From Endomychus coccineus (Eukaryota; Arthropoda; Insecta; Coleoptera; Endomychidae), in contig OY294067.1 of the NCBI GenBank assembly GCA_958510875.1, positions 200,076,524-200,140,523 on the forward strand: a stretch of DNA of 64,000 nt. Reading direction: 5' to 3'. The notes below the pieces were generated by a model. The model was not told the origin of the DNA, did no database searches, and saw nothing but the letters and a program-made list of their open reading frames with translations. Position 1 is the first letter of the stretch. The number at the start of each line of letters is the position of its first letter. Both the position numbers and the translations under genes were made by a program. Shown here piece by piece: positions 1 through 64,000 of this stretch.

Positions 1-2690
1 TCTCCGTATTTTTGGGCATCGAAGTGCAGATTTGTAACCTGTATAAGAAACGGAAACATAGGGATATCACACCGTCAGGGGATACAAACTCTAATTGTCC
101 GATATATGAGAATGTAAGGTGAATGAGGGATCTTATATTATCGTACAATTACCGGTAAGACTGCTGTTACTGTGATATTACGCGTACTGACCTGAATATG
201 GCTAGATAAATGGACCACATTTTGAATACCGAAGGATTACTAACATAGGTAATGGGTAGACGTGTCGTTCTTCTAATCACTGTGTCTTCCGGTCGCGGAA
301 TTTTTAGGATGACCCGAGAAAGTGGTGAGGTAGGATACAATGAGCATGTAGGCCTACGTGTCATCGCGACTGCTCTTATCACAAAAATTAGCCCAAGACA
401 GGAAGTGGTTGTTCAGTGAGTATATCTAAGGTGATTAAATTCGAATTCGAGGACTCCCGCACTACCTTATGGTATATGAAATAGGCCCGATAATTCACCC
501 TTAGAGGGTTTCAATCACCTTTGAACAAAAAGCTCGAATATTCCATGTACCGTACATTCCTTTAAATTTTGTCCAATATTAAAACCACATGAATACTCCG
601 TCATGAAGACTTCCTCCATTATCGTAATAATTAGCTTTATGCACCATCTATTCCTAATGCTCTGATGGAACCTGCTCATATTTTCTCCAATGAGACTACC
701 TGGAACAAGGCTATCCATAGATAGCACTGTGATAAGCATTGTGTGTCGAGGATCCTAGCAGAAGCTCTCGATGAGGGATGAGCCTCATCAATAATCCGAC
801 GCACAATTTAATGAGTCTATAGGATTCAGATTAGATAAACTTGGAGGAGATCGGAAACCGCACTGAATACAAAACGCCAAAAAAAAAAAATAGAGCAGGT
901 CACTATATTCACCTGGAAGAATAGAAGTCATTATATCAGTGAAACCACAAAGTAATTTCTAAATCTGAAATGATTCTATCAGAACCTAACAAGATAAGCT
1001 AAACCGCTTTCTCAATAATACACAACATATATCACTTCAAATCGAGAACAGTTTTACTAGCTGGACCATATAGGGGCCTAATGTTCAGCTAGTTTGTGAC
1101 AGCTAAATTACATCACGCTATCTAAAATATTCGAAAACCAGGGGGTATCATTTCCAAAACCAAACCCTATAGTCGAATCAATGATTGAATCATAACCAGC
1201 AGGTAGTTTTTATTGAAGTGATTTGGAGATAAGTCCCATGTTCATCATCTACTGGCGATTATAGCTCGTAAACTATGATGAACGGTCAATCGGGGTATTA
1301 AAAACAATATTATAATGAACCTGTATCATTCGCTGTAATAATCCTAAGATGATGATTCTCCCTCAATGAGGAAAAGATGGCGCAACACAGACCCTGTGGT
1401 CATAGTTCTTGAACTGCTGATAACTCAATACAACGGTATAATGAACATTTGCTTTGATGTCAAGTTCGATCCTATGAGAAAACAATCACCCGGCGCGACT
1501 ATAGTTCTTATATTGTGATGGCCGGTAATAGCTACTAGGTGCTATCGTGGATATCAGGGATAAAATGTTGAAGCGTATATTTAACACTAACAAATGGATT
1601 CAAATCATCTTGTTCATGTAGAAACAGACAGACCAATAGAAATAACATACAGACGAACGGGCACTCGTTCACACATTCACAAATTGCCATAATAATGAGC
1701 AGATTATATTTTTAATTTTTTTGGATATTGCATTAATTTGAATCATTTCATTTTCGTTGAAACATACAGACAGACGAACACAGGAATACTGATAATGATA
1801 ATACAGATTTTACGATTAAGTGACTTTCCGAAGCTGGAGTTCTTAGCATCTTATTATCTTGGCAACGAACAAATGAGAACACGAATAACAACAGTAAGAC
1901 GGATACCAGTTCACACATATACGAATAATCTCAATAATAAACTGATTATGTCGAGAGTTGTAACAAAGCTCAGAATCAGATTTATTCATTCAGATTTGGT
2001 CAGACAGAAAATACAGCGATCATTAATTTCAGAAGATGATAGAAGGAAGGCGTGCTTGAGTTACCCCAACAATTGAGACAAGTATTTTCTTTGATTCTTA
2101 TTGAGAAGCACATGTGTGCCAATTTGCAAGTTCGCACTACTTATTTCGACAAAAAAATTTCGATCTCTCAGGATATAGTAGAAATAATTGTCGAAATATG
2201 CCGAAATTATTCTGTTCAAGATGTCATGGAAACGCTTCCGTTACTGCAACATAGCGAGGCCTAAGCAAATTGCGCGGAACAGGCCTCGATAAAGGATGTA
2301 AAAGCCCCTCACATCAATTAACCGAGTAATGGTTGAGGGACCCCATAGACAAAGAGGGTAAATGTAAACACAACGCCATGAATCCACAGGGACTGCGTCA
2401 TTCCTCTTTTTGACAATAATTGGCCGCTTAGCGCCCTCAAAAACTCCATAATGATAGCACCGCTGACACTGTTAATAAACTAAAATCACCGAAAACTTGT
2501 AGTTTGGATGCAGATAATTCTGCTGTTCCGAAAATTATCCAACCGGTAGCACGAAAAGAGAAATTATGGACTCCTGCTGTGACCAAAATTTGGAATGATA
2601 AAATGTGTGTCCGACCGAATTATTTTCAAAAAACCGTCAATATGACTGCTGAAAACTGACACGTCATAAACTCGTGTAGTATTTAGGAAA
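1..2690. other. No confident gene; old noncoding sequence
   Basis: I see no recognisable protein or RNA gene here. A short, imperfect direct duplication containing 'acagacgaac' occurs near 1,620-1,660 and 1,750-1,780. Short open frames at 1,738-2,076 and 2,052-2,264 lie just upstream of a gypsy protease remnant and could be decayed gag. They show no CCHC knuckle or other gag motif, so no function is assigned. Confidence 0.5.
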
Positions 2691-4200
2691 GAGTTCGCGG
2701 TTCTGGTGGACACCGGAGCTACCCGTTTTTTATCAACCACACAGTTATTGGTTTTTGTGGAGATTCCGGGTTATAGCCGATATCTATCGGGACTGTAGGT
2801 AGTACTCACTGCATTTTGGATGTCGTGAGGTTGAAGCCGAGTTTGTGTATTTTCCTTCGTTATTACTGAAGATGGTAATAGGAATGGAGATTCTCAGCTC
2901 AGCTTTGGTGACAAAACACTTACGGTCTGCAGTGGTATATTTTAAGAACCATCTGATAGTGAATAATAGAGAGAAATCCCCCAATAGAACTAACTTCAAA
3001 CCAAAGAGAGAGAAACGTGTGCGCCTCCTTGATGGAGTGAAGACACACCTAGCAACATTATCGCAAACCAAAAAGGTTGGATTAAACCGATTTCTGAAGA
3101 CAGAAATGAAATATTTTGAAGGAATTCGAGTAGCCATGCCTCTGGGTTGATATGAAATTAAAAAAATGGAAACCGATCCGATGATGCAAGCACTCATGAA
3201 TGAGATAGATGCCCGTATGCTGGCAGAGGATGTTATCGAGCCGTCAAATAGTACGTGAAGTTCACCCGTTGTAGTGGTGAAAAATGAGGATGACAAACCG
3301 GCATTTTCCATTGATGTTCAGATGATAAACAAAGTTTCAGTGAAAAGTGTGCAATTCGGACTCTGACGACGCGAAATAGCGAAGTAACAGCAAATGCTCG
3401 GATTGAAGCAGCTGACCGTGAATCAGTTTCCTTGTAAATGGGTGAGCACTGACGTAGTAGGACCGTTACCAAGATCCACAAAGGGAAACAATTTCATTTT
3501 CAACATCAGGATCGATCTACGAAGTGGGCACAGTGCAAACCGTTAAGGAGAGCCACCACACAAGCTGCAACCCAGTGCTTTCATGAAGAAATGATAACTT
3601 CTTTTGTCTGTACGGAAGCCGTAATCAGCCATATTCGGACGCAGGATGAAAGTAAAATTTTCAAGACATTAAGGATTTCGAAATTGAACACCGGGAGAGA
3701 ACAAACCGTACCCTAAGAACAATGATTGTACAGTATTGCAATGCAGATCACCGTAAGTGGGACAAATTCTTACCCGACCATTTGTTTGCTGTAAATTCCG
3801 CCCAACACTAGTCTACCGGTTTTCCACGTGCTTTTCTAATTTTGACCTAGACCTTGAGGTACCGAATTCAATAGTCCGTTCCCTTATCGCTTCCATGGAC
3901 GCTGAGGAAAACATTCTGACCGATCCAAATCCTGAACTTATATTAGCTCACCGTACCAGATTAGACAAATAACACGGAACTTTTCAATTAGTGTGTATCC
4001 AGCTATCCCGTACTTTCACACAACGGAGCCATCAATATAACCTCCGTCAGCGAAATTGGTGTTGTAAAATGGGTGATAAAGTGATGAATATTGAACATCA
4101 TTTGTCTTCTAGTGCGGCTATATTAGCTACAAAATATGCCGGTCCATTTACCGTTGTTAAAGTGATTCATACGATCATTTTGACCTGAAAGGTGACGATG
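2690..4200 (+). pseudogene. Degraded Ty3/gypsy-type pol (protease, RT start, integrase pieces)
   Basis: Several pol landmarks occur in the right order but in different frames. An aspartic protease signature, VLVDTGAT, is read at about 2,700-2,735. A reverse transcriptase N-terminus with VIEPSNS and SPVVVVKNED follows at about 3,225-3,300; in it the Trp expected after the Ser-Thr is replaced by a TGA stop at 3,256-3,258. An integrase core start, STDVVGPLPRSTKGNN, lies at about 3,450-3,500. A later integrase stretch, around DHRKWDKFLP, lies at about 3,745-3,780. The RT palm, RNase H and most of integrase are missing or unreadable. In an intact element these parts process the polyprotein, copy RNA to DNA and integrate the copy. 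Stops, frameshifts and deletions make this an old dead copy. Family assignment rests on motifs only. Confidence 0.75.
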
Positions 4201-4299
4201 GCAGGCAAGTAAAATGTGTCGGTATGAAGGATATGAAACCGTTTAATGTTCCTAACATTTTCAACGATTTGCACAGTGTTCTCACTTTGTGAATGGGTC

Positions 4300-4490
4300 C
4301 TGATGACAAGAATGAAATTATTTCTGTAGGCGGATCTTCGTAACGGTCCTACCAAATCGGTGCTCACCTATCCACAAGGAAAATGATTCACGGTCAGCTG
4401 CATCAATCCGGGCTGTTGCTGTTGAGACATCCTATACGCGTGGCCCTACGTACATCCAGGCACGTACTTCGCTATTTCGCGGAACAATCA
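4300..4490 (-). pseudogene. Inverted fragment of the same gypsy integrase
   Basis: On the minus strand the residues STDLVGPLRRSAYRNNF repeat the integrase core start found on the plus strand near 3,450. The flanking nucleotides, including the 'cgcgaaatagcgaagta' context, match 3,361-3,500 in reverse complement. This is therefore an inverted partial copy of the neighbouring element rather than a separate gene. It probably arose by rearrangement or by a second nearby insertion. Confidence 0.65.
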
Positions 4491-6528
4491 CGGACTATTA
4501 TAGTTGTAAGATATTCACGCGATCGTCTTAGCAATTCCTAAATGTCCTGCAGCCGGCAATCGTGATTTTCTTCGAGAACACCTATCCGGAGCAGTTTCGG
4601 AACATCTAGCTTCCATGGATTTCTCATTTCCGATCTGAACAAGTCATTTGAGTTCCTGAAGTGGCAGTGTATTTCGTATACAATAATCCGAGTATACTCC
4701 TGGACTCTTCCCCAGCAAATACAGTCACATATTGTATACATATATGCTACATATATCTTGACATTCATTCATATAGTCACCCTTTAATATGAATTATACT
4801 TGTATGGCTCTATGTCCGCCACAAGTTGATGTCTCAGATACATACTTCTGGAAGTAAATAGCATGGTACTGCAAATTTACGTAACATTCATGTATAAATA
4901 TACATAAAATTGAATCACAGAAATATATAGTAGGCACTGTACATTTAGATTACAATATATAGAATATAATGTGATATGTGCCCTACTCAAATATAATTAG
5001 TAATATGAATATGCATTACAGCTATCGCAGTTAGAATCAAAATCAACGTAGCTCATAATATACGTATAATGTAAAAGCACGATACATTTTGTGATCTAAA
5101 TACGTTTTTCGGCAGCTATGCTACCATCTTCAATAGACCTGGAAATGATGAAAAATTAGCAAACTAAAATCTTTTAGATATTGTCCAAAATCTCTACTGG
5201 ATATCAGATTGTGGATAATCTCCAAAAGATTCTACGATGTTGGCTATTTGTTTTCCATTACTTTCAGGTCTACTGAAGTAGGTAGCAGTGATGGGTTAAT
5301 TCACATTATATTTATAATATTAAACTAACCAGCCTTCAAAAACTTGATGTCAACATAGCTATGTTCCACAGGTAGGTATGGTCAGTATAGACTTGGAAGA
5401 GAAATAACTGCAATTCTTTCAGAAAAAAAGATGCGTATTCTCTATATTAGGGCTAAAGGAACCAATATATGACTGTTACACAAGCTTTATTAATTTTGCT
5501 TCAATAAAGTTGACATAAACCCATGTTGGGTGTGCTTTATGGGAATATTGTTCCAAGTTAAATGCTGGTAAACCTGCAATCATTAGCATTAGTGAAAGTT
5601 CCATTTATAACAGAGTATTGTTATATAAAAATGATTATTGAATATATTTTAAGAGTGACGAAACAAATTGAATTGAATTCCTATAGGGGATTTAATACTA
5701 ATTATTCGTATTTATTTACCTATATAAATGTGAAATAGTGAATGCTTTCAACAGTGTAATTCTAAAATGCCATGACATTTGAATCTGGGAATAATACAAA
5801 TTTGTGACAAAAAAATGTATTTGTTTCTCAAAAATATGTACAGGTATATCTCATAATGTATTTTTTCTTTCCAACTCCCTCTCGTGTCGCAACTTGGCTT
5901 ATCGAAACCATTCACTCACGGCTGTTTCAAAGTCAGTTTCCTTCAAACATTATGACAAACATCCTGGACATGAAAAACTATTAAAATTGAAGTTGACAAA
6001 TTATCAATTATCACACTTTCGATATCTGAAAATTACTCTCATGTAAAAATATTAAAACATATTTCATATGAAACAATATAGGTACAACATAACGTGATTT
6101 CAGTAATATCTTCAGTATTTTTACTTCAGCTCCATTGATTTGTAAAAGTTCATTCATTAAAAGGCATATATAAAACTCCACATGAATAATAGGGAACATG
6201 ATTACGGTTCATTGAAATCCTTTGACTGCACCTCCATCATTCAAGAAAAGTGAAAAATTCAATTGATATGTAAATCAACCATTTTTCATATATATAATAT
6301 TGTAATTATTTTTCATTTATAATGAATAACATAGAATGCAGACAAATCATTCAAGTTAGTCAGTAGAGGGATTTTTCATGAATTGTGAACAAACTGAAAT
6401 ACTTGAATTATTGATTTCAACATTATGATTTTCTTGGTATACCCAGGAAAAAAATCAATCAACAAAACAAAACCTGAGAAAATCAACTTCAGCTAAAATG
6501 CTATAATCTGGAATCATTTCCACTTACA
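4490..6528. other. No gene recognised; one inverted repeat with a hammerhead-like motif
   Basis: No coding sequence is supported. An inverted repeat of about 40 bp pairs 5,121-5,165 with 5,243-5,287, sharing 'tagacct' and 'gctacc' blocks. The minus strand of its left part contains a hammerhead-like core (see 5,101-5,137). The remainder is AT-rich sequence with no motif that I recognise. Confidence 0.4.
5101..5137 (-). ncRNA. Hammerhead-ribozyme-like relic
   Basis: Read on the minus strand, a UUGAAGA core is followed by U, a six-base stem II (GGUAGC paired with GCUGCC, loop AUA), then GAAA and AACGUA. The layout matches the hammerhead-like motifs of the Penelope-type elements elsewhere in the window. 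The core departs from CUGAUGA and an extra A follows GAAA, so activity is doubtful. Confidence 0.3.
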
Positions 6529-6529
6529 C

Positions 6530-8541
6530 CTCATCAAAGTTACTATTTTCAGATCACATATTCTGAAATTATTACGTTGCCCCAACCAGGAACATTTTGT
6601 AGCAACTTCATTAGAAAACCTCCTCTTCAGGATTCTATACACGTTATCATTTGGATGTCGCCCACCAACAGATTTGACAAACAAGCACTGGAAAAAACAA
6701 TTGCCTTCTATATATACGAATATTCAATACTTTTTTCCATTTTAACGCTATATATATAATAGTGCTACTGAACTAGTTCAAGCACTAAAATGAGATTAAA
6801 AATTCACGTAATACTTACAAATAGAGACTTCGTGTCTTCTTCATCCAGTAGAGATTCAAAAATTTGCAAACTATGCGAGTCAGTAATTGGAAGAGCTTCT
6901 TCTACTTTATGTAATAGAGGTTTCTCTTTTTCATTTTCTTAAGTTCTCAACATTCCGTCGATGGTTTTAACATATAGTTATATGGAAGAGTAAATCTTGG
7001 TTAATTGACCTGCAATGATTTCTACTTTCAAAAGTAACAAACATTTATAGAATCTCTATATTTATAGTCTTATATTAATAAGTTCTTGAACTATGATTTG
7101 CTAAAGCAGGATTATTCTTCAGAAAGTTCAGATAAAGAACCAATATGCTAAGAATAAACATCTTTCAAAACGGCAAGTAAGATTTCATTGCCATGTGCAC
7201 ATCGCAAGTTCTTAAGCATGTAAGAATGAATTACGTGTACCACAAACTTGACATTATTGTCACAATATTCATTACAGTATAAAAATGAAACAAATGAACT
7301 AAAAAAACAGATGGTAGCCAAATAAGATTAATTACGTACTGATGATTTCAATGTGTAATTAAAACAAAATAATAGGTAACGTATAATCTTGTCTAATGAC
7401 ATATTCATGAACGTCTTTCAACAGAAAAATATTAATAGATTATAAAATTATGCTGAGATCAGGTCACCATCCATTATAAAAATTGGATAGAAAATTATGC
7501 TCAGATCATGTTAATGGTCACCATCCATTATAAAAGTTGGATAGATTGAAAATTCCCATCTTCAATGTAAATTTATCTAATAACACATGGATTTTGTAAT
7601 TATTATTCAATTCAGATTCAGTGTGAAAAACTCAAATAAAAATTCTTCCTGATAATATTTAGCCAGGAGATTCTTAAAAACTTTCATGCCTTCTAAATCC
7701 AACTATGTAAATTATATCAATACAAATATTCAGTACTAAACAATTGGTCGATACAAACCTGAAGTTTCATCACTGACCAGAGAAAAAGTTTTCTATTTCA
7801 AATAACTGCTGGAGGGTGCTATATATAAAACAAAAGATTAGTCTACCAATTTATAATTTTCACTATTCTTCATCGGAAATTAAAGATGGAGTATTTTGGA
7901 TGTTATCTTCAGGGGAATTTACAATCGTAACTTCCGGGTCATCTAGAATAAATTATTAGATTAAATAACAGAACCGACACTTTCCGGTATAATTTACCTT
8001 TTTCTGCCAAAAATGTTGTAGGCATATCAGGTATATTTTGAGTTCTTTCAGCATTTTGAGTACTTCAGCATTTTATAATTGCATATGTCTTGAAATTTTT
8101 GGAGGTGGAGTCGGTTGACAAATACCTAAAGATTGAAATAAAATTTTAATGTAATAAACACTATGAGGAACTATATTATTCCTTCAATTATTGTTGGTGT
8201 ATGAAAACAATAACCTCTGTCTGTTGAAGAATCAGTACTGTAAGTTCTTTTCTTGAAACGTTTTCCCTGCCTTGCTCCTGTGCAGATGTGTAATCCGCAT
8301 CTTGGGCTTTCTTCCTAGCTTTTTTCAACGTTTCTGAAAGATTAGAGTAAACGAAAAAAGTTTCAAATGAGCCAGATAAATTATGAAATGGTTTATTATT
8401 GTCTCAACCTACCACAGAAACATTCTAGGTCAACGTCAAATGACTTCCAGTCAACAGTTTTTGGTGGTTATCGGATAACCATAACGTTGAGACTTCAGAA
8501 TAGGAATTATCCTCATGGAAAAAAACAACGGCGTATGCCAT
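6530..8541 (-). pseudogene. Decayed multi-exon DUF4806-like gene
   Basis: Six candidate exons lie on the minus strand: 8541-8413, 8333-8215, 8125-7998, about 7942-7884, 6937-6820 and 6687-6530. The first begins with MAYAVVFFHEDN, like the starts of the DUF4806 family as I remember it. The second contains KKARKKAQDADYTS. The last two join in frame to give LPITDSHSLQIFESLLD, then VKSVGGRHPNDNVYRIL, then a CSWLGQ motif, which is the diagnostic C-terminal block. Splice sites are visible: donors GTAGGT, GTAAAT and GTAAGT, acceptors TTTCAG, TTTAG and TTCCAG. Frame breaks occur inside exons 1, 2 and 3, so the 5' half is not translatable while exons 5 and 6 remain open. The function of the family is not known to me. 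A related exon fragment is at 19,507. Confidence 0.55.
7440..7556. repeat. Short tandem duplication
   Basis: Two adjacent copies, about 60 bp apart, share 'gtcaccatccattataaaa' and 'aaaattatgct'. They lie in the large intron between exons 4 and 5 of the DUF4806-like gene. Confidence 0.7.
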
Positions 8542-11487
8542 AGTTGATAAGAAATCAATCAATTTCAATCTGTATTTACTTGAGTCTAAAAAGAGAAAAG
8601 CATATTACTTGTCATTGAAAGCGGTTACAAAAAATGCAGCAAATACTTTCACCTATCGCGGGATTCAAAAATACAGGAAATCGATCTACGAGTACAAGAA
8701 GAATAAGTACTAGAGTCAAAATGTAATTATTTTAAGTATATTATTTACCGTTGCAAAAAATTGGATTGAGAGGAAACGGGTAGGCATAAGCACTTCAACC
8801 ATGAAAAATACTTTCCGCATATAATAAAAGATGCCATAGCTTCCGAGTAAATATTAAAAAACTTTTATAACCCCGTTAATAAAATAATAACTTATAAAGA
8901 TTCAAAAAAATAATTAAAGTCAGAATATATATAAAAAAAATTTGTACTCACCATTTTACTTTATATTTCAGCCACGTCATAAAAAAATTAGATAACATTT
9001 AAAGGAAGAATATCTTAATGCCAATAATATACTAGAGACAAATATAATAGACAAGATAAGGAAATAACGTGCATTGTTTCCATAATATTTTATAAACGAT
9101 CTTAGGTATCGGAACTATAATGATCTTAAAACATAAATCACATTTATACAGCAGGCTGTTCCATTTTTCCTGTATGTACCTAACTTCATTTGTAAAGTAT
9201 AACCCTATATTTATATTATCTTACATTCTTCAATTGCTTGATCAAAAATAATCGACTCTATATTATTTATAATCAGTCAAGGATTGAAAAAATTGAGATA
9301 ATTTAGGGTATTTCCAATTCCCTGTCTCTATAAATGTCAATAATTTCATGACATCTTTAAAAATCCCTGAGCTTTGTCTGTGAAGTTTCGTCTAGAAAAG
9401 ATATCGAAGAAATGTGCATTATCGACTTATCCTGTCTAATATAATTACATTTTTAGTTTTTTTGCCACTATGATTACTGGAAATGTAATAAATTGATAAC
9501 TGCTTTCTTCCCATTCATTCCTAATCCTAAGCTTTTACAAGAGATTTCATCACGTGAAATTCTAATTTCATCGTCAAAATAATTCCCCGTAATTTCGTGA
9601 ATACCAAATTGTAATAAAATAATTGTTGGGTGCGAAATGTAAGCTACACAATTTCCACCTTCCCTTGATTCTAAATTAATCAAAAAGATGAATTTACCCA
9701 AGTTACTAATATTTCCCAAACTAGCTCAAATTCGTGGTTGTTCGGCCCTTCACGTTAACAATGATGATACTTGCCCTATTACTTTTTAAACAACAAACAT
9801 TGGCGCCACCACGAGTTGAAAAAGAAGAATTTCAGGCTGTTATAAATAAAGAAATAAGCATCATTGAATTGGTAGTAAGTAAAAAGGAAAAGAAACAAAG
9901 CATATAAAAACAATAACAAATATATTCAATTATTAATGAACAATGGGAAGATAGTTATACAAACTCGCATGCCCTTTCGGGGCAACGATATAAGACTGAA
10001 ACAATTGTAAATGAAGGTAATCAATCTACTTTGACTCAGCAATTACGACCAGCATCTAATTCATCATGGTGATGAAAGTTGCAACAGAGATATTAAAATT
10101 ACTCCCCTGTCTTCCTCCTGTGGTCCTGATGATGGCTCCGCGAGGTCTCTAGCAGTGTATTGGATCCAATATCCTCCTATCGAAAAAGAAAAAAAATACA
10201 CGAGTAGGATGTCCACAAGAGAAGTAAAATTTGATATGTGCAATGGCTCAGTATTGACACTGTGAATAGCTGAGTTAAGCTAGAAAATGTTGATAGGTGA
10301 AGCCAAGATAAATTATGATTACAATTACAAATTAAATTAATATGTGACAATTATTCAGAATTTACTACAATTTTAACAAAATGAATTTAAACAAGGTTTG
10401 AAGGTTAGAGAAAAATGAATTGAGTTTGAAAGTCAGATATGAATTAAGGTTCAGTGATTCCTAGAACCACGTGGGTGGATTTCGTATTATTAGGACTCTT
10501 CATTACGATTACGGGATTGTTCAACAAGCCCCACGTTAACTCTATAATCGAAGGTATTGGAAACAAGGCTCGTGGAATTATATTTATGAAGTGGTTAGTT
10601 CTAGCCCAGCCTCTATGTGTCTCGTACCTTTTCGATTTGGATAACGCTACGTTGTTCGTATTACGAAGAGTTCAAAGCAAAAAAAATACGATATATTAAT
10701 CCCACGTATATTCAGAAAATGGACTCAAGTGATTTGGCAAATTGAAATGATAATATGAAATTACAATATCTATAATCAAGAGATCTAGGTGCCTGTTATA
10801 AGAGCAGGAAACAATCAAAGTTTTGCATGAATCAGAGTAAGCCTGATTATGAATGAAATATTAAAGATTCAATGCTACTCAAAAAAACAATTTAATAACT
10901 TTGATTAAGACCTACCTTGTCTACACAGAAACACCAAAGATGGTTAGTTATCAACCGCAACAGGTTTTATTCCGACTCTCCCTTCCCAATTAATAAGTCG
11001 GAAGTGGGGGTAACAATATAGTGTTCGTTGAATCCGCACCGTATTAATTGAATACATTTAACTATATCATTTAAGATAGAGTTCTTTAATTGGGAGGAAG
11101 TTCAAGGATATAAAATCAAATTATTATAGGTTTCTATCATGATAATGATTTGTAACGATTTATCCAAAAGTAGGATCGTTACAAACTTCAGATGAATCAC
11201 AGGGTAAATCAAAAAATAATTGAAAACCATTATGGTTTTGAGCTCTCATAAATGGAATATCTTCTGAAAATATACTAGTAATTATTGAAATACTACCGTT
11301 ATTCAACATACACGAATTATCTGGAGTTTTGAAGAAATAAAAATACCGTTATATTCTAAAAAACAGATGACTGACTTATCTCTTCCATAATGAAATGAAT
11401 ATTCTTGCTTATCTTCTACACCAACAACATCAATATTTTCTTCCTCTTTAATTCTATTCACTATCTACTACCGGGGATATCAAAAAT
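8542..11487. other. No gene recognised
   Basis: AT-rich sequence. TGGCGCC at 9,801-9,807 resembles an LTR-element primer binding site, but no gag, pol or LTR pair accompanies it. An 81-codon open frame at 10,454-10,699 has no recognisable motif. Confidence 0.4.
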
Positions 11488-11489
11488 TA

Positions 11490-12207
11490 CCGGGATATCA
11501 AAAATTATCTTGGTCAAGGGTGGTTGTGGAATCTAAAACGTGTGTCTTACTTTACGTTTGAAATAATTATGTCATAATTAATTTGAAATTTCTAAAAGTG
11601 TGAAATTTCGCAATTTCATACAAATATTGTAACACTCAGAAGTCTTTAGCGCTTTGGACTCCGGGATTTTCACGTGGCCTATCGAAATTAGAAGGTTCGA
11701 ATTATCTAAAAACATAATTGCATGACCGCCAGATATCCTATGTAATTAGCTACGAACGAACTCATTCTGACATGTGCCTCGAGGAGCTCGCTGCGCGTAA
11801 TGCTTATTGCTAATTGCTAATTTGGGGCAATTTCTTGTCCCGTGCAATTGGCGTGAGTTGTAATAACGTGTTTTTGGCTATGGGCCGCTAGCTTTTACCC
11901 GCTTCGTGTATATTTTAATCGCAAGGGAATTCCTTTTGGTATGTCGCACGTTAGACGCGCGTAGCTGAGATTTCAAAACAGTTTTTGACCCGGATTGTGG
12001 CTATCATGACCTCTGAAAAGGTTCAAAGTTCACATAATTATTTCATAATTTGTAGTTCATGTTTCACAACTGAAATAAATAGTTATGATGTTTGTAGGTT
12101 ATTGATGATGTCAGTGTGACAGTGACATAATTATTCCAAACGTAAAGTAAGACACACGTTTTAGATTCCACAACCACCCTTGACCAAAATAATTTTTGAT
12201 ATCCCGG
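11490..12207. mobile_element. 718-bp MITE with long terminal inverted repeats and TA target duplication
   Basis: The ends are inverted repeats of about 85 bp. The left starts CCGGGATATC and runs through 'ggtggttgtgga' to 'aataattatg'; the right is its reverse complement and ends GATATCCCGG. TA flanks both sides (11,488-11,489 and 12,208-12,209). A partial second terminus, CCGGGGATATC, sits just outside at 11,471. There is no internal ORF. TA duplication with long inverted repeats suggests a nonautonomous Tc1/mariner-like element, although the superfamily is inferred. It interrupts the transposase gene to its right. Confidence 0.75.
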
Positions 12208-12209
12208 TA

Positions 12210-13420
12210 CAATGTTGCAATTTTTGTTTTAAATTGTAAATGAAATTTTCAAATTTAAATGCTGAAAAAGAATCTACTGCCCCAAATAATTTTACATCAT
12301 TACAAAGATGAATTAAGTTATGGACATTGTAAGATAAATGTTTTCGACCATAAAAAGGACCATAATGTTTAACAAAATAAAAAAGTATCGACTGACTATA
12401 ATCCATTAGATTATTCACATATTGGTTATTGCTTAAAATTCTGATAGCTACACTCAGAGAGAGAAAGTGAACATACATATTTCTTGGTGAAATATCTTTC
12501 ATGATAACTGGCCCAGTGTATAATGAAAATAATCTTAATTCAGTCGCTTCACATCTGTCTATATCGGCCAATGATCTAAGCTTACGAGCAAATTCTTTAG
12601 AAATATACTTTTTGAATGAATTATTTCGCGTTTCTGCTTCATTTAATAGATGTTTCTTAAGCCTGATGTTCCATTCTCCTCTTATCCAAAATTGGAGGAG
12701 TCTTTTGGTAACCCCTAGACAAACTAGATGCATATAATCGAGAGGTACTTGTGATACCATCCCGATACTTGAATTTTCCAAAATTGATGTTGTTTTATAA
12801 TGTTCTGGTTGTTCCCTATTTGTAAAGGAACAATCTGTTTTTAGAGAAGCATTTAATTCTGGAAAAATTACTCTGTTCTCTATAAAATTCCCTTCCTGAA
12901 TACATTTTGAACAGCCAAAATATCCTGAATGACTCTTTATACCATAAATGAAAGCTTTTGCAGGAGCATCACAAATTATAGCATTAATTGAAAGTGTAAT
13001 CATTTTACCATCAATACCTATTCCTGACTGCAATATGTCAATAAACTCATTGCAAAAGGTTTTAAGAATATATTTGGATTTTCTGGTTTTTGCTCATGCC
13101 ATGAAAAATCCCAATTACAAATGGCTTTGTATAATGATCTGCTACGATTGCCCCTAAAATTGGCCAAAACTGGCTACCTGAAATTTTTGGAATCGGTAAG
13201 CCATCAATTTAATTAATTAATTAATATTAATTTTGATCTCTGAAGGATATTTCTTATAGTTTTGTTTTATAGAGTTGAGCAGCCCCAAACCTAAGCCAAT
13301 ATGTGCATACTGTCCACTATTTATCCTAGAAATTATAGAGGATGGAGTACGGTTGGTTTTCATGAATGATCTAGCAGCTGCTGTGATCATTTGTCTTTAA
13401 CAGTAATAACAAATCATTTA
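12210..13420 (-). pseudogene. Decayed transposase-like gene, 3' end cut by a MITE
   Basis: The long open part (13,033 down to about 12,210) contains CDAPAKAFIYG, a zinc-ligand-like CSKC, PLDYMHLVCLGV, and YNVHNLIHLCNDV followed by FENFIYNLK. Upstream in other frames, up to about 13,410, further family blocks can be read: NIDGLPIPK-like, FWPILGAI and KPFVIGIFHGMSK. The true N-terminus is therefore upstream and is broken by frameshifts. This pattern matches a large insect and cnidarian family that I associate with CACTA/EnSpm (TNP2-like) transposases; the superfamily label is inference. The last residues of the open frame come from the MITE that inserted at 12,208, so the natural C-terminus is lost. 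In an active element the protein would cut and move its own DNA. Confidence 0.6.
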
Positions 13421-13553
13421 GAGCATTGTGTGAAATATAATATTTTATCACCTACTTTCTTAGACCTGCATCAATTCCATTTTTACTATTACACACACTG
13501 ACTTCATCGATGCTATCATCTTGAAACTCTACAAGTGATTCATTAGAAGAACT

Positions 13554-13784
13554 TTATGAATGGTCTCTTATTCCTACATCATATAAATTAGCATATGTGT
13601 CATTCACATTTTCAGAATTAACAGCAATTTCTATAGGATTTGGTGACTTACGCCTTGTACTGTTATGGTCATCTCCTACATGAATGAAACTTCCAGAATT
13701 TTCTTCAATAAGCCTGCGTTTCTGAAAACAAACTGAAAGTAAACAAAAATTTTTCCGCGAATTTCGAAACATTATAATATACAT
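13554..13784 (-). pseudogene. Probable N-terminal exon of the transposase-like gene
   Basis: A 76-codon minus-strand frame with a charged segment starting KRRLIEENSGSF lies directly upstream of the transposase-like gene, on the same strand. It has no motif of its own. Position and strand suggest an N-terminal exon or the start of the same element, but no splice junction joins the two convincingly. Confidence 0.25.
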
Positions 13785-13799
13785 AATTATTATAAGTAT

Positions 13800-16120
13800 T
13801 ATAAACTATAAACTTACCTTTATTATTTACAATTCACACAACAGAAATTCGCTACCGCTAACCGCTACCTAGACTGAATAAAGTCAAGTTACAAGTTAGG
13901 TTAAGTTATGGTAAAGGCCAAAAACGGTTGAAATATGGAAAAGCGCAGGATTCGTAAGAGCGGGATGTGAATACCCTGAGAAGAAATGACGGATAGTACA
14001 TCGAGCTTGATAATATTATTGTCCAATGTATTAGGAATTATCTAACGTGATCAGAACGATACATTGAGATATTTCATATCACTTAAGCACATATTCAATG
14101 TAATTAATAACATAATATATAATTGTCTATTATATATGTACAACTCTACTGCAAAGTCTGATAAGTCGTCTCATATATCATTTTTCAGATACCATATTTA
14201 TATTTGGTCTACATTCCTTTACCCATTAGGTACGTCTCATGAAATGATATGGAGTATAAAATGAATCGTGTTCACAAGAAAGTTACACAGATTTGTACTC
14301 TACAAGATACCTCTCTTATATGTTAATGATATAGCGCAATGTGTAACGGTTTCACCGTTCGTGTTTAAGGAACACTGTAATGAATAGATTAAGATTTCCC
14401 TTCGGTTCGGAATCTTGTCGTATGATTTATCAGAGACATCTGCCCGGTCAATAAAACATCGATTATTGAAACTAGTATTCCTTATGTTCGATAGCGCGAG
14501 TATCGCGAGGTGGGGAGATATCAGATGCATTGTCGTGTGAGTTTCATTGTGGGTAAGTCGAGATCCAATAATTCTATGGTTTTACAGTCATTTTCTTAAA
14601 TTTGATATTGAAATATAATTAATCAGGGACCATTTAATTTGATTTGTTTCTGTAATTGGAATTCTGGATGTTCAGTCCCTGACGTGGTTATATTTCAAGG
14701 AAAATAATGCTCAACTATCTCACAGCGCTCCACGCAGTCACTTTGTATTTAGCATAATTGAAAGATAATCTTTTTCATCTCTGCATAAATTGTTGTAATT
14801 GTTATACGAAAACAATCTAACGAGTCGTAGGCAATTTATAGTGATAATATTTCTTTTTTCTCTTTGTATTCAACCCCACAAATTGCACATGGTAATATTG
14901 AGTGATTTTGAGAATCACCATTTTAATGTCCTGGTACATAAGTACGCAGGGTTGTCTTATTAGACTTAAACGTGCAGTAGATGTTGTTTGGGGTTATCAT
15001 AAAGTAGGTATCTCAATTACTGCTTGTTGAGTAGGTATTTATCACGTCTGCTACGCTCATTCAGAGTATGATATACAAACATCAATTCTTGTATGCAATC
15101 AATTCAAGTAATTCGGATTTTATGCTAATTGACAAATTACGAATTATTAATCATTGTTCTTTTCAGTTACTTTCTTAGTTTACCAATTTAAATATCAATT
15201 GTAATAACTCAATTCTTTCAGATTGTTGTTTGACTTAATATCTCTTCAAGATTTCAAAATTGTTATATAGTGTTTTTACAATTTGGGAGATAACATAATT
15301 AGTTGTGGAATCGCATGGTTATTCCTATTGATCGTGTTACTCGTCCTTTTGAACTTAGGCCAGGTACTGTTCGTTTTTTTGTAATTACAAGGTGTGAACG
15401 ACTGAGGTGCCTCACTCTTTTTTCCAGTGACGACTTAGTGAATTTCCTGGCCGGACCGACTTCCAGCTCCATCAAGTTCCAAGGACGGTAACATTTTTTA
15501 GTTTTCATTTCACAGATTTTGCTATCCAACTGAATTTGTGTTGCGCTAATTTTTATAGTAACCTATTTCAAGGGTTCACTTTTAATTTTTGTATTAATAT
15601 AATTGGATTCGAAGGTCTTTATTAAATTTATATTTCATTTATTTCTTGTTATTAAAATTGTATCTGAGATATCTGATTTTTATATTCTTACTATTCAAAA
15701 TTCAATTTTACTTTATATTATACCAAACACTGTTCAATACAAATTGTACCTTATTTAAATTATTATTCAAATTCCTCTTAGGAATAAATCAAATTGTTAA
15801 GTTGGACTTGTATAATTCTTCTGAATATCCATCAACTATCATTCACCTCGTAGTTCCCGGATTCTTGACTGTGAATTCATTTTTTTTGTGGTTATTTATT
15901 AAGCAGTTGGCGCTCAGGGCAATTCACAAGTCTAGAATCACAGGGCACATTTCACTACGAGCCCTGAGAATAATTCTTCTAATTTCAGCTAGTTTGGGCC
16001 GAATTATCACTACTGATCCTCAGGGACAGAGTGATCCAAAAACCGACGCATAGCGTTCCGTTTCAAATGTAAAACAATTATATGTAACATGTATGTATCA
16101 GATACGTAAAAGTGCTATAT
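13800..16120. other. No gene recognised
   Basis: No coding or RNA signal that I can support. Open frames at 15,303-15,529 and 15,646-16,053 lack any family motif. Confidence 0.4.
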
Positions 16121-16290
16121 ATCATTTTTCTCCACTAGTACTTTCCTTGGAATATATGAATTTAACGGCTACCTCTCTAATATATATTACGTATGTTCCA
16201 CTGTGATATAACATTGTGCTCTGTATGAGCTTCATTTGATATATACCAGTTATGTAGTGGTTTGCTGAGTCGCGACTTGGATTGTTCCAG

Positions 16291-16731
16291 TTACAATTCA
16301 CGGGGTCGTTCAGTACATGAAGTTCTTGCATTTCCTTTGTCGTTTATCTCTTCCGTATTCTGCACGGGATCAAGTGACAGGACACCAGCCACTCGGTGTA
16401 ACACTCCCTTCCGATATTTGATTCCAATGTCATATTGTTGAAGGGAAATGCTCCACCTATTCGTTCTTCCACTCGGACTCTTCATGGAATGTAACTATTT
16501 CAATGATTGAAGATCACTCAATATGGTGAATTGGTATCCCTCTAAATAGGGTTTAATCTTATCAATGCTCCACACAATAGCCAAACCCTCTCCCTCGGTG
16601 ACGAAATAACTCTTTTCGGCGGCTGTTAATGTTTGGCTATCGTGAGCGATAATTTCGTCTCGGTATGGGAAGATGATCTGACAATGGTATCCATGGGTCT
16701 TCGGAGAGTCACAGGCGAGAGATGTAAACAA
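16291..16731 (-). pseudogene. Ty3/gypsy RNase H fragment
   Basis: Two overlapping minus-strand frames read through the RNase H region and connection of a gypsy pol. The first contains SQTLTAAEKSYFVTEGEG and AIVWSIDKIKPYLEG, then FTILSDLQSL. The second continues with SPSGRTNRWSISLQQYD and IGIKYRKG. Family copies normally have a TDH-SL motif and ADALSR; here these read SDLQSL and VAGVLSL. The frame changes between the two halves at about 16,490. RT and integrase are absent, so this is an isolated dead fragment. Confidence 0.8.
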
Positions 16732-16990
16732 ATTGCCATTACTTCAAGCTGAAATAAGCCATGGCCTAGTACGGTAAAAGCTGTGGTGTTCTAGGTAGAA
16801 TGAAATAAACAATTCATTTCGAAATAATAATACATAAGATAATGAGATTTAAAAGACATATTAATCCAGCATAAAGGAGCTAATTGAACATGTAAAAATT
16901 GTCAGGTGCTTGATTATTTTAATCTGTTTAATTAATGTTATTAATATTATAATGTTTGATTCTCACATTTCTTTTTTTTCTGTAGATTCG

Positions 16991-17031
16991 TACTACTAGT
17001 TTCGGGGTCAATTATTACACCTCATCCTCAA
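16991..17031 (-). ncRNA. Hammerhead-ribozyme-like relic
   Basis: On the minus strand a UUGAGGA core is followed by U, an imperfect stem II around GAGGUG...GACCCC, then GAAAC and the self-complementary ACUAGU that would form stem III. The core is off-consensus and stem I is not clear, so it is probably a relic. Confidence 0.25.
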
Positions 17032-17955
17032 GTATATATAAAGCATGGCTGTAATAAAATTTGTTGAAATAGTTGAAATCAGTTAAAAATATTTTCATTT
17101 CAAAACTTGATGAAAAATAAAGATAATGAAATAAATAAACTATTGATCTCGATCTCATTATCTTTACACAACTAAGTAATATTCAAGTGAATGTTTTTTT
17201 TTTAGAAAATATACAAGAACTAATTTTCCGCTTCTGGTAATCGAAACCGAGTCTACTGAGTCAGTCAGGCGTCCTGTCACCTATATCGCATAGACCACAT
17301 CGTCTATCCTTTTGAACTTGTAAATGTACCGTGTCGTCTTAAATTTACTTATATAATTGTTGTTGTGGTTGAACGATTGATTTTGTTGGAATTTGAGCGG
17401 AATCAGATACAAATTAACTTGAATTCACTGTTTTGAATCGATTCGATGTATACTTTGGGAGTTATGGTGTGTTTAAATTTTCAACCCTCCAGAAAAGGGT
17501 CCATCAGTAAACAGTAAACGATATTTGTCAAAATTTGATAGGAACTTTTGTTTTTGAGTTATCGTGAGGACAAATTTCATGACGGACATCCAGACAGACA
17601 GACGGATATTTTTTTAAAGTTGCTTGAAATTCGATGAAGAATACTATGGTGCAAGAAGTTTGCTTTATGACTTCTTTTCAAGGATTTTAGAAATAGCTTG
17701 ATTAAATTCAATATACTCTTCTGACGTTGTCGCGAAGAGTATGAGAATATCCTTACAGATATCAATTTTTATGGATATCACTGTGACATCTGTATATCCA
17801 TTTTGGCTGAATACTTTGAAATATCTTTTGAATATCTTGGATATACATGGTGAATAATATGTAATAAATATCTAATGAAATTGTTTGTACTGTGTGGGTG
17901 TATTAAATAAAATAAATATTAAAAGGTTGATTCTTAATAATTGGAAGAGTCAATT

Positions 17956-18065
17956 TAACTATAGTTTCGCTAACACGGTAGCTTCTACAAACTAATATCA
18001 CAAATTACTCAATTACTTTGTCATGTTTGTTTGAAGAAACTACGGTATTAGCGGAACTATAGTTA
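17956..18065. repeat. 110-bp hairpin MITE
   Basis: The two ends are near-perfect inverted repeats of about 30 bp: left TAACTATAGTTTCGCTAACA, and on the right the reverse complement of TAACTATAGTTCCGCTAATA. The interior is about 45 bp. A partial related copy lies at 22,989-23,065, where 'ctctaacaccgtag' and 'caaactaatattacaaa' recur. Confidence 0.6.
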
Positions 18066-18120
18066 TATTTTTTATTAAATTAGTTAGAATCAAACAGTTA
18101 AGAGTTATTTTATCCGAACT

Positions 18121-18155
18121 TCTGAAGATGTTTTCTTGCAACGAAACATGTGTTC
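18121..18155 (+). ncRNA. Hammerhead-ribozyme-like relic
   Basis: The core CUGAAGA is followed by U, a short GUU/AAC stem II with a seven-base loop, then GAAAC and a self-complementary ACAUGU. The layout is the same as at the other hammerhead-like sites in this window. Stem II has only three pairs, so activity is unlikely. Confidence 0.25.
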
Positions 18156-19506
18156 ATCAAACTTATGGTATTTCATATTGGCATGTGAAAAATCGCCTTT
18201 ACTTATTTGTGTAGATAGAGCTTCCGCTGGAGAACAGTTTCAACCTAGCGGCAACTCAGGGAGATAGGTCAAGTTCAAAGGTGATGAAGTTGTATCATCC
18301 TTTGAAGATATTTGAGCAATTACTGTTAATAAGAACAAAACTTGGTCAATGGGTCGTTCATTATTCTCTAGCCCATGCAGCATTTCATGGATATGTAAGT
18401 CTCATGAATATGCGAACAATATACATTTTCGTATATTTTTGAGCAGAGATACATATGATATCCATGCTATATTTATTATGTACATACGTCTGTGGATATT
18501 TCATCTATTTATCTCTCAGTACATATAATTAAAGGAATATACATGATATATACACAGCATATTTATCTAGATTAGATAATTTACTAGCATGATTATTTAG
18601 AAAGAACAAAGTTCAATGTGATGATATCACATATCCAGATTTTTTTAATCAACTTACATCCTATTCAATGGATATTTTCTATATGTACATATATATACAT
18701 ATTGTATTCTGAGACATACTATTTTTGTAACGAGTCCAATATTTTTTATATACATATTTATATCCTGTATCATGAAAAAACTGTTTATATATTATTTCAA
18801 AAAGATAACACAAAACACATGCAATATCACGGAAAAATTATATAAAATCATTAATAACGAAATTGTTACATGTTTTCTGATTTGTAATATCATTTTACTC
18901 AACGATTTGAGTATGTAAAGCTTGTATTCAAACCCAAAACTATTATAATTATTAATGATGATAACAGAATGCGTAAGGTAATCTGAATTTGTATTTGCCG
19001 CCACTGCACCTGCACCTTACTTATACAGGGTATTTTCTTTCAGCAGTTGGCGGGTGTTATATTGCTATATTGCCACTACTGCGTTTCACAGAATAGACGC
19101 GGAATATTGCCGGTGCTTGCCACAACGGTCAACGGTTTATTAGTAGTTTTAGTTTTCGGCTTCCGCAGATAAGTAGCAGTATTAGCACAGCGGTGTGATT
19201 AGTGTTTGAAGTGTTTAGTGTTTGCTTATTTGTGTTCGAAAGATTCGACAGTTACAGTCAAGTGGATTTGCTATGAGGAATTCAAAAAGTAGTAACATAG
19301 AAAACGCCAACATTATTTAAGGTCATCTCGAAGAAAAATAAACAAGAAAACATAACTAGATGGCAATTGAGTGCCATTACTGTTATTCGAAAGCATCGAT
19401 TAAAATAATATTAATATTCTTTCGGATTTGCTTTCTTAATCAAGCATAAGCATGATTTATTCATATTTTGTTGGTTCGTGATTCAATCCTCTTGTACATT
19501 TTTCAG

Positions 19507-19620
19507 ATGCTATGATCAAGCGTATAAAGAAGCATCCAAACCTCAAGGCACATCGGATCTACCTTCACAAAGTGATGTTAATAAAAGGAAAAAATATATA
19601 TTTTCAAGATATATACTCTG
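19507..19620 (+). pseudogene. Second DUF4806-like exon fragment
   Basis: After a TTTTTCAG acceptor the frame reads YDQAYKEASKPQGTSDLPSQ and then SDVNKRKKY. This resembles the Ala-rich, Lys-rich segment that follows the N-terminal domain in DUF4806-type proteins, and it parallels KKARKKAQDADYTS in the gene at 6.5-8.5 kb. No matching first or last exon was found nearby. The frame ends in stops soon after 19,620. It may be an isolated exon of a gene that continues poorly, or a duplicated fragment. Confidence 0.35.
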
Positions 19621-19699
19621 ATATACAATGGGTGAGAGATCTAGTAGTGAAGAGTAGTAGTGGTACCCTATTTTATCTACAAAGAAAAAGCTGAGTAGT

Positions 19700-20384
19700 A
19701 TACCATATAATATATCGTTCCCTGATGAACAAATAAGTCATAAGTCCCTTTTTGGTCAAAATTGAGATGTATAACAAGCATTATAAATAATTACATATTA
19801 TTTCTGTTAAAACTATTTCAAAATAAATTTGGAATATTAATGAACTCTTGAAGTCAAATGTACAGCAATAATTTAATTGAAAATTTGGTTTCATGTTCTC
19901 TGTAGGAAATTGAATAAAAATGGACTTTTTCACAAGTAGCAATACATAATGTTTCTTTTAGGAAGGTAGGTACCTAATACATATATTTCTTAATTTCAGA
20001 AAATAAATAACATCTCTTGTCCCAGCGTGGTCACATCATTGATTGCTGTCTCGTTCTAGTCCATTGTCAAGAAAGTGGGCGTTACACTTGACAATTAAAC
20101 TTGGATTACAGATTACATAAATAAGTTGTTTGATAAGGAAACTATTCATTATATCAAGAATTTTTTATTTCCATATAGACTGTCTGTAGAGTAAAGTTAG
20201 AAAATTGTCAGTTAACTCACTAGGTTTATCTCAGTGTAATTATTGTGAATCAGCTTATTATAGTTCTCTAATCAAAGTGAAATCCCGAAAATGCAAAATT
20301 CCTATTGTCAATTTATAGATATAGTCTGAGATAGTATCAGAACATCTCTTCAAAATGTGTTTCCTGTTACTAACGCAATCATAC
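19700..20384. other. No gene recognised
   Basis: Noncoding AT-rich sequence with no supported feature. Confidence 0.4.
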
Positions 20385-20900
20385 TGATCTTCGGCCCGCA
20401 GTATATTGCCTGCACTATCTAAAATACTTGGAAAACTTATGAAGACGCAGTTAGATACATTTTTAGGCCAAGAACACAGTCTGGTTTTAGACAGGGCCAC
20501 GGTTCTGCTACAGTCGTTCTTGATGTAACCGATGACTTATTTAGAGCACTCACTTTTGTACATTATCACACGTCTTCGTTCATGATTATGCGACGATACT
20601 CAATTATACTATTCTTTTCGATATTTTGAGCAATGTTTCTGGATGGCATTCTCTAACGTTCGATCCTAGTAAATGCGTTGCGTTGCTATTTGGTAGGGGA
20701 GTGGATAAGATGAGATATAGACATCTCATTGACTTATATGTTATCAATACTCACATCCAGTTTAAGCAAGTTGCGAGAAATCTAGGCCTCTTTATGAACA
20801 ATAAGTTGAGATTCAATAACCACGTTGCTGTTATATATTATTAAATATTATAGAATGCTAGACATTTATTAACCCTGTCTGACTGCTCTCAGCTCTAATC
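20385..20900 (+). pseudogene. Jockey-type non-LTR reverse transcriptase relic
   Basis: Reading across two or three frames gives the RT blocks in order: LPALSKIL, MKTQLDTFL, then QSGFRQGHGSATVVLDV and TDDLFRAL. After an internal deletion come YADDTQLYY-like codons (the catalytic Asp pair in one frame) and SLTFDPSKCVALLFG, with ARNLGLFMNNKLRFNNHV beyond. These are the fingers, palm and thumb landmarks of jockey-clade RTs. Frameshifts and loss of the block between motifs show a dead copy. No endonuclease domain or poly(A) tail was found. Confidence 0.7.
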
Positions 20901-22040
20901 TGATACAAGAGATACAGAATTATTGTTTACGTTTTTCATATGGTATACGCAACTTTTTTCTCACAATGTGTGTACAACATATATGTATGTAATGGTTCTA
21001 TTAGTATTAAGTTAGTAGATTATTTCATATTGCAAATAAATACAGAGTTAGTAACATGTAAGTAATATGTTAGCCATACGCTTGTCCCATTGTATCATCT
21101 GATAATTTTCGACGGGGTATGTCACAGGACATTGTTCAATGAATATGGAGAAAGGTATGAATTGTATTTTTCCACACCAGTAGCTCTGGCTGAGTTGTGT
21201 CTCTCAATTATGAGTTTCAATTCATGCAGAAGTCTGGTAAATCAGATACCGACTCCTGTGTTGGTAATCTGCACTTTCAACCTTTTTCTTCAGGTCAGTA
21301 ATTGCAAAAGTGTATAATCTATTTTTCAATGTATCGAACTTGAAAAAATTAATCCTAATTATTATTATTATTATAATTTTTAGAGAATAATGACTCACTT
21401 CATATCAATGTTACTTTGGTTATGATGCTTCAAATTTATTAAATAAGTAGTTAACTCAAAAAATTTAAGTTCAGGACAGGAAAATTACTTCCATATAACT
21501 AATTTAGTACTGTTCTTATCTGTGCGTCACTCACTCAGGGTTATACTAATCCATTCAAGGGCCAATACTTTGCAAATTAACTCTATAACTAATCATTTTA
21601 TAAGAAACAAAAAATGATCGGAAATGAATTATCATACCAAAAAAGGTACCCGGAAACTCATTTCCGCAGGTACTGAAGAAAAGGAGCTCAGTGGATACTC
21701 GAACTCTAATTTTAATTTTCAAACTTTGACGTATATCAAGCATGGGCGTCCATGTTTCTTCTCACGGACACCCTTACGTCCCTTATTATATTGTTACGTC
21801 GAACCTGTACTGGCGAGTAGGTGAAGGTCCGTATGAAAAGAGAAGTATCTGAAACACTGCACATACTAGGGCATTCTGTAACTGAATTATAACCTATGTT
21901 CAGTGATTCCGAATGATCTAGTTAGTTGGTTGACGCTAGGAGTGGAATGAAAAGGGTTTCGGAAGAGATATTGGGATTAGCTTATTCTGAAAGTATTGTG
22001 ATAGTTGAATTAGAATTAATAAAGAAGTTTAAGCTAGTAA
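20900..22040. other. No gene recognised
   Basis: Noncoding. Short open frames such as 21,090-21,317 carry no family motif. Confidence 0.4.
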
Positions 22041-22440
22041 AAGTGTAACATTGGTGACAGCGGTGAGATACAAAAAGTATTTGTTCTGAACAGTTTATGG
22101 TAAATATCAGATTCACCGTATACGACACATACATGGATAATTCTGGACCCCAGCATGATTTTTGAGGATGAAAGAGGAGAAGGAAAGACGTCGACAGAAG
22201 GATGAATGACGTAAAAAGGAGGAAGAAGAGGAGAAGAAAAGACGTGAGGAGGAGAAGCGTAGGCAAGCAGATGTAGAAATTATGAATGGTCTGACACAAA
22301 TTCAGGAAACATTGAAGCTATAGGTGGGACAACCTAATATTAGAGTAGATCACTTAGAGCAGCAACAAGAAAATGTAAGAACCAATGCTGTACAAAAGGT
22401 TGTAGATTTAGAAAAACCGAATTAGAACTGAAATAGTTAA
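22041..22440 (+). pseudogene. Gypsy-like gag start with primer-binding-like site
   Basis: TTGGTGACAGCGGTGAGATAC-like sequence at about 22,051 has the form of the junction between an LTR and the primer binding site in many insect gypsy elements. Downstream, the plus strand encodes a strongly charged Glu/Arg/Lys-rich coiled-coil segment (about 22,165-22,310), then VEIMNGLTQIQETL and HLEQQQENV. Stops interrupt it. Such coiled coils precede the capsid region in several gypsy gag proteins. No pol follows, so it is a fragment. The assignment is moderate because coiled coils are not specific. Confidence 0.4.
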
Positions 22441-23114
22441 TTTAGAAATTGGGTAATTGTATCAATTGTGGCCCAATCTCTTCACCGTGCATAGAATGTA
22501 CGGTAATTTGAGTGAAAATTTCAAAACTATTAAAGGAAAAACGCATAACTATGTTTTTATACCATTTTTAATGATAACATGAAAACGTTACTATCCTTAC
22601 ATAGGAATTTTTGACACCTTCATAAATCTCCATTGATTCTAATGTAATTATATAATTTGAAACCGTTTGGTTTGATTAATTACTATGGTATTAAGGTTTG
22701 GCACTTGACTCCTGACGTTTTTGCTGTTTATAATGTTGCTAGCAAGAAATCTGACCATGTCACCTGTCCCCATGTTATGAAGAACCGAGCGGAAGTAACG
22801 ACGTTTGCTCAATGTACCTTGGATCATCAACGTGTATGCTGTTGAGTTATGACAAACAGTTGAATTCAGGTCATTTTCAGGAGTGCAGCTGTGAAATTTT
22901 AATTTATTTCTATTATGAGCGTTATAATTCAGACCTAAATAAACTAACCAGGTATTAAAAGTTCGATTTTCACTAATTTAATAAATAAATGTAACAATAG
23001 TCTCTCTAACACCGTAGCCTCTGCAAACTAATATTACAAAGTACTCAAATACTCGTTCTCTCAGAACGTTGAAGTCTTTTGGAGGACAAAGTTTGATTTT
23101 CTCAAATTACGATT

Positions 23115-24030
23115 CTGAAATCGATGCAAATGCATTTGAATTTGTACTAAATCTGAATAAATATTCTCCTCAAGTATATAAATGTTGATTATTGCTCATA
23201 TTGATAATTTGTCATGGACCTAGTATTCATGTACAAAGTGAAAAGTTCACATAAATGGATGCGCAACAGAAGCTAACTTGTAGATATACTTACAGGGGTT
23301 GTTATTGTTTATGATTTGGGCAACTTCTTCATGTGATGAAAATTATGTTTTAAAAAACACAGCATAAGCTCAAGACTAGTTGGAGAGTTGAATTAGGGTC
23401 TGTATTTCTATTATCTAGAAAAAATTTGAACGGTTTTTTGAGTCAATAAAAAACAGAATTACATAACAAAGTTCAAACATCATTTCAGTCATCCAATGGA
23501 AGAAATATTGAAGGTTCGATTTTTTTAGTGTATTATAATTTTCAATAAATTCGTTACAGGACTGTAATTTTTCAATTTTTTGGTAGACTACGTATAACAA
23601 TACTATTTCTGTACTTGTAGGTAGGTGAGTATCCATGCAAATGCATTTATATTTGTACTAAATCTGAATCGATATTCTCCTCGAGTAATATATAAATGCA
23701 AAGTTGATTAGTGTTGATATTGATAATTGTTCATAGACCTAGTATATATTTACCAAGTGTAAAGCTCATAATAAAATGGGTGCGCGGAATCTAACTTGTA
23801 GATATACGTATAGGCTGTTAATATTCATGATTATTCTTCATTTTAGTCAGCTATCGTAGACAGCTAATCAAGCATTCACCAAATTTGGGCAACATGTTCA
23901 TCTGATCGAAATTATCTTTCAAAAAATACTGCATCAGCTTAAGACTAGTTGTTGAGTTGAATTAAGGTCTGTATTTTTTATTTTCTAGAAAAATTGTCTT
24001 TTGTGTCAATAAAAAACAGAATTACATAAA
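23115..24030. repeat. Direct duplication, two diverged copies
   Basis: The block at about 23,115-23,460 recurs at about 23,634-24,030. Shared landmarks are 'atttgtactaaatctgaat', 'tattctcctc', 'gacctagtat', 'ctaacttgtagatatac' and 'aagactagttg'. Copies differ by many substitutions and small indels. Confidence 0.7.
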
Positions 24031-24359
24031 AAAGTCAGAACATACATTTTTCAATATTCCTTCCTTATAGAAAAGGAATATGCTCGGAAAATAAAAACTT
24101 TATGGACAATAAATAGGATAAATATATTTCAACAAGAACCTCCAAACCTTCTGAAATTTGATATCAGGGTTTTTATTGGTCTGCTGAACCCGAATCTGGA
24201 GTCGGAAAATGAAAAATCCTGCTCGTTTTCTGGGAAATCCGGTAAATTTTACCAAATCTTAGCAATAAACTAAATTTTTTCTCGGACTGTGGTATTGAAA
24301 TAATAAGATGCCGTAATGTGTCACGGTACAATTTTTACTAAGAGAAGTTAAATTCTGTA

Positions 24360-26045
24360 AGATTGGTGGTTTATCCTTCATATTCCTATCTCAATCCTGG
24401 TCCAATTTGCCCAATTATATGTTTTCGTGGTCGCTGAGTATTATTTTATGATCATAAAATCAAAACCGAAGATAGTTTCCCGGAAAACTCCAGAAAATTG
24501 AAATTTACTATTTCTACAAACTTCAATTCTTTTGTTTTTCGAAAAATTTTAGTCAGTGCTATTGTAAAAATAGTGTACGTGATTGTTTTTGGTACTAATT
24601 TCACTGAAAGAAGGAAAGTTCTGGTAAATTGGTAAAATATTGCGTTATTTACCTTCATATTCCTGTCTCGGTCCTCGTCCAACATGTCAAATTATGGATT
24701 TTTCTTGTCGCTGAGTATTATTTTATGGTTCTAAAATCAGAAGCAACTATAGTTTTCTGGAGAACTCCGAAATATGAAAATTTCACATATTTATATGACA
24801 ATCTTTTGTTTTGAATTTCGTTTTTCGAAAAAATTCAGACAATTATTATGATAAAAAATTTCAAATATCTTTTATTCTGATATGTGCAGTACCTCTTTCA
24901 AAGCAGGTAAAAAAAGAGCAGATGTTTTTGTTAGCATCAATCATGATGCAGAGTACGTGTACCATAGAGATCCCATACACAAGATCTCTATGACGTGGAC
25001 ACGTTAACGCGTACGGAGAACACAGTAGCTGTCTTTGAGTGTAAACGGAAGGGAACTGGCATGATGTCAATTGTATCTACTCTATGAAATATCGATTTGT
25101 ATTAAAACTTAGTAACCGAAAATAAAATTATGTAAATACAATTAACGTATATATCTGCATTTGAAAAGAAAATTGTCAGCTGAGTAAATCAAAAAACCTA
25201 ATTCACAACAAGACGAACAGCTCGGGTTTGTGATAAGTTCAAGATTCAAGATTCATTTCCAAAAAAGTTGATTTTGATAATATGAAAGGAAAGACTATTT
25301 TATGTATATAGTCGAGTAATATCATCATTATCATTCAGATTTTCCGCTATAATTTTGTGAAAAAAATTAATATCAAAGCTTAATCAAAGTTCTATATACC
25401 GGAGTTTTTTGGGGAACCATAGATCATTTTGATTTTATAACAATGAAATAATACTCAGTCACCACAAAAACCTATAATTTGACACGTTGAACGAGGACCG
25501 AGTTAGGAATATGAAGAAAAACGATGCAATTATTCATCAATTTTCCTAAAGTTTCCTTCTCAGTGAAATTTGAACCGATAACCATCACGGTACTTCCTTA
25601 TTTCAATAACAGTGACTAGAATTTTTCGAAAATTAGTAAATTTTCATTTTCCAGAAGTTTCCGGAAAACTATTGCTGGTTTTAATTTCATGATCATAGCA
25701 TAGTACTCAGCGACCACCAAAACATATAATTAGACACGTTGGACGAGGATCGAAATAGGAATATGAAGGAAAGACGATGCAATTTTCCACCAATTCTCAA
25801 GAATTTTCTTTCTTTTAGAGGAATTTGTACCGAGAACTGTCACAGTACTAATAACGCTGACTAAAATTTTTGGAAAAAAAAAATAATCAAGTTCGTTTTG
25901 CAGAAATGGTAAATTGTCAGTTGTGATTTTATGATCATCAAATAATACTCAGCGACCACAAAAACATATAATTAGACACGTTGGACGAGGACAGAGATAA
26001 GAATATGAAGGAAATTCGACACAATTTTCCAGAATTTTCCTTCTT
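24360..26045. repeat. Cluster of five dispersed repeats in inverted arrangement
   Basis: Units with 'ccttcatattcc', a 'cgctgagtattattttatg' block and a glycine-codon-like 'ggaaaactcc' tract occur in forward orientation near 24,375-24,560 and 24,650-24,830. They occur in reverse orientation near 25,395-25,530, 25,660-25,780 and 25,910-26,020. No ORF is conserved. The last copy abuts the (TA)n tract at 26,064. Confidence 0.7.
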
Positions 26046-26059
26046 TTAGTGGAATATCT

Positions 26060-26063
<4 letters not shown>

Positions 26064-26151
<88 letters not shown>
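26064..26151. repeat. (TA)n microsatellite
   Basis: About 44 TA units separate the inverted-repeat cluster from a tRNA-like repeat unit. Confidence 0.97.
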
Positions 26152-26153
<2 letters not shown>

Positions 26154-26290
26154 AAGTTTAAAGTTTCTTTGCCTAATTGGCCACTATCGTGTATGTAACT
26201 TAAGAGATATAGAATTAAATTTTCTGAATTATGAAGATAACTTAGATAATTTAACATAGGATTATAAAGATGAATAAACGTAAAAGATTG

Positions 26291-26363
26291 AACCATAGGC
26301 GGGATTCGAACCCACATTTCTGGATTTCTAGTCCAGGGTGTTAACCAATTACACCACTTCGGT
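26291..26363 (-). tRNA. tRNA-like sequence, anticodon AGA, likely repeat-borne
   Basis: On the minus strand a cloverleaf can be drawn. The acceptor strands are ACCGAAG and CTATGGT with one mismatch and one wobble. The D stem is GTGT/ACAC and the anticodon stem CTGGA/TCCAG around loop CTAGAAA. The variable loop is four bases and the T stem GTGGG/CCCGC. The internal promoter boxes are good: A box TGGTGTAATTGG and B box GGTTCGAATCC. AGA would specify Ser, but the short variable loop excludes a normal tRNA-Ser. The body, especially TGGTGTAAT and CTGGACT...AATCCAG, resembles tRNA-Gln. It sits inside a repeated unit, so a tRNA-derived repeat is more likely than a working gene. Confidence 0.5.
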
Positions 26364-26530
26364 CCTGTTAGATTTTTATATTTTTGTAAATATAAACCTC
26401 TGAAAGGATAGTAGATCATTGATGAACACAATGCGATTCGATGCCCTACCATAGATCAACTATTCACGCACATTCATCTGAAGTTCAGTCGTTTTTTGAA
26501 GTAAGGATTGTAGGTTAGTACTGCTATGGT

Positions 26531-26590
26531 TGGCAGTAACACCCTGGACTAGAAATCCAGAAATGTGGGTTCGAATCCCGCCTATGGTTC
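26531..26590 (+). pseudogene. 5'-truncated tRNA-like copy
   Basis: It starts at the D-arm 3' half (TAACACC) and keeps the anticodon arm with AGA, the T arm with GGTTCGAATCC and the 3' acceptor strand. The A box is missing. Confidence 0.7.
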
Positions 26591-26681
26591 AATCTTTTAC
26601 GTTTATTCATCTTTATAATCCTATGTTAAATTATCTAAGTTATCTTCATAATTCAGAAAATTTAATTCTATATCTCTTAAG

Positions 26682-26682
<1 letters not shown>

Positions 26683-26763
<81 letters not shown>
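26683..26763. repeat. (TA)n microsatellite
   Basis: About 40 TA units lie between the tRNA-like repeat and the 3' end of a minus-strand Penelope-like element. Confidence 0.97.
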
Positions 26764-26768
<5 letters not shown>

Positions 26769-27850
26769 TTTTTTTGATATTCTTGAACCATTTGTAATAT
26801 TTGTATGTTTTCTTGGTATATTGGTTCGTATATATACTGATAATGAAATAAAAATTCTGTTTTGACGTTTCGACAATGTTTATTGCCTTTATCAAAATTT
26901 TTAATTGAATTAGTGTTTCCATGTAATTTAGAAAAGAATAGATGATTTCGATTAATGAAATGCGTCTGCAGCCGCCTAGTGTTTTAAGATCCAATTAAAA
27001 CTGCAGAAAACATTGGATCGGTTGTGTGTGAAAGAGTAATGTATGGCTAACTACAATTTGAAATAGATTGAATATTATTAAATACAAGACATTCCAAGAT
27101 TGTACAATTATAAATATCTATGAATTAGTTATTCTATGATAAGCATTTCAGATCTATCATAACTATTCAAGTTTAAGATAATTCTATGGAATTTAACCTC
27201 AAAATTGTTCCTCTATAGTGTCATAGTTAAATAATACTTCATCTTTGTTAGGTTGAATTTTAAATAGACAAATGGAAAGTGGCATTTCAAATTAATAAAA
27301 TTTTGTTAAGTTTGAATTAGATTATTGTACAGTTTCGAAAGATTGGAATCTATTTTGTCATTTACACAATTGTTCTTTTTAATTTGAATATATTCTAATA
27401 TTAATCGTTTGTTGTCGTTTGTTTCAATATTTAAAATTTTTGTATTGTTGTAGTCGAAAGTATGGCTAGTGTCTTTCACATGTTTATTGAGCGCAGTTGA
27501 TGAATTTTTGGTATATTTGTGGCCATTTAATCTTTTTTCGAGGTATTGTGAAGATTGGCCAATATTCACCTTTTCGCAATCTTTGCAAGGGATGGAATAA
27601 ACAGTATGGGTTATTTTTTTGGAAGGTACGCTGCTTTTTGATTTTGTAAAGAGACTTTTCTGATTTGAATAACTCTTATGACATACATGTAGGTCATAAG
27701 GTTTCACTATATTACAAATTTTCTCTGAAAGTCCACCAATATATGGTAGTGATATGTAATGCCTATCATTAGTTTTCTCATTATTGGTATTGATTTCACC
27801 AAATGAGTTATAAAATTTATGAATTTTGTCTTTAGTTATCGAATTTACAA
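26764..27850 (-). mobile_element. Penelope-like element family 1, GIY-YIG and 3' region fragment
   Basis: The minus-strand frame at 27,707-27,306 encodes the C-terminal GIY-YIG endonuclease domain of a Penelope-like retroelement. It contains THTVYSIPCKDC, then the endonuclease strand with IGQSSQYLEKRLNGHK, and ALNKHVKDTSHTFDY. The second tyrosine of the GIY-YIG pair is Asn here (VNIG, where the copy at 52.2 kb has VYIG). Coding upstream to about 27,847 reads the RT-GIY linker. The RT itself is absent. The 3' untranslated region runs to the (TA)n at 26,763 and contains a hammerhead-like motif near 26,880. GIY-YIG proteins of this kind nick target DNA to prime reverse transcription. This copy is truncated and probably dead. 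Confidence 0.8.
26860..26900 (-). ncRNA. Hammerhead-like motif of Penelope family 1
   Basis: A TTGATAAAGGCAAT core and stem strand is followed by loop AAAC, ATTGTC, then GAAACGTC. Stem II is strong (GGCAAU with AUUGUC, one wobble). The catalytic core reads UUGAUAA instead of CUGAUGA, so it is probably inactive. Confidence 0.35.
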
Positions 27851-27851
27851 T

Positions 27852-28384
27852 AATCTAATTCAAACTTAACAAAATTTTATTAATTTGAAATGCCACTTTC
27901 CATTTGTGTATTTGAAATTCAACCTAAAAAAGATGAAGTATTATTTAACTATGACACTATAGAGTAACAATTTTGAGGTTAAATTCCATAGAATTATCTT
28001 AAACTTGAATAGTTATGATCTGAAATGCTTATCATAGAATAACTAATTCATACAATAATTCATAGATATTTATAATTGTACAATCTTGGAATGTCTTGTA
28101 TTTAATCAAATTCAATCTATTTCAAATTGTAGTTAGCCATACATTACTCTTTCACACACAGCCGATCCAATGTTTTCTGCAGTTTTAATTGGATCTTAAA
28201 ACACAAGTCGGCTGCAGACGCATTTCATTAATCGAAATCATCTATTCTTTTCTAAATTACATGGAAACACTAATTCAATTAACAATTTTGATAAAGACAA
28301 TAAACATTGTCGAAACGTCAAAACAGAATTTTTATTTCATTATCAGTATATGTACGAACCAATATACCAAGAAAACATACAAAT
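27852..28384 (+). mobile_element. Penelope-like family 1, inverted 3' untranslated copy
   Basis: This is the reverse complement of 26,764-27,330, diverged by a few percent. It starts at the stop-proximal 'aatctaattcaaacttaac' and ends at (TA)n. It contains a hammerhead-like motif at 28,283-28,321. With the fragment to its left it forms an inverted pair flanked by (TA)n on both sides. Confidence 0.8.
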
Positions 28385-28387
28385 ATA

Positions 28388-28423
<36 letters not shown>
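28385..28423. repeat. (TA)n microsatellite
   Basis: A short TA tract lies between the Penelope 3' end and the poly(A) end of the R2-like fragment. Confidence 0.95.
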
Positions 28424-28432
<9 letters not shown>

Positions 28433-29169
28433 CATACAAACCTGGTCGGGGCTGCTGCGAGCTCCAACGACATCGCAGCAGTCGCGCCAGAAAAATCTAA
28501 AAGGTGGTTAACCGAAGCTACTCCTCCCCCCGGTCGGTAAGTAGCTTCAGGTTCCTAAATCGTGTGCCCTCAGTATTCTAATTGAACCCAGAATGACTGC
28601 CTTTTGCATCCGGTCTATCAAGATCTGCGCCGAGTTCTTACAGGCCGGAATGATCTTCAAGTTTGAACGCAGCGAAGACCGAATTCCGCCCAAAACAGCG
28701 ATAATCAGAACCAATAATACGACCTTGTGGCCTGGGTATAGCGTACGGAGCTCGAACAGGAGATCTTGATATTTTGTTCATTTTTCCTTCTCTTTCAAGA
28801 CTATGTTCTTCTCTGCCGGAGCGGAGAATTCGATGACATACATAGTCTCGATTAGTTTATCGAGGAGGACAACGTCAGGCCTATTTGCTTGTATGGACCT
28901 GACGGTCGGGAACGGGTAGTTCCAGAAGATCTGGCATTTTTCGTTTCCGACAACGGACTCAATATCTCCTGCATGTAAGGCAGCACCGGCTCTTGGTCTA
29001 TTCCGTACGAGTGCCTATTCCGTACAGTGCCTTAGATTGTAATACAGCACCCGTAGGGTCGCATTATGGCGATGAGTGCACGCCGAGGCCGCTTTTGCCA
29101 TACATGCCGACAGAAGGTGGAAAAGCGTCTCAGGCGCCTTTCGACACGCCCTGCAGCTGACATTACATC

Positions 29170-29171
<2 letters not shown>
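28424..29171 (-). pseudogene. R2-like non-LTR element, 3' fragment
   Basis: This is the minus-strand copy of the element at 53,069-54,487, covering roughly the part equivalent to 53,755-54,480. It holds the end of the CCHC region and the restriction-like endonuclease coding sequence, with small indels that break the frame. It ends in a poly(A)-like run (TTTTTTTTT at 28,424-28,432 on the plus strand). (TA)n bounds it on both sides, which suggests a 5'-truncated insertion into a TA microsatellite. It is too short to encode RT and is certainly nonfunctional. Confidence 0.8.

Positions 29172-29251
<80 letters not shown>
29172..29251. repeat. (TA)n microsatellite
   Basis: About 40 TA units border the truncated 5' end of the R2-like fragment. 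Confidence 0.97.
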
Positions 29252-29254
<3 letters not shown>

Positions 29255-31384
29255 AACGTGCCCTTGTCGCTTTCCGGTAAATTGCTTACTGCGGTAAGCT
29301 TTGAATCCTCAGGCGCCAGATTTTTCCCAAAGGTTAACTCCTTTTGAGGACTTCTGCTAGGGTCCTCTCCACAAGGCTCGTCACTATGCTATCTAAAGAT
29401 AGCCTTGTCCTTAGGGTAGCTACGGTGATGTATAACCAGAGTCCAATGGGCAGAAAACAGTATCGAAATTCTAGGCTTTAATTACAATTGATACCTGGTT
29501 ATAACTTAGCTCGTTAAAGATAGACCAGAAATAATTTAATAAAACAGGGAATTCCAAATATTAAAATATATAATGATTTTAACAAGTACACTTTCAGAAT
29601 AATCAATTTAAATGCAATTGAACGGTATTATTTCACAAAATTATACCCAGACGGAAAATGATAAGTTCGTTCACTAAATTCCATTCTACGGTATGGAATC
29701 GGTTGACAAATGATTCAGGAATGATCAATTTGCTGAAAAGTACGAATCAAACAGGTCTCAGCGTAATGAGCGGTATGCGGTAAATTTTAGATAGCAGCAC
29801 TAATAAATGAAATGTTCAAATCACACTACGACATATTCGGTTATTAATTCGGTTGGTTCGGAAAATATTGTTTGCACTAGTTTTCCGATTGTACGATATC
29901 AGATTTTACTATGTTTCGGTTAATTACTCTAATTGAGTTTATTCTGTCATCTCACCCACCCTTGTACTAACTTTCACGGAGTACCCGGTAATTGTGTGAC
30001 AGTGTTAGATTTTATACACTTTACAGATTCGGAACCTAAACAATTAGGGCTTATACTTCCGGTATCAACACAGTGTGCACAAACCCTAATTATCTTATCT
30101 GCAATAACCCCTATATCCACGGCCGAGGACTTCTCATAGTAGTAAGGGAATTATTACGATTCTCAATCGTCACACAATCACACAACCACCCTCAGCTTAT
30201 ACTCCCGGTATCAGCATGGCGTGCACAAACTGTTGCCGGTTTGGTCGTCTATGATATACTTATACTTCCGATATCAGCACGGCGTGCACAAATATACCCA
30301 AAGACGCCCCTGTCGTTCAAACATACACTCTATACACACTACACAATTACTTGAATATTTCAATTCACGCGCGAATTCAAATCGTGCGCGATTCGACCTA
30401 TGATAAACTAGGATAAACTCGAATTCACCAATTCAAATTACTGAATACTACGGAACTCAGGTATCGTACAAACGTTCACCAATTACAATAACAATCATAA
30501 ATTACGGAAATCAATATATCGTAATGCTCAAAAATATAAACTATTTGCTATCATTTACCTTTTTGTAAAATTCACAAACACAAACGGAACACTATTGTTA
30601 CTTCACAGCTTTTAAATCTCTGACTCACACTCGAATAAATTCAAAACACTAGAGAGCTACTTTACTAATTGAAAATCAAAAACACAAGAGAGTGACTGCA
30701 CTGATCGAAATTCAAAAACACAAGAGAGTGACTGCACTGATCGAAATTCAAAAACACAAGAGCTACTTCACTGATTGAAAATCAAAAACACAAGAGATAC
30801 TGTACTTATTGAAATGGAAAATCACAAAAGAGAGGGCAACGGTACTGATTCTAAATCGAAATCACAAGAGAGCTACTTTACTGATCAAAATTCAAAAACA
30901 CAAGAGAGCGATCTTTCGGCTGTCACGGCTTTTATATGTTTTCCGAGGTTCTGGACAGGTCTGCGCCACCAAATCCTTATTTTTGTGCCAATAGTTTTTA
31001 CTTATGCCCCGAACAATGGTTAAAAGTGACGCTACTTTTTAGATCTAAAATTCGCGCTCATGATATCACACCAGTTCTTTCCAGCGGAGTAAACAAGTGT
31101 TATCGGAGTTTTTAGGTTGTTCGCCCTTTTTATACATAAGGCTGCACAAAGTTTGGTGTCTCAACTGGCCAGACCCCTTTTTTTGCAACATATTTTATCG
31201 GAATGAAATGCAATTTTGAACGGGCATGAATTAGATTCATCTATTTGAATAATTATACTTATTTGAAATTTCGGAGATTTAGAAAAGTGACAATCACGGA
31301 ATACACATTCGGAATTCATTTATATATATTGAAATAATGAACTGTTCAAACTGAAATTACATGTAAAATCCGTATTTATTGCCT
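29252..31384. other. No gene recognised; minisatellite and short repeated phrases
   Basis: TGTAACGTGCC at 29,252 resembles the start of an insect LTR, but no partner LTR was found. A phrase with 'cttatac', 'cggtatca' and 'gtgcacaaa' recurs near 30,050, 30,195 and 30,260. A minisatellite lies at 30,640-30,910. The sequence runs directly into the left target duplication of the Polinton-like element. Confidence 0.4.
30640..30910. repeat. Minisatellite, units of about 45 bp
   Basis: Imperfect units built on 'caaaaacacaagag' and 'ctgatcgaaat', with about six copies. Confidence 0.8.
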
Positions 31385-31390
31385 GATCTA
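31385..31390. repeat. Left 6-bp target site duplication GATCTA
   Basis: GATCTA immediately precedes the AGTAGATT terminus and is repeated exactly at 50,635-50,640. Confidence 0.85.
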
Positions 31391-31700
31391 AGTAGATTAA
31401 GTCCGCTACTTCTCCACCATGAAGTGACGTCATCGACCGGATGTTGCGCGCGCAACTTTGGATGTAACGTTACTAACCCGCGAAATTCAAACGTGACCAT
31501 GGAGCTTACGATGATCATAGAACTTCCGACCATAGAGGTCTGGGTCATGGAATGTGAGGTTGGTTGTATGTGTCGTCATCGACCCGCGAAATTCAAACGT
31601 GTCCATAGAGCTTACGATGATTACAGAACTTCCGACCATAGAGGTCTGGATGTGAGGTTGGTTGGATGTGACGTCATCAACCCGCGAATATAAACGTAGA
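31391..31700. repeat. Terminal tandem repeats of the left arm
   Basis: Two and a half units of about 120 bp share 'cgcgaaattcaaacgtg', 'gagcttacgatga' and 'cttccgaccatagaggtct'. The mirror image lies at 50,325-50,634 in the right arm. Confidence 0.85.
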
Positions 31701-31739
31701 GGTGTGTTGTTTTATGTTTATCATGGCCGACGTTGGAAC

Positions 31740-34620
31740 CGAATGTCAGAAGAGTAAACGTCAAAACCACAATATGACTGATGTTGTAGCTACATCGCCG
31801 CCATCTTCTTATGAACCGATGAACTATGTTACTTAAATGTCAATGTCAGACCAGTTAACTTCAAACGACTACATCTATGAATGAATCGATCAACCGTCAT
31901 GCATACCTGTCAACGTTAGAAATGTTAACGTCAAGGGACGACATCTATGAGGCCACAATTCAAAATATGACTGATGTTATAGCTACATCACCGCCATCTC
32001 TTAATGAACCGATGAACTAGCATACTTAAATGTCAATGTCAGAACAGTTAACTTCAAATGACTACATCTATGAATAAACCGATCAACCGTCATGCGTACC
32101 TGTCAACGTCAAAGGACGACATCTATGAGGTATCTTGTTAATGTTTTTGCGCGGGAAATTTATGAACCGATGAACTATCATAGCTGGATGTCAATGTCAG
32201 AACAGTTAACGTCAAAGGACGACATCTATGAGACTCCAATTCAAAATGTTACCGATGTTGTAGCCTATATCGCAATCTATCACTAAACCGATGAACTATC
32301 ATAGCTGAATGTCAATGTCAGAACAGTTAACGTCAAAGGACGACATCTATGAGGTATTTTGTTAATGTTTTCGAGCGGGAAGTTCCATCTCAATTCAAAA
32401 AAACGATATATTAATGAACTATCATAGCTTGATGTCCATGTCAGGACAGCTAACGTCAAAGGACGACATCTATGAGGTGTTTCGCTGATGTTTGCGAGAG
32501 GAATTTCAAAAATTCGACTCATGTTGTAGCTATACTGTCATTTATTATTGAACCACACCGTAATTCCAAAAATAATGAACTTCTATGAGGTATCTTGTTA
32601 ATGTTTTTGAGCGGGAAATTTATGAACCGATGAACTATCATGGCTGAATGTCATTGTCAGAACAGTTAACGTCAAAGGACGGCATCTATGAGACTCCAAT
32701 TCAAAATGTTACCGATGTTGTAGCCTATATCGCCATCTAATAATAAACCGATGAACTATCATAGATGAATGTCAATGTCAGAAGAGTTAACGTCTAAGGA
32801 CGACATCTATGAGGTATTTTGTTAATGTTTTTGCGCGGGAAGTTTCATCTCAATTCAAAAAACGATATATTAATGAACTATCATAGCTTGATGTCCATGT
32901 CAGAACAGCTAACGCCAAAGGACGACATCTATAAGGTGTTTTACTGATGTTTGCGCGAGGAATTTCAAAAATTTGACTCATGTTGTAGCTATACTGTCAT
33001 TTATTATTGAACCACACCGTTATTCCGAAAATAATGATTTTTCAAAATAACCTTCAACGTTAAATGATTACTTACGTATATGAAATTATTACACCAGAAA
33101 CCACATTGAGTATATGAGAACACGTGGAAGCAATTAATTTTGCATACACCTGCGTCATCACATTCAGTTTATACGAGAATAACAGCGCGTATAAATGAGT
33201 ACAATGGGACTCACTCATTAGGTAAATTATGAAATTCGGTGTCATGGCGGCTATCGCGGGAATTTCAAACGAGGTGTCTGTTACGTAGATCTTCAAGGAG
33301 GTGTCATGGCGTCTGTCACGTGAACTGTCATGGCGGTTATCGCGGGAATTTAAAACAAGGTGTCTGTTACGTGGATCTTCAACGAGATGTTGTGGCGTCT
33401 GTCACGTGAACTGTCATGGCAGCTATCGCGGAAATTTCAAACAAGGTGTCTGTTTCGTGGATCTTCAACGAGGTGTCGTGGCGTATTTCACGTGGGTCTT
33501 AAACAGAATAGAACTGTTTTAGAACCTAAATTACACAAAACAATACCAAATTGAGAGGTATAATAGCTACAGCTGCAGCACTATCAACCGTCATGCATAC
33601 CTGTAAACGTCAGAAATGGTAACGTCAAAAGACGACATCTATGAGGTACTTATGTAATGTTTGCGTGGGAAATTTATGAATCGATGACTATCATGGCTGG
33701 ATGTCAATGTTAGAACAGTTAACGTTAAAGGATGACATCTATGAGACTCCAATTCAAAATATCACTGATGTTGTAGCTATATCGCCATCTATTAATAAAT
33801 CGATGAACTATCACACCTGAATGTCAATGTTAGAACATCCAACGTCAAAGGACGACATCTATGAGATATTTTGTTAATGTTTTTGCGCGGGAAGTCCAAT
33901 CTCAATTCAAAATATGATCTATTAGTGAACCGGTGAACTATCATGACTGGATGTCAATCTCAGAACAGTTAACGTCAAAGGACAACATCTATGAGACCCC
34001 AATTCAAAATATTACTATATCGCCATCTATTAATAAACCGATGAACTATCACACCTGAACGTCAATGTTAGAACAGTTAACGTCAAAGGTCGACATCTAT
34101 GAGATATTTTGTTAATGTTTTTTCGCGGGAAGTCCCATCTCAATTCAAAATATGATCTATTAGTGAACCGGTGAACTATCATGACTGGATGTCAATCTCA
34201 GAACAGTTAACGTCAAAGGACAACATCTATGAGACCCCAATTCAAAATATTACTATATCGCCATCTATTGATAAACCGATGAACTATCACAACTGAATGT
34301 CAATGTCGGAACAGTCAACGTCAAAGGACGATATCTATGAGGTATTTTGTTAAAGTTTTTGCGCAAGAAGTTGCATGTCGATTCAAAATATGATCTATTA
34401 ATGAACCGATGAACTGTCATAGCTGAATATCAATGTCAGAACAGTAAACGTAAGAGGACGACATCTATGAGACCCCTATTCAAAATATTACTGATTCTGT
34501 AGATATATCGCCATCTATTATTAAACCGATGAACTATCATAGTTAAATATCAATTTCGGAACAGCTAACGTCAAGGACGACATCTATGAGGTGTTTTGGT
34601 AACGTTTTGTGTGGAAATCA
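31740..34620. repeat. Subterminal minisatellite of the left arm
   Basis: About 18 diverged units spaced 100-125 bp, each with 'aacagttaacgtcaaagga' and 'cgacatctatgag', plus 'gaaccgatgaactatcat'. A different tandem repeat interrupts them at 33,230-33,500 ('tcgcgggaatttcaaac', 'gtggatcttcaacga'). No convincing coding. The right arm holds the mirror copy at 47,410-50,280. Confidence 0.9.
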
Positions 34621-35430
34621 CTCTCAAAATTAAAAATTGTCACTCATATTGTAGCTATATTGTCGTTCATTAATACCACACCCTAATCTCAAGATAATGA
34701 ACCAGCAAAATAACCTAGAAATGTCCTCAACGTTAAATGTCTACTTACATATACGAAGTGTTTACACCAAAAGCACATTAAGTATTAAGTATTCATTTCT
34801 ACATGCACCTGCGTCATCACATTCACTTTATACTGATTATGACAACGAAAACAGTAGTACAATGAGAGGAATTCATTAAGTAAACAAATAACAATGATTG
34901 AATCATTTTTACTACACACAATCTGTTGAATTTCGTTTAGGGTTGAATGCGAAAATATTAGATTTGATTGTACATATCGATAGTTTGATTAAAATTCTAA
35001 TAATGCATCCCAAACGTTATTTCGTTTATATTGCTTCACACAACATTTGAACGCGTATATTGTTCAAGTGCTTGGAATTGAAAATTCGAATTGTTGGAGA
35101 TTAAGTAATAAGAAATCTCAGGTATGTTGTTTATACTAGCGTGTGTATTGAAATCAAACTTTTGAGAATATCAATGAAATCATACAATTCCAGCAGCCCG
35201 AAGGTTCGTTTGCAATTTTACGAATGATGATGAACGATAGAAATGAACGATTGATTTTTATTGTTATCCACGATTGTCAACCTATATCTAAATCAGTTAG
35301 AGATGCAGACTTTTCAATTTATCGATATTTCGAAAGCCCTCTTATACTGAACTAAGAATTTACAATACTTTAAACTATCCATTTCGCTCAAAATATACAT
35401 AGCAGTATATTATAGAAACTTTGTTAAAGA
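34621..35430. other. Left-arm noncoding spacer
   Basis: AT-rich sequence with no ORF or motif recognised. It is mirrored at 46,645-47,410. Confidence 0.5.
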
Positions 35431-35439
35431 TCACATGTT

Positions 35440-35768
35440 ATATAAAAATCGAATGATTCGAGATGTAGACTCATGAGCTCTAGAAGCCTTAGGATCAGTT
35501 GCAAGAGGTGCAAGTGCTATCGAAAATACGGTGGTTAACCAGCTAAAAACAACGGAACGCATTGGGTAGCGTTCAGAAAAAAATCGATAACGATGTGGAA
35601 TATTTTGATTGTTTTGGAAATTTGAAGCCAACAAAGAAACTCGTTCAATATTTGGGTAGGAACGTTAGGATTTTCTACAATAACTACACTTATCAGAACT
35701 ATAATCAAGTGATATGTGAACAGTTGTGCTTGAACTTTCTCACCGAAATTGTCGAAAGTATCAATTAA
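35440..35768 (+). pseudogene. Adenain-like cysteine protease remnant (left arm)
   Basis: In one frame GTHWVAF supplies the His of an adenovirus-type (C5) protease. In the next frame, after an A7 run at 35,577-35,583, come VEYFDCFG (Asp/Asn region) and YQNYNQVICEQLCLNFL (the Cys block). Polinton proteases usually have CG at the catalytic Cys; here it is CE. The frame change in the A-run is shared by both arms, so it predates the arm duplication or was copied between arms. Just upstream, in another frame, ALGSVARGASAIENTVV resembles the hydrophobic Gly/Ala segment of small Polinton core-like proteins. Such proteases mature virion proteins. This copy is broken and the N-terminal part is lost. 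Confidence 0.6.
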
Positions 35769-35823
35769 ACCTTAGTCAGTCTATATCGAAACATCAAGCG
35801 AATCGCATTCACATCGTATTATC

Positions 35824-36381
35824 ATGTGAATCGCATTAGTTGACATTCAGGGGTTCTTCATTGACGATGCCTTCCATCCAAAAGAAATGTGTATACACAT
35901 TGGATTCAAACGTCATTATTCCTTATTCAAACCGCACACATCTTATTCATCGCTAAATGTAAAGGAGCGAAAGTCCGTATGGTATTTACAAAAGTCTTAT
36001 CATGGACTCGATTATGCATCTGGAAATGTGGATTATGAAGAAATAAATAATATTCTTAAATCGATTCAACTATGTGCAGTCGACTATATTTATGTTCGTG
36101 GTCAGCAAAAAGCAGAGTTTTTGAGAAGGAAGTGTATAGAATTGGATATTTTCCCACACATCGTAGATGTTCACAGTTTCGATGGTACTAAATGTGAAAC
36201 GGGGAAATTCGAGCAAACAAACAATTTGACCTGTCTGAATCATCGTAATGACGGTGGTAAATACATGTGTGCAGTTCAACATGTGGATAAATCACAGCAG
36301 TGGTTTCTGAATGTAATACTACCTAAATTATATGTATTTTCTGAAATAAATATTATTATCACACCTATCTCCTTTATATAA
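35824..36381 (+). pseudogene. Exonuclease-like protein A, left copy (stop at codon 2)
   Basis: The frame opens with ATG at 35,824 but codon 2 is TGA; the right arm has AGA there. After it the frame is open: ALVDIQGF, HPKEM, then YHGLDYASG, IYVRGQQKAEFLRR, and a C-terminal C..H...C cluster (LTCLNHRND and MCAVQHV). DIQxF..KE near the N-terminus followed by YHGxxxxxG and a VYVxGxxK motif defines a family I have seen in arthropod virus-like elements. A DEDD-type exonuclease fold is possible but unproven. It is a paralogue of protein B, which is convergently oriented about 0.5 kb away. The expected full length is about 185 residues. Without a later start the left copy cannot be made at full length. 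Confidence 0.55.
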
Positions 36382-36615
36382 TTATTTATTCAGATGGTAA
36401 ATAATAGCTTTGTTTACATTTTTAACAAACCTTTTCAATATTAATACTGATAAAGAAGATAAAATAGCATACAAAATTGCTAAAATTTTGTGAATAACTC
36501 CTTCTAGTGTGGATGATGCTGATATTGTCTCTTGTATAAGATGTGGTAAACATGATGATTGCCATTCAGCGATATGCTCCATCACTTCGATCATGGAATA
36601 AGAGTTTGAGTTTAT
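36382..36615 (-). CDS. Small membrane-segment ORF, left copy
   Basis: A 70-residue frame from Met (MIEVMEHIAEW) with a hydrophobic stretch, ILAILYAILSSLSVLIL, and a basic tail. In the right arm an ATG seven codons upstream gives 77 residues; here that codon is ATA (36,613-36,615). It might be a single-pass membrane protein. No homologue is recognised. It overlaps nothing and is tail-to-tail with protein A. Confidence 0.4.
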   Translation of the reverse strand: MNSNSYSMIEVMEHIAEWQSSCLPHLIQETISASSTLEGVIHKILAILYAILSSLSVLILKRFVKNVNKAIIYHLNK

Positions 36616-36663
36616 AATGTATGATTGTCTTGTGGAATGTTAAACGTGAATACCTCCAATTGG

Positions 36664-36903
36664 TTATCGTTGATTTATTGTAAAATTCATTGGGTAAGGT
36701 AACACTCCCCCACAAAATTTGTTTTTAACACCCCCACTCTCATCATCCTCACTATTTACACTTAATTTGTTCAGCAGTCTTATAACTTTAATTTTATCTG
36801 CGTAATAATTCAAGTCTCTTCTTAGTTTATGAACTTTTTCCACGAATTCGCAAAGTCTGCGTAAGTATTCTTCAAAAGATATATTTGTAGACTTACTGGA
36901 TAT
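36664..36903 (-). CDS. Small charged ORF without ATG, left copy
   Basis: Eighty codons are open on the minus strand from an ATA directly after a TAG, in both arms. The product would contain FEEYLRRLCEFVEKVHKLRR followed by DLNYYADKIKV and an acidic SEDDES patch, suggesting an amphipathic or coiled-coil helix. Lack of ATG in both arms means it is either started elsewhere (for example by splicing) or dead. Confidence 0.3.
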   Translation of the reverse strand: MSSKSTNISFEEYLRRLCEFVEKVHKLRRDLNYYADKIKVIRLLNKLSVNSEDDESGGVKNKFCGGVLPYPMNFTINQR

Positions 36904-36916
36904 CTACATTATTATT

Positions 36917-37408
36917 TTAAGAGTCACAGTCCTTCGTAAGAAATTCGAATAACTTCCAACTATTCGCACTAGAACACATAGGATTCACACTATTGGGGTG
37001 ATGTAGACAGATAAATTCACAATTTCCTCGCTCTAATTTTGGACATTTATCTTTCAAATTCACCACTTCTACTCGATCTAACCCCAGTTTTTGGAACGCC
37101 CCCCGTAGAAACTTAGCTTTTATCTTCCCACATACATAAACAGTAGCATCCGGATCGATATTTTCCTTCAAAATTTCATACAATTCATCATATTCCTGAT
37201 AGCCTGAGTTCCATGGAATCCCGTGATATTTTTCACAATGAAATATTTTCTTCATTTGCCTCGCGGATAGATGATCCATCGATTTTGGTGGTTTCAATAG
37301 AAAATATTTTTCCAACCTTTTCTCACAGTCCAACAAAGAGAGTTCCTTGATATTATATACGTTTGAAGAAATCGGGAAACTTTGAATATCAACAACTATA
37401 GATGACAT
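36917..37408 (-). CDS. Exonuclease-like protein B, left copy (intact)
   Basis: 163 residues from ATG, complete in both arms. Landmarks: VVDIQSF (residues 5-11), IKELSLL (20-26), YHGIPWNSG (61-69), VYVCGKIKAKFLR (90-102), KCPKLERGNCEFICLHH (121-137) and a later Cys (145). The same spacing is seen in protein A, so the two are paralogues. The acidic and CxxH/C positions look like metal ligands. An RNase H-like or DEDD exonuclease role is only inferred from the DIQ...KE arrangement. It differs from the right copy by Cys58/Arg and Asp120/Gly. It is the best-preserved gene of the element, which argues for recent activity or selection. Confidence 0.6.
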   Translation of the reverse strand: MSSIVVDIQSFPISSNVYNIKELSLLDCEKRLEKYFLLKPPKSMDHLSARQMKKIFHCEKYHGIPWNSGYQEYDELYEILKENIDPDATVYVCGKIKAKFLRGAFQKLGLDRVEVVNLKDKCPKLERGNCEFICLHHPNSVNPMCSSANSWKLFEFLTKDCDS

Positions 37409-37458
37409 TTCAAACTAGAATGATAAACTATTCAAATATCTAGTTGCATATGCGTGGA

Positions 37459-38136
37459 TCATTGACATATTTCTTTGATGTTATCGAAATTTCTAAAGAG
37501 TACGTCGAAGCACAAGATTTGTAGTGATGTTGGACTTATTCTATAGTTGACGTCATCGACCTCCCCTCCTATCTCAGAAAACATTTGAAACATCTTAAAG
37601 GTGTAAGAATTTGAAGTATCTCTTCGAATGCTGCGCATGTCCATTATCTCACATCGGTATGGTAGTAGTGCGATTCGATAAAAATCGACACCCATATCAT
37701 GTAGCACTCTAAAACAATCAAGTATATACGATCCTGGTTTCGGAACGATACCCGAAATTTGATGCAATATGATTTTTCTCATTCTTCTATGTTTATATTT
37801 GAACTGACCTTCTATATTCATATCGATTATCTTCCAATCTTCTGGAGGGGGAGGATCGAAATCTCCTCCGAAATAGAAAATATCAGCATACGCCCAATCG
37901 GTCGAGGCCCCCACAAGGAAAGTTACGAATTCTCCAGCGATTATCCAATTTTTGGATGGTAATTGTATTTCTTCGAGGATTTTCATCAAATTCGGCGGAC
38001 ATACGCTTATTACGAATTTCTTCGCATCGTACACGGTGGTAAGCACACTATGAATAAAACTGTTGTATAATCGAGGAGACATTATTACGAACTGATTCGA
38101 GTTCGATTTAGTCTGAGCAGTCACACACAACAACAC
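37459..38136 (-). CDS. Nucleotidyltransferase-like protein, left copy (intact)
   Basis: The open frame runs 225 codons, but the first codon is GTG. The likely start is the ATG at 38,082 (MSPRLYNSF), giving 207 residues. In the 225-residue numbering, NWIIAGEF (63-70) and WAYADIFYF (81-89) match the G-x-F/A and D-x-D/F strand of minimal nucleotidyltransferase folds. Downstream are LDCFRVLHDMGVDF, EIMDMRSIRRD and SYTFKMFQMFSEIGG, which I associate with viral and transposon NTase-like proteins. The second metal-binding Asp is not obvious (ADIF instead of DxD), so catalysis is uncertain. The right-arm copy carries a 65-bp deletion. Two further truncated copies flank the centre of the palindrome. 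Confidence 0.45.
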   Translation of the reverse strand: MLLCVTAQTKSNSNQFVIMSPRLYNSFIHSVLTTVYDAKKFVISVCPPNLMKILEEIQLPSKNWIIAGEFVTFLVGASTDWAYADIFYFGGDFDPPPPEDWKIIDMNIEGQFKYKHRRMRKIILHQISGIVPKPGSYILDCFRVLHDMGVDFYRIALLPYRCEIMDMRSIRRDTSNSYTFKMFQMFSEIGGEVDDVNYRISPTSLQILCFDVLFRNFDNIKEICQ

Positions 38137-38717
38137 ACTCCCTCATACTCTGCGCTATTGACTTTTTCAACCCAAAATATACAATCAAAACTAAATGGTA
38201 TTCTTGTGGGTGAGAGATAAGAGGTCGATCGAACTGGTAAGTATACATGTAAAATAATAAAACATTTTCAGATAAAAAAATGACGCGGGTTCGGATCCCT
38301 CTGCATCTTTCTCACCAAAGAATACCATTTTTAATCGAACGCGCTAATTCATTTGACGATATGATGGATTGAAGACCTGCGTGACAGACACCTCGGCAGG
38401 TGATAGCCGTCATGACACCTCGTCATATTTTTATGATATTCGATGTGGTTAGAGTCCTGCGCAAACCTTCACACCAACAATCTCTTTGAATCATTCTTCG
38501 CAAAATTGCGTCGAACAAACATAACAAAATCGCAATCATGCGAACCTTCACACCAATAATCTCTCTGAAAATCATCGATATTCTGAAGATGAAATTTGGT
38601 GAATTCTTCACAAGTTGATATCGATCCTACACCCGTAGCAATTGACTTAAATAATGATTGACAATAGTGGAAAACGATAAAAATCAATCGTTTCGAATTA
38701 TTCTGAGTTTTTATTCA
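38000..38717 (-). repeat. Module also present inverted near the palindrome centre
   Basis: Two blocks (38,000-38,240 and 38,455-38,717) recur in opposite orientation at 40,757-40,997 and 40,462-40,735 within the same arm, and again in the right arm. They include the NTase start and the 72-codon frame FHYCQSLFKSIATGVGS, which has no ATG of its own. Each block therefore exists four times in the element. Confidence 0.8.
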
Positions 38718-40166
38718 AATACCTGAATAAAACAAATGCATTACTTGAGTAATCATAGTAGTATAGAGTATTATGCTACTCAGAAATTATGAAGCTTGAA
38801 TGGAATTTGGATTGTTCAAGTTTGTTTACTGAGCTCAGTGGTATAGGTGAGTCGATCAAATGTAATTTAGAATGAATGACCTCATAGAACAGTACTACGT
38901 GTAAGGATCTAAACCACACCACTAGGTCTCAGGATCATTTTCTTAATGGTTCGAAAGTTGACGAGTATAGATCTTTTCTAAATCAGTAAAATATCATTCA
39001 CTTTATTTTCTAAAATGTTCTTCTTTATTTTCTGGTGAAAACGTATTTTAGGTATACATTTTGAGAGCTCTAAAACTATTTCTTGCAGTTTTCTCTCCTG
39101 TGGTATTAGAATAATCAGTCACATCACTCAAAACATGATTGAATTGAATCAATATAATATTTTTATATACATAAAATAGTAACATATTATCTATACTTAA
39201 AATGTCTTTCTCTTTTCAGATTAACTTCGTAGGTGTCGCTGGTTGTGTAGTTCTATTTATGTAGAAGTATCTAGTGTACATATAGAATAATTGAAAATAA
39301 ATTTTATATTTTATTTACTTGAATCTTATAGTTAACTATAATTCATATTACCAAATGAAATTCTTTCTCTAAAACATAAATTCATTCTGATACACCCTTG
39401 TTTAACAAATGTACAACGACCTGATGTGAGGAATGTGCCTGTCAACAATTATTATAGATACATCAGACATTAGATACATCAATGTTCCATCATGTGCGGG
39501 AGATAAATATAAATAATTTACACACTATGCTGACTCATAATTTCTGAGTAGCATGATACTCTATACTACTATAATTACTCAAGTGATGCATTTGTTTTAT
39601 TCATAGATTGATTTAAATAATTATTAACAATCGTGGATTACGATAAAATCAATCTTTTTGATACTTCATTTCATATTTGAAAACATATGTTGAGCAAAAT
39701 GGACAGTTTGAAATATTGTAGATTTTGAGATCAGTAGGCTTTCGAAATATCGACAAATTCACATCGAACTATAATAAAAAACGACCTGCGCGAGGTTAAA
39801 TGAATATTTTGTAGGTGAAGCTCCAACTAAATCGAGAAAAATCAATCAGTTGCAATAAAATGTTCTCCAAAGATAGTGTTAGATCTGATTTTAGAAGAGT
39901 TCGAAATGTCTGCAATGCATGAAAAATCCCCATCAATTTGGGAGGGTCTTTGAAAAACAGGGTAACACCATATCAGATTGTCATTAGTTAATCATCAAAT
40001 ACAATGCACGTTTGCGGGCAAAGTCAAAGGGAATTTTCGAGAGCAATACAAACGTTTTTCTTGGGAGGGTCCAAACGTTCTTTGGGAGGATCCAATCGTT
40101 ATTGGGAGGGTCTTTGAAAACAGGGTAACACTATATCACAATGTCATTAGTTGATCATCAACCACC
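38718..40166. other. Left-arm noncoding spacer before the zinc-finger gene
   Basis: No gene recognised. A partial duplicate of the zinc-finger gene start, with GCACGTTTGCGGGCAAAG, lies at about 40,003-40,060, with 'ttgggaggg' tandem phrases around it. Confidence 0.5.
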
Positions 40167-40487
40167 ATGCACGTTTGCGGGCAATGTCAAAGGGAATTTT
40201 CGAGAGCAAATGCGCTGAGGCGGCACGAGAAAAAACATTTCAAAACACACAGTTTCTCATGCAAGCATTGTGAAGTTACATTTTCTCGCCGAGACAATTT
40301 GAATCGTCGTATTATGTTATTCCACAGTCGAGATAAAAGTATAATGCACTGGTCCAACCCAGATGTTCTACTGCACCGGTCAGAAGAAATCATATCTCTA
40401 CAAGGATATATCGAAGAGAAACGTGAAATAATTAATGAATTGAGAAGATTTTGTAAAAAATGGTATTTGAATAAAAACTCAGAATAA
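40167..40487 (+). CDS. C2H2 zinc-finger protein, left copy (finger 2 His lost)
   Basis: 106 residues from ATG. Finger 1 is complete: CGQCQREFSRANALRRHEKKH. Finger 2 begins CKHCEVTFSRRDNL but reads NRRIMLFH, where the right arm has NRHIMLFH, so one zinc-binding His is Arg. A C-terminal helix rich in Glu/Lys/Arg (EEIISLQGYIEEKREI, ELRRFCKKW) could dimerise or bind nucleic acid. It probably binds DNA of the element or host; the target is unknown. Loss of the His should destabilise finger 2. The right copy has an intact finger 2 but a frameshift in finger 1. Confidence 0.7.
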   Translation: MHVCGQCQREFSRANALRRHEKKHFKTHSFSCKHCEVTFSRRDNLNRRIMLFHSRDKSIMHWSNPDVLLHRSEEIISLQGYIEEKREIINELRRFCKKWYLNKNSE

Positions 40488-40497
40488 TTCGAAACGA

Positions 40498-40716
40498 TTG
40501 TTTTTTATCGTTTTCCACTATTGTCAATCATTATTTAAGTCAATTGCTACGGGTGTAGGATCGAAATCAACTTGTGAAGAATTCACCAAATTTCATCTTC
40601 AGAATATCGATGATTTTCAGAGAGATTATTGGTGTGAAGGTTCGCATGATTGCGATTTTGTTATGTTTGTTCGACGCAATTTTGCGAAGAATGATTCAGA
40701 GAGATTGTTGGTGTGA
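40498..40716 (+). other. 72-codon frame following the zinc-finger gene
   Basis: The open frame (FHYCQSLFKSIATGVGS, then DDFQRDYWCEGSHDCDF) begins at a non-ATG codon 11 bases after the zinc-finger stop. It is present four times in the element with few changes. Conservation in four copies may only reflect recent duplication. No family recognised. Confidence 0.3.
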
Positions 40717-40997
40717 AGGTTCGCGCAGTGTTCATGATTTCACGATTTTAGATGTATACTTACCAGTTCGATCGACCTATTATCTCTCACCCGCAAGAAT
40801 ACCATTTAGTTTTGATTGTATATTTTGGGTTGAAAAAGTCTATAGCGCAGAGTATGAGGGAGTGTGTTGTTGTGTGTGACTGCTTCAACTAAATCGAACT
40901 CGAATCAGTTCGTAATAATGTCTCCTCGATTATACAACAGTTTTATTCATAGTGTGCTTACCACCGCGTACGATGCGAAGAAATTCGTAATAAGCGT

Positions 40998-41142
40998 GAA
41001 ATCTCCTCCGAAATAGAAAATATCAGCATACGCCCAATCGGTCGTGGCCCCCACAAGGAAAGTTACGAATTCTTCAGCGATTATCCAATTTTTGGATGGT
41101 AATTGTAATTCTTCGAGGATTTTCATCAAATTCGGCGGACAT
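40998..41142. other. Unpaired centre (loop) of the palindrome
   Basis: These 145 bp have no inverted partner across the axis. They carry a piece of the minus-strand NTase-like frame (IIAEEFVTFLVGATTDW and ADIFYFGG) that continues only into the right arm. The flanking arms read 'aaattcgtaataagcgt' and its reverse complement. Confidence 0.8.
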
Positions 41143-41276
41143 ACGCTTATTACGAATTTCTTCGCATCGTACGCGGTGGTAAGCACACTATGAATAAAAC
41201 TGTTGTATAATCGAGGAGACATTATTACGAACTGATTCGAGTTCGATTTAGTTGGAGCAGTCATACACAACAACAC
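40998..41276 (-). pseudogene. Truncated NTase-like copy at the palindrome centre
   Basis: Minus strand, starting at the same ATG context (MSPRLYNSF at 41,222) and ending after YFGGDF, where the sequence jumps at 40,998 into the inverted left arm. About 90 residues of the family are kept. The C-terminal half is absent, so it cannot be functional. Confidence 0.75.
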
Positions 41277-41423
41277 ACTCCCTCATACTTTGCGCTATTG
41301 ACTTTTTCAACCCAAAATATACAATAAAAACTAAATGGTATTCTTGCGGGTGAGAGATAAGAGGTCGATCGAACTGGTAAGTATACATCTGAAATCGTGA
41401 AATCATGAACACTGCGCGAACCT

Positions 41424-41642
41424 TCACACCAACAATCTCTCTGAATCATTCTTCGCAAAATTGCGTCGAACAAACATAACAAAATCGCAATCATGCGAAC
41501 CTTCACACCAATAATCTCTCTGAAAATCATCGATATTCTGAAGATGAAATTTGGTAAATTCTTCACAAGTTGATTTCGATCCTACACCCGTAGCAATTGA
41601 CTTAAATAATGATTGACAATAGTGGAAAACGATAAAAATCAA
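41424..41642 (-). other. 72-codon frame, right copy next to the zinc finger
   Basis: Mirror of 40,498-40,716 with the same residues and no ATG. Another copy is at 43,454-43,672 on the plus strand. Confidence 0.3.
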
Positions 41643-41652
41643 TCGTTTCGAA

Positions 41653-42000
41653 TTATTCTGAGTTTTTATTCAAATACCATTTTTTACAAAATCTTCTCAA
41701 TTCATTAATTATTTCACGTTTCTCTTCGATATATCCTTGTAGAGATATGATTTCTTCTAACCGGTGCAGTAGAACATCTGGGTTGGACCAGTGCATTATA
41801 CTTTCATCTCGACTGTGGAATAACATAATATGACGATTCAAATTGTCTCGGCGAGGAAATGTAACTTCACAATGCTTGCATGAGAAACTGTGTGTTTTGA
41901 AATGTTTTTTCTCGTGCCGCCTCAGCGCATTTGCTCTCCAAAAATTCCCTTTGACATTGCCCGCAAACGTGCATGGTGGTTGATGATCAACTAATGACAT
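41653..42000 (-). pseudogene. C2H2 zinc-finger gene, right copy (finger 1 frameshifted)
   Basis: The reading frame changes inside finger 1. The left arm has GGGAATTTTCGAGAGC and the right has one base more (GGGAATTTTTGGAGAGC), which removes the CGQC ligands from the frame. The open frame therefore starts with unrelated residues (MSLVDHQPPCTF) before joining RANALRRHEKKH. Finger 2 is complete here, with CKHCEVTF and NRHIMLFH. The lesion is different from that in the left copy. Confidence 0.75.
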
Positions 42001-43430
42001 TGTGATATAGTGTTACCCTGTTTTCAAAGACCCTCCCAATAACGATTGGATCCTCCCAAAGAACGTTTGGACCCTCCCAAGAAAAACGTTTGTATTGCTC
42101 TCGAAAATTCCCTTTGACTTTTCCCGCAAACGTGCATGATATTTGATGATTAACTAATGACAATCTGATATGGTGTTACCCTGTTTTTCAAAGACCCTCC
42201 CAAATTGATGGGGATTCTTCATGCATTGCAGACATTTCGAACTCTTCTAAAATCAGATCTAACACTATCTTTGGAGAACATTTTATCGTAACTGATTGAT
42301 TTTTCTCGATTTAGTTGGAGCTTCACCTACAAAATATTCATTTAACCTCGCGCAGGTCGTTTTTTATTATAGTTCGATGTGAATTTGTCGATATTTCGAA
42401 AGCCTACTGATCTCAAAATCTACAATATTTCAAACTGTCCATTTTGCTCAACATATGTTTTCAAATATGAAATGAAGTATCAAAAAGATTGATTTTATCG
42501 TAATCCACGATTGTTAATAATTATTTAAATCAATCTATGAATAAAACAAATGCATCACTTGAGTAATTATAGTAGTATAGAGTATCATGCTACTCAGAAA
42601 TTATGAGTCAGCATAGTGTGTAAATTATTTATATTTATCTCCCGCACATGATGGAACATTGATGTATCTAATGTCTGATGTATCTATAATAATTGTTGAC
42701 AGGCACATTCCTCACATCAGGTCGTTGTACATTTGTTAAACAAGGGTGTATCAGAATGAATTTATGTTTTAGAGAAAGAATTTTATTTGGTAATATGAAT
42801 TATAGTTAACTATAAGATTCAAGTAAATAAAATATAAAATTTATTTTCAATTATTTTATATGTACACTAGATACTTCTACATAAATAGAACTACACAACC
42901 AGCGACACCTACGGAGTTAATCTGAAAAGAGAAAGACATTTTAAGTATAGATAATATGTTACTATTTTATGTATATAAAAATATTATATTGATTCAATTC
43001 AATCATGTTTTGAGTGATGTGACTGATTATTCCAATACCACAGGAGAGAAAACTGCAAGAAATAGTTTTAGAGCTCTCAAAATGTATACCTAAAATACGT
43101 TTTCACCAGAAAATAAGGAAGAACATTTTAGAAAATAAAGTGAATGATATTTCACTGATTTAGAAAAGATCTATACTCGTCAACTTTCGAACCATTAAGA
43201 AAATGATCCTGAGACCTAGTGGAGTGGTTTAGATCCTTACACGTAGTACTGTTCTATGAGGTCATTCATTCTAAATTACATTTGATCGACTCACCTATAC
43301 CACTGAGCTCAGTTAACAAACTTGAACAATCCAAATTCCATTCAAGCTTCATAATTTCTGAGTAGCATAATACTATATACTACTATAATTACTCAAGTAA
43401 TGCATTTGTTTTATTCAGGTATTTGAATAA
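42001..43430. other. Right-arm noncoding spacer
   Basis: Mirror of 38,718-40,166. No gene recognised. Confidence 0.5.
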
Positions 43431-44000
43431 AAACTCAGAATAATTCGAAACGATTGATTTTTATCGTTTTCCACTATTGTCAATCATTATTTAAGTCAAT
43501 TGCTACGGGTGTAGGATCGATATCAACTTGTGAAGAATTCACCAAATTTCATCTTCAGAATATCGATGATTTTCAGAGAGATTATTGGTGTGAAGGTTCG
43601 CATGATTGCGATTTTGTTATGTTTGTTCGACGCAATTTTGCGAAGAATGATTCAGAGAGATTGTTGGTGTGAAGGTTCGCGCAGGACTCTAACCACATCG
43701 AATATCATAAAAATATGACGAGGTGTCATGACGGCTATCACCTGCCGAGGTGTCACGCAGGTCTTCAATCCATCATATCGTCAAATGAATTAGCGCGTTC
43801 GATTAAAAATGGTATTCTTTGCTGAGAAAGATGCAGAGGGATCCGAACCCGCGTCATTTTTTCATCTGAAAATGTTTAATTATTTTACATGTATACTTAC
43901 CAGTTCGATGGACCTCTTATCTCTCACCCGCAAGAATACCATTTAGTTTTGATTGTATATTTTGGGTTGAAAAAGTCAATAGCGCAGAGTATGAGGGAGT

Positions 44001-44613
44001 GTGTTGTTGTGTGTGACTGCTCAGACTAAATCGAACTCGAATCAGTTCGTAATAATGTCTCCTCGATTATACAACAGTTTTATTCATAGTGTGCTTACCA
44101 CCGTGTACGATGCGAAGAAATTCGTAATAAGCGTATGTCCGCCGAATTTGATGAAAATCCTCGAAGAAATACAATTACCATCCAAAAATTGGATAATCGC
44201 TGGAGAATTCGTAACTTTCCTTGTGGGGGCCTCGACCGATTGGGCGTATGCTGATATTTTCTATTTCGGAGGAGATTTCGATCCTCCCCCTCCAGAAGAT
44301 TGGAAGATAATCGATATGAATATAGAAGGTCAGTTCAAATATAAACATAGAAGAATGAGAAAAAGTGCTACATGATATGGGTGTCGATTTTTATCGAATC
44401 GCACTACTACCATACCGATGTGAGATAATGGACATGCGCAGCATTCGAAGAGATACTTCAAATTCTTACACCTTTAAGATGTTTCAAATGTTTTCTGAGA
44501 TAGGAGGGGAGGTCGATGACGTCAACTATAGAATAAGTCCAACATCACTACAAATTTTGTGCTTCGACGTACTCTTTCGAAATTTCGATAACATGAAAGA
44601 AATATGTCAATGA
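44001..44613 (+). pseudogene. Nucleotidyltransferase-like gene, right copy (65-bp deletion)
   Basis: Identical landmarks to the left copy up to KYKHRRMRK. Then 65 bp present in the left arm, from the codons for ILHQISG to the Arg after DCF, are missing and the frame shifts at about 44,363. The rest of the gene, from LHDMGVDFYRIALLPYRCEI onward, is open in the other frame and ends at 44,613. The deletion removes the middle of the protein, so this copy is broken while the left one is intact. Confidence 0.8.
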
Positions 44614-44663
44614 TCCACGCATATGCAACTAGATATTTGAATAGTTTATCATTCTAGTTTGAA

Positions 44664-45155
44664 ATGTCATCTATAGTTGTTGATATTCAAAGTTTCCCGA
44701 TTTCTTCAAACGTATATAATATCAAGGAACTCTCTTTGTTGGACTGTGAGAAAAGGTTGGAAAAATATTTTCTATTGAAACCACCAAAATCGATGGATCA
44801 TCTATCCGCGAGGCAAATGAAGAAAATATTTCATCGTGAAAAATATCACGGGATTCCATGGAACTCAGGCTATCAGGAATATGATGAATTGTATGAAATT
44901 TTGAAGGAAAATATCGATCCGGATGCTACTGTTTATGTATGTGGGAAGATAAAAGCTAAGTTTCTACGGGGGGCGTTCCAAAAACTGGGGTTAGATCGAG
45001 TAGAAGTGGTGAATTTGAAAGGTAAATGTCCAAAATTAGAGCGAGGAAATTGTGAATTTATCTGTCTACATCACCCCAATAGTGTGAATCCTATGTGTTC
45101 TAGTGCGAATAGTTGGAAGTTATTCGAATTTCTTACGAAGGACTGTGACTCTTAA
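44664..45155 (+). CDS. Exonuclease-like protein B, right copy (intact)
   Basis: 163 residues, same length and motifs as the left copy (VVDIQSF, IKELSLL, YHGIPWNSG, VYVCGKIKAKFLR and the CxxH/C cluster). Arg58 and Gly120 replace Cys58 and Asp120 of the left copy. Having both copies open contrasts with every other gene pair in the element. The function is uncertain, as for the left copy. Confidence 0.6.
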   Translation: MSSIVVDIQSFPISSNVYNIKELSLLDCEKRLEKYFLLKPPKSMDHLSARQMKKIFHREKYHGIPWNSGYQEYDELYEILKENIDPDATVYVCGKIKAKFLRGAFQKLGLDRVEVVNLKGKCPKLERGNCEFICLHHPNSVNPMCSSANSWKLFEFLTKDCDS

Positions 45156-45168
45156 AATAATAATGTAG

Positions 45169-45408
45169 ATATCTAGTAAGTCTACAAATATATCTTTTGA
45201 AGAATACTTACGCAGACTTTGCGAATTCGTGGAAAAAGTTCATAAACTAAGAAGAGACTTGAATTATTACGCAGATAAAATTAAAGTTATAAGACTGCTG
45301 AACAAATTAAGTGTAAATAGTGAGGATGATGAGAGTGGGGGTGTTAAAAACAAATTTTGTGGGGGAGTGTTACCTTACCCAATGAATTTTACAATAAATC
45401 AACGATAA
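45169..45408 (+). CDS. Small charged ORF without ATG, right copy
   Basis: Mirror of 36,664-36,903, again opened by ATA after TAG. It shows the same EEYLRRLCEFVEKVHKL helix and acidic patch. Confidence 0.3.
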   Translation: MSSKSTNISFEEYLRRLCEFVEKVHKLRRDLNYYADKIKVIRLLNKLSVNSEDDESGGVKNKFCGGVLPYPMNFTINQR

Positions 45409-45456
45409 CCAATTGGAGGTATTCACGTTTAACATTCCACAAGACAATCATACATT

Positions 45457-45690
45457 ATGAACTCAAACTCTTATTCCATGATCGAAGTGATGGAGCATAT
45501 CGCTGAATGGCAATCATCATGTTTACCACATCTTATACAAGAGACAATATCAGCATCATCCACACTAGAAGGAGTTATTCATAAAATTTTAGCAATTTTG
45601 TATGCTATTTTATCTTCTTTATCAGTATTAATATTGGAAAGGTTTGTTAAAAATGTAAACAAAGCTATTATTTACCATCTGAATAAATAA
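45457..45690 (+). CDS. Small membrane-segment ORF, right copy
   Basis: 77 residues from ATG (MNSNSYSMIEVMEHIAEW), with a hydrophobic segment ILAILYAILSSLSVLIL and a basic C-terminus. The upstream ATG is intact here but ATA in the left arm. The product is unknown; a membrane-anchored or membrane-active role is possible. Confidence 0.45.
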   Translation: MNSNSYSMIEVMEHIAEWQSSCLPHLIQETISASSTLEGVIHKILAILYAILSSLSVLILERFVKNVNKAIIYHLNK

Positions 45691-46248
45691 TTATATAAAG
45701 GAGATAGGTGTGATAATAATATTTATTTCAGAAAATACATATAATTTAGGTAGTATTACATTCAGAAACCACTGCTGTGATTTATCCACATGTTGAACTG
45801 CACACACGTATTCACCACCGTCATTACGATGATTCAGACAGGTCAAATTGTTTGTTTGCTCGAATTTCCCCGTTTCACATTTAGTACCATCGAAACTGTG
45901 AACATCTACGATGTGTGAGAAAATATCCAATTCTATACACTTCCTTCTCAAAAACTCTGCTTTTTGCTGACCACGAACATAAATATAGTCGACTGCACAT
46001 AGTTTAAACGATTTAAGAATATTATTTATTTCTTCATAATCCACATTTCCAGATGCATAATCGAGTCCATGATAAGACTTTTGTTAATACCATACGGACT
46101 TTCGCTCCTTTACATTTAGCGATGAATAAGATGTGTGCGGTTTGAATAAGGAATAATGACGTTTGAATCCAATGTGTATACACATTTCTTTTGGATGGAA
46201 GGCATCGTCAATGAAGAACCCCTGAATGTCAACTAATGCGATTCTCAT
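45691..46248 (-). pseudogene. Exonuclease-like protein A, right copy (internal stop)
   Basis: ATG at 46,248 is followed by AGA and an open frame through VDIQGF and KEM. At codon 55 the left arm's TTA is TAA (46,084-46,086), just before QKSYHG. Beyond the stop the frame is open again to 45,691 and keeps the VRGQQKAEF and C..H...C parts. The left copy has the opposite pattern: this codon is sense there, but codon 2 is a stop. Confidence 0.75.
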
Positions 46249-46303
46249 GATAATACGATGTGAATGCGATTCGCTTGATGTTTCGATATAGACTGACTAA
46301 GGT

Positions 46304-46640
46304 TTAATTGATACTTTCGACAATTTCGGTGAGAAAGTTCAAGCACAACTGTTCACATATCACTTGATTATAGTTCTGATAAGTGTAGTTATTGTAGAAA
46401 ATCCTAACGTTCCTACCCAAATATTGAACGAGTTTCTTTGTTGGCTTCAAATTTCCAAAACAATCAAAATATTCCACATCGTTATCGATTTTTTTCTGAA
46501 CGTTACCCAATGCGTTCCGTTGTTTTTAGCTGGTTAACCACCGTATTTTCGATAGCACTTGCACCTCTTGCAACTGATCCTAAGGCTTCTATAGCTCATG
46601 AGTCTACGTCTCGAAACATTCGATTTTTATATAACATGTG
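46304..46640 (-). pseudogene. Adenain-like protease remnant (right arm)
   Basis: Mirror of the left remnant, with the same VEYFDCFG and ICEQLCLNFL blocks and the same frame change at the A-run. Differences from the left arm are few. Confidence 0.6.
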
Positions 46641-47409
46641 ATCTTTAACAAAGTTTCTATAATATACTGCTATGTATATTTTGAGCGAAATGGATAGTTT
46701 AAAGTATTGTAAATTCTTAGTTCAGTATAAGTGGGCTTTCGAAATATCGATAAATTGAAAAGTCTGCATCTCTAACTGATTTAGATATAGGTTGACAATC
46801 GTGGATAACAATAAAAATCAATCGTTCATTTTTATCGTTCATCATCATTCGTAAAATTGCAAACGAACCTTCGGGCTGCTGGAATTGTATGATTTCATTG
46901 ATATTCTCAAAAGTTTGATTTCAATACACACGCTAGTATAAACAACATACCTGAGATTTCTTATTACTTAAGCTCCAAAAATTCGAATTTTCAATTCCAA
47001 GCACTTGAACAATATACGCGTTCAAATGTTGTGTGAACCAATATAAACGAAATAACGTTTGGGATGCATTATTAGAATTTTAATCAAACTATCGATATGT
47101 ACAATCAAATTTAATATTTTCGCATTCAATCCTAAACGAAATTCAACAGATTGTGTGTAGTAAAACTGATTCAATCATTGTTATTTGTTTACTTATTGAA
47201 TTCCTCTCATTGTACTACTGTTGTCGTTGTCATAATCAGTATAAAGTGAATGTGATGACGCAGGTGCATGTAGAAATGAATACTTAATACTTAATGTGCT
47301 TTTGGTGTAAACACTTCATATATGTAAGTAGACATTTAACGTTGAGGACATTTCTAGGTTATTTTGCTGGTTCATTATCTTGAGATTAGGGTGTGGTATT
47401 AATGAACGA

Positions 47410-50280
47410 CAATATAGCTACAATATAAGTGACAATTTTTAATTTTGAGAGTGATTTCCACACAAAACGTTACCAAAACACCTCATAGATGTCGTCCTTG
47501 ACGCTAGCTGTTCCGAAATTGATATTTAACTATGATAGTTCATCGGTTTAATAATAGATGGCGATATATCTACAGAATCCTCTTACGTTTACTGTTCTGA
47601 CATTGACATTCAGCTATGACAGTTCATCGGTTCATTAATAGATCATATTTTGAATCGAAATGCAACTTCCCGCGCAAAAACTTTAACAAAATACCTCATA
47701 GATATCGTCCTTTGACGTTAACTGTTCTGACATTGACATTCAGTTATGATAGTTCATCGGTTTATCAATAGATGGCGATATAGTAATATTTTGAATTGGG
47801 GTCTCATAGATGTTGTCCTTTGACGTTAACTGTTCTGAGATTGACATCCAGTCATGATAGTTCACCGGTTCACTAATAGATCATATTTTGAATTGAGACG
47901 GGACTTCCCGCGCAAAAACATTAACAAAATATCTCATAGATGTCGTCCTTTGACGTTAACTGTTCTAACATTGACGTTCAGGTGTGATAGTTCATCGGTT
48001 TATTAATAGATGGCGATATAGTAATATTTTGAATTGGGGTCTCATAGATGTTGTCCTTTGACGTTAACTGTTCTGAGATTGACATCCAGTCATGATAGTT
48101 CACCGGTTCACTAATAGATCATATTTCGAATTGAGATGGGACTTCCCGCGCAAAAACATTAACAAAATATCTCATAGATGTCGTCCTTTGACGTTAACTG
48201 TTCTCACATTGACATTCAGGTGTGATAGTTCATCGATTTATTAATAGATGGCGATATAGCTACAACATCAGTAATATTTTGAATTGGAGTCTCATAGATG
48301 TCATCCTTCGACGTTAACTGTTCTAACATTGACATCCAGCCATGATAGTCATCGATTCATAAATTTCCCACGCAAACATTACATAAGTACCTCATAGATG
48401 TCGTCTTTTGACGTTACCATTTCTGACGTTTACAGGTATGCATGACGGTTGATAGTGCTGCAGCTGTAGCTATTATACCTCTCAATTTAGTATTGTTTTG
48501 TGTAATTTAGGTTCCAAAACAGTTCTATTCTGTTTAAGACCCACGTGAAATACGCCACGACACCTCGTTGAAGATCCACGAAACAGACACCTTGTTTGAA
48601 ATTTCCGCGATAGCTGCCATGACAGTTCACGTGACAGACGCCACAACATCTCGTTGAAGATCCACGTAACAGACACCTCGTTTCAAATTCCCGCGATAAC
48701 CGCCATGACAGTTCACGTGACAGACGCCATGACACCTCCTTGAAGATCTACGTAACAGACACCTCGTTTGAAATTCCCGCGATAGCCGCCATGACACCGA
48801 ATTTCATAGTTTACCTAATGAGTGAGTCCCATTGTACTCATTTATACGCGCTGTTATTCTCGTATAAACTGAATGTGATGACGCAGGTGTATGCAAAATT
48901 AATTGCTTCCACGTGTTCTCATATACTCAATGTGGTTTCTGGTGTAATAATTTCATATACGTAAGTAATCATTTAACGTTGGAGGTTATTTTGAAAATTC
49001 ATTATTTTTGGAATTACGGTGTGGTTCAATAATAAATGACAGTATAGCTATAACATGAGTCAAATTTTTGAAATTCCTCGCGCAAACATCAGTAAAACAC
49101 CTTATAGATGTCGTCCTTTGGCGTTAGCTGTTCTGACATGGACATCAAGCTATGATAGTTCATTAATATTTCGTTTTTTGAATTGAGATGAAACTTCCCG
49201 CGCAAAAACATTAACAAAATACCTCATAGAAGTCGTCCTTTGACGTTAACTGTTCTGACATTGACATTCAGCTATGATAGTTCATCGGTTTAGTGATAGA
49301 TGGCGATATAGGCTACAACATCGGTAACATTTTGAATTGGAGTCTCATAGATGTCGTCCTTTGACGTTAACTGTTCTGACATTGACATCCAGCCATGATA
49401 GTTCATCGGTTCATAAATTTGCCGCTCAAAAACATTAACAAGATACCTCATAGAAGTTCATTATTTTTGGAATTACGGTGTGGTTCAATAATAAATGACA
49501 ACATGAGTCAAATTCTCGAAATTCCTGGCGCAAACATCAGCAAAACACCTCATAGATGTCGTCCTTTGACGTTAGCTGTCCTGACATGGACATCAACCTA
49601 TGATAGTTCATTAATATATCGTTTTTTTGAATTGAGATGGAACTTCTCGCTCGAAAACATTAACAAAATACCTCATAGATGTCGTCCTTCGACGTTAACT
49701 GTTCTGACATTGACATTCAGCTATGATAGTTCATCGGTTTAGTGATAGATGGCGATATAGGCTACAACATCGGTAACATTTTGAATTGGAGTCTCATAGA
49801 TGTCGTCCTTTGTCGTTAACTGTTCTGACGTTGACATCCAGCTATGATAGTTCATCGGTTCATAAATTTCCCGCGCAAAAACATTAACAAGATACCTCAT
49901 AGATGTCGTCCTTTGACGTTGACAGGTACGCTGACGGTTGATCGGTTCATTCATAGATGTAGTCATTTGAAGTTAACTGTTCTGACATTGACATTTAAGT
50001 ATGATAGTTCATTGGTTCATTAAGAGATGGCGGTGATGTAGCTATAACATCAGTCATATTTTGAATTGTGGCCTCATAGATGTCGTCCCTTGACGTTAAC
50101 ATTTCTGACGTTGACAGGTATCCATGACGGTTGATCGATTCATTCATAGATGTATTCGTTTGAAGTTAACTGGTCTGACATTGACATTTAAGTAACATAG
50201 TTCATCGGTTCATCAGAAGATGGCGGCAATGTAGCTACAACATCAGTCATATTGTGGTTTTGACGTTTACTCTTCTGACA
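47410..50280. repeat. Subterminal minisatellite of the right arm
   Basis: Mirror of 31,740-34,620, with the same unit landmarks in reverse complement and the interrupting 'cgcgatagccgccatgaca' block at 48,530-48,800. Unit-level indels between the arms account for part of the arm length difference. Confidence 0.9.
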
Positions 50281-50634
50281 TTCGGTTCCAACGTCGGCCA
50301 TGATAAACATCAAACAACACACCTCTACGTTTTAATTTCGCGGGTTGATGACGTCACATCCAACCAACCTCACATCCAGACCTCTATGGTCGGAAGTTCT
50401 GTAATCATCGTAAGCTCTATGGACACGTTTGAATTTCGCGGGTCGATGACGTCACATACAACCAACCTCAAATTCTATGACCCAGACCTCTATGGTCGGA
50501 AGTTCTATGATCATCGTAAGCTCCATGGTCACGTTTGAATTTCGCGGGTTATTAACGTTACATCCAAAGTTGCGCGCGCAACATCCGGTCGATGACGTCC
50601 CTTCCTGGTGGAGAAGTAGCGGACTTAATCTACT

Positions 50635-50640
50635 GATCTA
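50635..50640. repeat. Right 6-bp target site duplication GATCTA
   Basis: Directly follows AATCTACT, the right terminus, and matches 31,385-31,390. Confidence 0.85.
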
Positions 50641-50659
50641 AATTAAATACTCTATATAA

Positions 50660-53043
50660 CGAAAGACAAATACCTATCAATAACATAATTTCTTCAGTTG
50701 AAACTGAAATTGCTAAAAAACCTACTCAAATATCAAATGAAATAAGGTCAAAGTGTATCAACACAATAACGAATTTCAAACAAACAGTTAAAAATAATAA
50801 ATTTAATAATAAAAATAACAAATCAATCAAAAATTTCAAAGAAACCAAACAATTCATCAAATCTAACCCACAAATCACTATCTTAAAAGCAGATAAAGGT
50901 AATAAACTGTTATCATGGACACAAATGAATATGAGGATAAAATGTCTACAATGTTGAATGATCCTGAAGTATATAAAAAACTAAATAATAATCCAACTAA
51001 CATTTACCAAACTAAAAATAATAACTTAGTAAAAAAATGGTTTGAAAAGAAATATATTTCAAAATACATCCATAGACAATTAACGATACATAATGCTCAT
51101 CCTCCAAAAATATATGGTTTACCCAAAATTCATAAACCTAATATACCAATGCGACCTGTAGTATGCAGCATTCAATCACCTTTTTATGAAATGGCTAAAT
51201 ACTTATCCAACATACTAAAAAACATAACTTACAAAAATGAGTTTTACATCAAAGATTCTTGGGATTTCAAGGAATTCATTAACAAAATTACGATACCAAA
51301 AAACTATATCTTAGTATCACTAGATGTCACATCTTTATATACAAATATCCCTCTAGAATTAGCTAGATAAATAATTCAAAATAAATGGGATGAAATAAAA
51401 CTATATACAAATTTACCTATAAATGAGTTCTTAACAGCTATAGAATATACATTCACCGCTAATTTTTTACCATATAAAGATGATTGTTATAAGCAATTAG
51501 ATGGTTGTGCAATGGGCTCTCCAATATCAAGTATCACAGCCCAAATAGTAATGGAATTCCTTGAAGAAGAAGTAGTATCTCAACTAAATTATAATATAGC
51601 CTTCTTCAAAAGATATGTTGATGAATTTTTGAATTCTTTCAATTCCTTTCACCATAAGTTACAGTTCACGATCGAATTAGAAAATAATAATGAAATAAAT
51701 TTTTTAGATTTAACTTTAGTGAGAAAATCAAATGATAACAAAATTCTAACAAAATGGTATACCAAACCTACTTGGTCAGGAAGGTATACTAATTCCAATT
51801 CTAATATACCTACAAAATATAAGAAAAATGTTATCATAAATATGATAGATAGAGCTATTCGACTAAAACTCCTGAACTGAGAACTATATCTATCTATTAC
51901 AAAAACAGAAGAAACTTTAATAAGAAATGGTTATCCCTTTGATTTAGTAAATTCGATAACTAAAGACAAAATTCATAAATTTTATTATAACTCATCTAGT
52001 GAAATCAATACCAATAATGAGAAATCAGATAATAAGCATTACATATCACTACCATATATTAATGGTCTGTCAGAAAAAATTTGTAATATAGTGAAACCTT
52101 ATGACCTACATATATGTCATAAGAGTTATTTAAATCAGAAAATTCTCTTTACAAAATTAAAAAGCAGCGTACCTTTCAAAAAAATAACCCATACTGTTTA
52201 TTCCATCCCTTGCAAAGATTGCGAAAAGGTGTACATTGGCCAATCTTCACAATACCTCGAAAAAAGTTTGAATGGTCACAAATATACCAAAAATTCATCA
52301 ACTGCGCTCAATAAACATGTAAAAGACACTAACCATACATTCGACTACAACAATACAAAAATTTTAAATATTGAAACTATCGACAACAAACGTTTGATAT
52401 TGGAATCTATTCAAATTAAAGAGAACAATTGTGTAAATGACAAAATAGATTCCAATCTTTCGAAACTTTATAATAATCTAATTCAAACTTAACAAAATTT
52501 TATTGATTTGAAGTGCCACTTTCCACTTGTCTATTTAAAATTCAACCTAAAAAAGATAAAGTATTATTTAATTATGACATTATGAGTAACAATTTTGAGG
52601 TTAAATTCCATAGAATTATCTTAAACTTGAATAGTTGATTATAATAGATCGGAAGTGTTTATCATAGAATAACTAATTCATACAATAATCATAGATATTT
52701 ATAATTGTACAATCTTAAAATATCTTGTATTTAATCAAATTCAATCCATTTCAAATTTTAATTAGCCATACATTACTCTTTCACACACAACCGATCCAAT
52801 GTTTTCTTCAGTTTTAATTGGATCTTAAAACACAAGTCGGCCGCAGACGCATTTCATTAATCGAAATCATCTATTCTTTTCTAAATTACATGGAAACACT
52901 TATTCACATTTTGAGAAAGACAATAAACATTGTCGAAACGTCAAACAGAATTTTTATTTCATTTTCTGTATATATACGAACCAATATACCAAGAAAACAT
53001 ACAAATATTACAAATGGTTCAAGAATATCAATGAAAGAATATA
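50660..53043 (+). mobile_element. Penelope-like element family 1 (RT plus GIY-YIG), degraded
   Basis: The coding frame is broken into pieces but keeps the family order. ILKADKGN lies near 50,883, one base out of frame with MDTNEYEDKM at 50,915. PKIYGLPKIHKPN and MRPVVCSIQSPFYEM follow, then ILVSLDVTSLYTNIP ends at a TAG (51,368). CAMGSPISSITAQ follows, and the catalytic YVDD is YVDE with about a dozen residues lost after it. A TGA at 51,878 precedes the linker and the GIY-YIG domain (52,091-52,492: VYSIPCKDC, VYIGQSSQYLEK). The 3' region reaches the (TA)n at 53,044 and contains a hammerhead-like motif at 52,907-52,945. Penelope-like elements are target-primed retroelements. This copy is dead but nearly full length. 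Confidence 0.85.
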
Positions 53044-53068
53044 ATATATATATATATATATATATATA
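53044..53068. repeat. (TA)n microsatellite
   Basis: A short TA tract joins the Penelope 3' end to the truncated 5' end of the R2-like element. Confidence 0.95.
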
Positions 53069-54487
53069 AAGATTTGGTCTTCCGAACTTTCGAGTGGGAA
53101 CAAGGTGTCTGCAACAAATATGCTTGCCGTTCCAGTCCTGCTCCACTCTTTTGGAGTGGTGAAATGGACGGTCGATGAGCTGCATAGACTCGATAAAGAC
53201 ACCCGGAAAATGATGCATATCCATCACAGTTTGCATCCTAGATCGTCCGTTTCCCGTATTTATCTCCCACGTCATCGGGGAGGTAGGGGACTCCTCAGTC
53301 TGGAGGGTCTGCATCGAAGTGTGGTTCTGAGTATAGCTTGTAAAGTTCTTAGGAGCTCGGACCCCCTCCTGTGCCTTGTTGAAAGTCACGAATTGGCCGG
53401 AGTGGGGGCATTTATCGTTAAGGCAGCACAAAAAGCTGCGGAAGAACTTGGTCTCGAATTTCAGATCAGTCGAGAAGGCCGACTAGAGGGCAACCTCGAG
53501 CTCCTACCTTCTCGCCTGAAAGCCCAGATAAATGCCGCGGAGCAAGATCTTACGCTCAGGAGGCATGTTGACAAGCCGATACACGGTGTTTTCTATCGAA
53601 ACATCGAAACGCTCGGCTTGTCAACTAGGCTGACCTTCGGCTACCTAAGGTCAGCCGGGCTTACATCCGAGACTGAGGGATTTACCGCAGCTTGCCAAGA
53701 TGGCGTAATCAACACCTTGGTCTATCGCCGCAATGTGATGGGTGTGCAGGTCCCTGATGTCAGCTGCAGGGCCTGTCGAAAGATGCCTGAGACGCTTTTC
53801 CACCTTCTGTCGGCATGTCCGGCAAAAGCGGCCTCGGCGTACACCCATCGCCATAATGCGGCCCTACGGGTGCTGTATTACCATCTAAGGCGCTCGTACG
53901 GAATAGACCAAGAGCCGGTGCTGCCTTACATGCCAGGAGATATTGAGTCCGTTGTCGGAAACGAAAAATGCCAGATCTTCTGGAATTATCCGTTTCCGAC
54001 CGGCAGGTCCATACAAGCAAATAGGCCTGACGTTGTCCTCCTCGATAAACTAATCAAGACTATGTATGTCATCGAATTCTCCGCTCCGGCAGAGAAGAAC
54101 ATAGTCTTGAAAGAGGAGGAAAAATGGACAAAATATCAAGATCTCCTGTTCGAGCTCCGCACGCTATACCCAGGCCACAAGGTCGTATTAGTGGTTCTGA
54201 TCATCGGTGTTTTGGGCGGAATTCGGTCTTCGCTGCGTTCAAACTTGAAGATCATTCCGGCCTGTAGGAACTCGGCGCAGATCTTGATAGACCGGATGCA
54301 AAAGGCAGTCATTCTGGGTTCAATTAGAATACTTAGGGCACACGATTTAGGAACCTGAAGCTACTTACCGACCGGTGGGGAGGAGTAGCTTCGGTTAACC
54401 GCCTTTTAGGTTTTCCTGGCGCGACTGCTGCGATGTCGTCGCAGCTCGCAGCAGCCCCGACCATGTTTGAATGTAAAAAAAAAAAAG
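53069..54487 (+). mobile_element. R2-like non-LTR retrotransposon, 5'-truncated
   Basis: The C-terminal part of the protein is open to 54,358 (417 codons from the GTG at 53,105; the frame extends upstream through ELSSGNK). From the N-terminus: a thumb-region block AVPVLLHSFGVVKWT, LDKDTRKMMHIHHSLHP, RHRGGRGLLSLEGL, then a CCHC motif CRACRKMPETLFHLLSAC (about residues 221-238). A restriction-like endonuclease follows, with RPDVVLLD (about 307), VIEFSAPAEKN (about 321) and a Lys in EEKWTKYQ (about 340), matching PD-(D/E)xK. Elements of this type nick DNA and reverse-transcribe at the nick. The 3' untranslated region ends in a poly(A) run at about 54,476-54,487, then (TA)n. The RT palm is lost, so this copy cannot move. 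Confidence 0.8.
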
Positions 54488-54616
<129 letters not shown>

Positions 54617-54708
54617 CTTAAGAGATATAGAATTAAATTTTCTAAATTATGAAGATAACTTAGATAATTTAACATAGGATTATAAAGATGAATAAACGTA
54701 AAAGATTG

Positions 54709-54781
54709 AACCATAGGCGGGATTCGAACCCACATTTCTGGATTTCTAGTCCAGGGTGTTTACCAATTACACCACTTCGGT
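54709..54781 (-). tRNA. tRNA-like core, array unit 1
   Basis: Same fold and AGA anticodon as at 26,291, with a T-to-A change at the D-arm (GTAAAC instead of GTTAAC in sense). A and B boxes are intact. A repeat-borne origin is likely. Confidence 0.5.
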
Positions 54782-55182
54782 CCTATTAGATTTTTATATT
54801 TTTGTAAATATAAACCTCTGAAAGGATAGTAGATCATTGATGAACACAATGCGATTCGATGCCCTACCATAGATCAACTATTCACGCATATTCATCTAAA
54901 GTTCAGTCGTTTTTTGAAGTAAGGATTGTAGGTTAGTACTGCTATGGTTGGCAGTTACTTGACAGTTCTTATTCAAATGACAGCATCCCTGGTTCTTATA
55001 TATTTCAATAGAACTGACTGAGAATTGTTCTGGTTAATTATAAACAAGTTTAAAGTTTCTTTGCCTAATTGGCCACTATCGTGTATGTAACTTAAGAGAT
55101 ATAGAATTAAATTTTCTGAATTATGAAGATAACTTAGATAATTTAACATAGGATTATAAAGATGAATAAACGTAAAAGATTG

Positions 55183-55255
55183 AACCATAGGCGGGATTCG
55201 AACCCACATTTCTGGATTTCTAGTCCAGGGTGTTTACCAATTACACCATTTCGGT
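55183..55255 (-). tRNA. tRNA-like core, array unit 2
   Basis: As unit 1 but with one more change, in the 5' acceptor region (GAAATGG instead of GAAGTGG). The anticodon AGA and GGTTCGAATCC are retained. Confidence 0.45.
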
Positions 55256-55679
55256 CCTATTAGATTTTTATATTTTTGTAAATATAAACCTCTGAAAGGA
55301 TAGTAGATCATTGATGAACACAATGCGATTCGATGCCCTACCATAGATCAACTATTCACGCATATTCATCTAAAGTTCAGTCGTTTTTTGAAGTAAGGAT
55401 TGTAGGTTAGTACTGCTATGGTTGGCAGTTACTTGACAGTTCTTATTCAAATGACAGCATTCCTGGTTCTTATATATTTCAATAGAACTGACTGAGAATT
55501 GTTCTGGTTAATTATAAACAAGTTTAAAGTTTCTTTGCCTAATTGGCCACTATCGTGTATGTAACTTAAGAGATATAGAATTAAATTTTCTGAATTATGA
55601 AGATAACTTAGATAATTTAACATAGGATTATAAGTTACATACACGATAGTGGCCAATTAGGCAAAGAAACTTTAAACTT

Positions 55680-56639
<960 letters not shown>

Positions 56640-57550
56640 TAGAACTATATATAAAATTCTCGAAAAATAGGTCACAATAACACAATGTTTTAAATTTTTG
56701 TCTTTACGTACGTTTCGGTCTCACGACCATGATCAGGAGACTTATTATGTCTAAAACTTGATTACTTAAAACTAATTGTATTACACAAAGCGTCCAAATC
56801 ACACCAATTTCACTTAAAATGCACCACGTCGCCGGAACGAACAGAAACACTATAGAATGAAATTGTAAACCTCAATGCTATAGTAAAATTATCAAAAATC
56901 CACTGTAAAAATGATGTACCTCTAAGACTCATTGTAAGTAATATTGGAGCGCCTACTTACAATCTATCAAAATCTATCAATAATATAATAGGAAAAAATG
57001 AATTTTATGTCAAAGACTCATGGCACTTTGATGAATTTATGAAAAATCAATCCTTACCAATCAACTAATTTCCTTGAACGTTGTTGCTTTATTTACAAAT
57101 ATACCTGTCGTTTGGGCATTGAATAGCATCAAAAAACGTTGGGCAGAGATTAAGAACCACACACCTCTAGATCAATCGGAATTTATAAATGCTGTGAAGT
57201 TTTGTTTAGAATGCACTTATTTTCAGTACGGTGAGCAATATTTTGGACAAATATTCGGCACAGCAATGGGATCTCCTATTTCAGCTACCATTACTAACCT
57301 CGTTATGGAATGCCTGGAGGAATCTGTTATAAGTTCATTAGATTTTCAGCCTGTATTTTTTAAACGGTATGTAGATAATTGTCTTATGTGTGTTCCCAAC
57401 GATAAAATTCAAGAAGTGAATGATAAATTTCACAGTTTCCACTGTAAACTTCATTTCACTTGTGAAATAGAAGTAAACAAAAACATAAATTTCCAAGATA
57501 TGGACATTAGGCATGATGCAGATGGAAAAATAATCAACTTGCAATTATAA
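56640..57550 (+). mobile_element. Penelope-like element family 2, RT fragment
   Basis: From about 56,908 the plus strand reads KNDVPLRLIVSNIGAPTYN-like RT codons and NEFYVKDSWHFDEFM. A stop follows at about 57,066, then NVVALFTNIP (catalytic Asp of the SLDV block changed to Asn), GTAMGSPISATITN and FFKRYVDNC, where YVDD is YVDN. It ends in NINFQDMDIRHDADG. It is distinct in sequence from family 1. The 5' flank (56,640-56,890) is a terminal segment that recurs at 59,632-59,895 and carries a hammerhead-like motif on the minus strand. No GIY-YIG domain follows, so the 3' half is missing. Two catalytic Asp changes and stops make it inactive. Confidence 0.75.
56700..56741 (-). ncRNA. Hammerhead-like motif, family 2, mutated core
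   Basis: Matches the motif at 59,691 but the core reads CUGAUCA instead of CUGAUGA, and stem I has a mismatch (GUCUC against AAGAC). The conserved G of the core is lost, so cleavage is not expected. Confidence 0.4.
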
Positions 57551-57848
57551 TTATTTATCATTTTTAATTTATGCAGTATTTTTTTTTCTTTGATATGAAT
57601 TCAAGTTTTTTCTTTGATATTAATTCAAGTTACACTTTTTGAACGTGGTGACCGATAAGAAAACAGATGTATTTTTTGTTTTATTGAATACATGAGAAGT
57701 TAATATCGTTTAAAATATTTTAATTATCTAATCGTATCTTAATGTTCGCAAAAGGTATTTCCTGTACGATGAACGGTTCCGGAGATATTTGCAAAAAACG
57801 TAATTTTTGTTTCATTTCAACACCCTGTATCTCGAAAACTAAGCGTCT

Positions 57849-58992
57849 GTGCATAAAAACCTAAATGCCACTGATTTAAATATTTTTTTTACAAATATAG
57901 CAGAATCCTTAGTCAAGAATCTTCCACCTTCACAAAATAATCCTATTGATTATATAAAAAAAATTAATTTAGTCTTCCATTCAGAATTTAAATTCATAGA
58001 AGTTACATTCAATGAAATGAGAGATATAATTTCAAATTTAAATAATAGTCCCAGCAAGGGCACTTATAATATAAATGTTAAAATAGTAAAAACTATTCTA
58101 AATTTGATCATTTTTCCTCTATGTAAAATTATAAACCAATGTATCACCTCTAACAGTTTTCCTGATTCCCTCAAAATATCTAAAGTAGTTCCGATTTACA
58201 AAAAAGGCTTATGCGATGATGTTAATAACTATAGGCCAATATCAATTACACCCATTTTTGGCAAAATTTTTGAGACTGTGCTGAAACGGCAAATAACATA
58301 CTATTTTGAGGCAAATAATTTGTTTAATAAATTTCAATTTGGATTTCGTAGCAATGTTTCTACTACAGCTGCTATAAACAAACTTACTAGCTATGTTCGA
58401 GAATGTTTTGAGGAAAAGAAGTTCATGCAAGCCTCCTTCTTTGACCTTACCAAGGCTTTTGACTGTGTGTCCCATGATCTGTTGATGCAAAAGCTCAAAG
58501 AATACAACTTTGATAACAATAGTATAAATCTTATTAAATACAGTATAAGAGAATGTATTGATGAATGCATACTATGGTTATTTCCATTCACATATGACAT
58601 ATGCAATACTATGTTGGGGTCATTCAGCGCAGGCCTCATGGATTTTTGCAATTCAGAGAAGGTGCATAAGAGTGTTGGCAAACCTAAAATATAGAGCGTG
58701 TTGTAAACAAAAATTCAAATCCTTGAAGATGCTCACTTTTCCAAGTGTTTTTATATTAAATTGTATAACACATGTTAAAAAAAATCTGGTTGCTTATGTT
58801 AAACACTCCAACTATCATGAATATAACACCAGGGGAAAAGACAATCTTGTTATCAACTTCAACAGAATCAATAAAGCTAGAGATGGACAAGGCCACTATG
58901 GCATAAAACTATACAATGTTCTACCAGAATCTATTAAAAATTTAAATATCAGAAATTTTGAATACAAAATGAAAACCTTTTTTACAAAATGA
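57849..58992 (+). pseudogene. CR1/jockey-like non-LTR retrotransposon with internal RT deletion
   Basis: The first part holds the RT N-terminal blocks: VVPIYKKG, NNYRPISITPIFGKIFE, FQFGFRSNVSTTAAI and FDLTKAFDCVSHDLL (first catalytic Asp present). After about 58,555 it jumps directly to the C-terminal region, in another frame: SHMTYAILCWGHS, FAIQRRCIRVLANL, YNTRGKDNLV and YNVLPESIKNLN, ending at 58,992. The block with the catalytic YxDD and thumb is deleted. No endonuclease domain is visible upstream, so the copy is 5'-truncated as well. The 3' untranslated sequence extends to the (TA)n at 59,269. Confidence 0.8.
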
Positions 58993-59263
58993 AGCATTCT
59001 ATAGTATAGATGAGTATCTAGGTTTTAATTTTGAAGACATTGAAAGTAGTCCTATGTAATACACTATGGTGTTTTATTATGATGTATCGAAAATTTTATC
59101 ATATAATAAGTTGTATTTATTGCAATTTATTATCATTTATGAAAATCTTGATGTAAATTTTATTATTACTTATTATAAAAATTATTCAATTTAACAAGTG
59201 ATTCTCTAACTGTGATACATCTGATTTATTAATGTCAAATACTATAAATTTTTATTACCATAT

Positions 59264-59606
<343 letters not shown>

Positions 59607-59631
59607 ATATAATAAAGATTCTTGACCCAGT

Positions 59632-59895
59632 ATGAATTATATATAAAATTCTCGGAAATAGGTCACATTAACACACTGTTTTAAATTTTCGTCTTTACGT
59701 ACGTTTCGGTCTCACGACCATCATCAGAAGACTTGTTATGTCTAAAACTTGATTACTTAAAACTAATTGTATTACACAAAGCGTCCAAATCGCACCAATT
59801 TCACTTAAAGTGCACCACGTTGCCAAAACGAACAGAAACACGATTAAATGAAATTGTAAACCTCAATGCTATAGTAAAATTATCAAAAATCCACT
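59632..59895. mobile_element. Family 2 Penelope terminal segment (solo)
   Basis: About 90 percent identical by eye to 56,640-56,900, from 'atataaaattctcg' through 'ggtcaca', 'gtctttacgtacgtttcgg' and 'acacaaagcgtccaaatc' to 'caaaaatccactgt'. No coding sequence follows. Confidence 0.8.
59691..59732 (-). ncRNA. Hammerhead ribozyme-like motif, intact core
   Basis: In 42 bases on the minus strand: stem I strand GUCUU, core CUGAUGA, one extra U, stem II GGUC-GUGA-GACC, GAAAC, a self-complementary GUACGU that closes a minimal stem III, cleavage-site A after GU, and AAGAC pairing fully with GUCUU. Minimal stem III type I hammerheads are known in Penelope-like elements and work best as dimers. The extra U before stem II is the one deviation. 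Confidence 0.5.
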
Positions 59896-60048
59896 GTTGA
59901 GAAGATTTCTCGATAAAAGCGTACTCATGTCAACACATCAAGTGAACGACTAGAGACGATACAAATAAAATTAAATTTTTAAGTATACAACTTTCAAACC
60001 AGATGTTATATTTACGAGCTTATAGAAAAAGGTTTTGTTATATATATA

Positions 60049-60478
60049 TATTATTGATATTCTTGAACCATTTGTAATATTTGTATGTTTTCTTGGTATA
60101 TTGGTTCGTATATACGTATATATACTGAAAATGAAATAAAAATTCTGTTTGTTTTGTTACTTATAATGTCATAGTTAAATAATACTTTATCTTTTTTAGG
60201 TTGAATTTTAAATAGACAAGTGGAAAGTGGCACTCCAAACTAATAAAATTTTGTTGAGTTTGAATTAGATTATTATAAAGTTTCGAAAGATTGGAATCTA
60301 TTTTGTCATTTACACAATTGTTCTTTTTAATTTGAATAGATTCCAATATCAAACGTTTGTTGTCCTTTGTTTCAATATTTAAAATTTTTGTATTGTTGTA
60401 GTCGAATGTATGGTTAGTGTCTTTTACATGTTTATTGAGCGCAGTTGATGAATTTTTGGTATATTTGTGCCCATTCAA
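60049..60478 (-). pseudogene. Penelope family 1 C-terminal fragment
   Basis: Minus-strand frame beginning inside the GIY-YIG domain (NGHKYTKNSS, HVKDTNHTFDY), followed by part of the 3' untranslated sequence. Some 3' sequence is missing and replaced by a short TA tract at about 60,040-60,052. It forms an inverted pair with the next feature. Confidence 0.8.
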
Positions 60479-60479
60479 A

Positions 60480-60899
60480 AAAAGATAAAGTAACTATGAC
60501 ACTATGAACAACAATTTTGAGGTTAAATTCCATAGAATTATCTTAAACTTGAATAGTTGATTAAGATAGGTCGGAAGTGTTTATCATAGAATAACTAATT
60601 CATACAATAATCATAGATACTTATAATTGTACAATCTTAAAATATCTTGTATTTAATCAAATTCATACATTACTCTTTCACACACAACCGATCCAATGTT
60701 TTCTGCAGTTTTAATTGGATCTTAAAACACAAGTCGGCTGCAGACGCATTTTATTAATCGAAATCATCTATTCTTTTCTAAATTACATGGAAACACTAAT
60801 TCACATTTTTGATAAAGACAATAAAGATTGTCGAAATGTCAAACAGAATTTTTATCTCATTTTCAGTATATATACGAACTAATATACCAAGAAAACATA

Positions 60900-60903
<4 letters not shown>
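60480..60903 (+). mobile_element. Penelope family 1 inverted 3' untranslated copy
   Basis: Matches 52,555-52,995 with a deletion near 60,660. It contains the hammerhead-like motif at 60,805-60,843 and ends at (TA)n. The arrangement repeats that at 26.8-28.4 kb. Confidence 0.8.

Positions 60904-60988
<85 letters not shown>
60904..60988. repeat. (TA)n microsatellite
   Basis: About 42 TA units between the Penelope fragment and the end of the errantivirus-like provirus. Confidence 0.97.
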
Positions 60989-60991
<3 letters not shown>

Positions 60992-61230
60992 TAACTTTCG
61001 AACTACCGAAAAATAGTTTTTGAAGAATGAATTATTTTTATTAGAGCTTTATTACAAAGTTGTTCAATCTCTCGAGTCTAATTCTTAACTAACTACATTA
61101 TAATATATTAGTCGCATTTATATTTTGTGTTGTCTGCATTATTGTCTTGTCATTTGGTGTCGTATGTTGCTGATGTAAGAATTCTCTAAAACGTAATCCA
61201 GGACAGGCTGCTATATAATTCCTCCCCCTA
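60989..61230 (-). repeat. Putative 3' LTR and polypurine tract of the errantivirus-like element
   Basis: On the minus strand AGTAGGGGGAGGAA (about 61,217-61,230) lies a few bases after the env stop and looks like a polypurine tract. The sequence from about 61,219 down to the (TA)n at 60,988 would then be the 3' LTR, about 230 bp. The other LTR is outside the window, so the ends are not verified. Confidence 0.4.
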
Positions 61231-61231
61231 C

Positions 61232-62830
61232 TTAGAACGAAGCTTCCTCTGGAAGTTGTACTTTATTTCCTTGTAGTGGAAGTTGAATTGTAGGAGTTTT
61301 CTTTTGACTTCGATGTTTTCTCCATAATTTCGTTATAGCGGAAATTGCTATAACAGCTAATCCTATGTATAGGATAATAGTCCAGATGCTTGGAATGTGG
61401 TATTTGAAAGATTCTTCTATGATAGGTATAATATTGTTTGATGGGAGGTCTTTCAAATTCAGAGCCTTTAAATCCACACTAAATTTGGGGACTTCATTTT
61501 TTGTGTGTTCGAATTTTAATTTGTTAATCACAAGAGGTTGTCCATAAGTGCTGTCTAGGTACGTCATCTCATGATTGTGGAAATACGTTTTACATGTGTG
61601 TTGTTTTATCAGGTAGATTCCCGTTAGTTGCCTGGATTCTGTTCCTTCTTGACATTTTATTTTGATTTCTTCTTTTTGAGGGAATATTCCAAGATATTGA
61701 TTAATTTCAGGGATGATTTCCATATGGTTTTCTGGGATGTTCAAATGAATATACTGACATTGGCTTGAATTTCTATTTAGTAATATTTCCTCCTCGCATA
61801 GTGAGTTATGATTACTTTGGATGTACTTAGGACATTGATAAATTTTACCTCTCATACAAATGTCGTTTAGAGGTTTAATAATGTTGTCTTTAGATTTCAA
61901 TAGATATTTTAAATCGAGAATTATCGTTACAAATTCTGATTCGTATTTAGTTGGAATTGGGTGTAAATAGTAGAGCTCGAACTCTTTGTCAAAATCAATT
62001 GGGACTGACAAGAAATAATTAATTGTGCAAGATTCGATTTTACAATTAATTTTTATTATCGATTCGAAATCTAATATGTTTTCGTATTTCAATTCAAAGG
62101 GTAGACTTTCTTTATAAAGTGAAGATATTTTTTGTAATGCCAAGAATAGATCTCTAGTTTTCATTATGCTGGGATGTAGAGTATTCAATTTGCAAAAGGT
62201 GATGGAGTTCTCAACATCTTGTAAGATTTTTAAAATAGTATTATAAAGTATTAACAATTGATTATATAAGTCTTTTGCGAATAAGATATCTTCAGTTATA
62301 GTTACACGTTTCACTAATATACCCAATTGAAGGATTTTTGATTTTAGTACCATCTCGTTATGATGTATGTCCTTTATAGTATTATTAAAATTTTGGATGA
62401 TTTGTTTATTGAGAGAGTATTGCGGTTTTAATTGATTTTGAATATTATGTTGATTGGTTTGCATATGTTCCAAAATTGTATTGAACTTTTCGCCATCTTG
62501 TGCGTCTAGGTTGCCAGTAAACATTTTTATAACAGAGCCTAGTCTGTTGATTAAACCTCTTCTGTTTCTGACTTTGCCAGAATGTATATTGATATTATTT
62601 ATTTTTTCTTTGATAATAATTTGACTATATGTAACCATTTTGTTGTATTTATCTACTTCGTGAGAGTAAAGTGTATTGTTTACAGTGGTTGACTTAAGAT
62701 TTTCGTACTGGATGTTTAAGGTATTATATTCATCGTATAGGGGTTGCAGATTGTAGTAATGGACGAATATATGTTCAGTTTGTTGCAGCTTGGTGGCCCC
62801 TAGTTTAATCGGTAGAAGCCCCAAGTTCAA
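61232..62830 (-). CDS. env: Errantivirus-type envelope fusion protein (baculovirus F-like), open
   Basis: The open frame is 532 codons, starting at a TTG. The frame is also open upstream, overlapping the end of pol, as expected for an env made from a spliced message. It has a furin-like site RNRR (residues 88-91) followed directly by a Gly-Leu-rich fusion-peptide-like segment, with FTGNLDAQDG at 104-113. A Cys-containing ectodomain follows, then a hydrophobic anchor near residues 484-500 and a short basic cytoplasmic tail. This is the layout of F-type env proteins of insect gypsy-like endogenous retroviruses. It lies 11 bases from the pol stop. No stop or frameshift was seen in the env frame, unlike pol. 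No signal peptide is visible without the upstream spliced exon. Confidence 0.8.
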   Translation of the reverse strand: MNLGLLPIKLGATKLQQTEHIFVHYYNLQPLYDEYNTLNIQYENLKSTTVNNTLYSHEVDKYNKMVTYSQIIIKEKINNINIHSGKVRNRRGLINRLGSVIKMFTGNLDAQDGEKFNTILEHMQTNQHNIQNQLKPQYSLNKQIIQNFNNTIKDIHHNEMVLKSKILQLGILVKRVTITEDILFAKDLYNQLLILYNTILKILQDVENSITFCKLNTLHPSIMKTRDLFLALQKISSLYKESLPFELKYENILDFESIIKINCKIESCTINYFLSVPIDFDKEFELYYLHPIPTKYESEFVTIILDLKYLLKSKDNIIKPLNDICMRGKIYQCPKYIQSNHNSLCEEEILLNRNSSQCQYIHLNIPENHMEIIPEINQYLGIFPQKEEIKIKCQEGTESRQLTGIYLIKQHTCKTYFHNHEMTYLDSTYGQPLVINKLKFEHTKNEVPKFSVDLKALNLKDLPSNNIIPIIEESFKYHIPSIWTIILYIGLAVIAISAITKLWRKHRSQKKTPTIQLPLQGNKVQLPEEASF

Positions 62831-62841
62831 AGTTATATTCT

Positions 62842-64000
62842 TTATGTCTGCTCCTCGTCCATCTGAGACGGACCTGGAATATAAGTTTTCTGCTTAGGTC
62901 GTTTAATATTAGACAGGTGGATATTTTCCGTTGTGTTACCATGTTTGGGTATTATCTTGGCAGTTTTTAAATTTTTGTCAATACTTTTTATTCCTTCAGG
63001 TTTGAATTTATTATTGGTTTTGCTTTGTTTCTGTTTATTTTGTACATAGACCTGTTCGAGAATATCTGGTAGAGTTTCTCTAAGCTCATTTACTTTATTA
63101 ATTATTCGTTCCTTTTTTTGTTGGATATCGAGATTTAATTTTTTATATAGCAATTTTAGTTTTTCCCTGTGGTTCGAAATATAATTATTTGCCAATTGTT
63201 TATCTAATTCAATGTTAAAAGGAGATTCAGTTTGTAAATGACCGGTTATAATTTCGTAAGGTCGTAGATTAGTTACAGAGTGTATTGAATTATTGTAGGC
63301 TAGTAAAGCATAATTGATTTTTGTTTCTATATGTTCATTTTGATATTCTCTCTGATTATTCAACAGTCTTATGTGTTCAATTAAAGTGGAGTGAAATCTT
63401 TCGACGATCCCATTTGATTCTGGGTGTTGAGAACTTATAAAATGCATTTTTACCTCATGAGTTTGTAATAACTCTTTCACTAGACTGTTTTTGAATTCTA
63501 AACAGTTATCTGATATTATTTGCTCTGGTATACAGTGGTGTGTAAAATATCTTACGAGATTATTAACAACTTCTATGCCTTGAGCTGAATTTAATTTATA
63601 AGCTTGGGCATATTTGGAAAATGAATCGACTATTGTTAAGAATTTTACGTTCTCCAAAGAAATACTGTCGACATGTAAGATCTGGAAGGGTCTTACGGCA
63701 GTAGGTGTTATATTGAATTTTAGTTTTAAGGGGTTTCTGTCATATTTTATTACTTGGCATATTTCACAATTATTGATATAGTTTTGTATAGATTTTCGTT
63801 GATTAGGCCAATAATACAGATTTTTTTATTTGATTTTCTGTTTCATCTAGTCCTCTATGATTCCTTTTACTCTCATGATAGTTTTGTATAGTTCGTACTA
63901 TTTCATCATCTTCGATAATATCTACGAGTTTTGTTGTACATTTAATCATATTGAGTTCAGAGTTTTTGAAATATTTCTGGAGCACTTTACTGAATTTTTC
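62842..64000 (-). pseudogene. pol: Errantivirus-like integrase, frameshifted and cut by window end
   Basis: The DDE core is readable on the minus strand from about 63,657: IVDSFSKYAQ (first Asp), IISDNCLEF (second Asp) and HPESNGIVERFHSTLIEH (Glu). A Lys-rich C-terminal domain ends at 62,842. Upstream, in another frame (63,985-63,803), lies the start of the zinc-binding HHCC domain, with YHESKRNHRG. The frame is lost in an A-run near 63,825, and YYWPNQRKS-like and NNCEICQ-like codons continue in a different frame before the core. RT and RNase H lie beyond the window. Integrase inserts the DNA copy into the host genome. The frameshift suggests this pol is defective. Confidence 0.8.

What the first reader, a model, noticed from the sequence alone, without database searches (positions are those of the whole stretch)
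31391..50634. A 19.2-kb palindromic Polinton-like element whose inverted repeats are almost the whole element
Seen: the two halves are reverse complements over about 9.5 kb each, with only a 145-bp unpaired centre. The same gene set is present twice, head to head. Known: Polintons/Mavericks have AGT ends, 6-bp target duplications, protein-primed replication and usually inverted repeats of hundreds of bases. Inference: a replication intermediate of a Polinton-like element folded back or switched template, giving a dimer-like palindrome that was then integrated by standard Polinton integrase supplied elsewhere. I know of no described element of this form.
Basis: partly seen in the sequence, partly recalled or inferred. 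Interest (0 to 1): 0.9.

Follow-up and report, generated by a model that had tools for sequence, protein, structure and literature searches.

The report
Palindromic Polinton-like snapback element
This is a 19.2-kilobase stretch of DNA whose two halves are near-exact mirror images, with Maverick-type transposon ends and a duplicated target site; it likely arose when the DNA of a Polinton-like element folded back on itself before inserting into a chromosome, which would make it a fossil of a defective "snapback" genome.

Summary
The palindrome is real. Positions 31391-50634 (19,244 bp) are two arms that align over 9,490 bp at 98.5% identity around an unpaired 145-bp centre. The ends are AGTAGA...TCTACT, flanked by the direct repeat GATCTA: one base off the commonest vertebrate Maverick end motif, with the Maverick 6-bp target duplication (PMC8097293, passages). 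No polymerase or integrase was recognised in 27 of 46 translated frames, so by gene content it is not a Polinton.

New here: doubling of the arm was the second fold-back. Each arm holds an older inverted repeat; 13 of 27 variable sites group inner with inner and outer with outer copies, none group by arm. The centre is the cut-off continuation of that older copy, and the turn shares no bases.

Most likely a linear intermediate became an asymmetric snapback genome, as described for AAV, and was then integrated. Against a one-step history, the outer 3.7 kb differ twice as much as the inner part, so conversion in place is a live rival. The decisive host-genome search did not complete.

The parts
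31385..31390 (.). target site duplication GATCTA, left copy
   Evidence: sequence
50635..50640 (.). target site duplication GATCTA, right copy
   Evidence: sequence; chance about 0.0005
31391..40997 (+). left arm of the palindrome, begins AGTAGATTAAGTCCGCTACT
41143..50634 (-). right arm of the palindrome, ends ...CTTAATCTACT
40998..41142 (.). 145-bp unpaired centre; 3 of 145 bases differ from the matching part of the 207-aa gene in either arm, so it is that gene's truncated second copy
31391..34608 (+). outer part of left arm with tandem arrays of 460, 86 and 238 bp units; no recognised gene
47578..50634 (-). mirror of the outer part in the right arm, corresponding tandem arrays
35887..36381 (+). 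ORF 164 aa, paralogue of the 163-aa ORF (32% over 142 aa); open in left arm, early stop in right arm
36917..37408 (-). ORF 163 aa, left copy; the alignment with its paralogue finds one unnamed protein (E 2.9e-22)
44664..45155 (+). ORF 163 aa, right copy, open
37459..38082 (-). ORF 207 aa, no relative found; left copy open, right copy lacks 65 bp and is interrupted
40167..40487 (+). ORF 106 aa with C2H2 zinc fingers (Pfam PF00096, 4e-07), left copy
41653..42000 (-). zinc-finger ORF 115 aa, right copy (just below Pfam's cut-off)
38003..38723 (+). older inverted repeat X, left outer copy (X1)
40462..40997 (-). older inverted repeat X, left inner copy (X2), lacks 185 bp present in X1
41143..41678 (+). 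older inverted repeat X, right inner copy (X3), lacks the same stretch
43418..44134 (-). older inverted repeat X, right outer copy (X4)
38724..40461 (+). Y, the 1,738-bp loop of the older inverted repeat, left copy, holds most of the zinc-finger ORF

Best explanation
The locus is a 19,244-bp near-perfect palindrome with Maverick-type ends and a 6-bp target duplication, and it most likely formed when the linear DNA of a Polinton-like element folded back, or was end-joined to a sister copy, into an inverted dimer that was then likely inserted whole by an integrase supplied elsewhere. Shown: the palindrome, its ends, the target duplication, the 145-bp asymmetric centre that continues the 207-aa gene on the strand read from the right end, and the order of events (an inverted repeat inside the arm first, the doubling of the arm second). 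Inferred: a strand begun at one end would be synthesised for about 9.6 kb, break or stall inside the gene, be joined back to itself at a point 145 nt upstream without shared bases, and be copied back to its own 5' end. The resulting hairpin would have one terminus repeated at both ends after one more round of replication, so it keeps what end-primed replication and integration need while losing the other half of the parent. It would therefore be a defective, helper-dependent genome. Since doubling, the differences between the arms show no selection on the ORFs.
For: Arms 98.5% identical, the palindrome stopping exactly at transposon-type ends inside the GATCTA duplication, so the doubled unit is the flanked unit. 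End motif and 6-bp duplication close to Mavericks. The centre is asymmetric, as expected of a fold-back with a loop, and has no shared bases at the turn. Two rounds: 13 of 27 variable sites group X1 with X4 and X2 with X3, no two-two split groups X1 with X2 or X1 with X3, and the gap of about 185 bp is shared by X2 and X3. Symmetric and asymmetric snapback genomes with a loop, that replicate with helper functions and inhibit when in excess, are described for AAV, and its authors propose end joining (PMC8235507, passages read). Changes in the four ORFs between arms are 14 replacement or stop to 2 silent.
Against: If the arms were identical at insertion, divergence should be even; instead the outer 3,662 aligned bp differ by 2.2% and the inner 5,830 by 1.0% (0 of 300 permutations reach it; Fisher 7e-06, and 0.0015 against inner non-coding only). 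No polymerase or integrase gene ties it to protein-primed replication, and no stop-to-stop frame in the element exceeds 227 codons. No parent or second copy could be examined. No listed paper's title or abstract start describes such an element in Polintons.
Confidence: 0.5

Rival explanations
1. The palindrome formed in the chromosome after insertion. An ordinary Polinton-like element with terminal repeats of about 3.2 to 3.7 kb was inserted first; later its right half was replaced by an inverted copy of the left half through break repair or template switching that began near the centre and rejoined inside the right terminal repeat.
For: The outer 3.7 kb differ by 2.2%, the inner part by 1.0%, with a best change point at 35100: terminal repeats would be older than the doubled interior. 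The target duplication would be kept without further assumptions.
Against: It needs a second junction placed without trace inside the right terminal repeat. Ectopic conversion with other terminal repeats of the family could also raise outer divergence (untested). ORFs differ less (15 of 2,248, 0.67%) than inner non-coding parts (1.0 to 1.7%), so evenness fails inside the doubled part too.
Confidence: 0.25
2. The palindromic form is itself a stable mobile lineage (a satellite) that has spread as such, each copy being mobilised by Polinton enzymes; the two-step history was acquired while moving.
For: Two successive fold-back events, with about 4% divergence within and 1.0 to 1.7% between arms for the same repeat, imply that the first product went on replicating before the second event. 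The 163-aa ORF is open in both arms.
Against: No second copy seen; the window holds only one and the genome could not be searched. Long perfect palindromes are unstable in many cells (general knowledge). Changes between arms show no selection on the ORFs.
Confidence: 0.15
3. It is a foldback element of another DNA transposon superfamily that happens to have AGT ends and a 6-bp duplication.
For: No Polinton core gene found. Long-armed foldback forms are known from the P (Galileo, PMC4168063) and Mutator (Tm1, PMC3169594) superfamilies, seen here as search listings only.
Against: The superfamilies known to me for long foldback arms make 7 to 9 bp duplications (recalled). The end motif matches the Maverick one in five of six bases.
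Confidence: 0.08
4. Assembly or sequencing artefact, such as an uncut hairpin read joined as a palindrome.
For: Palindromic artefacts are common in long-read and amplified data (general knowledge).
Against: 140 substitutions and indels of 65, 36 and 11 bp separate the arms, the palindrome stops exactly at transposon-type ends with a target duplication, and the inverted repeats in the flanks lie on another axis.
Confidence: 0.02

Closest known systems
Polintons/Mavericks (vertebrate set of PMC8097293, passages read)
   Same: AGT-type ends as inverted repeats (their commonest motif is (AGT)2//(ACT)2; here AGTAGA//TCTACT), 6-bp target duplication, total length within their 12.7 to 24.6 kb.
   Different: Their terminal repeats are 46 to 1,447 bp; here the inverted repeats are the whole element except 145 bp. 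No polymerase or integrase was recognised by Pfam here; some of their core genes may have no Pfam model, so those are untested.
AAV snapback (defective interfering) genomes, PMC8235507 (passages read, start of abstract included)
   Same: Part of a linear genome doubled as a self-complementary molecule; asymmetric forms have an unpaired loop; end joining proposed.
   Different: A parvovirus of about 4.7 kb in virions; here 19.2 kb with Polinton-type ends and set in a chromosome.
Palindromic derivatives of protein-primed replicons: adenovirus defective genomes with duplicated left ends, hairpin and palindromic forms of yeast linear killer plasmids (recalled, no paper seen)
   Same: Expected way for an end-primed linear replicon to double one end.
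   Different: Extrachromosomal; no target duplication.
Origin-dependent inverted-repeat amplification, PMC4689423 (passages read)
   Same: A replication error at inverted repeats gives an inverted dimer that later integrates.
   Different: Circular dimer integrated by homologous recombination into yeast chromosomes; short inverted repeats are proposed as the site of fork closure, while the younger turn here shows no shared bases.
Galileo and other foldback transposons (PMC4168063, search listing only)
   Same: Very long inverted repeats, tandem repeats inside them (recalled).
   Different: Shorter arms and other duplication lengths (recalled); arms not whole gene sets.

Membership tests
Polinton/Maverick | AGT or AG ends as inverted repeats | tested here: met
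   AGTAGATTAAG at 31391 and its complement ending at 50634; motif of PMC8097293, five of six bases
Polinton/Maverick | 6-bp target site duplication | tested here: met
   GATCTA on both sides
Polinton/Maverick | protein-primed PolB | tested here: not met
   27 of 46 translated frames of at least 70 aa scanned against Pfam, no polymerase; longest frame in the element 227 codons
Polinton/Maverick | retroviral-type integrase | tested here: not met
   same scans; the only integrase match in the proteins scanned is at 62845-63825, outside
Polinton/Maverick | capsid, ATPase and protease genes | tested here: inconclusive
   no Pfam match in the same scans, but Pfam may miss diverged ones; the 163- and 207-aa proteins have no usable fold model (pLDDT 41.7 and 37.3)
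Polinton/Maverick | shared ends with an autonomous copy in the same genome | not tested
   The genome search did not complete (15 calls)
Snapback (defective interfering) genome | one terminus plus part of a genome, doubled as an inverted repeat | tested here: met
   that it is part of a larger parent is inferred
Snapback (defective interfering) genome | a turn with or without a loop, the loop made of the sequence that continues one arm | tested here: met
Snapback (defective interfering) genome | depends on and competes with a helper | not testable with these tools
   needs parent and expression data
Snapback (defective interfering) genome | arms identical when formed, so later divergence is even | tested here: not met
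   2.2% outer against 1.0% inner; conversion with other copies may explain it, untested. This is an expectation of the model, not a defining trait of the class

The most novel reading that the evidence does not exclude
Polinton-like viruses make self-complementary snapback satellites as AAV does, and these are integrated by the Polinton integrase and inherited: this locus is a two-generation record of one, in which a first fold-back product kept replicating before a second fold-back doubled it and it was inserted.
Probability: 0.3. Interest if true: 0.85.

Novelty: new variant of a known kind. Interest (0 to 1): 0.62.

Why it matters
Protein-primed replication of Polintons is inferred from their polymerase gene; as far as I recall, intermediates have hardly been seen. 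An integrated snapback genome would be physical evidence of a linear, end-primed, extrachromosomal stage and of defective satellites in this group, and would make both testable by looking for further copies with the same ends and turn points in animal genomes.

Tried and rejected
Relatives: the 163-aa and 207-aa proteins alone found nothing among 5.8 billion proteins (14 and 41 candidates, none below E 0.01). The pair alignment A1 found one protein, P0001 (1 of 143 candidates at E 0.1, E 2.9e-22), from an unnamed source on contigs of at most 1,920 bp, so it gives no context. Scans of viral contigs: no locus confirmed (15, 3, 36, 249 and 7 stretches matched a pattern); genome contigs none of 122; phages none for the 163-aa protein. 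The 16-base terminus matched one viral contig (L001), which is G+C-rich with phage-like ORFs (my reading) and no further likeness to the end beyond the 16 bases: taken as chance.

Pfam: besides the zinc finger, one search listed sub-threshold matches for five of the other proteins, the best TPPII to the 207-aa ORF (E 0.0067, 16.4 bits against a cut-off of 29.7); I give them no weight. Searches listed none at E 0.01.

Structure: one model from a single sequence and one from three rows, pLDDT 37.3 and 41.7, too poor for a fold search, so none was made. No match among solved structures for the 207-aa protein or for alignment A2.

Rejected: assembly artefact (140 differences, exact ends); selection on both gene sets since doubling (14 replacement or stop to 2 silent); a single origin of all inverted repeats at one time. 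Joining the host flanks at the empty site showed no long forward frame across it (three frames, 80 codons a side printed); this says nothing for or against. I tested whether outer divergence comes from exchange between the two 460-bp units of an arm: of 35 variable sites 10 group by unit and none by arm, so no strong concerted change within arms.

Full report
Observation. Self-comparison of the window shows that 31391-40997 and 41143-50634 are reverse complements. The arms align over 9,490 bp with 140 substitutions, 98.5% identity, and seven gaps, of which 65, 36 and 11 bp are the largest. The centre, 40998-41142, is unpaired. The palindrome ends exactly at AGTAGATTAAG / CTTAATCTACT, and GATCTA stands directly outside on both sides; chance for six matching bases is about 0.0005. 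BLAST of the element against the rest of the window found nothing at E 1e-3.

Genes. Each arm has, from outside in, about 3.2 kb made largely of tandem units of 460, 86 and 238 bp, an ORF of 164 aa, an ORF of 163 aa facing it, an ORF of 207 aa, and a small C2H2 zinc-finger ORF. The 164- and 163-aa proteins are paralogues (32% over 142 aa). Their alignment finds one distant relative, a protein of 163 aa from an unnamed source (E 2.9e-22), which shares with both the start VDIQ.F and the motif YV.G..KA.FL. Of the 46 stop-to-stop frames of at least 70 aa in the element, I scanned 27 against Pfam: all 24 of the left arm and 3 of the right. Only the left zinc finger passes a Pfam cut-off; none is a polymerase or integrase. 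The same library does find an integrase in a flanking retroelement. PHROGs, on six proteins, matched the zinc finger only. The left arm has open 164-, 163- and 207-aa ORFs; the right arm has an early stop in the 164-aa ORF and lacks 65 bp of the 207-aa ORF.

Two events, in order. Inside each arm a further inverted repeat, X, flanks a 1,738-bp loop Y. Aligning the four X copies over 536 columns without gaps gives 27 variable sites: 13 separate the two outer copies from the two inner copies, no site separates left from right or the crossed pairs, 13 are changes in one copy, and 1 has three states. The inner copies also share a gap of about 185 bp. X within an arm differs by 3.7 to 3.9%, against 1.0 and 1.7% between arms. 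So the inverted repeat X existed before the arm was doubled. The 145-bp centre differs at 3 of 145 bases from the 207-aa gene in either arm: it is the next stretch of the second, inverted gene copy, cut off by the younger turn. The older repeat was thus at least 866 bp long in its outer copy (37858-38723).

The turn. Read from the right end, the strand runs through the gene start, on through the 145 bases to ...GGAGGAGATTTC, and then continues as ACGCTTATTACG, the complement of what it had passed 145 bases earlier. No base is shared at the switch. A fold-back with a 145-nt loop, or the joining of two broken sister ends at slightly different points, gives this form. At the X-Y border lies a perfect 9-bp inverted repeat with a 6-base loop (TTTTATTCA AATACC TGAATAAAA); I noticed it by eye and did not test it against chance.

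Age and selection. Between the arms, the four ORFs differ by 14 changes that alter the protein or end it and 2 silent ones, on about 383 silent and 1,537 replacement sites. There is no sign of selection since doubling. Divergence is not even: the best single change point is at 35100, with 81 of 3,662 outside and 60 of 5,830 inside (one of the 60 lies in the centre); none of 300 permutations gives as strong a change. The outermost 727 bp, outside the large arrays, already show 2.3%; the ORF stretch 0.67%; inner non-coding parts 1.0 to 1.7%. This is the main result against a one-step origin just before insertion. It could mean that the outer parts are the older terminal repeats of a normal element and that the interior was doubled in place, or that terminal repeats exchanged sequence with other copies of the family.

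Interpretation. The ends and the 6-bp duplication are those of Mavericks: in vertebrates the commonest end motif is (AGT)2//(ACT)2, with 6-bp duplications and terminal repeats of 46 to 1,447 bp (PMC8097293, passages read). Only ends and duplication tie this element to them; by gene content it fails the membership test. What it works like is a snapback genome. In AAV, single-genome sequencing found symmetric and asymmetric self-complementary partial genomes, the asymmetric ones with a loop, able to replicate with helper functions and inhibitory when in excess, and the authors propose end joining (PMC8235507, passages read). I recall similar palindromic defective forms of adenovirus and of yeast linear plasmids, both protein-primed, but saw no paper on them (searches listed none). 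Polintons encode a protein-primed polymerase and a retroviral-like integrase (PMC6431247, passages read), so the same error is expected of them. The step from such a molecule to this locus is integration, which the target duplication supports.

Literature. Searches for Polinton with palindrome (25 of 44 listed), Maverick with palindrome and terminal repeats in insects (25 of 81 listed), and Polinton with snapback and related terms (12 of 443 listed) showed no paper whose title or abstract start describes a palindromic Polinton. I saw listings, not the papers, so this is weak evidence of absence.

Limits. The window's flanks carry reverse transcriptase and integrase ORFs of retroelements, from which I infer a eukaryote, probably an animal. 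No second copy, parent or allele could be examined because the genome search did not answer in any of 15 calls. Confidence in formation before insertion is therefore about one half.

Noticed in passing
26054-29163 and 51938-55790: Repeats lie in opposite orientation on the two sides of the element (91 to 99% identity, another axis than the palindrome), with ORFs that I recognise from memory as Penelope-like reverse transcriptase pieces; two of them had no Pfam match.
   Followed up: partly
26290-26363, 26523-26590, 54708-54781, 55182-55255: Four tRNA-Ser(AGA) predictions, two of them in a 474-bp tandem repeat (54610-55633), with long AT runs nearby; perhaps part of the flanking repeat family.
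   Followed up: no
61232-63825: Retroelement ORF with integrase domains (PF17921 above its cut-off, PF00665 below it) followed by a 553-aa frame without Pfam match; together they recall a gypsy-type element with an envelope-like gene (recalled).
   Followed up: partly
12161-13093: 310-aa open frame without Pfam match, looks like a piece of a transposase (impression only).
   Followed up: no
35830-37414: The 164- and 163-aa paralogues face each other, which may be the trace of a still older inverted duplication inside the arm.
   Followed up: no
31391-31410 and 50615-50634: The first 20 bases contain AGTAG and its complement CTACT, so they could pair; neither tip takes exactly that fold.
   Followed up: partly
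31391-50634: The element is richer in CpG (observed/expected 1.19) than its flanks (0.92 and 0.93).
   Followed up: no
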